Positions 1 to 38,339 of a stretch of 38,339 bases of DNA are shown in pieces. The position numbers were made by a program, and so were the translations under genes. Every line of letters starts with the position of its first letter. Positions within the stretch are counted from its first letter, which is position 1. The notes beneath the pieces are model-generated. The model was not told the origin of the DNA and did no database searches. It saw only the letters and a program-made list of their open reading frames with translations. This DNA comes from Methanobacteriota archaeon (lineage in GTDB: Archaea > Thermoplasmatota > Poseidoniia > Poseidoniales > Thalassarchaeaceae), in NCBI GenBank assembly GCA_002726275.1, contig PBSO01000039.1, positions 1-38,339 of the forward strand. The letters run 5' to 3'.

Positions 1-60
1 GAGCCAGAGCCCGAGCCAGAGCCCGAGCCAGAGCCCGAGCCAGAGCCCGAGCCAGAGCCC
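1..60 (+). repeat. 12-bp tandem repeat encoding Glu-Pro
   Basis: Five exact copies of a 12-bp unit, GAGCCAGAGCCC, are read in frame as Glu-Pro-Glu-Pro. The array is cut by the window edge, so the true copy number is unknown. The alternation of CCA and CCC is the same in every copy, which points to recent expansion by slippage or unequal crossing-over rather than ancient selection for the peptide alone. Confidence 0.9.
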
Positions 61-648
61 GTGGAACCCACCCTTTCCGACCTAACAGTTGACAAATTGA
101 AGGCCATGGCAAATGAGCGTGGTCTTTCAGGATACTCTAAGATGAAGAAGTCGGAAATTGTGACATTGTTGGAGTCTCCCCCTCAATCCGAGCCTGAGAT
201 TGAGAAGCCAATCCCTCCACCGCCCATTGATTTACCCCCTCCAAGGCCGCCAATAATCGCTCCAGAAGTGGACGAGGACCAGCCGCCCATGCCAATCCCA
301 CCTCCTCCCAATCTAACATTCCTAAGGGAAAATAAGGTTCCAGAAGAGCCGGAGATTGAGAATATCTGGCCTTGGGCACAGCAGGAAATGTGGCCTGGAA
401 GAAAGGTCGCACAGATGGTTAAATCAGCTATGGAAGCAGCTAGATCAAAGAACATAGCCCAAGCCACAGTGATTTTGGACGAGGTGGGACCACATCTTGG
501 AGATCGAACCAAGTTAGTCTATCCGATTGGGGCACTACTCCAGAGGATAGGAAGGGTACAGGCCGTAGATAGGCTACTAGACGTCGCATCGGAGACATAT
601 CCTGAAGACTCCAACGTTTCAAATGCAAGATCAAAGCTCCGACCATGA
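1..648 (+). CDS. Glu-Pro repeat protein with SAP/Rho_N-like domain, 3' part
   Basis: The frame is open from base 1, so the gene starts upstream; the GTG at 61 is internal. Seen: about 20 residues of Glu-Pro repeat (1-60), then a 35-residue helical motif (LTVDKLKAMANERGLSGYSK, then KMKKSEIV) that resembles the SAP / Rho N-terminal fold, which usually binds nucleic acid or acts as a small interaction module. A Pro-rich linker follows (runs of PPPP and PPRPP), then a helical C-terminus of about 95 residues with a TPR-like look. No signal peptide can be judged because the N-terminus is missing. The stop is TGA at 646-648. Function is unknown; a scaffold or adaptor role is inference only. The Glu-Pro stretch would make a stiff acidic spacer between an unseen N-terminal domain and this C-terminal part. 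Confidence 0.75.
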   Translation, partial: EPEPEPEPEPEPEPEPEPEPVEPTLSDLTVDKLKAMANERGLSGYSKMKKSEIVTLLESPPQSEPEIEKPIPPPPIDLPPPRPPIIAPEVDEDQPPMPIPPPPNLTFLRENKVPEEPEIENIWPWAQQEMWPGRKVAQMVKSAMEAARSKNIAQATVILDEVGPHLGDRTKLVYPIGALLQRIGRVQAVDRLLDVASETYPEDSNVSNARSKLRP

Positions 649-662
649 GGCAAACTCATCCG

Positions 663-684
663 GAGTACTGATGCAACAGTACTC
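663..684 (+). promoter_or_regulatory. 8-bp stem-loop between the Glu-Pro gene and the GNAT gene
   Basis: GAGTACTG (663-670) pairs perfectly with CAGTACTC (677-684) around a six-base loop. It starts 14 bases after the TGA of the upstream gene and ends 12 bases before the GTG start of the acetyltransferase. No T-run follows. It may be a terminator-like or processing hairpin, or part of the leader of the next gene. Confidence 0.5.
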
Positions 685-696
685 GTCCGCAGGTAT

Positions 697-1281
697 GTGT
701 TACGACGTGCCACTTCGACGATTAGAGTCGATGAAAACCTCGTTCTTCGTCCCGCTTCTAGCCTTCGTGCATCGGAAATAATTGAGGCGTATGAGGAGAC
801 TTGGCCTGAGGTCAGCAGAGCCATGCCATGGATAATCCCAGAACAGGATGTTGATGGACAAATCAGAGAATTCCTATCTGAGACGGAGAGGATGGGAAGA
901 TCAGGGCTCCTCCATCATTGGGTGATGATCAGGCCTTGGGATGACTACATGCTCGGAATTATCGGGTTCGATAGGGTAACAAGGTCAGGCAAAGCAAGTT
1001 GGAATCTGGGTTATTGGGTGAGAAGCTCTGAGCAGCAACATGGAATTGCTAGCCGTTCGATAGAGGCAGCACTCTCATGGCTCGGAGAATTGGAGGACGT
1101 AAGCGTCGAACTGAAGGTAGATCCGCTTAATCCTGCAGGAAAGAGCACGGTGATGAAGGTCGTCACCAAGTGGTCCGGGCAACGTTGCATCGAGGGAGAC
1201 TCATCCATAACCGTGGCCGGAGTAAGAACTCTTCACGAATGTCACGTTATCACGGTCGGTCCTAACAGGGGAACGCCCTGA
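697..1281 (+). CDS. GNAT-family N-acetyltransferase (RimJ/RimL-like)
   Basis: The 194-residue product has the GNAT layout: an N-terminal strand and helix (NLVLRPASSLRASEIIEAYE), a central beta strand with GIIGFDRV, then motif A GYWVRSSEQQHGIASRS. There Q-Q-H-G-I-A matches the Q/R-x-x-G-x-A/G acetyl-CoA pyrophosphate loop, followed by a helix. The next strand, VELKVDPLNPAGKSTVMKVV, is motif B with the N-x-A/K-S pattern typical of RimJ/RimL-like enzymes that modify protein N-termini or small amines. The substrate cannot be read from sequence. The start is GTG at 697, the first usable start after the upstream stop, with weak SD support. It lies in the same reading frame as the preceding gene with only one TGA between them. 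Confidence 0.8.
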   Translation: MLRRATSTIRVDENLVLRPASSLRASEIIEAYEETWPEVSRAMPWIIPEQDVDGQIREFLSETERMGRSGLLHHWVMIRPWDDYMLGIIGFDRVTRSGKASWNLGYWVRSSEQQHGIASRSIEAALSWLGELEDVSVELKVDPLNPAGKSTVMKVVTKWSGQRCIEGDSSITVAGVRTLHECHVITVGPNRGTP

Positions 1282-1304
1282 ACACGTCACTTTGCTATCG
1301 AACA

Positions 1305-1314
1305 TTGAATAAAC
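1305..1314 (+). promoter_or_regulatory. TATA-like box upstream of aceE
   Basis: TTGAATAAAC is the only AT-rich patch in the 76-base gap before aceE and resembles an archaeal TATA element. A start site about 25 bases downstream would fall inside the inverted repeat at 1331-1349. Low certainty, based on composition and spacing only. Confidence 0.35.
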
Positions 1315-1330
1315 CACTGGGCGTGGGAAG

Positions 1331-1349
1331 CCTGCCCCATAGGGGCAGG
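1331..1349 (+). promoter_or_regulatory. Perfect 8-bp inverted repeat in the aceE leader, overlapping the SD
   Basis: CCTGCCCC (1331-1338) and GGGGCAGG (1342-1349) pair perfectly around the loop ATA. The 3' arm overlaps CAGGAG (1346-1351), the likely Shine-Dalgarno site, six bases before the ATG at 1358. As RNA it would hide the ribosome site. As DNA it lies where transcription should start and could be an operator. A GCCCC-RTA-GGGGC core is shared with the repeat at 14956-14970. Confidence 0.6.
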
Positions 1350-1357
1350 AGTTCGAG

Positions 1358-4018
1358 ATGTCAGGCCCGAGAACACGTCCCAGATTACCGGACCTCGATC
1401 CCGAGGAGACCGATGAGTGGCTGGAGTCGCTACGCTCGGTGGTCGACTCACATGGGGTCGAGAGGGCCAGACTCCTCCTTCACGAATTGATGTCCGAGGC
1501 AGGAGACTTAGACATCCCAATCCGTCCGCCATCTAGGACTCCTTACCTCAATTCGATTACAATAGAACAGCAGCCACCATACCCGGGCGACCTGGAGATG
1601 GAGGCAAGGATCCAGAACATGATACTTTGGAATGCTGCTGTGGTGGTTTCAGATGCGAACCGGAGAATAGACGGGATTGGCGGGCATATCTCGACATATG
1701 CATCCAGCTCCACATTGTACGAGGTGGGGTTCAATCACATTTTCAGGGGCAAGGACAGCAATGGCATTGGGGACGCGATATACATCCAAGGACATGGCAG
1801 CCCAGGCGTATATGCCCGGGCCTTCATGGAGGGGAGGGTATCCAGAGAACAGTTGGTCAACTTCCGTCAAGAGGCATTCTCCGACGGACTCTCCTCATAC
1901 CCTCATCCCAGGCTCATGCCCGAATTCTGGGAGTACACCACCGTCTCAATGGGGCTCGGCCCCTTGGCCGCGGTCATGCAAGCAAGGTTCTGGAAGTACC
2001 TCCACCACAGGGGGCTAGCTGATACCTCCGAAAGCCGTGTGTTCGCATTCCTAGGGGATGGCGAGATGGATGAGCCCGAGTCAATTGCATCTATCGCAAT
2101 CGCTGGGAGAGAGAATCTGGATAACCTAATCGTCGTTGTCAATTGCAACCTTCAGCGCCTCGATGGGCCAGTCAGGGGGAATGCGAAGATAATACAGGAG
2201 CTAGAGGGACTCTATCGTGGAGCTGGATGGACGGTCATCAAGGTCCTTTGGGGCTCAGGTTGGGACCGAATAATGAATCAGGACTCCATGGGTTCGGTAC
2301 TAGCCAGAATAGAAGGCATCACAGATGGGGACTGGCAGAGGATGAGCACACTTCCTCCTTCTGAATTCAGAACAGAATTCTTCTCAGGGAACGAGCAACT
2401 AATGTCCATCGGAGAATCCCTGAATGATGGGGAAATAGAGAACCTCCGCAGAGGTGGGCACGACCCTCGCAAGGTGTACGCGGCCTACAAAGCGGCAGAG
2501 GCGGCAGATGGACCTGCGGTGATTCTCTCCCACACTGTGAAGGGATGGGGGATAGACTCCTTCGAGGGAAGGAACTCAACGCACCAGAAGAAGAAAATGG
2601 CCTTGGATGACCTGATTGCGTACAGGGACTCCCTGGAACTACCGATAGGAGACCAAGAACTCGAGGACACTCCACTGTTCCACCCTGGTGAAGACTCAGA
2701 TGAGGTCGATTACATCAGGAAGAGGAGGCAGGAATTAGGCGGATATCTCCCATCTAGGAGATCCCCTCCCATCGACATACAGCTTCCGGATGAGTCCACG
2801 TTCTCCGAGTTCGATGAGGGGACGAGGGAGGGGCAACTAGTTTCAACGACCATGGCATTCGTCAGACTCCTGAGGAACCTGCTCAAGTCCGATGTAGGAT
2901 CCAGGATAGTCCCGATAATCCCAGATGAGGGAAGGACATTCGGCATGGATCCCCTCTTCAGCGAGTTCGGGATATTCTCACAAGTGGGTCAGAACTACAC
3001 ACCCGTCGACCACAAGATGCTGATGAATTACAAGGAGTCCGAGTCCGGACAGATTATCCAGGAGGGAATCGCCGAGGCCACCTCCATGGCCACATGGACA
3101 GCAGCAGCCACATCCTACTCCCATTCCTTATCCCCGACCCTGCCTTTCTACACATTCTACTCCATGTTCGGCTTCCAGAGGATTGCCGACCAGGTATGGG
3201 CAGCCGCCGACTCCAGAGCAAGGGGGTTCCTCATGGGTGCAACAGCCGGTAGGACCACTCTGAACGGGGAGGGTCTGCAGCACCAAGACGGGCATAGTCT
3301 GCTCTTCGCGTCCACCGTTCCGGGGTGCCGCGCATGGGACCCCGCATATGCCTACGAACTCGCAACGATAATCCGTCATGGGATCAACGAGATGTGGGGC
3401 AGGGACCTAGATGTCATCCACTACATAATGCTGTACAACGAGAACCAGCAGCAGGTCGCAAAGCCGGAGGGAGCGGATGAGGGAATAATCAGAGGCGCCT
3501 ACAAGGTTCAGGAAAAGGAAAACTCGGAATCTCCGACTGTCAGGATTCTTGGATCGGGACCGATACTCCAGTATGCTCGTGAGGCCGCATTGACCCTGGA
3601 GAACGAGCATGGGGTCTCCTCCGAGGTATGGTCGGTCACATCCTATGGGGAGCTTCGCAGAGACGGCCTGGACTCAGAGAGGCACAATAGGCTCAATCCC
3701 CAGGACAAGAGGGTCCCATACGCATCGGAATGCTTCGGCGACGATACGCCAACTGTCGCAGTTTCCGACTACATCGCGGCTGTGCCGGAGATGATACACA
3801 GATGGGTAGGGGGCCGCTACGTGGTTCTTGGAACTGACGGATTCGGACGCTCGGACACGAGAGAGAGCCTCAGGAGGTTCTTCGAGATAGACACCGAGAG
3901 CATAGTCCTAGCCGCCCTCTCAGCGCTCGAGCAGGAGGGCGATATGCCCAAGGGCACGGTCAAGGGAGCAGCTAGCAAGATGGGTGTCAGCCTATCTAGG
4001 AAAGACAAGGCGGAATGA
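1358..4018 (+). CDS. aceE: Pyruvate dehydrogenase E1 component, homodimeric AceE type
   Basis: The enzyme decarboxylates pyruvate with thiamine diphosphate and transfers the acetyl group to the lipoyl E2, feeding acetyl-CoA to the TCA cycle. At 886 residues it is almost exactly the length of the bacterial AceE family (E. coli 887). The thiamine diphosphate motif is clear: GDGEMDEPES starts near residue 233 and NCNLQRLDGPVRGN lies about 30 residues on, almost as in E. coli. The transketolase-like pyrimidine-binding part (VPIIPDEGRTFGMDPLFSEF) and the C-terminal domain are intact. ATG at 1358 has CAGGAG six bases upstream. No E2 (aceF) or E3 (lpd) gene is adjacent; only a 37-codon ORF follows two bases after the stop. 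Most archaea use pyruvate:ferredoxin oxidoreductase or a heterotetrameric E1, so this form suggests acquisition from bacteria. Confidence 0.97.
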   Translation: MSGPRTRPRLPDLDPEETDEWLESLRSVVDSHGVERARLLLHELMSEAGDLDIPIRPPSRTPYLNSITIEQQPPYPGDLEMEARIQNMILWNAAVVVSDANRRIDGIGGHISTYASSSTLYEVGFNHIFRGKDSNGIGDAIYIQGHGSPGVYARAFMEGRVSREQLVNFRQEAFSDGLSSYPHPRLMPEFWEYTTVSMGLGPLAAVMQARFWKYLHHRGLADTSESRVFAFLGDGEMDEPESIASIAIAGRENLDNLIVVVNCNLQRLDGPVRGNAKIIQELEGLYRGAGWTVIKVLWGSGWDRIMNQDSMGSVLARIEGITDGDWQRMSTLPPSEFRTEFFSGNEQLMSIGESLNDGEIENLRRGGHDPRKVYAAYKAAEAADGPAVILSHTVKGWGIDSFEGRNSTHQKKKMALDDLIAYRDSLELPIGDQELEDTPLFHPGEDSDEVDYIRKRRQELGGYLPSRRSPPIDIQLPDESTFSEFDEGTREGQLVSTTMAFVRLLRNLLKSDVGSRIVPIIPDEGRTFGMDPLFSEFGIFSQVGQNYTPVDHKMLMNYKESESGQIIQEGIAEATSMATWTAAATSYSHSLSPTLPFYTFYSMFGFQRIADQVWAAADSRARGFLMGATAGRTTLNGEGLQHQDGHSLLFASTVPGCRAWDPAYAYELATIIRHGINEMWGRDLDVIHYIMLYNENQQQVAKPEGADEGIIRGAYKVQEKENSESPTVRILGSGPILQYAREAALTLENEHGVSSEVWSVTSYGELRRDGLDSERHNRLNPQDKRVPYASECFGDDTPTVAVSDYIAAVPEMIHRWVGGRYVVLGTDGFGRSDTRESLRRFFEIDTESIVLAALSALEQEGDMPKGTVKGAASKMGVSLSRKDKAE

Positions 4019-4020
4019 GC

Positions 4021-4134
4021 ATGGGCAGAGTGAAAGGCGCCTTCAAGCTGGTTTCCTGGCTGTGGAGGAACAAGATATACCTCGCCACCATAGGCTCGAT
4101 GATTGCCAAGATTAGGGGTAGGAAGGACCCCTAG
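4021..4134 (+). CDS. 37-residue basic small protein downstream of aceE
   Basis: ATG at 4021 comes two bases after the aceE TGA and the frame runs 37 codons to TAG at 4132-4134. A modest SD (AAGGCGGA, about 4008-4015) lies upstream. The product is strongly basic (Lys/Arg at residues 3, 5, 9, 16, 18, 30, 32, 34, 35; only one Asp near the end). It has two hydrophobic or aromatic patches, LVSWLW and YLATIGSMIA, compatible with a short amphipathic or membrane-touching peptide. Its stop shares the palindrome CTAG (4131-4134) with the stop of the convergent TPM gene. No family is recognised. Tight packing on both sides and likely co-transcription with aceE favour a real gene, but a chance ORF cannot be excluded. 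Confidence 0.5.
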   Translation: MGRVKGAFKLVSWLWRNKIYLATIGSMIAKIRGRKDP

Positions 4135-5936
4135 AATCCACCGCCACCACCGCAGCCGCCACCACCGCAGCCGCCACCGCCGCAGCCGCCACCGCCGCAG
4201 CCGCCACCGCCATCACTGCTGCTGCTGACGGGTCTGCTGGATTCGTATATCTCGTTCCCGTGCTCGTCGAAACCCGCGCTGGTGACCACGTATCCGCCTG
4301 CGACGACATCGTCGATCAGATAGGACCCAACAGCCACAGGGATGATCACGTTGCTGTAATCGACCACCCGAGCAGTCGGTTGGGGCCTGTAGAGTGGGAA
4401 TAGGGGAGAGCGAACCCCTGCGTATTCCCTGACCAAATCTGAAACCGACCATACGGTGAACCCATAGAGGAGATACAGCACGATAGTGGAGATAATTACT
4501 ATGCCTAAGGCCAATCCATTACCTATGTAAATCACCAACCAAGGGTCATCCAGGACCCAGTCGCCCAAAGTGAATGGGTGGTAAGCAACCATGCTCAGAC
4601 CGAGGTAGATCAGTGTGAAATATATGGGAACCAGGCAGATCATGAGAACCGAGTTGATCCTGTCTCTAGAGTCACCGAATTCTTGGATTGTCCTGAACTC
4701 CTCCTCCAGATCCATATCAATCAATTGCACATCTTCCGGAATCCCAACGTCATCGGCCCTCTTGTTGAGCTCGGCACAACTCTTGAGCAAATCCCGATCA
4801 TACTCGATTTCTCGCAGCTCGCCGGTGACAACCTTGGTCAACTCCTCTATCTGGTCACTCACCTTCTCGAAAACCGTGCCGTCAGGTTCTCCCTTCAGGC
4901 TCTTTAGAGAAAGCATCCCCCTTCTTCTCGAGTATGCGAATCCCAACCTCTCCTCCGCCCACTCCTTTCTCTCCCAAAACTCCTGGTCGAAGGTCCTCTC
5001 TTTGCGCATCCTGGAGACTAAGAACACCATGCTCAAGAGCCCGATCGAGTAGACTCCCGAGTGTACACTCCAGTGCCACGGCTCTGGCTCCACTATGTCG
5101 TCAACCCTGTGTACATACTTCGACAGGGCTATTTCCCACAGATTCCCCCTTGTGTATTCGCCATTGATGTCCAAGAGGGTCCCGTTTGCGTTTTCAGGTC
5201 CTCCTCCAACATATCCGTAAGGATGGCTCCAGTCTTCTTCAACCACCCAAGGATGGTCATAGCAGTACCACTGCCACTCTCCTCCTCTGTCCTCGCAGTA
5301 GGCCCAGGTACTACCCCACTCCTCATACGAGTCATCTATCCAACAAGTCCACATTTCGAATCTATCGGAACCGTCCCACCACTGGTCCGTTGGCGGACCC
5401 CATTCGCAATTGTCGTAACCAGAGTATACCCCATCACTACCCCACCACCCCTCATAGTGATCAGCGGCATCGCCAAGCCTCCACGCACCATTGATGAAGA
5501 CGTCTCCGGATATCCTCTGGTTAAGTGCCGGCATGTCAGGCATGACGAACTTGAACTGACGGTCCCCAGTTGACAGGGCTATCATCATGCTGGGCTCCTC
5601 GCCCCCCTCCATCCCGTAGTGCTGGAACATCTGCCGGGCGTACCCCTCATCGTCGCTGAAGAAATCTTCATCAATTCCGTTTGAGGGGCCTAAACCATAG
5701 TCCCACATGTCTCCAATCGTGACTAGCCTCACCAATACCCCGTATTCCTCGTGGATACGAATCAGCTCCTCCTCGAACTCCGCCTCGGTCTCGTTGCTGA
5801 TGACTCCCGCAACGTCGTAGACATACCACTCCCCTTCTGGCTGAGGAGGGAAATGTCCACTCCAACCAACATGCTCACCAGCAACGGAACTTGATAGCAG
5901 TATAACTACGATCGATGAGATTATGACGTGCCTCAT
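4131..5936 (-). CDS. TPM-domain membrane protein with Gly/Cys-rich tail
   Basis: Seen in the 601 residues: a signal peptide (1-20, ending SSSVAG), then a TPM (YgcG/Psb32-like) domain from about 36 with the typical opening VYDVAGVISNETEAEFEEEL and a later MMIALSTGDRQFKFVM. Between 160 and 235 is an unusual insert rich in Trp, Tyr, Asp and Cys. Membrane segments lie at about 292-308, 428-453 and 466-494, with a charged cytoplasmic helical region at 310-425. The end (576-601) is almost pure glycine with Cys at 580, 585, 590 and 595, in CGGGG units. TPM proteins are membrane-tethered and often carry Gly-rich tails; their activity is poorly defined. It is the last gene of a unit with the GRDP-like and MBL genes, one base after the GRDP stop. 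The Cys spacing could bind metal or form disulfides (inference). Confidence 0.85.
   Translation of the reverse strand: MRHVIISSIVVILLSSSVAGEHVGWSGHFPPQPEGEWYVYDVAGVISNETEAEFEEELIRIHEEYGVLVRLVTIGDMWDYGLGPSNGIDEDFFSDDEGYARQMFQHYGMEGGEEPSMMIALSTGDRQFKFVMPDMPALNQRISGDVFINGAWRLGDAADHYEGWWGSDGVYSGYDNCEWGPPTDQWWDGSDRFEMWTCWIDDSYEEWGSTWAYCEDRGGEWQWYCYDHPWVVEEDWSHPYGYVGGGPENANGTLLDINGEYTRGNLWEIALSKYVHRVDDIVEPEPWHWSVHSGVYSIGLLSMVFLVSRMRKERTFDQEFWERKEWAEERLGFAYSRRRGMLSLKSLKGEPDGTVFEKVSDQIEELTKVVTGELREIEYDRDLLKSCAELNKRADDVGIPEDVQLIDMDLEEEFRTIQEFGDSRDRINSVLMICLVPIYFTLIYLGLSMVAYHPFTLGDWVLDDPWLVIYIGNGLALGIVIISTIVLYLLYGFTVWSVSDLVREYAGVRSPLFPLYRPQPTARVVDYSNVIIPVAVGSYLIDDVVAGGYVVTSAGFDEHGNEIYESSRPVSSSSDGGGGCGGGGCGGGGCGGGGCGGGGGF
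4137..4212 (-). repeat. 15-bp repeats encoding CGGGG
   Basis: On the plus strand, units of the form CCGCCACCNCCGCAG repeat about four times with changes only at third codon positions. They encode the Gly4-Cys tail of the TPM protein. The synonymous differences (CCA/CCG, i.e. GGT/GGC on the coding strand) show that the peptide pattern is older than the last duplication. Confidence 0.85.
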
Positions 5937-5937
5937 A

Positions 5938-6516
5938 TCAAACAGGCACTTGAGTTCCCAACATAAAGAAGACTGCGGCAGTCATCATCATTGCCAGGTA
6001 AATCTTCGATTTCGGGGTTATCGAGTACTCGGAGAGATTCACCCATCGCAGGTGTGGGAAAGAGGAGAATCTCTTCTCCGAAGAAGGCCACAGATCGCTT
6101 GGCGGGGGCCGACCGAATACCTGCTCGTAGTAGTGAAGCGTGTAATCGTACTGCTCGACGTGCTTCTCGTCTTCTTCCTCGCCCCCCTCTGTGGGACCGT
6201 GGTGCAGCTGGTATCCGAGTAATTCTGGGCAAAATGTTCCCCAGTAGTCGTGGGTGTAGGTCATGTGCATGTGCCAGACCTGATCCACTTCCATCGACGG
6301 TGTGCACGGGATCGGGCTGTGAGCGCATAGGTATGCGAACCTCTTGTACTCCTGGACCGCCCTCTCTGCCATCCCGATGCCCCACCCGTTCTCGTGGGCC
6401 ACTCTGTTCCTGAACGTCAGGTCGATGTTCTGCGGACCTATGCTGTATGCGATGAGCCTCTTGTGAGCCTCGATCGATATCCCCTCTTCGGAGGGAGCGG
6501 GCAGGGGCCCTTCCAC
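5938..6516 (-). CDS. GRDP-like (glycine-rich-domain family) protein with C-terminal membrane anchor
   Basis: The product (192 residues from GTG at 6516) matches the GRDP-like family (PF07173 type). The hallmark VDQVWHMHMTYTHDYW is at residues 77-92, followed by LLGYQLHHGPTEGG (99-112) and YDYTLHYYEQVFGRPPPSDLWP (split here as YDYTLHYYEQVFG and PPPSDLWP, about 123-144). The conserved Trp-His-x-His and His-His pairs look like a metal or ligand site. A hydrophobic stretch near 170-190 could anchor it. Earlier TTG starts (to 6582) would overlap the upstream gene by 62 bases; the GTG four bases after that gene's stop has GGATGGGG upstream and is preferred. In bacteria this family often neighbours TIGR04222-type membrane proteins with Gly/Cys tails (from memory), which matches the next gene here. 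The biochemical role is unknown. Confidence 0.75.
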   Translation of the reverse strand: MEGPLPAPSEEGISIEAHKRLIAYSIGPQNIDLTFRNRVAHENGWGIGMAERAVQEYKRFAYLCAHSPIPCTPSMEVDQVWHMHMTYTHDYWGTFCPELLGYQLHHGPTEGGEEEDEKHVEQYDYTLHYYEQVFGRPPPSDLWPSSEKRFSSFPHLRWVNLSEYSITPKSKIYLAMMMTAAVFFMLGTQVPV

Positions 6517-6520
6517 CGAG

Positions 6521-7261
6521 TCACCCCATCCTTTCCAAAGCAGGCGAGTTAAGGGCGTAGTTGTGCTGAAGGACCTCTCCAACGCTCACCCAGTCGGGAG
6601 TGCTTCCGTCAATCCAGTCATACCGGTGTCCGGGAATCAGTCGCCAGTCTCTCGGCAGACTCCCCAGTAGCCCCTTTGCATGACGTATGCTCATCCATTG
6701 TGCCCGTGGGTCGCTACCAGGCAGGTCGACCCTACCCATACCGTTGGTGAATAGCAGGTCTCCCGCGTGATAGACCCCATGTCCGTGCAGGGTGACGTGC
6801 CCTGGGGCGTGTCCGGGTGAATGCGTCACTCCGAGGGCGATTGAACCTGCAGACCACTCCACGGTGGTATCCGGTTCGTTGCTCCAAGTGTCCGTGAAGT
6901 CGACCTTCTTGAACACGACATGTCCGAGCAACCCCGGAACCCTTGCCTCGTCGTGGCCCCAAACCTCCACATCCGGAACCAGGGACATCATCGAGGAGTA
7001 TCCAGCGACATGGTCACGATGAGTGTGCGTGTACAGTAGGTGCGTAGGTGAGAGACCATCCTCGGAAAGAGCCTCGACCCACCTTTCCGAGTCGAAAGGA
7101 TCCACTATTGCCACTATTCCTGACTCCCTGTCGATGAAAGCGGTGTTCATGTTCATGTAACCGCCCATCTGGGTGACCCATACCTCGACCCCGTCATCTC
7201 CGACCCTCTTGTCGAACTCCCCGTCACCCAGCATCAAGACTCCGACGTAACCATCTCCCAT
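6521..7261 (-). CDS. MBL-fold metallo-hydrolase (glyoxalase II / persulfide dioxygenase-like)
   Basis: The 246-residue protein carries the metallo-beta-lactamase signature HTHRDH (H79, H81, D83, H84), H151 in SPGHAPGH, D168 in YHAGDLLF and H212 in IPGH, so the dinuclear metal site is complete. The segment GMGRVDLPGSDPRAQWMSI, followed by LIPGH, is typical of glyoxalase II-like thioester hydrolases and persulfide dioxygenases. Which substrate is used cannot be settled by reading. The N-terminal MGGYMNMNTAF fits the family's opening strand. ATG at 7261 is the first gene of a three-gene minus-strand unit with the GRDP-like and TPM genes, diverging from leuS. No signal peptide, so cytoplasmic. 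Confidence 0.85.
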   Translation of the reverse strand: MGDGYVGVLMLGDGEFDKRVGDDGVEVWVTQMGGYMNMNTAFIDRESGIVAIVDPFDSERWVEALSEDGLSPTHLLYTHTHRDHVAGYSSMMSLVPDVEVWGHDEARVPGLLGHVVFKKVDFTDTWSNEPDTTVEWSAGSIALGVTHSPGHAPGHVTLHGHGVYHAGDLLFTNGMGRVDLPGSDPRAQWMSIRHAKGLLGSLPRDWRLIPGHRYDWIDGSTPDWVSVGEVLQHNYALNSPALERMG

Positions 7262-7332
7262 AGGTGTGGCGGACCCCCACTCTCGGGGCAGGCTTCAAAG
7301 CAGAACGTCCGAGTCGCGATACGTGGCACGAA

Positions 7333-7363
7333 AGCCCGCTTCATACACCCTGCAAGGCGGGCT
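7333..7363 (+). promoter_or_regulatory. Stem-loop 1 in the leuS upstream region
   Basis: AGCCCGCTT (7333-7341) pairs with AAGGCGGGCT (7354-7363), giving nine pairs including one G-U, around a loop of about 12 bases. It lies 68-98 bases before the leuS ATG in the divergent gap with the MBL gene. It may be a leader RNA element; no T-run follows. Confidence 0.45.
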
Positions 7364-7387
7364 GCTGACCAGCCTACTGCTTCTGCG

Positions 7388-7405
7388 GGGAGCCTGATGG
7401 CTCCC
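7388..7405 (+). promoter_or_regulatory. Stem-loop 2 in the leuS upstream region
   Basis: GGGAGCC (7388-7394) and GGCTCCC (7399-7405) form a perfect 7-bp stem with the tetraloop TGAT, 25 bases before the leuS start. The leuS SD (GGAG, 7420-7423) lies downstream and is not inside the stem. With the hairpin at 7333-7363 it makes a two-stem leader. Confidence 0.5.
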
Positions 7406-7430
7406 TTAGAAGCCCCAATGGAGTGAAAAA

Positions 7431-10286
7431 ATGGACTACGATGCCCAAGAAATAGAGACGCGCTGGCAGAAGGCGTGGTCCGACTCGAAGGCTTTCGAGG
7501 CAGAGGTGGACAGCACGAAGGAGAAGTTCTACTGCCTCGAGATGTTTCCGTATCCATCCGGCCACATGCACATGGGCCATGTCCGAAACTACTCGATAGG
7601 CGATGCAATGGCAAGGTTCCAGAGGATGATGGGCAGGAACGTCCTCTATCCCATGGGCTACGACTCGTTCGGCATGCCCGCAGAGAACGCAGCGAAGAAG
7701 GAGGGAGGGCACCCACACAACGTAACCCACCGAAACATATCCAGTATTCGTGCCGATCAGGAGAGGATGGGGTACTCTTACGATTGGAGGAGGTTCCTAG
7801 CAACCTCCGACGTCGACTATTACAGGTGGAACCAGGAGATGTTCCTAACTCTGAATGAAAGCGGACTAGTCGAGAGGAGGACAGCACCAGTCAATTGGTG
7901 CACCGATTGCGACACCGTTCTCGCCAATGAGCAAGTCAAGAACAACCGCTGCTGGAGATGCGGGCTCGAAGTGGTACAGAGGGACATGTCGCAGTGGTTC
8001 CTAAGGATGACCGACTACTCAGACGAGCTCCTCGACGAACTCGAGAACATATCATTCCCGGAGAACGTTAAGGCCATGCAGAGGAATTGGATAGGACGTT
8101 CTCACGGAGCCCACATAGACTTCAAGATAGACGGTTCAGAATCGGTGGTAGGGGCCTTCACAACAAGGCCAGACACAATTTTCGGTGTCACGTTCATCAC
8201 CCTGTCCCCGGAACACGAACTCTGTGAGGAACTCTGCGCAGGAACAGAATGGGAAGACGGTTGGAGGGAACTGCTCGATGAGTGCACCCGAATGTCCGAA
8301 TTCGAGAGAATCAATATGCTCAAGGAGAAGAAGGGGGTATTCCTAGGCAGGTATGCCGTCAATCCACTCAGTGGCGAGAGGGTTCCGGTATATGCTGGAA
8401 ATTTCGTTGTAGCATCTTATGGGACAGGGGCCGTCATGGCAGTACCCGGACATGATCAGAGGGACTTCGATTTCGCCAAGAGGTATGGGTTGGAGATCAG
8501 ACGAGTATTGGTGGAATCCGAGGGGGACGACCCCGAAGCCGAACTATCCGTGGCCTTTGATGGGTACGGGCCCATGGTCAACTCCGCCAGAGACGGATTT
8601 GATGGACTCACCGGCGACAGTGCCAAGGGGGCGGTAATCTCAGTTTTGGAGGACGAGGGAACGGGCCATGGAACGGTGCAATATCGATTGAAGGACTGGT
8701 TGCTGAGCCGCCAGAGGTTCTGGGGCACCCCCATCCCGATGATTCACTGTCAGAAGTGCGGAATTGTCCCCGTTCCCTCAGAAGACCTTCCTGTAGAACT
8801 CCCTCTGGATGTGAAATTCACTGAGGATCAGAAGGGAAATCCGCTAGAGTCACACGACTCTTTCGTCAACGTCCCATGCCCAACATGCGGTGAAATGTCC
8901 AAGAGGGAGACTGACACCATGGATACCTTCTATGACTCATCATGGTACTTCATGAGATTCTGTGATGCCAATAACGACGAGTCCCCGTTTAACAGGGAAG
9001 CAGTTGACTATTGGATGGATGGCGGTGTGGACCTCTATATCGGAGGTATTGAGCATGCTGTAATGCACCTGCTCTATGCGCGATTCTTCACAAAGGCCAC
9101 TAGGGACCACTCGATGAACGAGGTTGGAGAGCCATTCGGGAGACTTGTCTGCCAAGGCATGCTAAATGCACCTGCACCGTTCTGTTCTGACTGCAACACA
9201 GAGTACCACATCGACCACTTCGGTGGCGATTGCCCCTCTTGTGGATTGACATTGTCCTCAAGATCCGCCAAAATGAGCAAATCACTCGGGAATACCGTAA
9301 GTCCCGAGGAGATGATAGCAAAGTACGGGGCCGACACTGTACGACTCTTCATCCTCTTTGGAGCGAATCCAGAGGCAGGAATGGACTGGTCTGACAGTGC
9401 CCTCGAGGGTAACCACAGGCAGATGTTCGCAATCATCGAAGCATTCGACTCAGCACAATCGATGCAAGAAAATCCCTCTGAGATTGACGAGTGGCTCAGG
9501 GCCAGAATCAGGGTCAATCAAGACTCATGGAGGGATGCAATGGCCAACGTTTCATTGAGGGAGGGTGTGATGATTAGCCATTTTGAGATGATTTCTGACT
9601 GGAACTGGTACAGGAGAAGAGGGGGCTCTGACGGCAACACCGCTTCCGACTTCCTCAGAGCATGGGTCCCCATGCTCGCACCCGCAACTCCCCACATTGC
9701 AGAGGAGTTCTGGAGTCAGATGGGAGGAGATGGCCTCTTGGCAATGCACGTGATGGAAGAGTCCGGAACCGCTTCAGAAGATATCCAGGTTCTGGCTAGA
9801 GAGAGGTATCTCAGAAATGTAATCTCAAGCGCCAGGAATCTGAGGTCAATGGCCGAGAAGCATTCTCATGGTGGAATCAACAGCGTTGTGATTCAGACAG
9901 CGGCAAAATGGAAGTCAGATTTGGCTAGGGAGTCACTAAGGCTCGACTTAGAAGGATTCGACTTCAAGGCGAATGGACAGTCCCATGTCCAATCTCTCCC
10001 CATATTCGAGAATGAGACCTTGAGGGGGGAGATTTTCCAGACTTGGATGGCTCTCACAGTTGGCAGTAAGAAGAAGAGGGGAAGGATACACACATGGCCA
10101 GAGGGAGACATCTCCCTGATCAACTCAGGATTGAATGAGGCCGAGGTCCTGTCATCCAATGCACAATTTCTAGCAGACGCTCTCGATGTTGAACTAGTCA
10201 GCGTCTATCCAGTCGGAGAAGGCGAAGACGTAGCAGGTAAGGCACGAGTCGCCTTCCCACTGGAGCCCGGTATAGCGTTCCAATAA
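7431..10286 (+). CDS. leuS: Leucyl-tRNA synthetase, bacterial form
   Basis: Charges tRNA-Leu with leucine in the cytoplasm. The 951-residue product starts MDYDAQEIETRWQKAW and has the class I HIGH motif as PSGHMHMGH (42-50) in the context MFPYPSGHMHMGHVRNYSIGD, and KMSKS at 614-618. The block DCDTVLANEQVKNNRCWRCG, then SQWFLRMTDYSDELL, matches bacterial LeuRS. Two further Cys pairs (CQKCG, and CSDC...CPSCG) suggest zinc ribbons. The CP1 editing region is present (FTTRPDTIFGVTF; YGTGAVMAVPGHDQRDF). Archaea normally carry the archaeal/eukaryotic LeuRS, so this gene looks bacterial in origin. ATG at 7431 is preceded by GGAG at seven bases. The C-terminal tRNA-binding part is present though its end is divergent. 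Confidence 0.96.
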   Translation: MDYDAQEIETRWQKAWSDSKAFEAEVDSTKEKFYCLEMFPYPSGHMHMGHVRNYSIGDAMARFQRMMGRNVLYPMGYDSFGMPAENAAKKEGGHPHNVTHRNISSIRADQERMGYSYDWRRFLATSDVDYYRWNQEMFLTLNESGLVERRTAPVNWCTDCDTVLANEQVKNNRCWRCGLEVVQRDMSQWFLRMTDYSDELLDELENISFPENVKAMQRNWIGRSHGAHIDFKIDGSESVVGAFTTRPDTIFGVTFITLSPEHELCEELCAGTEWEDGWRELLDECTRMSEFERINMLKEKKGVFLGRYAVNPLSGERVPVYAGNFVVASYGTGAVMAVPGHDQRDFDFAKRYGLEIRRVLVESEGDDPEAELSVAFDGYGPMVNSARDGFDGLTGDSAKGAVISVLEDEGTGHGTVQYRLKDWLLSRQRFWGTPIPMIHCQKCGIVPVPSEDLPVELPLDVKFTEDQKGNPLESHDSFVNVPCPTCGEMSKRETDTMDTFYDSSWYFMRFCDANNDESPFNREAVDYWMDGGVDLYIGGIEHAVMHLLYARFFTKATRDHSMNEVGEPFGRLVCQGMLNAPAPFCSDCNTEYHIDHFGGDCPSCGLTLSSRSAKMSKSLGNTVSPEEMIAKYGADTVRLFILFGANPEAGMDWSDSALEGNHRQMFAIIEAFDSAQSMQENPSEIDEWLRARIRVNQDSWRDAMANVSLREGVMISHFEMISDWNWYRRRGGSDGNTASDFLRAWVPMLAPATPHIAEEFWSQMGGDGLLAMHVMEESGTASEDIQVLARERYLRNVISSARNLRSMAEKHSHGGINSVVIQTAAKWKSDLARESLRLDLEGFDFKANGQSHVQSLPIFENETLRGEIFQTWMALTVGSKKKRGRIHTWPEGDISLINSGLNEAEVLSSNAQFLADALDVELVSVYPVGEGEDVAGKARVAFPLEPGIAFQ

Positions 10287-10340
10287 CTTAACTCCGTGAA
10301 TAACCAGTTTGCGGCGAACAGCGACTGACACGGTGGGTTC

Positions 10341-11420
10341 ATGGTGCTCCTTCGGCTCGAAGGCCTGTTGAGTGAAGAGAAGAGTGGCGGAAGACGAAGA
10401 GGTCGTCGAAGAGGTCGTCGTAAATCCGGGGGCGGGGAAAACCCTCCCAAGGAGCAAGTGGCGGACAAGCAATCAGATTCTGTGAAGAGAGCATTGGCAA
10501 GGTTCAACGCAAATCCCGCCCCAATCGGATTTCCCACTGAGATAGACCCCCCGCCAAAGACAATCGAAGTAAATTGGCCTCTGAACGAAGTTCCAAAGGA
10601 AGTTCAGAAACAGGCCGGCGAGATAATCATGCGTCGTGGCGAGTTCGGTTTTCTCCCCCAAGAGAGGGTCGACGAGATAGCTGATCAAATCTCAGATCTA
10701 CCAATCTCCCTTGAGCAAGCCCTTTCATTGAGGAATGCATTGAATCAGGAGAAGAGCGTTTACTCACACCACAAACTGATGAGAAGATCTAACGAACTCA
10801 ACAGGCGTTACGACTCTGGCGAGGATGTCATCTCTCTCTCCAAGAGGTTTGATGCCCCCCCGGTTAACACATTCAGAGCCATTCTTACAGGAAGGGGCTG
10901 GTCCAAGAACAGGATCAAGGAGTCATTGAAGGAGCCATCACGACTCAAGAAGAGGGACCGCGAACAGTTCGAACTAGCTGAATCTCTGGATAGGGTAAGC
11001 TCAGTAAATCAAGATGAAACCCATCAGGCTTCAATGGTTTTCGAGGATGTGCTCTATGCTTATTTTGATTCTATAGGCGTTAGATACAGAACTCAAGACG
11101 ATCTAATGGCAGAGCAGAAGAGAGCAGAAGGAAGGGCAATCATAACTCCGGACTTATTGATGATTGATGACGTCCGGATAAACGGAGTTCCCTGTGCATG
11201 GATTGACGCTAAGCACTTCTTCGGGGCGGATCTAAAATTCCCTAGGAAGAAGACACAGAAGCAAGTTGACAGATATGTCGCCGAATATGGCCATGGTGCC
11301 ATAGTGTACAGGCACGGATTCTGCGGTGGATTGAGAATTATGGGTGCAGAGCAGTTGGATGCAAGTCCATTGGACCTCACATTGCTGGACGAGTTCCATG
11401 AGAAGTCAAAGAACTCATGA
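10341..11420 (+). CDS. CDIN1 (C15orf41)-like nuclease, TPD domain
   Basis: The C-terminal half carries TPD (269-271) and WIDAKHFFG (D289, K291), which together form a PD-(D/E)xK nuclease site. The following KKTQKQVDRYVAEYG and GAIVYRHGF match the TPD family known from human CDIN1, the partner of codanin-1, and its archaeal relatives. The family is predicted to be related to Holliday-junction resolvases; its natural DNA or RNA substrate is not established. The N-terminus is a basic patch (GGRRRGRRRGRRKSGGG, about 17-33), then a helical region of about 200 residues (FGFLPQERVDEIADQIS; YDSGEDVISLSKRFDAPP, a helix-turn-helix-like stretch). The gene follows leuS by 54 bases. Its TGA overlaps the convergent pantoate kinase stop in TCATGA. 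Confidence 0.8.
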   Translation: MVLLRLEGLLSEEKSGGRRRGRRRGRRKSGGGENPPKEQVADKQSDSVKRALARFNANPAPIGFPTEIDPPPKTIEVNWPLNEVPKEVQKQAGEIIMRRGEFGFLPQERVDEIADQISDLPISLEQALSLRNALNQEKSVYSHHKLMRRSNELNRRYDSGEDVISLSKRFDAPPVNTFRAILTGRGWSKNRIKESLKEPSRLKKRDREQFELAESLDRVSSVNQDETHQASMVFEDVLYAYFDSIGVRYRTQDDLMAEQKRAEGRAIITPDLLMIDDVRINGVPCAWIDAKHFFGADLKFPRKKTQKQVDRYVAEYGHGAIVYRHGFCGGLRIMGAEQLDASPLDLTLLDEFHEKSKNS

Positions 11421-12392
11421 TGATTCATTGACCTTGGTGATGCAACCTGAGAGGCCCTCTTCCTCAAGCGAAGAAAGCAAATCACTCAATTCGAAGTCAA
11501 TATCTTCTAGTCTACAAGGAACAATGACAACACTTTCGCCAAGCATGCATAGAAGTGGCACTACGAGATCATCCATCCCACATCTTGAAATTGCACTTCT
11601 CGCACTATCAAGAACCGAAGATCTTCCAGGCTCATCGCTAAGGCCGCTCCTTTGTGAGAATCTAATCGCGGCCTCGATGAGTTCGGGCCATTTGCCATTG
11701 TTCCAATCCCCTTCTGAGAGAACGGCCAACTGCTCGTTTCCGGCATGAGAAATGGAAACCTTCCAATCAGGATCGTCGATGTAGGTTGAGGTATGGCTTC
11801 CCGGACCTTCCCCCCAAGCTAGGACAACCTCCATTCCATTTGACCAGCCGACTGCCTCTCCGGGGCCACTTTCCAATAGGTGCCCGTTGTAAGGTGAACC
11901 CGGTGAAAGACGTAACTCAACTCCTCCGGCGGAAAGCGCAGAAACGTCTCCCAAGCCGCTAGATTGCTTCCTATCCACGATATGCGCCACTAGGTGTGAT
12001 CTTCTCAGGCTCTCCTCGTAAGGCATCCCCATGGCACGTTGCATTGCCATCGTCGCTGAGATTGCCCCGGAAGCGGACATCCCAAATCCTTGACCGACGG
12101 GAACCTTCAGCTTGACTGTAATCTCCCAATCAAACTCATTTACTTCAGGAATAAACTCTGATAGTGTACTAACTACTTCTTCGTACAAGCCCGCTTCACC
12201 TCCCCTCCCTAGGAATCTGATCGAGAGGGAACCATCTCCCTCCCAACCTCTGGCCACCACCTCAGAACCAGCTTCGAGACACAGGCCAGAGCCAAGGCTA
12301 CCCTGTTGAACAATATCTTCTGAACTATCGGCTATCGAGAAAAGAAGAGTCACGTGAGACCCACACTCTCCGCGTCCCAGGATGTCCGTCAT
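11415..12392 (-). CDS. Pantoate kinase, GHMP family
   Basis: Archaeal pantoate kinase makes 4-phosphopantoate, the first step of the archaeal branch to CoA. The 325-residue product has the GHMP ATP-binding loop as VPVGQGFGMSASGAISATMA (about 97-116), diagnostic of the COG1829 group rather than mevalonate or homoserine kinases. It also has AHIVDRKQSSGLGDVSALSAG (here AHIVDRKQ then SSGLGDVSALSAGG), with the family's conserved GLGD. ATG at 12392 follows a 7-bp inverted repeat and a TATA-like GTTTATTT, so it probably has its own promoter and a very short leader rather than reading through from the ribosomal cluster upstream. It overlaps the CDIN1-like gene by six bases at the 3' end. Confidence 0.87.
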   Translation of the reverse strand: MTDILGRGECGSHVTLLFSIADSSEDIVQQGSLGSGLCLEAGSEVVARGWEGDGSLSIRFLGRGGEAGLYEEVVSTLSEFIPEVNEFDWEITVKLKVPVGQGFGMSASGAISATMAMQRAMGMPYEESLRRSHLVAHIVDRKQSSGLGDVSALSAGGVELRLSPGSPYNGHLLESGPGEAVGWSNGMEVVLAWGEGPGSHTSTYIDDPDWKVSISHAGNEQLAVLSEGDWNNGKWPELIEAAIRFSQRSGLSDEPGRSSVLDSARSAISRCGMDDLVVPLLCMLGESVVIVPCRLEDIDFELSDLLSSLEEEGLSGCITKVNESS

Positions 12393-12398
12393 GCTACA

Positions 12399-12425
12399 TC
12401 CCTGTAAAAAACAGGGAAATAAACT
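12399..12425 (-). promoter_or_regulatory. TATA-like box and inverted repeat before pantoate kinase
   Basis: On the minus strand GTTTATTT (12418-12425) is TATA-like. It is followed at once by TCCCTGT-TTTTT-ACAGGGA (12417-12399), a perfect 7-bp inverted repeat, then six bases to the ATG. A transcript starting about 25 bases after the box would be nearly leaderless and would not carry the whole hairpin. In that case the repeat would act as DNA. Alternatively it ends the rpo3 transcript. Confidence 0.45.
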
Positions 12426-12435
12426 GGTATCTAAT

Positions 12436-13320
12436 TCAGAGAACTGCCTTCAGGTCTTCTTGGATGCCGCCAAACCTTCCAGAAAGCTCAGATATAGCCA
12501 TTTCAAAGGCCACTCTTGGAGTCATCGAACCATCGGTTTCGAACTGAAGGATGAACTCGCCGGCCACGTCTTCTAATTCCACTGCGTCCTTGAATTCTCT
12601 AGACTCCTCTGTTCCTGAACCAACGTGATTGAGGTCCGACCTCAAGGTCTCCACCATCTCAATATCCTCAAGTCGCCCGTCCTTGAAGTCCTTGGCCTTG
12701 ATATTGAGGCCTAAGTCCCATAGAACCTTAGCTCTGGACTTCACATTGATTACACCAACTTGCCGTGGATTGAATGTAACCCCGCTTACTGGAGACCACT
12801 TCACGTGATCTCTGCCACGTCCCATGACTGCTGTCGCAGAGAACTCAATCATTTGCCCCTTGAAGAGCTTGGTAATGGGTATGGGTTGATACTTTGAGGG
12901 AATGAAACCATCGGCGTCCCCAAGGAAGTTCAGATCTCCAGCGGTAACCCAAGTACCCTCCTCAGAACCCTTTACTTGGCAGTAGTACAACATTGTGCAA
13001 ATAGCGCACCCCCTGTCATCCTCTACCATTTCCGAGCAGTTGGGGCACTCGTCTTGGAAGTAGAACTCATCATGCTTGGTCGGGATTGGAACCATTGCTA
13101 GCCTCTGAGCAATCACCTCATCGGGAAGTGGCCCATCGGTTTCCCAGAGCATATCTCCATCTTCCTCAGTCTTCTTTACGAATCTCACAGTATCGATCGC
13201 CATCTTTGGCGTGTCCGACATCAACGTCCTTCTAATCGCGTTAACGAAAGCGCGGTCGGTGCCTGTTAGGAGCACTTTGATCCTCTCCTCATCTTCCTTC
13301 AGAATTTTTACCTTAACCAT
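12436..13320 (-). CDS. rpo3: DNA-directed RNA polymerase subunit Rpo3 (RpoD)
   Basis: Rpo3 pairs with Rpo11 to form the alpha-like assembly platform of archaeal RNA polymerase. The 294-residue product begins MVKVKILKEDEERIKVLLTG and has the alpha motif FVNAIRRTLMSDTPKMAID (24-42). A longer frame reaches 13374, but the ATG at 13320 has a strong SD (GAGGTGA) and avoids overlap with uS11, so it is chosen. Domain 3 keeps five Cys (92, 95, 105, 108, 114 in CPNC, CAIC and YYC), matching the ferredoxin-like domain that binds a 4Fe-4S cluster in several archaea. The C-terminal FILQFETDGSMTPRVAFEMA matches the family. Last of the uS13-uS4-uS11-rpo3 operon; uL18 paralogue eL18, expected next in many archaea, is absent. 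Confidence 0.96.
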   Translation of the reverse strand: MVKVKILKEDEERIKVLLTGTDRAFVNAIRRTLMSDTPKMAIDTVRFVKKTEEDGDMLWETDGPLPDEVIAQRLAMVPIPTKHDEFYFQDECPNCSEMVEDDRGCAICTMLYYCQVKGSEEGTWVTAGDLNFLGDADGFIPSKYQPIPITKLFKGQMIEFSATAVMGRGRDHVKWSPVSGVTFNPRQVGVINVKSRAKVLWDLGLNIKAKDFKDGRLEDIEMVETLRSDLNHVGSGTEESREFKDAVELEDVAGEFILQFETDGSMTPRVAFEMAISELSGRFGGIQEDLKAVL

Positions 13321-13330
13321 TTCAATCACC

Positions 13331-13711
13331 TCAAACGCGTCTACCGCGTCGCCCTCCCTTTGCTTTGGTACCATCAGTGGGTATGGGAGTAACGTCCTCT
13401 ATTCTTGTGATTTGCATTCCAGCACGTGTCAGAGCTCTGATAGCAGAAGTTGCCCCGGGAGCACTGTGAGAGCGGTTTCCGCCGGCTCCCCTGTACTTCA
13501 CAATCACCTGATTGAAGTCCTTTTCAACAAGCATCTCAGCCATCCTCTCGGCTGCTCTCATTGATGCGAAGCCGCTAGATTTCTCGGAACCGCCCTTGGT
13601 AACCATCCCTCCGGAGACCTTGCAGATAGTTTCTGATCCTGTGAGGTCTGTAGCCGTCATAAGCACGTTATTGTGCGTGGTGTAGATGTGTAGAACTGCC
13701 TTGTGGGGCAT
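13331..13711 (-). CDS. rps11: Small ribosomal subunit protein uS11
   Basis: The 126-residue product shows the uS11 pattern: [47 protein letters not shown] and the C-terminal basic tail [11 protein letters not shown]. It lies on the 30S platform and contacts 16S rRNA near the mRNA exit. The start ATG (13711) has an excellent SD, AGGAGGTGA, six bases before it, and overlaps the uS4 stop by one base (TGATG), so the two are translationally coupled. Rpo3 follows 10 bases downstream. Confidence 0.98.
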
Positions 13712-14394
13712 CAGTTGTCACCTCCTGGAATGGTGTCCTCGATTGTCGGAGCCTCTGCCTCTGCCGCTTTGATGTCTTCAACAAAGTCACCAGCTACCTG
13801 AACCGGTCCGCCTACTTCTGAGGCCTCATCTTCCGATGCGTCAACAGTGGCTCTCAGCTTCTCCAACTCCTCCCTGAAGGGGTGGCTCGGATTCTCGTAC
13901 TTCGAACCGCTGGTGTAACGAAGCATTTCCTCCTCCTCTCTCAAGACGTGGTACCCAGGAACGGTCATTTTCTGATCTCCAATGGAGATGTGCCCGTGAA
14001 CGATAAGATTCCTTGCAGCCCTCATAGAAGGAGCAAGTCCCTTGTAGTAAACCTGCGATTGAAGCCTTCTCGCAAGCATTAATTCAACGTCGATCTGTAG
14101 AATGTTATCCAAGCTCGAACCATCTGAAAGAAGGCCCTTCCTAGTAAGTGAGGCGAGCAAGTCGTCCTTTTCCCTAGAGTAGTGGCCTTCAGAGGTATCG
14201 ACCCTGCCAATCAGCTTCATCGCCTGATTCCTATGTCTCCTTAGGGCTGACTTCTCTCTCCAGATTTCCCTCATTCCTCCGACCTTCTTCAGACCGTATT
14301 TCTCTTTGAGAGCATGCTCTTCTTCAATTCGGGCCTGCTTCCAGGGGTGTGTTGGCGTCTGTGTCTTTGGTCTTGCAAACTTAGGATCTCCCAT
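13711..14394 (-). CDS. rps4: Small ribosomal subunit protein uS4 with acidic C-terminal extension
   Basis: uS4 nucleates 30S assembly. Seen: the archaeal N-terminus [18 protein letters not shown], and the S4 RNA-binding domain [18 protein letters not shown], then [17 protein letters not shown]. At 227 residues it is longer than the roughly 170-190 usual in archaea. The extra is an acidic tail from about residue 175 ([13 protein letters not shown] and on), poor in Lys/Arg and unlike a ribosomal RNA-binding tail. SD GAGGTGA lies four bases before the ATG at 14394, starting in the uS13 stop region. Second in the operon. Confidence 0.97.
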
Positions 14395-14403
14395 CTAATC
14401 ACC

Positions 14404-14871
14404 TCACTTCTTCCTCTGGACACCCAGTGCCCCACCCTTTCTTCCATTGCTTCGAAGCCTCTGGCCACGTACCTTGTGACCACTCCTGTGTCTTATTCCC
14501 CTGTAGGTCTTAATTCCTGCAAGTCTGGCAATGTCATCCTTGTGTGTCATTGTGACCTCCATTGCTACGATATGGGCGTCTTCATTAGACTCTAGGTCCC
14601 TTTGTCTGTTCATCAACCACCAAGGCATTTCAGTAGCGTAGTCGCCTATGGATGATCGAAGGCTTTCCTGCTCCTCATCAGTGAGGTGACCCCCAAGTTT
14701 GCTGCCGTCAATACCAGAAATCTTGCATATCATGTCAGCAGTTCTCATTCCAATGCCCTTAATCGAGCACAGACCGACGGAAATCTTTCGCAGCCCGTCT
14801 ACGTCCGTATCGGCTATCCTTATGATGTAAGAGAAGTCATCTCCCAGTTGGGTTTCATCTATTGTCGTCAT
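14404..14871 (-). CDS. rps13: Small ribosomal subunit protein uS13
   Basis: The 155-residue product has the uS13 core: FSYIIRIADTDVDG, LCSIKGIGMRTADMICK (the helix-hairpin-helix), LAGIKTYRGIRHRSGHKVRG and the basic tail RSNGRKGGALGVQRKK. It sits in the 30S head, contacting the P-site tRNA and 50S bridge. ATG at 14871; no strong SD is seen, which would fit a leaderless or short-leader first gene. Possible TATA-like AAATAGG near 14937-14943 is about 70 bases away. First gene of the uS13-uS4-uS11-rpo3 operon. Confidence 0.97.
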   Translation of the reverse strand: MTTIDETQLGDDFSYIIRIADTDVDGLRKISVGLCSIKGIGMRTADMICKISGIDGSKLGGHLTDEEQESLRSSIGDYATEMPWWLMNRQRDLESNEDAHIVAMEVTMTHKDDIARLAGIKTYRGIRHRSGHKVRGQRLRSNGRKGGALGVQRKK

Positions 14872-14955
14872 GTTACGGTTCTCCCGTGTTCACCGGTTAC
14901 CCAGTGGCCCAGTAGGCATCCGGGCGACCAACCTTCCCTATTTGAACCGATTGGA

Positions 14956-14970
14956 CGCCCCGTAGGGGCG
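14956..14970 (-). promoter_or_regulatory. 6-bp inverted repeat between the methyltransferase and uS13
   Basis: CGCCCC-GTA-GGGGCG is a perfect 6-bp stem with a three-base loop, five bases after the stop of the minus-strand methyltransferase and 85 bases before the uS13 start. It shares a GCCCC-RTA-GGGGC core with the aceE leader repeat at 1331-1349. It may terminate the upstream transcript (no T-run) or be a protein-binding site. Confidence 0.5.
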
Positions 14971-14974
14971 GAAA

Positions 14975-16306
14975 TTAAGGCTCTCTGCAGATTAAATACA
15001 CTGTATGGCCACTCTCCCCTCTGGATAGCTGGACATCAGCCATGAATGAACGATCACCTTCGATGTCCCTCATGGCCTTGTGTAAACGCCTTTGCAAAGT
15101 AGGGTGCAATTCAGGATCAAGCGAGCATCTGAGGGTGATGCTCCCAATTTCATTTCTAGCCAATGAGGCAGCTGTCAAGTCGATACTGTGAAGCTCTGGG
15201 GGTGATAGCCGGTGCTGGACCACTTGTCCGGTGGCAACTACGAATCCCATCACATTGTCGTCATCGGCAAGGGGCTCCGTGTGTATCAGGATCGGCCTTC
15301 TTCCACTCGTCCTAAGCCAGGTCCTCCCCCCTCTTCCTCCTAATGCTGACTCGATCCAGTTGTCCTGTAAGCCACTCTCCAGGAGTACAGGATCCAATAT
15401 TGAAATCCAGGATCCGAAAGGCGGCGGCTCACTAATTTCTGAAGCGACAGCAATAGATGGCTTACCCTCTATGACTGCCATGATTTTCTTTGTCCCCATT
15501 CTAACGCACCTCCTGGGGCTCTTTGAGGATAGAGAACCAGACCAGACTGACAGGCGATCCACGCGCCCCCCTCCCTGGCTGAGCCACTCCCACGTCCTCC
15601 TTATTCCTGGGAAAGACGTCTCAATCGTGGCATCGATCATCGACTGTTGATCATCATCAAGCCTTGGAGAGAGGTCTAGAAGAATGCAAGGCCCGTTGGG
15701 CCCGGGCTCTAGATAATCCTTCCATGAACTTAGCACGGGTCCCAGTGACGGCTCCATCTCGTCAATGTGGTGATTCTGTGCATCCATTGGCCTCGCAGGA
15801 TCAAGATGCAGCATGGCTACCGGTGGGTGGGCCCTAGTTCCTGCTTCCCTAAGGCTGGACCAATACTCGGTCATCACTCCCTCAGCATCTGAACCATCTC
15901 CGATCACTATCCTGTCCATTGACCTCTGGACGTCATTTGACTCCGCTGCTACGAACATGTTTGCGGCACATAGAACCGCCACGTTTCCATCTATCTCTAC
16001 GCCCAATGAGGGTCTCTTGAGAATCTTCGAGTAAGCAATTAGCTGAATCCCAGAACCAGTTGCAACATCTGCTATTACCCCTGGTCCAAGCGACTTGGGG
16101 TCTATCTGTCCCGCTCTCGCCAAAGCCACGCCCCATGGAGTAGAAAGCCTCCTCATCCTTTCCGTCATGTGGAAAGAAGGGTCCCCCTTTCGTGACGATT
16201 TTGCTTTCGCACGCCTCCCCGCTTCCTTTGCCACTTCAGGGGAGGGCATAACCGATGCATGGCCGTTTTCTTCAGACATTGTATTGAACCTCTTCTCGTT
16301 ATTCAT
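14975..16306 (-). CDS. SAM-dependent methyltransferase with THUMP-like C-terminal domain
   Basis: The 443-residue product has motif I VIADVATGSGIQLIAYS, motif II LGVEIDGNVAVLCAANM and motif IV MLHLDPARPMD, followed by LLDLSPRLDD and EWLSQGGGRVDRLSVWSG. This DPAR...SPxLD...EWLS-GGRVDRLSVW layout matches the bacterial and archaeal class I methyltransferases that carry a THUMP-like domain (PF18096 type), thought to act on RNA. The C-terminal part after about residue 290 (MGFVVATGQVVQHRLSPPEL) would be that domain. The target base is unknown. The ATG at 16306 overlaps the FKBP gene stop by one base (TAATG), so the two are coupled; a second ATG nine codons in is possible. The N-terminal 40 residues are basic and low-complexity. 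Confidence 0.8.
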   Translation of the reverse strand: MNNEKRFNTMSEENGHASVMPSPEVAKEAGRRAKAKSSRKGDPSFHMTERMRRLSTPWGVALARAGQIDPKSLGPGVIADVATGSGIQLIAYSKILKRPSLGVEIDGNVAVLCAANMFVAAESNDVQRSMDRIVIGDGSDAEGVMTEYWSSLREAGTRAHPPVAMLHLDPARPMDAQNHHIDEMEPSLGPVLSSWKDYLEPGPNGPCILLDLSPRLDDDQQSMIDATIETSFPGIRRTWEWLSQGGGRVDRLSVWSGSLSSKSPRRCVRMGTKKIMAVIEGKPSIAVASEISEPPPFGSWISILDPVLLESGLQDNWIESALGGRGGRTWLRTSGRRPILIHTEPLADDDNVMGFVVATGQVVQHRLSPPELHSIDLTAASLARNEIGSITLRCSLDPELHPTLQRRLHKAMRDIEGDRSFMADVQLSRGESGHTVYLICREP

Positions 16307-17268
16307 TATACACCAACAATAGCCGTAACCTCTAATTCGAACCTAAGCCATGAATTCTTCAGTTCATGGCTTTCCGATCCACCATACGCTATGCTGGGGG
16401 GAAGGAGTGTGATATGACTGGTTCCCGGGCCCCACCCCGCCGGTGTCCCAACGGGTGCGACTGAATTGATGTCAAGGCCTATCGCAGACCAGCCAAAACC
16501 TTCGATGTAGTTGGGGTCATCACCAGCAGTTACTAGCAGATCACCCTCATCCAACAGCTCACCTGTATCGGCGTCCCAGACCTTGTAATTTACCTGAAGT
16601 CTATCTCCATCTTTGGAATGCAACTCGCGTTCCTCAACTCCCTTGAAAACCGTAACATCCAGCTTAACCTCAGCTGAAACCAAAGCAACATGGGAAGCAA
16701 CAACGGTGAAAGAGCTCTCGTCAACGTCCTCTGTAAGCTCTATCTCTAGGATTATGGAGTCATTGCCCTGAAACTCGTTAATCAGCATTTGAGTGTCGTC
16801 CGAGCTCGAGAATAGCACATTCGCCCCCTCAATCTCAAGAAGCAGATCAAGAGTCTGATTCCCCCTATTGTACACCGCTACAGATGCCCTGTCGCCAGAC
16901 CCCTGGTGCTCCCAGTCGCACCGCAACTCGCCAGGATACAGGAAAACGTCATCCTGCGAGGAAAGATTTTCCGGCCAATCCCAATCACCTTCTCTAGAAT
17001 CGCAGGTGTCGAAAAGAAGGTCTACCTCCCAAGCCCACCTCCCATCCATCTCCAGCATAGACTCGTCAACAGATCCAAATGAATCCTCAAGTTGACTCAT
17101 GAAGCTGTATGCGCTAATGCCTATCCACGCTGTGGATAGCAATATTACCAGTATCGTAGATAGTGAAAGGAGAATAGCCACTCTCGGAACAGCCATCTCA
17201 TTGATACCCAGTGGCACGGGAGGATGCTCGACTTCGTCGGGTGTGTCCGATATCCACGACCGCGTCAT
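16306..17268 (-). CDS. Membrane-anchored extracellular FKBP-type prolyl isomerase
   Basis: Residues 25-55 hold one membrane segment (VAILLSLSTILVILLSTAWIG), split here as VAILLSLSTILVILL and STAWIG, after a 25-residue cytoplasmic lead. A Cys-containing extracellular beta region follows (DTCDSREGDWDW; ELRCDWEHQGS). The C-terminal ~95 residues are FKBP-like: DRLQVNYKVWDADTGELLDEG, in two parts DRLQVNYKVW and DADTGELLDEG, then YIEGFGWSAIGLD, SHITLLPPSIAYGG and WLRFELEVTAI. The IAYGG and the final F-E-V strand fit the family, while the active-site aromatics are only partly conserved, so catalysis is uncertain. It probably folds or holds secreted proteins. It heads a unit with the methyltransferase; TATA-like GTTTATTT lies 53 bases upstream. 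Confidence 0.8.
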   Translation of the reverse strand: MTRSWISDTPDEVEHPPVPLGINEMAVPRVAILLSLSTILVILLSTAWIGISAYSFMSQLEDSFGSVDESMLEMDGRWAWEVDLLFDTCDSREGDWDWPENLSSQDDVFLYPGELRCDWEHQGSGDRASVAVYNRGNQTLDLLLEIEGANVLFSSSDDTQMLINEFQGNDSIILEIELTEDVDESSFTVVASHVALVSAEVKLDVTVFKGVEERELHSKDGDRLQVNYKVWDADTGELLDEGDLLVTAGDDPNYIEGFGWSAIGLDINSVAPVGTPAGWGPGTSHITLLPPSIAYGGSESHELKNSWLRFELEVTAIVGV

Positions 17269-17320
17269 GACTCATTTGCCAACATCTTCTGCCATCAACG
17301 TTGGCCTAGTTGGTTTGAAG

Positions 17321-17328
17321 AAATAAAC
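17321..17328 (-). promoter_or_regulatory. TATA-like box upstream of the FKBP gene
   Basis: On the minus strand this reads GTTTATTT, 53 bases before the ATG at 17268; a start site about 25 bases downstream leaves a leader of roughly 28 bases. The same octamer lies before pantoate kinase at 12418-12425. Low certainty, from composition and spacing. Confidence 0.35.
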
Positions 17329-17355
17329 GATTGATTAGTTCGAACATTCAGCGAA

Positions 17356-20300
17356 CTAGTCCCTCACTAGCTCCTTTTCGTAAGTTATTCCCAGCCACGA
17401 CACTATTCCCAACTCGATTGCCACAATGATTAGCCCTCCGAGTAAGAATACAGGATTGGTTAGAACACCACCGAAGAACACCAACGCTGTCAAAATAGCC
17501 AAAATCAAGTCTACCAATCCCCAAATTCGCAATCCTCTCCGCAGCTGTAGTATGCCAACCACCCAAACCGTGGTTGACATGAGGATGAGCGCAGCGGGTA
17601 GGAGGCCCGCAACCCCGCCTCCGATCAATCCAATCACAATCAGAAGATGACCATTAGAAGCTAACATAGCAGACCACTCGCCTTTCTTGGTTGGGACGGT
17701 CAATATGCAGAGCAGCATCGCAATCACTCCCAGTGTTGCGCTAGATGCACCTATGGGTGGGTTAAACCACACGTCCCAATTGCTAGTGGATATCATTACG
17801 AGGACAATCCCTGGAATAGCGATGCCCACCGAGCTCGGCTGCTCCCTCTTCAGCCCCTGGGCGATCGCACTAGCGACTGCTAAGACTCCAGCGGGGCCAA
17901 ATGAGAGAATTACAACCGCAATGGCCCGACCACCTCTGCCAGCACCCCCCTTCATGTCCCTCCTTCCCTTGGATTTACGCAAGCCATCAATCAGGAAATC
18001 GGCAATTACTGCAATAATTAGGACAACTTCCAGTAAGAAAAGAGGAACTTCCCATTCCAATGAAAATCCCCCTGAGAATGGATCAACAGTGAGGGGCCAG
18101 GGCAATGATTCGTAAAGCAACGAACCGATTAGACGATCAACCAAGAGGGACAATATCAACCAGTCTATTGCAATGGGAATCCTGTCTAGCATGTTTTTCT
18201 GTTGGAATAGTGAAATTGCTACTAATTCTAACACAATCACCACAACTACAGCCATTCCGAGTAGATCTTGGTTGCTTCCCCCGGGGCCAAGTAGAGATGC
18301 GATGTGAGCGAGAACAACCCCACTGATTGCAATAGCTATTGGGGCCTCTATTCCACCAATATGGGGTAGCTCCAAATCCAGCCTCTTGGTTCTTAGTCTC
18401 GCTATTGCAACAAGAACCGTTACGAATGCCCCACACGAAAGGAGGATGATCGGACTGGGCCCAGTAGTCAGCCCGATAATCACATTTGCACCCAGTACTA
18501 CTGCCATTACAGATATCACGATTACAGGTCGGTGACTAACATCAGTGGTGTAGAGATCCTCTAGGTCCTTCGCCGGCGCGAGCTCCCTCCTCTTCCCCCG
18601 GACCTCCTTCATCGCAGCAATTTGCGGATCAAAACCTGATATTGCCCCTATATTGCCTGAAATTATTGAGGACGCTCCTGAGGAAGTCATAGCTTGCTCC
18701 TTCCTCTTACTTAGTTCGGAAATAGACCTTAGTTCTCTTCGTAACTCCCCTCTGGCGACTAACCAGATTGAACTGAGGATGAATATTGCAACAGAAGCAT
18801 ACAATGCCGATGAGTCTCCAATCTGCCAAGTAAGTGAGACAGTAATCACCATCAACCAAAGAGATGCGAGAGCTGGTTTGAGCAAATCCTCGATCTTCCC
18901 AGCCTTCGGGAGGTATACGCCCAGAAGGGCTGCTGTGCAGGACACTGCCACGAAGCCACTATCGAGATCAGGGAGAGAATTGGAAAGAGACAACAATCTT
19001 GACGGCTCACTACCAGACAAGAAAACAAGCAGGGGGAGGCTCATAAGTCCCATCGATAATGTGTATTTCCTATCTTCAATCTCTCTCTCAAACTGAATCA
19101 GCAAGAGTAGAAGGGCACAGAGAATTACACTCAGAACTTCTCCAATCCCGTGCCTCCATTGTATAATTATAGCACTAGCGAAAATGATCATCATCATCAT
19201 ACCCACTCCACCAACTCTAACCCCTCTGACATGCGCTCCAAGATGGAGGATCCAGATTACGCTACACACCACCATCAGACTCGGAGCCGTGAAACCCCCA
19301 AATTGCGCCATGAAGACTGTCGTAATCATGGGTATCCACAGTCCCAGACTCCAAAGCTGGAGGGCACCAGAGTCTCTAATTGATGCCGATATCTCCGAAA
19401 TTCCAAGGAATTTAGATGCGAGATTGACATTGGTTGAACCAAGCTTCTCATTTACAATTGCCATTAGTATTGAACAAATTATCAAGTATCCAGCTAGTGG
19501 TACAACCTCTACCTCAATCACACTTCCCGGATCAATACGATCGTTAGCTACTAGGACAGTTCGAATTGCTTCCTCCAGCGCCTCCTCAAACACTATCCAG
19601 GTCCATGGTAGTAGGACCGTGACTCCTGCAAGAGATGGAGACTTCCTCCTCACCGATAGAATTGCCGTACCTATGTGAAGGATGGACAGTAGGGAAAGAA
19701 GAACCACCCCACCATCCCCTCCCGATTGCCTCGACTCCGATGGAACAAGAATGACTAGTAAGATCAGTATAGCCACAGATCCTCCCCATAGGACCCTGTC
19801 AGTAACAATGTCCTGATCCCTGAGAATTACGAAACCAGTAACCGCAGTACCAATAATTGTGAAAAGAACATATTCCGAAATCGAGAGGTAATCATCAACC
19901 AGATCCCCGTTCGCGAGCATGATAGTTAGTATCAGGGACGAGTACAATAGTGGGGCCGCCACTCTCTTCGGGGAAACCCCCCTTACAGTAAGGTACGAGC
20001 CCCCAAAGGAACCTCCCAACACGGTAACCATCCCTAGAGCGTAACCCACATCGTCTCTGTTTGCAGCCACTGCTAGAAGTGCCCCAATGAGGCCCATTGA
20101 TACAGAAACCCCCCAAAGGCCCGGCTTCCCAAGTCCCATTACCCTCATCGCATCAGAAAACCAATTTTTCTCCCTCGAGAATTTGGATGCCATCGACGCA
20201 TTAGCTGCAGTAACTCCCATCATCAAAGTGAAAAGAAGAAGGGGGGAATCCAATGGGAGTATCCTCAACTCACCAATCTGGAACCCACTGGTTGTGGCGT

Positions 20301-21108
20301 GCATCCCAATCCACAAATTAGATGCAGCAATTCCCAATGCTGCAAGATTCCCCGACATCCGTTGAAGAGCCAGGCCGTGTATCAGAATCGTAGATAGAAG
20401 AATCATTGCCGCAATCCCCTCTTGTCCGAATAGAGACCCTGCTGTAGAACCAATAGCAAGTAGGACAAGAGTAGACTGAGCCGCAATCGCATCGTGGTCG
20501 TACCTATAGGCAACAGCCACGTTTACGCCAACAAGACCAATCAATAGAACTCCAAGCTCCTCTACCCCTATCACGTCCCATCTTTGCAATTCTATGGCGA
20601 GCCCATACAGAACCTTCATCGAAATGATTACCCATGTTACCCCAAGGATCTTCATGCTCTTCCTGGGAATCCAAATTTCCCCTAGTCCGAAGCCAATAGC
20701 AGCTAGGACTACCAGCGAGACTCCAGCCGGAAGCGGGTCCATCACTACCCCTATTTGCACCCCTATTGCGCTGTAGACTAGTATCATTGATCCCATTAAG
20801 GCCCAATTTATCCTACGTTCGCCTTCTACAGCAATTTCTGTAACTACATCCCTATCCGGGGCCGACTTAACGCTGCCATCAGAACTGACAACTCCCGGAG
20901 AATCTGAATCGGGCTCAGAAAATGGGTCAAAGATTTCTCCGATGGCCTCGTCTCTTTCTTTCTCTGTGACCGACTTATCCTCGACTTGAGCTTCATCTGT
21001 TCCCTGAATTATGTCCCCTATCTCTATCCTGTCACTAATTCTGAATGACCTCTCACGGATGACTTCGTCATCAGGATCATCGCGCTCCATTGCTCTCCCG
21101 TGGGGCAT
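17356..21108 (-). CDS. Giant polytopic membrane protein, about 35 membrane segments
   Basis: No family is recognised. The 1,250-residue product has an acidic cytoplasmic N-terminus of about 100 residues (MERDDPDDEVIRERSFRISD; DEAQVEDKSVTEKERDEAIG), then 24 hydrophobic helices by eye. A charged cytoplasmic loop of about 80 residues follows (LRRELRSISELSKRKEQAM; MKEVRGKRRELAPAKDLEDL), then about 12 more helices to the C-terminus. Helices are short, Gly/Ala/Ile-rich and joined by very short loops; no transporter, glycosyltransferase or protease motif stands out. The layout recalls large DUF2339-like multi-helix proteins, but no motif confirms that. ATG at 21108 starts MPHGRAMERDD; the ATG six codons later is an alternative. 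It diverges from pckA across a shared AT-rich box. Confidence 0.85.
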   Translation of the reverse strand: MPHGRAMERDDPDDEVIRERSFRISDRIEIGDIIQGTDEAQVEDKSVTEKERDEAIGEIFDPFSEPDSDSPGVVSSDGSVKSAPDRDVVTEIAVEGERRINWALMGSMILVYSAIGVQIGVVMDPLPAGVSLVVLAAIGFGLGEIWIPRKSMKILGVTWVIISMKVLYGLAIELQRWDVIGVEELGVLLIGLVGVNVAVAYRYDHDAIAAQSTLVLLAIGSTAGSLFGQEGIAAMILLSTILIHGLALQRMSGNLAALGIAASNLWIGMHATTSGFQIGELRILPLDSPLLLFTLMMGVTAANASMASKFSREKNWFSDAMRVMGLGKPGLWGVSVSMGLIGALLAVAANRDDVGYALGMVTVLGGSFGGSYLTVRGVSPKRVAAPLLYSSLILTIMLANGDLVDDYLSISEYVLFTIIGTAVTGFVILRDQDIVTDRVLWGGSVAILILLVILVPSESRQSGGDGGVVLLSLLSILHIGTAILSVRRKSPSLAGVTVLLPWTWIVFEEALEEAIRTVLVANDRIDPGSVIEVEVVPLAGYLIICSILMAIVNEKLGSTNVNLASKFLGISEISASIRDSGALQLWSLGLWIPMITTVFMAQFGGFTAPSLMVVCSVIWILHLGAHVRGVRVGGVGMMMMIIFASAIIIQWRHGIGEVLSVILCALLLLLIQFEREIEDRKYTLSMGLMSLPLLVFLSGSEPSRLLSLSNSLPDLDSGFVAVSCTAALLGVYLPKAGKIEDLLKPALASLWLMVITVSLTWQIGDSSALYASVAIFILSSIWLVARGELRRELRSISELSKRKEQAMTSSGASSIISGNIGAISGFDPQIAAMKEVRGKRRELAPAKDLEDLYTTDVSHRPVIVISVMAVVLGANVIIGLTTGPSPIILLSCGAFVTVLVAIARLRTKRLDLELPHIGGIEAPIAIAISGVVLAHIASLLGPGGSNQDLLGMAVVVVIVLELVAISLFQQKNMLDRIPIAIDWLILSLLVDRLIGSLLYESLPWPLTVDPFSGGFSLEWEVPLFLLEVVLIIAVIADFLIDGLRKSKGRRDMKGGAGRGGRAIAVVILSFGPAGVLAVASAIAQGLKREQPSSVGIAIPGIVLVMISTSNWDVWFNPPIGASSATLGVIAMLLCILTVPTKKGEWSAMLASNGHLLIVIGLIGGGVAGLLPAALILMSTTVWVVGILQLRRGLRIWGLVDLILAILTALVFFGGVLTNPVFLLGGLIIVAIELGIVSWLGITYEKELVRD

Positions 21109-21145
21109 TACCGGAATAACCGCATCCCCAACCCCCTGCCCCTCA

Positions 21146-21156
21146 GCATATTTTCC
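21146..21156. promoter_or_regulatory. Shared AT-rich box in the divergent pckA gap
   Basis: CATATTTTCC / GGAAAATATG is the clearest AT-rich block in the gap between the minus-strand membrane protein (start 21108) and pckA (start 21233). It sits at plausible TATA distances from both: about 38 and 80 bases from the starts. Between it and pckA is ACCCT-TGA-AGGGT (21185-21197), a 5-bp inverted repeat with a three-base loop. Inference from composition. Confidence 0.35.
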
Positions 21157-21232
21157 TGAATTCTAGAGAATCGCCACAGCCGTAACCCTTGAAGGGTAAT
21201 TGCTATCGCCGGGTGACATGGAGGGACCCACC

Positions 21233-22831
21233 ATGTCGGCCCCTCCCTCAAATCCTTCAACCCCTCTGAGCTCTCATGGACTCGAGCCGAGTGGAAAGGT
21301 ACATTGGAACCTTGGTTGGGAGGAGTTGCATGGAATTGCAGTAGACAGGGGAGAGGCAACGCTGACTTCTCAAGGTGTACTGCTGGCCACCACTGGAGAG
21401 AGAACGGGGAGGTCCCCGAACGATCGCTTCATTGTAGATGAACCAGGAATGGCCGATGACGTTTGGTGGGGAGAAGTCAACAAGTCAATCCCAGCTTCTT
21501 CCTTCGATAGGCTCCTCAAGAAGACCCGGGATCACTTAGACAAAGCAGACCAATTATTCGTCAAGGACGCATTCTGCGGCGCGGATCCAAGATACAGGAT
21601 GCCAGTTAGACTAGTTACTGAGAAGGCTTGGCATGCCGCCTTCATGCACAACATGTTCGTCAGGATTAACCAGGAAGAGTCCACAACACACCAACCGCAA
21701 TACACAATCCTACACGCACCCGAATTACAGGCCTCGCCCAGCGAGGATGGGACAAACTCTGGCGTGTTTGTAATATTGGCATTAGACCGCGGCTTGGTGA
21801 TAATCGGCGGAACACACTATGCCGGTGAGATAAAGAAGGCAATTTTCACAATAATGAATCATATTCTACCAGCCGATGGCCTGCTTCCCATGCACTGTTC
21901 AGCCAACACCAACGAGGACGGCTCGGCTCTCTTCTTCGGCCTATCTGGAACTGGAAAAACCACACTGTCCGCAGACCCGAAAAGAGCACTCGTCGGTGAC
22001 GACGAGCATGGTTGGTCGGATGAGGGAGTATTCAACTTCGAAGGGGGATGTTATGCAAAGATGATCAACCTCTCTGAAAAGGACGAGCCAGCAATTTTCG
22101 CTACTACCAGAATGAAGGGAACAATTCTGGAAAACGTGGTATTGAACGCCGATGGGACACCTGATTTCTACAACAGCTCTCTAACTAAGAACACCAGGGG
22201 GTCATACTCAATCGAGGCAATAGAAAACAGAACCCCCGACTCAATGGCGGGGAACCCTAAGAACGTGGTATTCCTAACATGCGACGCGTTTGGAGTCCTG
22301 CCTCCACTTTCTCGCTTGACCCCTGAGCAGGCGGCATACCACTTCATGTCTGGATATACTGCAAAGGTTGCAGGCACTGAGATGGGAATTACCGAGCCCC
22401 AGGCAACTTTCTCAACATGTTTCGGGGCACCTTTCATGCCACGCCACCCCTCTGTATATGCAGACCTTCTATCAAACAAAATCCGCATTAATAATGCCAA
22501 GTGCTGGCTAATCAACACTGGTTGGGTTGCAGGCGGATACGGAGCAAGTAGCCGAATCAAGATCAGGTGGACAAGGGCGTTGCTAAACTCGGCATTAGAC
22601 GGCGATTTGGATGATGTTGTTTTTGTCGATGACGAGAGGTTTGGTTTCTCAGTCCCTACTACATGCGAGGGAGTGCCCGACTCGATACTGCAGCCAAGGG
22701 ATACTTGGCACGACAAGAAGAAGTATGATGGAACGGCAAACGTACTTGCTCAAATGTTCATTGAGAACTTCGAACAATACTCAGATGCCTGCAGCCAAGA
22801 AGTTATGGACGCTTCACCAAAGCAACTCTGA
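21233..22831 (+). CDS. pckA: Phosphoenolpyruvate carboxykinase (ATP)
   Basis: Converts oxaloacetate and ATP to PEP, CO2 and ADP, the entry to gluconeogenesis. The 532-residue product matches the ATP-type family (E. coli 540). It has TGERTGRSPNDRFIVDEP near the N-terminus, the substrate Arg region, and the P-loop GLSGTGKTTLSADP (236-249; K242, T243). The metal and kinase-2 segment GDDEHGWSDEGVFNFEGGCY (20 residues) comes next, then the C-terminal adenine region. TTG (21200) and ATG (21218) also start in frame, but the ATG at 21233 has GGAGGG seven bases upstream and gives the usual N-terminal length. It converges with maeB, their stops five bases apart inside one hairpin. Confidence 0.96.
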   Translation: MSAPPSNPSTPLSSHGLEPSGKVHWNLGWEELHGIAVDRGEATLTSQGVLLATTGERTGRSPNDRFIVDEPGMADDVWWGEVNKSIPASSFDRLLKKTRDHLDKADQLFVKDAFCGADPRYRMPVRLVTEKAWHAAFMHNMFVRINQEESTTHQPQYTILHAPELQASPSEDGTNSGVFVILALDRGLVIIGGTHYAGEIKKAIFTIMNHILPADGLLPMHCSANTNEDGSALFFGLSGTGKTTLSADPKRALVGDDEHGWSDEGVFNFEGGCYAKMINLSEKDEPAIFATTRMKGTILENVVLNADGTPDFYNSSLTKNTRGSYSIEAIENRTPDSMAGNPKNVVFLTCDAFGVLPPLSRLTPEQAAYHFMSGYTAKVAGTEMGITEPQATFSTCFGAPFMPRHPSVYADLLSNKIRINNAKCWLINTGWVAGGYGASSRIKIRWTRALLNSALDGDLDDVVFVDDERFGFSVPTTCEGVPDSILQPRDTWHDKKKYDGTANVLAQMFIENFEQYSDACSQEVMDASPKQL

Positions 22832-22847
22832 TACAATCAGAGTTTTT
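22824..22847 (+). terminator. Palindromic hairpin terminator between pckA and maeB
   Basis: AACTCTGAT (22824-22832) and ATCAGAGTT (22836-22844) form a perfect 9-bp stem around the loop ACA, followed by TTT (five T in all with the end of the stem). The pckA TGA (22829-22831) and the maeB stop (TCA at 22837-22839) lie in opposite arms, so one palindrome ends both genes. The T-run favours the plus-strand (pckA) transcript. Confidence 0.75.
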
Positions 22848-25119
22848 GCCAGTGGTGCCTCTGAGCATCCACGGCGCAGATAGCAGCCATGTGAACAACA
22901 TCCCTCACACTGTCTCCCCTCTGTAGGACGTGCGCTGGTTGTGACAACCCCTCTAGAATAGGACCAGTCATTTCAGCCCCCGCGACTCTCTGAAGTAGCT
23001 TGTAGGCGATGTTAGCCGATGCAAGATTGGGGCAGATTAGGATATTGGCCGGACCATCGAATGACATGAAGGGGTAGTCCTTCTGAATTTCTGGAACCAA
23101 AGCAGTGTCTGCCTGCATCGGACCGTCAATAATTAATTCAGGATCTAGCTCCCTAGCAATTGCAATAGCCTCCTCCAACCTGTCAGTTCTAAGTTCCGAG
23201 GAAGTACCGAAATTGGAGAATGACAGCATTGCAACCTTTGGCTTAACTCCGAATCTTCTAGCCACCTTGGCAGTCTGAACCGCAATCTCAGCCAGGGTTC
23301 TGGAATCTGGATAAATGTTGATAGTAGCGTCCCCAATGAACATCAACTCTCCATTTACGGTCATCATATACATGCCAACTATCCTATGTGAGTCAGGCTC
23401 AGGGCCGATAATTTGCAAACAGGGTTTGACGATGTCCGGATAGTGATGAGAAACCCCTCCAAGATAACCATCTGCATCTCCCATGTGCACCATCATTGGC
23501 GCGAAGTATGTCGTATTCTTCATCAGTCGAACCGCATCCTCCACAGTTACGCCCTTCCTGCCCCTTAGGTTATGCAGCTCGTCAGCATATTCGCCACGCC
23601 TCCTGGGATCATACCTGACATCTATTTCATCACAATCGAAGCTTAGCCCCAATTCTTCCTTTACGGCCTCAATTCTCTCGACGTTCCCAAGAAGGATGGG
23701 TTCGCAAATGCCTTCAGCTATACATTGTGAAGCTGCCTTGATGATTGTCGGGTCTTCTCCTTCGCAGAAAACAATACGCTTCTTGTCCCTCTTTGCCCTG
23801 TTGATAACTCTCCTCATAATGGATCTGGTTAGGCCTAATCGAGCCTCCAGCTCCTCACGGTATCTTTCGATGTCGAAGTCTTCCGGCTTTACTCTGGAAA
23901 CCCCCTCGTTTACTGCAGCTTCAGCAACCGCGCTCGCCTCCCAAATCAGAACTCTGGCATCGAATGGTTTTGGGATGATATATTCCGGACCGAACTGTAG
24001 TTGCTCGCCATCATATGCAGACATCACGTCATCGGGCACCGGCTCCTTGGCTAGTTGAGCAATGGCATGTGTTGCGGCCATCTTCATACCTTCTGTAATC
24101 TCTGTTGAACGTACATCAAGGGCTCCTCGGAAGATGTATGGGAAACCTAGTACGTTATTGATCTGGTTCGGATAGTCCGAACGACCAGTGGCAACAATAG
24201 CATCGTCCCTCACGGAAACAACATCGTCAGGAAGAATTTCTGGATCGGGATTCGCTAGAGCGAAAATCAGAGGACGAGTAGCCATCGAGGACACCATTTC
24301 ACGAGAGACAATCCCTCCCTTGGAGAGGCCAAGGAAAACATCAGCTTCACTCATGGCAGACGATAGATCGCCATCAGGAATGTCCCTAGCGAATTCAGAT
24401 TTGTATTCATTCAAATCCCCCTTCTTGTCCCTGGATGTGGTGAGTATCCCCGTCGAATCAACTAATACCATATTTTCCGGATTCACTCCAAGCCTGACAT
24501 AGTGCCTTGCACAGGATATCGCCGATGCCCCCGCTCCAGAAATCACTACCTTGACAGAACCCACATCCTTGCCCACAATCTCCAACCCGTTTAGCAGAGC
24601 AGCTCCTGAGATTATTGCAGTTCCATGTTGATCATCGTGCATCACAGGAATATCGAGCTCCTCCACGAGCCTCCTCTCAATCTCAAAGCATTCCGGTGCC
24701 TTGATGTCCTCCAAGTTGATTCCACCGAAGGTGGGGGCTATTGCCTTCACGGCCTCAACAAACTCGTCCACGTCGGTCCTGTCAACTTCTATGTCGAATA
24801 CGTCAATGTCAGCGAATGCCTTGAACAGTAGGCCCTTGCCCTCCATAACTGGCTTTCCTGCTAGTGCACCTATGTCACCAAGCCCTAGAACTGCCGTTCC
24901 GTTGCTTATTACAGCCACTAGATTACCCTTCGAAGTGTACTTGTATGCATTATCGGCGTCGCTCTCAATTTCCTTGCATGGGTATGCTACACCAGGCGAA
25001 TAAGCCAGAGAAAGCTCGTGGGACGTTCCATGCGCCTTTGTCGGCACAACCGTGATCTTTCCTGCAGGCTTTGCCGCGTGATATTCCAGAGCTTCCTCGC
25101 GGAGCATATCCTCAGTCAA
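22837..25119 (-). CDS. maeB: NADP-type malic enzyme fused to phosphotransacetylase-like domain
   Basis: Oxidative decarboxylation of malate to pyruvate with reduction of NAD(P). The 760-residue length equals the MaeB fusion class (E. coli 759). Residues 1 to about 430 are the malic enzyme: [62 protein letters not shown] and the dinucleotide fold [13 protein letters not shown]. From about 435 ([19 protein letters not shown]) is the phosphate acetyltransferase-like domain, which in known members is regulatory and responds to acetyl-CoA. The TTG at 25119 has GAGGTG five bases upstream and is preferred to the ATG four codons later, whose SD would be too close. Convergent with pckA; diverges from the giant propeller gene. 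Confidence 0.95.
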
Positions 25120-25244
25120 GCAACCACCTCGGAGATATCCGGCCCATGCACCCCTCTTTGATGCTATCCTAATTCGTCAAAATCGATTATCAGCCGCCAT
25201 ACAAGCGTTTGTAGAATGGCAATCCCCATCAGAAAAGTGTTTTT

Positions 25245-25300
25245 TCCACCTACGGTGGATTGAGCAAAAGCCACTCAACGACCCCCACCATTCAATATAG
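25245..25300 (+). promoter_or_regulatory. Inverted repeat and TATA-like box before the giant surface gene
   Basis: TCCACC-TAC-GGTGGA (25245-25259) is a perfect 6-bp inverted repeat. TTCAATATAG (25291-25300) is TATA-like. A transcription start about 25 bases after the box would fall near the GTG at 25321, suggesting a leaderless transcript. The repeat lies about 30 bases upstream of the box, where an activator or BRE-side regulator could bind. Inference from layout. Confidence 0.4.
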
Positions 25301-25302
25301 AA

Positions 25303-28300
25303 GTGGAATGCCGAGGAACCGTGGATATCAATTTTCAAGGCAGGGCCAACCTTGCTCAGAGGAAGGCGATTCTCCTAGTGGCACTCATGCTCCTACTCCC
25401 ATGGGCTTCCGTAAATGGCCCCGAACTCACCTCGATAGATGACGACTCCTCCACTTCTGCAAGGACTTGGGGAGCTATGGGGAGCAATGATACTGGTTGG
25501 GTGGACATCGTAGCAACGGGCGCCGATCCAGCCAACCAGACATTCGCGTACGGTGAACTTTCTCTGGATTTCGCACCCGGAGCTGAGATTTCCAACTTGA
25601 CATTCGAGATTTCCGTGGACGGCTCGGACGGATATTGCATGGATGAACCACAACTCACCCTTCTGGAGACCCAAACTCCCATACTAGATTGGAGGGATCT
25701 CGGGGGGCTTGGCTGTCAAGACTCGTTCACTAACAACCCTCCCACTCTGGAGGAGGGTACTCTGAGCACTTGGCTTCAACCCAACACCATTAGCGATGCA
25801 GCATGGACACTGCCTGCAGGAATCACCATTTCCGACTTAGTAATGGAGGTCCTCACCCCCTCCGATCCAAAGGTCTCCTTCTCGACATTGGACGTTGTCG
25901 TTCACGACAGTGCGGTAAACCCATTAGACGGCAGACTCTACATCCTCCTGGACAACGACCTAATCCACCTCGACAGCGATATGGCAGAGACTTGCGGATG
26001 GAGATGTCCCGGAATCATCCACATCGACTCAGATATCACTGGGAGCAGCTTGGCTGTGGATGAATCTGGAAACAGGCTCATTATCGGCAAGCAAGATGGC
26101 TCAATAAGCTCACAGTCTCTTATTGACTCATCATTCAATCCGGATTTGCTACCAGCAACATCGGATTCGGATCCGGTATCTGCCATGTCAGTGGATCAGT
26201 ACGGAAATGTCTGGGCAGCATCTGGATGCAGTCTGAAATTCCTTCCTAACGGTGGCGTATGGTCAGATATCACATACTGCCCGGGCTCGCCAGAAGTCCC
26301 CGTTGATATCGAATCGTACAGCGATAAGATATTCCTAGCTACCCAGAGTACGGGAATTCATGTCATAGAGTACACGTACAACACCACCACTTCAGAATGG
26401 GATGTGCCAAGCGCCGAGGCGATTACCATTTGGGACACCAACAACTTCCTATCAAGCAACTCCATCACTGATATGGAAATAGCCTCTGACCAACTACTCA
26501 TTTCCACTCTGAATGCAGGAATCAATCGTAGGGACTTGAGCACCTCCTCATGGCTCTCTAGGTGGAATACCAACAACTGGCTCGCTTCAAACTCAGTCAT
26601 AGGGGTGTCTCATACGAGTGGCTGGATACACATCGTTGCGGGGACAACACTTCACTCATACGACACAACTGCAAACGTCTTCCGATCCCAGAGGCAAGTA
26701 TCACAGTTGGGCCTGCTGGGTCCAGCAACATCTGTTTCCTCGTGGCCTTCTGGAATCGGCCCAAGGAGCCCAGCAGATGGAGTTGTGTTCCTTATTGACT
26801 CCACGGGCAGAGCGGGAATGCAACACGCTGAGACTGTAATTGGAGCTGAATCACTAGTCAGCAGCCCTGTTTCCGACCCAATGAGGGTCGCAGCAAGGAT
26901 TGACGACGGTGAGTCTGGACAGATATGGGTGGCTGGAGACACCACAATCGACCGATTCGACGAAGGAGCGAGGATTTGGCAGGCTCCGATCGATGTCAGT
27001 GACTACGCTGGCCAGCAACTCCAAACAATCACATCAATAGTTCAGGATTCCAACGACAGGGTTTGGGTCGGCACATCAAACTCAGGGATTCTCAGATTCA
27101 GAGCGGACAACGGAGCATATATTGGCACAATCAACGGTATTGAGGACCAAGTAATATCCATGGCTCACGATGACACCACGGAAACCCTCGTCGTGGGGCA
27201 CCCATTCAACGGACTGTCACTAGTCAACACCTCCACAATGACCCTAATCGACGTACTCGACACAACAGACGGATTGGACTCCGATTTGGTCACAGATGTT
27301 GCAACCAGATATGGGATTGCATACGCAGCAACCTCTGACAGCGGTCTGATGAGAATAGACCTGATGGCCCTCCAGATACTCGGATCATGGCAATCACTGG
27401 GTGCAGACAACCTAGAGGCCACCCCCATAGCAGTGGATGAAGACGTAATTTACCTGGGGCTTCCAGACTTCGGAATTCTACTCCTAGACAGGATGAATGG
27501 GGACATCATCGACTACTGGGAGCCAGGGGGAAGCAACGGACTTCCGGATGACGACGTACTGTCCCTCCACATGCTGGGAAGCGAGTTGGTAGTCGGATCG
27601 AGAGTTTCCAATACGGGAGCCCAGTCAAACGGTGGACTGGCCATCTGGGACGGGGCCTCCTGGGAACAGCTCCCAACTAGCATCCAAGGATGGAACAACG
27701 ACCCCTACGTATTCTACGATATCACCAGTGATGGCAGCGACATATACGCCGGAACAAACCGTGGGGCCTGTCGATGGTCGGTCGACTCCAACGGTGCATG
27801 GCAACTAGACGTGTGCGTCGACCAAGGCGATGGAATGCCGGCTAGGCAGATTTACTCTGTCCAGCTAATCGGTTCCAACACGCTTTACGCAGGTACCGAC
27901 AATGGTGCAGCCGTCATCAACACCCTCAATGGCTCAGTAATGGAAGTCTGGAACGCTGGAGACGATACCCAGAGAGCTAGAACCGTGAAAATTGACGACA
28001 TACTATACCTAGGATTCGAGAACACCGGAATAGCCAGATACGACTTAATCAACGATCAGTGGTTGACAACCTGGGATGGAACACAAGGATACATCGACGA
28101 CGACGACGTCACTGCATTGGTAGAGGGAACTGAACCTGGAACAATGTGGGCTGGAGGGGACTTCGGACTCACGCTGATCGATGTGGCCAATGACCAGGTA
28201 CTGATTGATTGGAACAGAGGAGCCAACTCAGGTGGACCAACCCTCTCCAACCAGATCCCAGCAGACATAGTGATCATGGGAGACGTCCTTCACTACTCGA

Positions 28301-31300
28301 CACAGAGAAGCAACCAGTGGTGGGCATCGAATGACGAGATAACCAGAATAGCCCTGAACAACAACACCTCACTCACCACGATAGATGCAGGAAGCCAGAT
28401 AGGATTCGATGGGGTGGTCTATGGAATAGGCGAGGTTGGAGACGAGCTCTGGATTGGCGTACGCCCGACCCAGTACTGGAACAATGGCGATGGGACGGTC
28501 GTGAGATGGAACACGGTAAACGAGACTTGGTCAGATAACCTTGGAACCATAGGAAACGTACTCAGGGTAAATGCCAGGCTCCTCGGGGACTGCTTCCCAT
28601 TGAATGCGAGCTCCTGTGAGATGTGGGTGGCATACGGTGACAACATCATGAGACGATTCAGCTTCGCGACAATGACCCTCTTGGACGAGTGGTCAGATAT
28701 AGACGGGCCGATAAGGGGGATGGTGGAGTTCGACGGAGAGTACCTCTTCGCGAGCATGAACGGAATATTGAGGTGGAACCCATCCAACGAGACTTGGTTG
28801 ACCCCTTGGACGGAGAACAGCGGCCTTCCCAACAACTCCGAGGAGGAATTCTACTCAATGACTGTGATCGGCGACGATCTCTGGGCTAGCTCAATGCAAT
28901 CCTCTGGTTGGAACTCCAATGCACAAATATTCAGGAAGAACGGAACCACTGGGAATTGGACCGCATGGGATCTCGATTCTGGTGACATTCCAGATGGCTA
29001 CGGGGCAGACATCGTCCTATGTGATGACATCGTTCACGTAGCCATTGGAAGGAGATTCTGGTGGGGCAACCAAGGAGGCGTCGCTAGGTTCGATTTCGCA
29101 GACCACGACTCAGATGGTCAGACGGGTGAATGGATATCCCCCCTTACTGACGGAGGGTCCAACGGACTCGCGAATGCAGATGCAAGGGCTCTGGCCTGCG
29201 ACGAGTCAAACAGAATCCTTTACGTCGGATACGATGAGGAAGGGGTAGGATTCGACAGGATGAACTACAACACAGGAAACTTCCTGACAACCCTGACATC
29301 TGCTGATGGGATTTCAGAGGATAGGATCTTCCCAGGCGGGATGCTACACGACGGTAATGTACTTCTGGCCGCCCACCAATTCGACAACACAGGTGGAGTT
29401 TCGAGGATAGTCACCTCTGGGACTTCGGCCTCTAGTGGACAGGTGATAGATCCAGGTATGGATGGATGTTCAATCGTCAGAGTCCCATCGACATCAACCC
29501 CCGTCTACGCAGTAGGTCGCTCGGGCCAGACAACAGGCCTGAACAGAGTCGACAGACTGGACAGCACGGGCTTGATTGCCGGGGGCTTCGACGAGCTAGC
29601 AGGCCTATCCAGTGGGAGAGTCGTAGAATTCGCCTCCAACTCAACCCATGTCTGGGTTTCATCAACACTAGATGAGGGGTCATATTACGGCTCGTCCATC
29701 CTACAAGGGGAGATACTGCAGAATGGTTCGGTCAGATGGGAGGATGGTTACAGCCTCCTCGGTCAAGACGTCGTCAACAGTATGACCCTGCAAGATGAAA
29801 CCATGTGGATAACCACAGCTGGCAGGGGACTCTGGTCAGTCGACCTCTCCCAGAGATCATTCTCGCCCACACCCGCCGCTCTTCACGTCCAGATGGATGG
29901 AATGGTTCTCGAGGATGACGGCACGATGTATGTGGGACTGATGGGTTACCAGGGTTCCGCAGCAGGCTTCCAAGAATTTGACACCTCCACAGGCTCCTGG
30001 GGCTACGGGAGCCTCCTTGCAGGACTTCCAAACGACCGAGTCAGGGACTTCGCAGAGGTCGATGACAAGATCCTAATCGCCACATGGGGGGGAATTGGGG
30101 TCAGGAACACAACCACTTCAGAATGGGAAGACCCAATCACCACAATCGATGGACTCCCAATGCAGATTTACGAGCACCTCCTTGTCCTTGACGACCCAAT
30201 ACAAGGAGATGGTCACATCCTAGCAGGGGGGCCAGCGGGCCTGACCGTGTTGGCCACAAACCTCTCGGTTATTACCACTCTAAATTCAGGAGACGGACTC
30301 ATGGGCGAGACCGTCTCCGGACTAGTCTATGCCCCGGGGACATCTAGGACGGTGGTCAATGATGACGGCACGACATCCATCCTTTACCACGATGCCTCGG
30401 TATTCATCTCACACAATGGCCAGGGCAGCACCAGGCCCGGCGTAGTCGCATGGGACATAGCAACCGACAGAGTCAACGGAACTTACCAGATAGACAAAAT
30501 TCCAAGCAACGATGTTCGGGCTATAGCAACTGACTACTGGGGAGTCCACATTGCCACCGATGTGGCTCCAATAGTTCACTGGAATGCATCCACGTTGAAT
30601 ATGGAATCAGGCTCACCGTCAAACACCCTTCAATCATGGCCGCCCACAGAGCTTGTCTCCGACGGCACGCACCTAGCGATGATCAGCCCGGGTGGCATAG
30701 ATGTCATGGAAGTAGAGTCCAACCACGATGTTGTAGCATCTACTCAGATAATAGGGCCTAGGGGCGCGCATTTACACTCGACCGGACTTTACGTTGTTTC
30801 AGATGAAGGGCTGCACCACTTCGATCCTGTAGGCTCCTTGGTTCAGAGGGAGTCCGATGACCAGAGGGTCGCCCATCCCCTGAGTGCGATATACTCGGGA
30901 CGAATCTGGGAGAACATCCAGGATACAGCAAGGCCCGGGATGCAGACAGTACTGGTGGATGACGAGGAACCAATGGATATCGACATGGTGTCAGAAATGC
31001 CACTAGCTGGCAGGCTTCCAATGCACACAGGGGCATTGACATTGACATCCCCTCAGTCGGGGGCTTGGATTTGGGCAGAGTCAGCACATCTGAACTACTC
31101 GGGAATTTGGGATATGGCAGCTATGAACCCAGGAATCCAGCCAGCATTCCAGTCAGCGATATCAAGCGTCGGCCCAGGCTCAACAAGTGCCGAGACAACA
31201 ATACAACTCCAATCCCCACACAACGGCCAGATCAAGGTCAGGGTGACCTACGACTGGCAAAGAATAGAGGTCCCAACCACACTGACCAACCTATCCGACC

Positions 31301-33936
31301 GACCCAATGACGGCGGAGGGGTCCTCGAGGCAACATGGCTTCCTGCTGAAGACGCTGCTTGGAGCGGCTACAGGATATACGTCTGGGACGCCACTGGTAA
31401 GGAGCAGTGGAACCCCAATGCAGACGAATTCAGCGACTTCACAACATACATGCAGATACCATTCTGGTCCCAGACTTCCGCTCTAGTAACGGAAGCAGAT
31501 AACGACGGCACCCCTGAGCCACTCTCTGACGACAGGGTCTACAGGGCTGCGATCGCGATCGAGTACCCGGATGGCTCATTGGGAGACGCAATGGCATGGC
31601 CGGGTAGCGTCTCCCCCTCCGACGAAGTCCCCGCACCCCCGACATGGTTGGTTGCTGAACCAATCTCAGGTGGCTCTGCTGGGGCGATAGTTCTCGAGTG
31701 GTCTGCTTGTGACGAGCTAGACCCGGATAAAACGAGAATATGGCCCGTACAACAGGAGATTACCAGCGCAGTAGCCCTGACAGGAGAGATAGATATTCCA
31801 TTCTCAGCAGGAAACACCACGGTGCTGGACTTGGAGCCCAACTCACTCTACTGGTTCGCGGCTGCTTGCGTAGATGAAGCAGGCCAGTTCAACCCCAACA
31901 ACGTCACAATTTTCGGTCCAGTGGTCACCGCTGGCGGGCTCAACGACGGAATCGCGCCTTCGCCAATCACGGACACGTTTGCCCAAGATGTCCCAGGTGA
32001 TGAGGGAGGAAGGATCCAAGTCACATGGACGCCCAATTCGGAGGAGGACTGCTCTTACCACACCGTCTATGCCCTGCCCGCATCCGGGTGGCAGCCACCT
32101 AGCACTGTCGATGGATGGCCAGTAGCGGCCTATGTGGATGACTGCACCACGGGCGAGGCACTCATCGACTCCCTGGGCTCATCCCCTCTCCAAGATGGAG
32201 TAACATACTGGATAGGGGTAGTTGCCTCGGACGACTGGGGCAATGAGAATCTGGATGCGGTCCTTGTTGTAGAGGCCACTCCAACAGCTGACACCACAGG
32301 AGTAGGAAACGCCCCCCCAAGGGTGGAAGGGCTAATCGCATGGGATCACCCAGATGACGATGGTACCGCCATAGACATAGTCTGGGACCGCTCCACTGCT
32401 CCCGACTTCAGTCACTACACGATATGGGTCTCGGACTACCCACTTAACGACCTAACTGGAATCAGCGAGAAGTGCGCAACTTCCGATTGCAACCTCATAG
32501 AGGTCGACCAGAGGCAGATCGGAGGACTTCTGCAACTACAGATAACGGTGGGAGAGGCTCTGTACGGGAGCAACTTGGAGGAACTCAGTCCAGCACAAAT
32601 CGAGCCAGACATACCGCTCTATGTCACCATTACAGTTCATGACATCAAGGGCAACGTTTTCCTCTCTGGCTTGGACGAACACATGGTCCTCGTTTCCCCA
32701 GTTGACAACAGGGGTGACATAACTCCACCAGGGAGACTAGATGCGCCCGTTCTCGAGGATAGGAGCCCCGATGATGGGGATGGGATAATCGTCACGTTCC
32801 CAGAGAGCGAGGCATCTGACGTGACCGAGTACTGGGTGTTCTCCGACGTGGTGCCATTCAGTGACACCACATCGATGACCCCAGTAGCCGTGGTCAATAG
32901 AAATGACCCGATACCAGTCACAATAGAACATCTCTCTGATGGGAGACCACTCGCCCCCTCGATCATGACATGGGTCGCCGTCGCCCCGGTCGACTCGGCT
33001 GGGAACGTCTGGCTCACCAACCTCAAGCCATCATCCATCGCACTCGTCGATGAGAATAGCCTTGACCCAGGCCTCCATCTCGATGAGGTCACAGGGGTAC
33101 GTGGCTACTGGGACAGCGCGGGAACAAAGATAGACGTGACTTGGGACCTCAGTTCAGACCCACAAGTCGAGTCCTACCGGGTATTCATCAGCATCGACCC
33201 ATTTGAAGACACCAGGAACGCAACCCAGATCGGAGGAGATATCGAGGGGACCCTCCTGATACTCAATGACTTCAATGGCGAGCCCCTGAACAACGAGCAG
33301 TCGTACTGGGCTGTCGTAGTCGGCTACGACGGCGAGGTACACAGGCTAGCTGTCGACCCTCTCGAGATACTTCCGTGGTCAGAGAGCTCATTCGGCTCCA
33401 TCGGGGGCGACGACGCTGAATCAGGCGCATCGTGGATTGACCAGCTCCTCAGCGGGGACATGAACCAACTGATCGCAGTTGCCTCTGCCTTGATGATACT
33501 GGCCGGGGCCCTCCTCTTCATCAGGCCCAGGAAGGACGAGGCCCCCCAGCCATGGGAGATGGGAGCTCTTGAGGTAGAGTTGGAGGAGCAGATGATGCGA
33601 GAGGCTTCGGGCCTCACTGGCGATGAGGAGTTCGGGATTGACGAGATGGAGACATCAGCAGACTCATTCGGAACAATGGCCGACGTCCCTGCTAGCACAT
33701 ACGACGGCATGAGCGAGGGGCCAACCGCCCAACCCATTGGGGGAGACATCCCAGACTCAACACCTGGAACGGACACAGAGGTCATGGACGAGCTACTAGG
33801 AGAGGAGCCAGAGGAGGTAGATCTGGACGACTTGGACGACCTCGCGGACGACCTCGATATCGACGACTTGGGCGACCTCGCGGGCGACTTGGGCGACGAG
33901 GACGTGGACACATCCTTCCTGGATGACATGCTCTGA
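25303..33936 (+). CDS. Giant cell-surface protein: beta-propeller blades, FN3-like modules, C-terminal anchor, acidic tail
   Basis: The 2,877-residue frame has a signal peptide-like hydrophobic run at about 22-39 (ILLVALMLLLPWASVNG). Residues about 170-1950 are tens of propeller-type blades of roughly 40-50 residues, with recurring GLPDDDV, WVGTSNSGILRF, IWVAGDTTIDRF and WAGGDFGLTLID patterns, like the two-component-regulator propeller (Reg_prop) family. From about 1990 to 2690 are six FN3-like modules, each with PP...D.GGG..V.W opening strands and a S.Y.IWVS-like strand. One membrane helix (2722-2741, LIAVASALMILAGALLF) is followed by a 136-residue cytoplasmic tail ending in Asp-rich repeats (DLDDLDDLADDLDIDDLGDL). 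Starts: GTG 25303, or GTG 25321, which has GAGG close by and the better place relative to the TATA box. Likely binds polysaccharide or protein outside the cell (inference). Confidence 0.85.
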   Translation: MECRGTVDINFQGRANLAQRKAILLVALMLLLPWASVNGPELTSIDDDSSTSARTWGAMGSNDTGWVDIVATGADPANQTFAYGELSLDFAPGAEISNLTFEISVDGSDGYCMDEPQLTLLETQTPILDWRDLGGLGCQDSFTNNPPTLEEGTLSTWLQPNTISDAAWTLPAGITISDLVMEVLTPSDPKVSFSTLDVVVHDSAVNPLDGRLYILLDNDLIHLDSDMAETCGWRCPGIIHIDSDITGSSLAVDESGNRLIIGKQDGSISSQSLIDSSFNPDLLPATSDSDPVSAMSVDQYGNVWAASGCSLKFLPNGGVWSDITYCPGSPEVPVDIESYSDKIFLATQSTGIHVIEYTYNTTTSEWDVPSAEAITIWDTNNFLSSNSITDMEIASDQLLISTLNAGINRRDLSTSSWLSRWNTNNWLASNSVIGVSHTSGWIHIVAGTTLHSYDTTANVFRSQRQVSQLGLLGPATSVSSWPSGIGPRSPADGVVFLIDSTGRAGMQHAETVIGAESLVSSPVSDPMRVAARIDDGESGQIWVAGDTTIDRFDEGARIWQAPIDVSDYAGQQLQTITSIVQDSNDRVWVGTSNSGILRFRADNGAYIGTINGIEDQVISMAHDDTTETLVVGHPFNGLSLVNTSTMTLIDVLDTTDGLDSDLVTDVATRYGIAYAATSDSGLMRIDLMALQILGSWQSLGADNLEATPIAVDEDVIYLGLPDFGILLLDRMNGDIIDYWEPGGSNGLPDDDVLSLHMLGSELVVGSRVSNTGAQSNGGLAIWDGASWEQLPTSIQGWNNDPYVFYDITSDGSDIYAGTNRGACRWSVDSNGAWQLDVCVDQGDGMPARQIYSVQLIGSNTLYAGTDNGAAVINTLNGSVMEVWNAGDDTQRARTVKIDDILYLGFENTGIARYDLINDQWLTTWDGTQGYIDDDDVTALVEGTEPGTMWAGGDFGLTLIDVANDQVLIDWNRGANSGGPTLSNQIPADIVIMGDVLHYSTQRSNQWWASNDEITRIALNNNTSLTTIDAGSQIGFDGVVYGIGEVGDELWIGVRPTQYWNNGDGTVVRWNTVNETWSDNLGTIGNVLRVNARLLGDCFPLNASSCEMWVAYGDNIMRRFSFATMTLLDEWSDIDGPIRGMVEFDGEYLFASMNGILRWNPSNETWLTPWTENSGLPNNSEEEFYSMTVIGDDLWASSMQSSGWNSNAQIFRKNGTTGNWTAWDLDSGDIPDGYGADIVLCDDIVHVAIGRRFWWGNQGGVARFDFADHDSDGQTGEWISPLTDGGSNGLANADARALACDESNRILYVGYDEEGVGFDRMNYNTGNFLTTLTSADGISEDRIFPGGMLHDGNVLLAAHQFDNTGGVSRIVTSGTSASSGQVIDPGMDGCSIVRVPSTSTPVYAVGRSGQTTGLNRVDRLDSTGLIAGGFDELAGLSSGRVVEFASNSTHVWVSSTLDEGSYYGSSILQGEILQNGSVRWEDGYSLLGQDVVNSMTLQDETMWITTAGRGLWSVDLSQRSFSPTPAALHVQMDGMVLEDDGTMYVGLMGYQGSAAGFQEFDTSTGSWGYGSLLAGLPNDRVRDFAEVDDKILIATWGGIGVRNTTTSEWEDPITTIDGLPMQIYEHLLVLDDPIQGDGHILAGGPAGLTVLATNLSVITTLNSGDGLMGETVSGLVYAPGTSRTVVNDDGTTSILYHDASVFISHNGQGSTRPGVVAWDIATDRVNGTYQIDKIPSNDVRAIATDYWGVHIATDVAPIVHWNASTLNMESGSPSNTLQSWPPTELVSDGTHLAMISPGGIDVMEVESNHDVVASTQIIGPRGAHLHSTGLYVVSDEGLHHFDPVGSLVQRESDDQRVAHPLSAIYSGRIWENIQDTARPGMQTVLVDDEEPMDIDMVSEMPLAGRLPMHTGALTLTSPQSGAWIWAESAHLNYSGIWDMAAMNPGIQPAFQSAISSVGPGSTSAETTIQLQSPHNGQIKVRVTYDWQRIEVPTTLTNLSDRPNDGGGVLEATWLPAEDAAWSGYRIYVWDATGKEQWNPNADEFSDFTTYMQIPFWSQTSALVTEADNDGTPEPLSDDRVYRAAIAIEYPDGSLGDAMAWPGSVSPSDEVPAPPTWLVAEPISGGSAGAIVLEWSACDELDPDKTRIWPVQQEITSAVALTGEIDIPFSAGNTTVLDLEPNSLYWFAAACVDEAGQFNPNNVTIFGPVVTAGGLNDGIAPSPITDTFAQDVPGDEGGRIQVTWTPNSEEDCSYHTVYALPASGWQPPSTVDGWPVAAYVDDCTTGEALIDSLGSSPLQDGVTYWIGVVASDDWGNENLDAVLVVEATPTADTTGVGNAPPRVEGLIAWDHPDDDGTAIDIVWDRSTAPDFSHYTIWVSDYPLNDLTGISEKCATSDCNLIEVDQRQIGGLLQLQITVGEALYGSNLEELSPAQIEPDIPLYVTITVHDIKGNVFLSGLDEHMVLVSPVDNRGDITPPGRLDAPVLEDRSPDDGDGIIVTFPESEASDVTEYWVFSDVVPFSDTTSMTPVAVVNRNDPIPVTIEHLSDGRPLAPSIMTWVAVAPVDSAGNVWLTNLKPSSIALVDENSLDPGLHLDEVTGVRGYWDSAGTKIDVTWDLSSDPQVESYRVFISIDPFEDTRNATQIGGDIEGTLLILNDFNGEPLNNEQSYWAVVVGYDGEVHRLAVDPLEILPWSESSFGSIGGDDAESGASWIDQLLSGDMNQLIAVASALMILAGALLFIRPRKDEAPQPWEMGALEVELEEQMMREASGLTGDEEFGIDEMETSADSFGTMADVPASTYDGMSEGPTAQPIGGDIPDSTPGTDTEVMDELLGEEPEEVDLDDLDDLADDLDIDDLGDLAGDLGDEDVDTSFLDDML

Positions 33937-33977
33937 TTGAACGAAGGGCTTGAATCTCCAACCCTCTATCGCAAGCC

Positions 33978-34733
33978 ATGCCCAGTCCTGCCGACCCCAA
34001 TTCAGCGGTCTGGTCGGCAATGGGCTGGGACGGAGAGAAAACTCTAGTTTCAGCCGAAATGCACTTCGCCAGGATTCATCGACATGCCGAGATACTCGGG
34101 ATAGATGTTCCAGAGGGATTAGCGGACACAGTGATGTCGGGACTGGGTGAATTAGAACACCCAGGGGAGCCAAACGAAAGTCCCGACCAAGCAAACTTCC
34201 TCCTCATCGTGGAGGTCTCCTCAGAAGGCGAGATACGCCTAGAACCGCGCACCATACAGAAGTGGTCAGACGGTCCACTCTCAGCTGTTTCCCTACTTGC
34301 CCCAAACTGGGAGAAACCAGTCAGAGGCACAAAGCATGGAGACTGGGAGCCACACAGGGCAGCTAGGAAAGCAGCCGTGGAGAACGGCGCTGATTTGGGA
34401 CTCCTGTTTGAGAACGAGGTACTCATCGATGGAGATCGCTGCGCCCCTCTCCTCCTGGATAACGATGGCGTAGCATACCACCCCAGTCACGACGACGGGG
34501 CACTCGACTCCGTAACCATTCAGACCATCAAAGAAGGGATTGAGGACGCGGGAATCCCAGTCCGTCCCGCAAAAATAACACTAAGCATGATTCTCAGGGC
34601 ATCGGAGATGGTGGTCTGCGGAAGTGGAATGGGAATCAGGTCGCTTGGTACGATAGATGGGAGGGAAATCGGGACACCCAATGGCCCGCTTTTCTCTGCG
34701 GCCAAGAAATCATGGATGGAGGAGATATGTTGA
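33978..34733 (+). CDS. PLP-dependent class IV aminotransferase-like protein, probable aminodeoxychorismate lyase
   Basis: Class IV PLP enzymes include BCAT, D-amino acid transaminase and PabC. The 251-residue product has K119 in VRGTKHGDW as the expected Schiff-base lysine, GADLGLLFENEVLIDG (the strand before the substrate loop), ITLSMILRASEMVVCGSGMG and IRSLGTIDGREIG near the end, in family order. The region around the usual LL-G-I-T-R motif is weakly conserved (LDSVTIQTIKEGIEDAGIPV). The neighbour is a PabB-PabA fusion overlapping by seven bases, so PabC (cleaving aminodeoxychorismate to p-aminobenzoate and pyruvate) is the best guess; this rests on context as much as on sequence. Start ATG 33978. 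Confidence 0.72.
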   Translation: MPSPADPNSAVWSAMGWDGEKTLVSAEMHFARIHRHAEILGIDVPEGLADTVMSGLGELEHPGEPNESPDQANFLLIVEVSSEGEIRLEPRTIQKWSDGPLSAVSLLAPNWEKPVRGTKHGDWEPHRAARKAAVENGADLGLLFENEVLIDGDRCAPLLLDNDGVAYHPSHDDGALDSVTIQTIKEGIEDAGIPVRPAKITLSMILRASEMVVCGSGMGIRSLGTIDGREIGTPNGPLFSAAKKSWMEEIC

Positions 34734-37030
34734 CCAAGGCCTTGCACATGCCCCTCGGCATCACCGAAATCAGAGAACCACTCATTGGGGCATTAGTGAA
34801 TCTGAGGAAGTCAGGAAAACACATCGGCGATGAAGTCCTTCTGAACTCCACTGGACCAGTCACGGACCTTTCGAGGAAGTCACTCCTCCCGTGCTTGGAG
34901 AGTGTACGAATCCTTCTGATCGAACCAGAAGTAAGCGAAGACAACCTAGGAACCTCAGCTCTCGAAGGAGAGGTTGGAATCTCTAATCCCAACCCCCTCC
35001 AACTCCTAGTCCAGGAAGCAGTAGACGGAAGGTGGAAAACCGTGGAAGAACACCATCCAGTAAATCTTAGCGAAGCCCTGAATGTCGCTGAGAAACTAGA
35101 AATCACCCCCAACTTCGATGAAAGCATGCCCATCGTCCCAGGGGGGTTCACGGGGATTCTCGGATACGACCTCTCCCGATGGACAGTACCAGTACCACTC
35201 TCCAATAACCCATCCCCTGGCACCATCCTGGGAATTCTCTGGAGAGCAGATGCATGGATGGTTCACGAAAGAGAGTCCAGTCAACTAAGCATAGTAGCAT
35301 TGGAGGGTCACCAATGGTGCACAGATCCCCCTATTCCAGAGAAAGTAGAAACTTCTTCCAAAAACAGGTCTCCCGGAGTAGTTCCAGAGAGCGAATCCGA
35401 TTCGGACCACGCTCGTAAGGTTTCCAAGATAAGAAAGAGCATCACACAGGGGAACCTGTACCAGGTGAACTATGGACGAAGGTGGAGGGGGAAAATGCCC
35501 GGTAGTCCCTGGGACTCATTTCTCAGGCTTACCGACTCAAACCCAGCACCATTCTCTTCTTGGATGACAGTTGGAGACTTGGGATGGGCTGTCGCGTCTT
35601 CCAGCCCAGAGAGACTAATCGAGGTAGAAGGGGGAATTGTAAGAACCAGACCAATCAAAGGAACAAGAAAGAGAGGTAGGGACGACCAGACAGATTCCAA
35701 ACTACGACACCAACTAGCCTCTTCCGAGAAGGAAGTGGCAGAGCACCTAATGCTGGTCGATCTGGAGAGGCACGATCTGAGCAGAGTATGCGAACCCGGA
35801 TCAGTGAGGTGGTCGGGTTGGAGAGTCGAGGCCCTAGCAAACGTCCAGCATCTGGTTAGTGGCGTAGAGGGCAGGATATCCAAGAGCGTGAGCATTGGAC
35901 ATGCTGTATCGGCAATGTTTCCCGGAGGCTCGATCACAGGATGTCCAAAAACAGTGACAGTGGCAGCAATAAACGAACTCGAGGAAGAGCCACGAGGGGC
36001 TTGGACGGGATCCATGGGGCATCTTCACAATGGCGTAGGTATTGCGGACTGGAACATTCTGATTAGGACCTTGGAAGCATACTCGGGACCCAACGAGTGG
36101 CATGGGACAGTCCAGGCAGGAGGGGGCATAGTGATTGACTCCTCACCTTCAGAGGAGGTTGAGGAAGCTAGGTGGAAAGCGGCTGCCCTGACGGAGGCAG
36201 CATGGGGTTTCAGGACCGGTTTCTCTAATGACGACCTCCCAGATAGGGAAGTTGAGATAATCCCAATCCCCCATGTGGAAGGTCCAATCGGCGAGATATC
36301 CCCCAGGACTATGCATGGAAATGGAAGTACAGGGGCTATTTTCAGGAATATTGAGGGCGCACCCAAGGGAGCAACCTTGTTGGTAGACAACCTAGACTCC
36401 TTCACGGAGAACATAGCACAAGAAATCGCGACTCTTGGATCAGATGTTGTAATCGTCGAGGGAAGACCAGAAATCAACCAAGACCCCAGTGAGAAAATAG
36501 ACGGATGGCTGGATGTTCTGGACCCATCTAGGATAGTACTTGGACCAGGTCCAGCGAGACCAGAGGCGTCGCCGATAACAATGGAAATTGCCACCAGAGC
36601 CATCACAGGGAATCTCTCTCGTGACTCTAAGAATATCCCATTACTAGGACTGTGCCTAGGCCATCAGGCTCTTGGACGGGCTGCTGGTTGGGAGCTCATA
36701 GAATCTCCACTCGGCGCTATCCATGGAAAACCTTCCATTACCACCAATGACGGTACAGGACTTTACTCAAACCTCCAAAGTGAGATCGTAATGATGAGGT
36801 ACAACAGCCTCGTATTAGTTCCCTCTGGTGGTGATCTAATACCTAACTCATGGGATAACACCGGCTCTCTTCTGATGGGTCTTAGACACAGAAAACTACC
36901 AATCCATGGAATACAATTTCACCCTGAGTCAGTTGGTAGTCCGATGGGTCGGGAGGTCCTGTCCTCCTTCCTCCAGATGCCTAAGACAGACATTGAGCCT
37001 AACTTACATCTAGAGCGCCTTGAACCGTAG
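34727..37030 (+). CDS. pabB: Aminodeoxychorismate synthase, PabB-PabA fusion
   Basis: Makes 4-amino-4-deoxychorismate from chorismate and glutamine, for folate. Residues 1-480 are the chorismate-binding component: QGNLYQVNYGRRW, RPIKGTRKRG with K311, and MFPGGSITGCPKTVTVAAI, then GSMGHLHNGVGIADWNILIR. The Lys in PIKGT marks PabB, while TrpE has Ala (PLAGT). A linker of about 50 residues leads to a class I glutamine amidotransferase: LLVDNLDSFTENIAQEIA, C643 in GLCLGHQALG, H732 and E734 in QFHPES, so the triad is complete. The order is synthase-then-amidase, the reverse of the plant fusion. The longer start at 34712 is possible, but ATG 34727 has GGAGG five bases upstream; it overlaps the PabC-like stop by seven bases. 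767 residues. Confidence 0.9.
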   Translation: MLTKALHMPLGITEIREPLIGALVNLRKSGKHIGDEVLLNSTGPVTDLSRKSLLPCLESVRILLIEPEVSEDNLGTSALEGEVGISNPNPLQLLVQEAVDGRWKTVEEHHPVNLSEALNVAEKLEITPNFDESMPIVPGGFTGILGYDLSRWTVPVPLSNNPSPGTILGILWRADAWMVHERESSQLSIVALEGHQWCTDPPIPEKVETSSKNRSPGVVPESESDSDHARKVSKIRKSITQGNLYQVNYGRRWRGKMPGSPWDSFLRLTDSNPAPFSSWMTVGDLGWAVASSSPERLIEVEGGIVRTRPIKGTRKRGRDDQTDSKLRHQLASSEKEVAEHLMLVDLERHDLSRVCEPGSVRWSGWRVEALANVQHLVSGVEGRISKSVSIGHAVSAMFPGGSITGCPKTVTVAAINELEEEPRGAWTGSMGHLHNGVGIADWNILIRTLEAYSGPNEWHGTVQAGGGIVIDSSPSEEVEEARWKAAALTEAAWGFRTGFSNDDLPDREVEIIPIPHVEGPIGEISPRTMHGNGSTGAIFRNIEGAPKGATLLVDNLDSFTENIAQEIATLGSDVVIVEGRPEINQDPSEKIDGWLDVLDPSRIVLGPGPARPEASPITMEIATRAITGNLSRDSKNIPLLGLCLGHQALGRAAGWELIESPLGAIHGKPSITTNDGTGLYSNLQSEIVMMRYNSLVLVPSGGDLIPNSWDNTGSLLMGLRHRKLPIHGIQFHPESVGSPMGREVLSSFLQMPKTDIEPNLHLERLEP

Positions 37031-37068
37031 CGTTGAAGGAGAAGCCCCCACTGGTAGCGTTGAAGACA

Positions 37069-37431
37069 ATGCCGACATGCCGCAGCTGCAACCAGACTTA
37101 CGACGAGTCCCAGTTCATCGGTGGAATCGGACCGCGTCACCTAATCTGTGCTCGGTGTGGTGTGGAAGGTGGATTGGTAGAGGCAAATGAGACGCCACAA
37201 TTCTTCAGTGATGACGTGGCCAAGTCTAGAATCTCCCTCTTCGGTAAGAGATACAGGTTACCTATGTTCGTCGGAGCGGGTTGGGCACTGTACCTCACAT
37301 TGGGTCGCGGGATTGAACTCTGGTCGAATATTTTCCTAGGTGTTTTGGTGATTACCACACTAGCAGCACCAGTCCTCCATTTCCTTGGATCTACCCGTTT
37401 CAATGCAGAACTTTCGAGGCTTTCGCCTTGA
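37069..37431 (+). CDS. Small zinc-ribbon membrane protein
   Basis: The 120-residue product opens MPTCRSCNQTYDESQF, with a second pair CARCG near residue 28, so two C-x2-C knuckles form a zinc ribbon. It then has two hydrophobic helices (YRLPMFVGAGWALYLTL and IFLGVLVITTLAAPVLHF). TTG at 37033, two bases after the pabB stop, would extend the frame by 12 residues; the ATG at 37069 puts the ribbon right at the N-terminus and is preferred. Function unknown. Such short ribbon-plus-two-helix proteins are common membrane accessory proteins. It follows pabB closely and may share its transcript. The 12-bp sequence GTAGCGTTGAAG occurs twice between the two genes (37027-37038 and 37054-37065). Confidence 0.65.
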   Translation: MPTCRSCNQTYDESQFIGGIGPRHLICARCGVEGGLVEANETPQFFSDDVAKSRISLFGKRYRLPMFVGAGWALYLTLGRGIELWSNIFLGVLVITTLAAPVLHFLGSTRFNAELSRLSP

Positions 37432-37456
37432 AACTACCACGGGAACCCTTGAAATA

Positions 37457-37508
37457 GGCTTCATACCACTCAGAATTCAGAGGGAACAGTGGGTTCCCTA
37501 TGAAAGCC
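37457..37508 (+). promoter_or_regulatory. Two-part stem with inner 7-bp hairpin
   Basis: Inner hairpin: AGGGAAC (37481-37487) and GTTCCCT (37493-37499) with loop AGTGG. Outer stem: GGCTTCAT (37457-37464) pairs with ATGAAAGCC (37500-37508) with one bulged A. Together they would fold about 50 bases into a compact structure 26 bases after the zinc-ribbon gene. Terminator, processed leader or small RNA are all open. Confidence 0.5.
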
Positions 37509-37696
37509 CGTGAGACCGGATGATAGGAAAGGAGGAGCGAATTAGAGTAGAAAGCAGAACAGAGACTAACCAATACACGCTCAGTGTAGCGTTTAGAGAG
37601 TCTCGTTATGCACTTCCAAATCGTTCCCAATTCCATTCCAGACCTCCCGCAACGATATGTCCTGCGCACGAATCAGCGCAAGCATCGTACGGAAAG

Positions 37697-37715
37697 AGAG
37701 AACAGCGGGTTCTCT
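37697..37715 (+). promoter_or_regulatory. 7-bp hairpin, sister of 37481-37499
   Basis: AGAGAAC (37697-37703) and GTTCTCT (37709-37715) with loop AGCGG, 16 bases before the ATG of the calcium-repeat protein gene. It has the same layout as 37481-37499 and differs by one compensating base-pair change (G-C to A-T) and one loop base. Confidence 0.55.
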
Positions 37716-37731
37716 AAACTGAATTTGGAGT

Positions 37732-38339
37732 ATGATGAAAATGCAGAAGACAAAGAACGCGAGCATGCTAGTTGCACTTCTCCTTGTGCTAATGGCAGGT
37801 TCCGCCGGCGTAAGCGCCGACGGTTCCAACCCCCTGGACCCCTCTGATGGTGGTGCAGATTGGGATGGTGACGGCCTGACAAATGCTGAGGAGCAAGCTG
37901 CAGGGACTGATATGAACAACCCAGACACGGACAATGACGGTCTGCCTGATGGTTGGGAGGCTGCCTACGGGCTGAACCCCAACTCAGCCAGCGACGCCAA
38001 TGCTGATCCGGATGGTGACGGTTTGTCGAACAGTCAGGAATACGCCTCGGGTACCAACCCGAACTCGGCGGACACTGACGGCGACGGCGTCTCAGACGGA
38101 GCTGATCCGTTCCCGAATGACCCCAACGACGGCTCGTCCTCAGACTCGGATGGCGACGGTATACCCGACGCCTACGATCCGGACTTCGAGGGCAACCAAG
38201 AGGGCAATGGAGACGGTGGCACTGAAGGCGGCGGCGAAGGCGAAGGCGAAGGCGAAGGCCAGGGCCAGGGCCAAGGTCAGGGCCAAGGTCAGGGCCAAGG
38301 TCAGGGCCAAGGTCAGGGCCAAGGTCAGGGCCAAGGTCA
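37732..38339 (+). CDS. Secreted protein with calcium-binding type-3 (TSP3-like) repeats, 5' part
   Basis: The frame is open to the window end, so the gene is cut at its 3' side. It begins MMKMQKTKNASMLVALLLV and continues to a signal-peptide cleavage region (MAGSAGVSA, about 21-29). Residues about 44-150 are Asp-rich repeats of the thrombospondin type-3 / dockerin-like kind: DWDGDGLTNAEEQAAGTD, DTDNDGLPDGWEAAYGLNP, DPDGDGLSNSQEYASGTNP, DTDGDGVSDGADPFPNDP, DSDGDGIPDAYDP. Each DxDxDG loop should bind calcium. A Gly-Glu then Gly-Gln low-complexity run follows (from about residue 168). Three ATGs (37732, 37735, 37741) follow TTGGAG (37725-37730); spacing favours the second or third. Probably extracellular or cell-surface, a structural or adhesion role being inferred. 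Confidence 0.85.
   Translation, partial: MMKMQKTKNASMLVALLLVLMAGSAGVSADGSNPLDPSDGGADWDGDGLTNAEEQAAGTDMNNPDTDNDGLPDGWEAAYGLNPNSASDANADPDGDGLSNSQEYASGTNPNSADTDGDGVSDGADPFPNDPNDGSSSDSDGDGIPDAYDPDFEGNQEGNGDGGTEGGGEGEGEGEGQGQGQGQGQGQGQGQGQGQGQGQGQG
38233..38339 (+). repeat. Gly-Glu and Gly-Gln codon repeats, 12-bp unit
   Basis: Four GGC-GAA units (38233-38256) pass into GGC-CAG, then into a 12-bp unit GGCCAAGGTCAG repeated about six times from 38269 to the window edge, read as Gly-Gln. The CAA/CAG and GGC/GGT alternation is exact in every copy, showing recent expansion. The full length is unknown because the window ends inside it. Confidence 0.9.

Follow-up and report, generated by a model that had tools for sequence, protein, structure and literature searches.

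A GRDP-like protein and a TPM-domain membrane protein, encoded side by side in the 38,339-nucleotide contig of a Poseidoniales archaeon that we analysed (the whole stretch is called the window), form a tight two-gene accessory module, an association that comparison of genes across genomes supports well. We propose that in this membrane module GRDP acts on cysteines in the glycine-rich tail of the TPM protein, a reading that we regard as evenly balanced.

Layout of the locus

Three adjoining genes were considered in the window.

6521..7261, minus strand: MBL-fold hydrolase, 246 aa (Pfam, gene context); upstream of the pair and outside the conserved module
5938..6516, minus strand: GRDP-like protein, 192 aa, GTG start; all-helical domain and one C-terminal membrane anchor
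4131..5936, minus strand: TPM membrane protein, 601 aa; inferred topology of signal/TM segment, external TPM domain, cytosolic helical region, TM hairpin and Gly-Cys tail

A sequence-only reading had described these genes with gaps of 4 bp from MBL to GRDP-like and 1 bp from GRDP-like to TPM. The ORF coordinates confirm all of this on the minus strand, and the translations bear out both the GRDP-like motif (VDQVWHMHMTYTHDYW) and the Gly-Cys tail. The three genes are probably co-transcribed in the window. An alternative, longer start of the GRDP-like gene (TTG at 6582) would result in an overlap with MBL.

The GRDP-TPM pair in Poseidoniales

Searches of 319 Poseidoniales genomes show that window-type GRDP is present in 19 of them, spread over six genera and two families, and that the TPM protein, at E<1e-60, has the identical set of 19 carriers. 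The neighbour check called for by the sequence-only reading finds the two genes adjacent in every carrier (19/19), in several genomic contexts and with their order swapped in some; since the genomes are related, these counts are not independent. The pair is patchy in archaea and, among 390 sampled Thermoplasmatota genomes, occurs in Poseidoniales only. Carrier genomes are incomplete MAGs, so that a missing enzyme could be overlooked, and the pair is in none of the 35 best genomes. One search of genome contigs matched close archaeal relatives only. The earlier idea of a conserved two-protein membrane module holds far beyond close relatives, in the six Poseidoniales genera, an IMG/VR contig (L088) and the cyanobacterial fusions described below.

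The GRDP-like protein and its candidate site

Against Pfam PF07173, the GRDP-like protein scores 17.3 bits (E 0.008), below the curated cut-off of 22.7 bits. Its GRDP homology is secured by hhalign, which matches it (99.5%, E 5.7e-23, 119 columns) to an alignment of bona fide small GRDPs, the lead row of which reaches 43.6 bits with PF07173. The AlphaFold model (pLDDT 81) predicts an all-helical protein, with a Harvfovirus 'glycine-rich domain-containing protein-like' as its best structural match (probability 1.00, E 5.4e-4). The PDB holds no match to the protein by sequence or by fold and, because solved structures do not resemble the model, we infer the active site from conservation alone.

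6265..6288, minus strand: VDQVWHMH motif, residues 77-84, candidate metal/active site (alignment conservation)
6199..6204, minus strand: H105-H106 (alignment conservation)
5947..6003, minus strand: C-terminal hydrophobic anchor, residues 172-190 (hydropathy)

D78, W81, H82 and H84 are invariant in the window-type and small GRDP alignments alike, as is the position of H106, while H105 is invariant in the window type only. The positions of D78, W81, H82, H84, Y91 and H106 make up a D-x2-WH-x-H ... Y ... H core that is conserved across both alignments and forms a putative metal site. Core residues conserved besides the histidines include W45, Y57, F60, P73 and Y91.

We know of no GRDP-like protein with an established enzymatic activity, metal binding or modification, and of no biochemical function for PF07173/DUF1399; searching the literature for such activity, binding or modification in GRDP-like proteins returned none. 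Annotated phages yielded no homologues of the window GRDP. The GRDP-like protein of this marine archaeon is common to plants, bacteria and viruses.

The TPM protein and its cysteine tail

5544..5822, minus strand: TPM domain, residues 39-131 (Pfam PF04536)
4134..4211, minus strand: Gly-Cys tail, residues 576-601 (translation; cross-genome alignment)

The TPM domain scores 29.1 bits against PF04536 in the window, 60.7 in genome G051 and 120.3 in L088, with a curated cut-off of 22.1 bits. As in Psb32/YgcG-type TPM proteins (PF04536), it follows a signal/TM segment and the C-terminus is glycine-rich. The tail, GGGGCGGGGCGGGGCGGGGCGGGGGF, carries cysteines at 580, 585, 590 and 595, that is, at every fifth residue within glycine, and a terminal Phe. 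Its end, C-GGGG-C-GGGG-[GD]-F, is invariant as protein in 15 genomes while the codons vary, and this comparison shows the tail cysteines to be under protein-level selection. The tail DNA pattern occurs in 17 of the 319 Poseidoniales genomes, always in the TPM gene adjoining GRDP; in the remaining two pair-bearing genomes the tail is lost to masking or to the end of a contig. As a natural control, six complete TPM paralogs from genomes that lack GRDP, including those of G283 (genus of G284) and G293 (genus of G318), have glycine tails with zero cysteines.

Positive-inside counts, from hydropathy and charge prediction, place the tail on the cytosolic side, the same as GRDP, with the topology of the window TPM protein ambiguous because one TM falls below threshold in the hydropathy prediction. 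The protein has no match to NCBIfam TIGR04222, and its membership of that family is rejected. No relative of the archaeal TPM protein was found in the plasmids searched.

GRDP and cysteine tails outside archaea

Beyond archaea, window-type GRDPs either bear a Gly/Ser-Cys tail themselves, in cis, or are followed by an overlapping gene that encodes one. Strict tails are carried by 27 of the 471 ORFs in 50 GRDP loci, and all 27 of these ORFs are GRDP itself or its immediate neighbour, indicating that the association is not due to chance. GRDP has a Cys tail in cis in Rhizobium, Deinococcus and the IMG/VR loci L080-L085, L088-L090 and L165, whereas L086 and L087 have it in trans, in the overlapping gene. 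In L088, the TPM and GRDP genes are adjacent, and in Gloeothece and Planktothrix a single chain comprises GRDP, TIGR04222 and the tail. The sequence-only reading had stated that bacterial GRDP-like proteins tend to occur with Gly/Cys-tailed membrane proteins; this holds in a stronger form, because of the TPM-GRDP adjacency in L088 and of the two cyanobacteria in which the partners are one polypeptide. Our literature search found no work on prokaryotic GRDPs with Cys tails, and a search for TIGR04222 in plasmids, meant to set GRDP neighbours against MNIO neighbours, returned essentially the query's own record alone.

Small distant GRDPs are often without a Cys tail (Maritalea, Halomonas, Pseudomonas savastanoi, Macrococcoides, Azospirillum brasilense and L167), so the superfamily as a whole cannot have work on tails as its function. 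Some small GRDPs carry C-terminal Cys repeats (Cupriavidus AYCAR, Variovorax AWCSL, Poseidoniales KCWHDCQGRCWNACKS), and some of these lie near a TauD dioxygenase or a methyltransferase. That GRDP and Cys tails go together across very different organisms suggests that GRDP works on such tails.

Proposed role of GRDP and its alternatives

In the module as we propose it, GRDP would be tail-anchored and face the cytosol, where it could reach the TPM tail, which positive-inside counts place on that side. Most likely, it would modify the tail cysteines covalently in a metal-dependent manner, or else load metal. Once matured, the tail would remain tethered to an envelope protein whose TPM domain is external, and may serve to bind metal or to sense stress from redox changes or metal. 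We read GRDP as a membrane-tethered, cytosolic and probably metal-dependent partner with a putative chemistry of modifying or metallating the cysteine tail.

Such a modification is of the kind proposed for MNIO/TIGR04222 systems, but by an unrelated protein. As in MNIO (DUF692) and TIGR04222 systems, a membrane protein with a Gly/Ser-Cys C-terminal tail is encoded beside a presumed cysteine-modifying protein (PMC12452194), and in two cyanobacteria a relative of the window GRDP forms a fusion with TIGR04222. However, the membrane protein of the window has TPM instead of TIGR04222, the GRDP is predicted to be all-helical and has no PDB match, and the tail is predicted to be cytosolic, whereas TIGR04222 tails are periplasmic according to published work (PMC12452194). 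Viewed as an MNIO-RiPP, the system has a membrane protein whose C-terminal tail bears cysteines, and lacks an MNIO gene in the genome: MNIO (PF05114) is present in none of ten genomes (G000, G007, G011 and G051 among them), four of which bear the pair and all of which are incomplete, while two control genomes gave matches. MNIO is rejected as the missing modifier on the basis of these ten incomplete genomes. GRDP is also suggested as a partner for TIGR04222-type tails without an MNIO enzyme; of the 1372 genomes that carry TIGR04222 genes, 490 have no MNIO genes (PMC12452194).

Plant GRDP1 and GRDP2 (DUF1399/PF07173) share with the archaeal module a GRDP-like domain and a C-terminal [CG]GGGCGG[GC] region, which is a domain of GRDP2, and in plants these proteins influence growth and the tolerance of stress; they differ in being a single chain and not two genes, with a putative RNA-binding motif between domain and tail (PMC4299439). 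That window-type GRDP tracks Cys-bearing glycine tails in archaea, bacteria and IMG/VR, as in plants, would give PF07173/DUF1399 a concrete job. More tentatively, GRDP-like proteins may be a new cross-kingdom, MNIO-independent class of metal-dependent enzymes whose targets are the cysteines of Gly/Ser-Cys low-complexity tails, which they would modify or metallate, acting in trans in the archaeal module and some IMG/VR contigs and in cis in bacteria and, by extension, plant GRDP1/GRDP2; we consider this possible but somewhat doubtful.

A rather unlikely alternative is that GRDP is a binding or chaperone domain that holds the Cys tail or tail-bound metal, as a metal/redox buffer or sensor that leaves the cysteines covalently unaltered. 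It fits the complete adjacency and the Cys-free tails of genomes without GRDP equally, the HxH and HH residues of GRDP could co-ligate metal with the tail cysteines, and plant GRDPs unite domain and tail; but the conserved core beyond histidine (W45, Y57, F60, P73 and Y91) exceeds a simple ligand set, and glycine-embedded CxxxxC is, to our knowledge, not a typical metal motif. We find it improbable that GRDP is a leader-like recognition domain for a separate, cysteine-modifying enzyme coded elsewhere, as in long-leader RiPP pathways. Small GRDPs with C-terminal Cys repeats do resemble leader and core, some with the TauD dioxygenase or methyltransferase nearby, but in the window-type module GRDP and the tail belong to separate proteins, whose gene order differs between genomes, MNIO is absent from the four tested pair-bearing genomes, and no enzyme gene accompanies the pair across contexts. 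Finally, the patchy distribution, varied contexts and an apparent deletion in G012 would suit a hitch-hiking cassette without joint function whose Cys tail is low-complexity drift, a very unlikely reading given that adjacency outlasts order reversal, that the cysteines are invariant while codons vary and missing where GRDP is missing, and that GRDP and tail share one chain elsewhere.

The MBL hydrolase

The sequence-only reading had taken all three genes as one conserved system, which stands for the GRDP-like/TPM pair but not for a unit including MBL. The MBL protein matches PF00753 (E 2.7e-14) and resembles GloB-like hydrolases in matching GSH_gloB over 172 residues, at 68.3 bits, far below the equivalog cut-off of 200.8 bits. 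The enzyme is a bystander and belongs to the core gene set of the archaeal family: it is present in 24 of the 25 tested genomes of family f1, most of them without the pair. Only genera g1 and g9 have it beside the pair; it does not adjoin the pair in G318, G051, g12 and g16, and is kept in place in G012, where the pair is missing. As a core gene that occurs with or without the pair and does not always adjoin it, MBL is rejected as a member of the unit. That the three genes are one functional system is extremely unlikely in view of this distribution, despite the 4 and 1 bp gaps and an MBL-GRDP-TPM order repeated in L011, L012 and L013/L054; the three-gene unit is refuted as a conserved one, and local co-regulation is possible.

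Conservation of the GRDP-like and TPM genes

Three minus-strand genes lie in tandem in the window, with gaps of 4 bp (MBL/GRDP-like) and 1 bp (GRDP-like/TPM); re-reading the window gave the same coordinates and gaps as the sequence-only reading.

7261-6521, minus strand, metallo-hydrolase (MBL), from Pfam
6516-5938, minus strand, GRDP-like gene with a GTG start, from profile comparison and a structural match
5936-4131, minus strand, TPM membrane protein gene, from Pfam

Pfam matches identify the MBL (E 2.7e-14) and the TPM domain (1.1e-6, above the cut-off), and the GRDP-like protein scores 17.3 bits against the Pfam GRDP model, below the cut-off of 22.7. Despite this score, profile comparison (99.5%, E 5.7e-23) and its structural match, a viral GRDP-like protein, establish its kinship with GRDP-like proteins. 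By our own reading, neighboring ORFs encode leucyl-tRNA synthetase, pyruvate dehydrogenase E1, RNA polymerase subunit D and ribosomal proteins; such surroundings read as an ordinary archaeal chromosome, and the locus is thus no obvious contaminant.

Using a profile built from nine GRDP sequences, we found matches in 24 of 319 Poseidoniales genomes, 19 with the window-type GRDP (E 1e-62 or better) and five with a small or distant type. The 19 window-type carriers represent six genera in two families, f1 (g1, three genomes; g7, one; g9, one) and f2 (g12, nine; g13, one; g16, four). A TPM gene adjoins GRDP in all 19, with GRDP upstream in f1 and g16 and TPM upstream in g12 and g13, and a TPM profile at E<1e-60 returns the identical 19 of the 319 genomes. 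The flanking genes are leuS/MBL/aceE in g1 and g9, HTH regulators or a MoxR ATPase and helicase in g12, glutamate dehydrogenase in g16, and biotin carboxylase in g13. Since these vary while GRDP and TPM are always adjacent, the pair holds together as its surroundings change. The conserved unit is two genes, in line with the suggested module of a GRDP-like and a Gly-Cys-tailed membrane protein. Every archaeal carrier is an incomplete MAG, and the pair occurs in none of the 35 best genomes, where about two would be expected at its frequency of about 6%.

The MBL had been counted as part of a three-gene unit, which fails as a conserved unit: the MBL adjoins the pair only in g1 and g9, is found in 24 of 25 f1 genomes tested, and stands in a leuS-MBL-aceE arrangement lacking the pair in three genomes (G012, G013 and G014). 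Within this arrangement in G012 (L160:4190-4270), the first dozen GRDP codons are joined to the last few TPM codons, which reads as loss of the pair by deletion, unless the assembly collapsed at a repeat.

The TPM cysteine tail follows GRDP

A DNA pattern for Cys-Gly4-Cys-Gly4 matched 17 of the 319 genomes, all with window-type GRDP, and always within the TPM gene adjoining it; in the two other carriers the tail is masked (G011) or lost at a contig end (G284). Among 15 tails compared, the final 12 residues, C-GGGG-C-GGGG-[GD]-F, are identical bar the G/D position and the codons differ at every position, which argues for selection at the protein level and against a young DNA repeat. Another ten genomes lack GRDP and have a TPM protein of a more distant kind only. 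Of the TPM proteins fetched from GRDP-less genomes, six have complete tails, all of them rich in glycine, finishing with [D/G/S/N]F and free of cysteine. Cysteine-free G283 shares its genus with GRDP-bearing G284, as does cysteine-free G293 with G318, which has both GRDP and a Cys tail. Thus, the tail cysteine tracks GRDP, not TPM.

Window-type GRDPs outside archaea

We searched plasmids and IMG/VR contigs (a database label; the contigs are not necessarily all viral) by tblastn and profile. The suggested bacterial co-occurrence of GRDP-like and Gly/Cys-tailed membrane proteins was borne out as single chains: GRDP, TIGR04222 (1e-23 and 2e-22) and a Gly-Cys tail in Gloeothece and Planktothrix, and GRDP, a TM hairpin and a tail in Rhizobium (two of four records read). 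Domain and tail also share one chain on IMG/VR loci L080-L085, L088-L090 and L165/L168, L084 and L085 yielding the same protein. L086 and L087 share the split design of the window module: the gene after GRDP overlaps it and codes for a single-TM protein that bears the tail. At L088, a gap of 21 bp separates GRDP from an upstream gene whose product has a TPM domain (6.6e-35) and a Ser/Cys tail, so TPM-GRDP pairing is not confined to the archaeal set. Strict Gly/Ser-Cys tails occur in 27 of 471 non-overlapping ORFs from 50 loci, and all 27 are GRDP or its direct neighbor. Plant GRDP2 orthologues carry a C-terminal [CG]GGGCGG[GC] domain (PMC4299439).

On a Deinococcus plasmid (L027:5560-5800), the Gly-Cys tail and the annotated GRDP gene are in different frames; sequencing error, decay and frameshifting cannot be told apart. 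A radical SAM protein is encoded ~2 kb upstream of the Cys-tailed GRDP of L080 (L080:3018-3869).

Predicted structure, topology and function

AlphaFold models GRDP as a helical domain with fairly good confidence (mean pLDDT 81, core >90), and searching PDB with sequence and fold model returned no relative. Y57, F60, P73, D78, W81, H82, H84, Y91 and H106 are conserved in both window-type and small alignments, and the D/H/H/H residues are a probable metal site. Hydropathy and charge suggest an N-in orientation with a C-terminal anchor for GRDP. In five genomes (G051, G318, G106, G171 and G119), the TPM protein has four TM segments, and its strong positive-inside bias predicts an outside TPM domain and a cytosolic tail; the window protein is ambiguous, with one TM under threshold. 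In the Rhizobium and L080/L082 fusions, the predicted TM hairpin likewise brings the tail back to the GRDP side. With both predicted on the same side of the membrane, tail and GRDP could meet in the cytosol.

The module resembles the pairing of MNIO, a presumed cysteine-modifying enzyme, with TIGR04222 proteins, a system itself only predicted (PMC12452194), and differs in its partner protein. No MNIO gene was found in ten genomes tested, four of them pair carriers. Most simply, GRDP itself would act on the tail cysteines, with modification favored over metal loading; the finished tail might serve in metal chelation, redox sensing or assembly. Our literature search found no paper tying prokaryotic GRDP-like proteins to cysteine tails, and a GRDP acting on cysteines would possibly be a novel enzyme class.

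Small and distant GRDPs

The small GRDPs of Cupriavidus, Variovorax, four Poseidoniales, L091 and L092 bear repeated or clustered Cys in cis; those of Maritalea, Halomonas, Pseudomonas savastanoi, Macrococcoides, Azospirillum brasilense and L167 have no Cys tail. The tail link is thus a property of the window type, merely frequent elsewhere.

Small Poseidoniales GRDPs end in KCWHDCQGRCWNACKS or a similar sequence (L019:1856-2296, L020:2551-2991, L022:806-1246), with a divergent TauD-type dioxygenase gene at each locus (PF02668 7e-13 in L020), which looks like a RiPP-style precursor and enzyme. An Azospirillum ramasamyi plasmid (L074:3851-5870) encodes, in a row, a GRDP ending CGDTEARGCKSQNCP, a SAM methyltransferase and a TauD dioxygenase. 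On Cupriavidus and Variovorax plasmids, GRDPs with C-terminal repeats of the AAYCARMA and AAWCSLEA kind (L072:3905-4514, L076:3929-4543, L029:3980-4555) adjoin a large EAL/GGDEF-type protein. On a Stanieria plasmid, a 43-aa ORF flanked by GRDP and a methyltransferase gene contains AAFCFL/AGFCFL repeats (L070:4383-4514), and the distant GRDP of G200 (L069:3892-4386) carries a C-terminal CLPDCCCV.

Follow-up and report, generated by a model that had tools for sequence, protein, structure and literature searches.

The described protein that most resembles the one studied here is Arc3A of Pseudomonas aeruginosa, a member of the DUF2339 family for which 35 helices are predicted and catalytic residues are not evident (PMC8926400). 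When a phospholipase toxin acts, Arc3A prevents lysophosphatidylethanolamine and monolysocardiolipin from building up, and its loss raises the levels of both lipids (PMC8926400). Distant homologues complement Arc3A, and its authors propose that the helices may sequester lysophospholipids; DUF2339 members outside the Gram-negative phyla lack the Arc3B/DUF3999 partner (PMC8926400). Poseidoniales, for their part, are reported to have no glycerol-1-phosphate (G1P) backbone enzyme and to carry homologues of bacterial-type acyltransferases, and mixed membranes have been suggested for them (PMC6962369, PMC6461757). Marine Group III is also reported to lack the G1P gene (PMC6962369). In addition, 199 families are consistently associated with Poseidoniales (modules 32 and 71), and the lineage-specific hypothetical proteins are enriched in membrane helices (PMC9258230).

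In a contig of the Poseidoniales family Thalassarchaeaceae, of which 38,339 nucleotides were analysed (the window), we find a gene whose product shares with DUF2339/Arc3A about 35 helices, a charged non-membrane N-terminal tail and the lack of evident catalytic residues.

17356..21108, minus strand: coding sequence of the polytopic protein, 1250 aa, stop codon included; a single open frame with an ATG start

Comparison with relatives indicates that translation may start at Met7 (position 21090) instead. Relatives at 78%, 49–58% and 31–39% identity keep the frame open from end to end; therefore, 17356–21108 on the minus strand is a real gene. No sequence model in Pfam, NCBIfam, PADLOC or PDB matches the protein in single-sequence scans, no enzyme family is matched in Pfam/NCBIfam-type family scans, a PHROGs scan yields nothing (best E 0.89), and a PDB profile search with the protein family returns no match. 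The view of an earlier sequence-only reading, that the protein has no recognisable domain, is correct for every curated library used. Its label "unrecognised" holds for those libraries and not for deeper ancestry, where a controlled profile–profile comparison links the protein to DUF2339.

Of the 60 nearest genomes, 59 carry the gene, in most cases as one full-length copy; in some of the 60 it lies in pieces at contig ends or gives two collinear match segments. Conservation in marine archaea, which the sequence-only reading had proposed examining, extends to all 24 of those genomes that are at least 90% complete and to nearly all other Poseidoniales. In a sample of the class, 122 of 146 genomes carry the gene, only three of the 24 genomes without it are listed as members of Poseidoniales, and it occurs in both Poseidoniales (Marine Group II) families. 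In this 146-genome sample, no homologue occurs in the class's third family, probably Marine Group III. A profile of 31 orthologues finds nothing credible beyond Poseidoniales in 293 Thermoplasmatota genomes; two matches near E 0.009 in the rest of the phylum, each shorter than 75 residues and with an internal stop, were rejected as noise. A short-pattern scan of all GTDB genome contigs gives 310 loci, and the 80 of them that are listed are all labelled Poseidoniales, Marine Group II or unnamed euryarchaeal. Viral contigs contain no homologue of the 1250-aa protein, and plasmids searched with tblastn give no match; for bacteria, the search thus covered the plasmid collection and, beyond it, the short-pattern scan. 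The genomes surveyed are mostly incomplete metagenome bins. Because it is near-universal in Poseidoniales and has no credible homologue elsewhere in the samples searched, the gene counts as a single-copy core gene of Poseidoniales, and no close relatives were found beyond the order.

The protein consists of a tail, two membrane domains and an intervening loop.

20824..21108, minus strand: N-terminal acidic tail, residues 1–95, from the alignment of 31 orthologues; presumably cytoplasmic by loop charges
18745..20820, minus strand: first membrane domain, TM1–24, residues 97–788, from hydropathy, AlphaFold2 and loop charges
18526..18744, minus strand: charged cytoplasmic loop, residues 789–861, from the alignment, AlphaFold2 and loop charges
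17383..18525, minus strand: second membrane domain, residues 862–1242, with 12 crossings and a broken helix pair, from hydropathy, AlphaFold2 and loop charges
17848..17946, minus strand: broken helix, a likely re-entrant hairpin, residues 1055–1087, with a conserved SFGPAG break, from the alignment, AlphaFold2 and loop charges

Averaged over the alignment, hydropathy gives 35 peaks on the Kyte-Doolittle scale and 36 on the GES scale, with a union of 37, and divides them into 24 helices (residues 104–785), a charged loop and 13 helices (residues 862–1239). The AlphaFold2 model reproduces these helices. The about 35 membrane helices counted earlier are thus 36–37 by hydropathy and AlphaFold2, and the earlier split by a cytoplasmic loop into 24 and 12 agrees with the 24 helices before residues 789–861 and the 12–13 after them. 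The tail holds 28 D/E and 11 K/R in 95 residues, consistent with the acidic N-terminal region noted before, and the motifs DDxxIRxRxF, E.DEA.G..DPF and APE.D.VT..AV.GERR are kept in the 31 orthologues. Conservation is highest in the first membrane domain, and helices 1–17 hold most invariant residues. The loop is variable in length, and model confidence is lowest there. Since its mean content of D/E (15.2) nearly equals that of K/R (15.6), the loop is charged and not simply basic; of the "basic cytoplasmic loop" described earlier, the cytoplasmic position stands. With the short loops summed, the positive-inside rule is obeyed (30 K/R on the N-terminal side and 12 on the other). The charge pattern flips after residue ~1055, and in the model residues 1055–1087 form two half helices that meet at SFGPAG. 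In accordance with the inverted charge pattern that follows it, a re-entrant hairpin is the best interpretation of this segment. The topology predicted from hydropathy, loop charges and AlphaFold2 suggests 36 full crossings, with the N- and C-terminus both cytoplasmic.

Structure prediction and self-comparison had both been proposed as checks. The AlphaFold2 model, computed for residues 96–1250 from 95 orthologues, is confident (mean pLDDT 87.2, pTM 0.74, only five loop residues below 50), and it shows helix hairpins stacked in order. A fold match is not obtained: Foldseek finds nothing in PDB with E ≤ 0.001 and nothing among viral structures. The top weak PDB matches are soluble alpha-solenoids, importins, TPR proteins and designed toroids (7rdr, 6xr1), with TM-scores of 0.1–0.3; DdvA (8rw5, 8rot) is also among the weak structure matches. 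The solenoid and toroid matches indicate only hairpins stacked in order along a curve; these soluble proteins are unrelated and share a shape class rather than homology. No solved transporter fold or sequence is matched by Foldseek against PDB at E ≤ 0.001 or by the PDB sequence and profile scans.

19726..20469, minus strand: possible internal repeat, copy A, residues 214–461, from profile self-alignment
18994..19758, minus strand: possible internal repeat, copy B, residues 451–705, from profile self-alignment

Profile self-alignment pairs these two segments at an offset of exactly eight helices, with a score of 24.5 (null 17.7 ± 2.7) that is reached by two of 100 helix-block permutations. Self-comparison by hhalign gives no significant internal repeat and detects no similarity of the 13-helix part to the 24-helix part; the high values obtained with score correction off have inconsistent registers and were discarded. 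The possibility that the second domain is a copy of the first gains no support from hhalign. The self-alignment is no more than suggestive of an eight-helix duplication inside the first membrane domain. Because this repeat lies inside the first domain and none is found between the domains, a duplication within the first domain is likelier than a two-copy fusion. The "fusion or duplication" raised earlier is therefore narrowed to the suggestive repeat, and a duplication relating the 24- to the 12-helix part is not upheld.

By eye, an archaeal DUF2339 protein (locus L214) shares with our protein the order of several features, namely a GE pair after the second helix, YRHD/YYRN and R.SGNL/R.W..L. 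Therefore, 15 DUF2339 proteins (three archaeal and 12 from bacterial plasmids and chromids) were gathered for testing; since all 15 belong to a single family, they do not count as independent tests. The PF10101 model (cut-off 33.6 bits) matches none of 31 members at E ≤ 1, and all Poseidoniales genomes searched are without a match at E ≤ 0.01, with control genomes positive. In a first hhalign run on untrimmed profiles, the reversed control outscores forward DUF2339, apparently through alignment of charged loops with coiled coils. For the second run, both charged segments, tail and loop, were cut away, and the artefact disappeared.

20284..20682, minus strand: DUF2339-like N-terminal core, residues 143–275, from hhalign against seven DUF2339 references
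17368..17604, minus strand: possible DUF2339-like C-terminal stretch, residues 1169–1247, from hhalign to the DUF2339 C-terminal end

After trimming, the first domain aligns with the seven references at raw scores of 32.4–40.8 (reversed, 18.9–21.7), where hhalign probabilities are at most 22% and pairwise hhalign E-values are not database E-values. Among decoys from 22 unrelated polytopic families, scored forward as well as reversed, the maximum is 26.2; four of these families (three complex I-type groups and STT3) are represented by deep alignments similar in size. The register is constant, residues ~143–275 pairing with the DUF2339 N-terminal core in all seven references, and the core follows the pattern LGERWIP...YRHD.DAIAAQ...R.SGNLASLGIA..LWIG. 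The second domain aligns to the DUF2339 C-terminal end at 27.8–31.2 for five of the seven references and at 20.4–20.7 for two, with a decoy maximum of 22.1, reversed scores of 12.8–15.2 and a permutation test result of 4–7/60 for most references. The order of the core match and this tentative C-terminal match is collinear with DUF2339. With helix-block permutations, our own profile aligner gives z-scores of 2.6–5.7 for the 15 references, with 0–1 of 60 permutations scoring that well. Small decoys give −1.0 to 4.3, one of them reaching 4.3; the deep controls (complex I-type, STT3) and reversed DUF2339 together give −0.1 to 1.8, of which the deep controls account for −0.1 to 1.6. Over most of residues 175–265, the register is agreed by 12–14 of 14–15 references. 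We read the profile data as probable remote homology and do not claim family membership; that the protein and DUF2339 share a distant ancestor is, in our judgement, likely. The sequence-only reading had proposed a remote-homology search and had named a confident match to DUF2339 as grounds for giving up its view: curated libraries, PF10101 among them, return no such match, and the profile–profile link scores above the 22 polytopic control families.

The protein nevertheless differs from DUF2339 in several respects. No member tested reaches the PF10101 threshold, and the protein's second domain, with the SFGPAG re-entrant helix, and the long cytoplasmic loop are mostly unmatched. The protein is confined to one archaeal order, in all of whose high-quality genomes searched it is found, whereas PF10101 is rare in Thermoplasmatota. 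In other Thermoplasmatota, PF10101 proteins are sporadic, exceeding the cut-off in 5 of 293 genomes, and lie in frames of ~600–1680 aa (loci L214, L215, L216 and L218). No DUF2339 relatives were found in viral contigs, and no DUF2339 entry was found in PDB by sequence.

Three genes lie next to or near the gene in the window.

21200..22831, plus strand: ATP-type phosphoenolpyruvate carboxykinase (PEPCK), divergent neighbour
16306..17268, minus strand: p320, downstream neighbour, 320 aa, with one N-terminal membrane anchor and, by eye, an FKBP-like C-terminus
14975..16306, minus strand: p443, a conserved 443-aa protein with no Pfam or NCBIfam match

Only PEPCK is retained as a neighbour in both Poseidoniales families. 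p320, which has no Pfam or NCBIfam match, adjoins the gene only in Thalassarchaeaceae, where the same-strand order is the 1250-aa gene, p320, p443, S13, S4, S11 and RpoD. p443 lies just upstream of S13 in this family and also beside S13 in one genome of the other family (locus L035). In the other family, the next gene is mostly a phosphohexomutase-like gene (FGTDGIRG motif, by eye) that faces the 1250-aa gene. No lipid gene and no Arc3B/DUF3999 gene is seen adjoining, with neighbours identified by Pfam, window-gene similarity or eye. Identity between relatives is lower for the 1250-aa protein than for neighbouring genes. The context points to no function. Farther along the window, a 2877-aa frame (25303–33936, plus strand) has Reg_prop as its sole Pfam match, a marginal one that stays below cut-off; it adjoins the malic enzyme/phosphotransacetylase and PEPCK genes, and many Thalassarchaeaceae retain relatives of it at that place. 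The leucyl-tRNA synthetase at 7431–10286 (plus strand) is of bacterial type, TIGR00396 scoring far above cut-off and the archaeal model below. STT3/AglB-type oligosaccharyltransferase matches in most Poseidoniales genomes lie in frames of ~3000–3240 aa, several times the usual STT3 size (loci L271-L295, e.g. L289); the match in the genome of the window is at G000:C17:755-1435.

PlsC-like PF01553 acyltransferases occur in 40 of 40 Poseidoniales genomes; the four well-known archaea in the control set have none. The G1P dehydrogenase family (PF13685) is above cut-off in none of 40 Poseidoniales genomes. Both results agree with published reports (PMC6962369, PMC6461757), and ester or mixed lipids are expected in these archaea. 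Among bacteria, Sphingobium has a DUF2339 gene close to genes for an acyl-ACP-phospholipid acyltransferase and a sterol desaturase, and Peptoclostridium has one close to a CDP-alcohol phosphatidyltransferase gene. Because Arc3A prevents lysophospholipid accumulation and the lipid genes of Poseidoniales are unusual, a lipid-handling role can reasonably be proposed, and by inference it is the best supported of the three functions guessed earlier (scaffold, channel, lipid-related). We regard such a function as plausible, though somewhat short of an even chance. Against it, Marine Group III, which is probably the third family of the class, is also reported to lack the G1P gene, yet no homologue was found in that family. 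In the proposed mechanism, the ~37 helices would form hairpins that stack, as in the predicted model, to give a curved solenoid or a ring embedded in the bilayer, with the acidic tail and the large charged loop on the cytoplasmic side. The helical wall would bind or shield single-chain or abnormal membrane lipids, such as lysophospholipids, and would thereby keep them from accumulating; prevention of lysophospholipid build-up is shown for Arc3A in Pseudomonas. The common fold, the ring shape, the lipid binding and the in-vivo role are what we infer.

On balance, we favour the explanation that the 1250-aa protein is a far-diverged relative of DUF2339/Arc3A peculiar to the order, with non-enzymatic lipid handling as its likeliest job. 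The near-invariant S1069 and G1071 of the broken re-entrant helix, the invariant polar residues inside helices and the suggestive eight-helix repeat could also belong to a secondary transporter or channel of new fold, in which the unwound SFGPAG helix and in-helix charges (K165, D206, H270 and E1027) would form the substrate path and the repeat would be the usual transporter duplication. However, Foldseek finds no transporter fold in PDB at E ≤ 0.001, its best matches being soluble alpha-solenoids and toroids with very low TM-scores, and no substrate-binding or energy-coupling gene is linked in both families. To our knowledge, known single-chain transporters that lack a recognisable transporter domain also have far fewer than 37 helices, which counts against this explanation; we consider it unlikely.

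Alternatively, Poseidoniales may have invented the protein, which would then have converged on a DUF2339-like composition and act as a scaffold organising membrane proteins or membrane shape. Its strict restriction to the order, the class and phylum being otherwise without a detectable homologue, fits such an origin, as do relatives less alike than those of neighbouring genes and a DUF2339 link below database significance. Convergence is nevertheless improbable in our estimate, given a similarity that is collinear at both ends, fixed in register and above 22 polytopic control families. The conserved order from the gene through p320 and p443 to S13, S4, S11 and RpoD across Thalassarchaeaceae would also fit a part in the operon that it heads, for example in membrane protein folding or ribosome-linked insertion with the FKBP-like protein. 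In the other family, however, the gene stands alone between PEPCK and the facing phosphohexomutase-like gene, with the ribosomal genes elsewhere or apart. Therefore, the operon link is not ancestral or not needed, and we give this explanation very little credence.

Within the favoured reading, a divergent DUF2339/Arc3A relative, a more far-reaching version is conceivable, if rather doubtful: the protein may represent a Poseidoniales class of its own, a giant lipid-handling core protein rooted in the bacterial Arc3A family and remodelled until no longer recognisable, which would make an unusual membrane, of putative bacterial or mixed type, workable or guard it against phospholipases. If the link to DUF2339 is true, a class known from bacterial phospholipase defence would be a fixed single-copy core component of one of the most abundant orders of ocean archaea, and a concrete, expressible gene would be at hand for asking about membrane composition and maintenance in Poseidoniales, where the G1P dehydrogenase is missing and PlsC-like acyltransferases are present. 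Even without a function, a universal Poseidoniales protein missed by annotation libraries now has a confident model.
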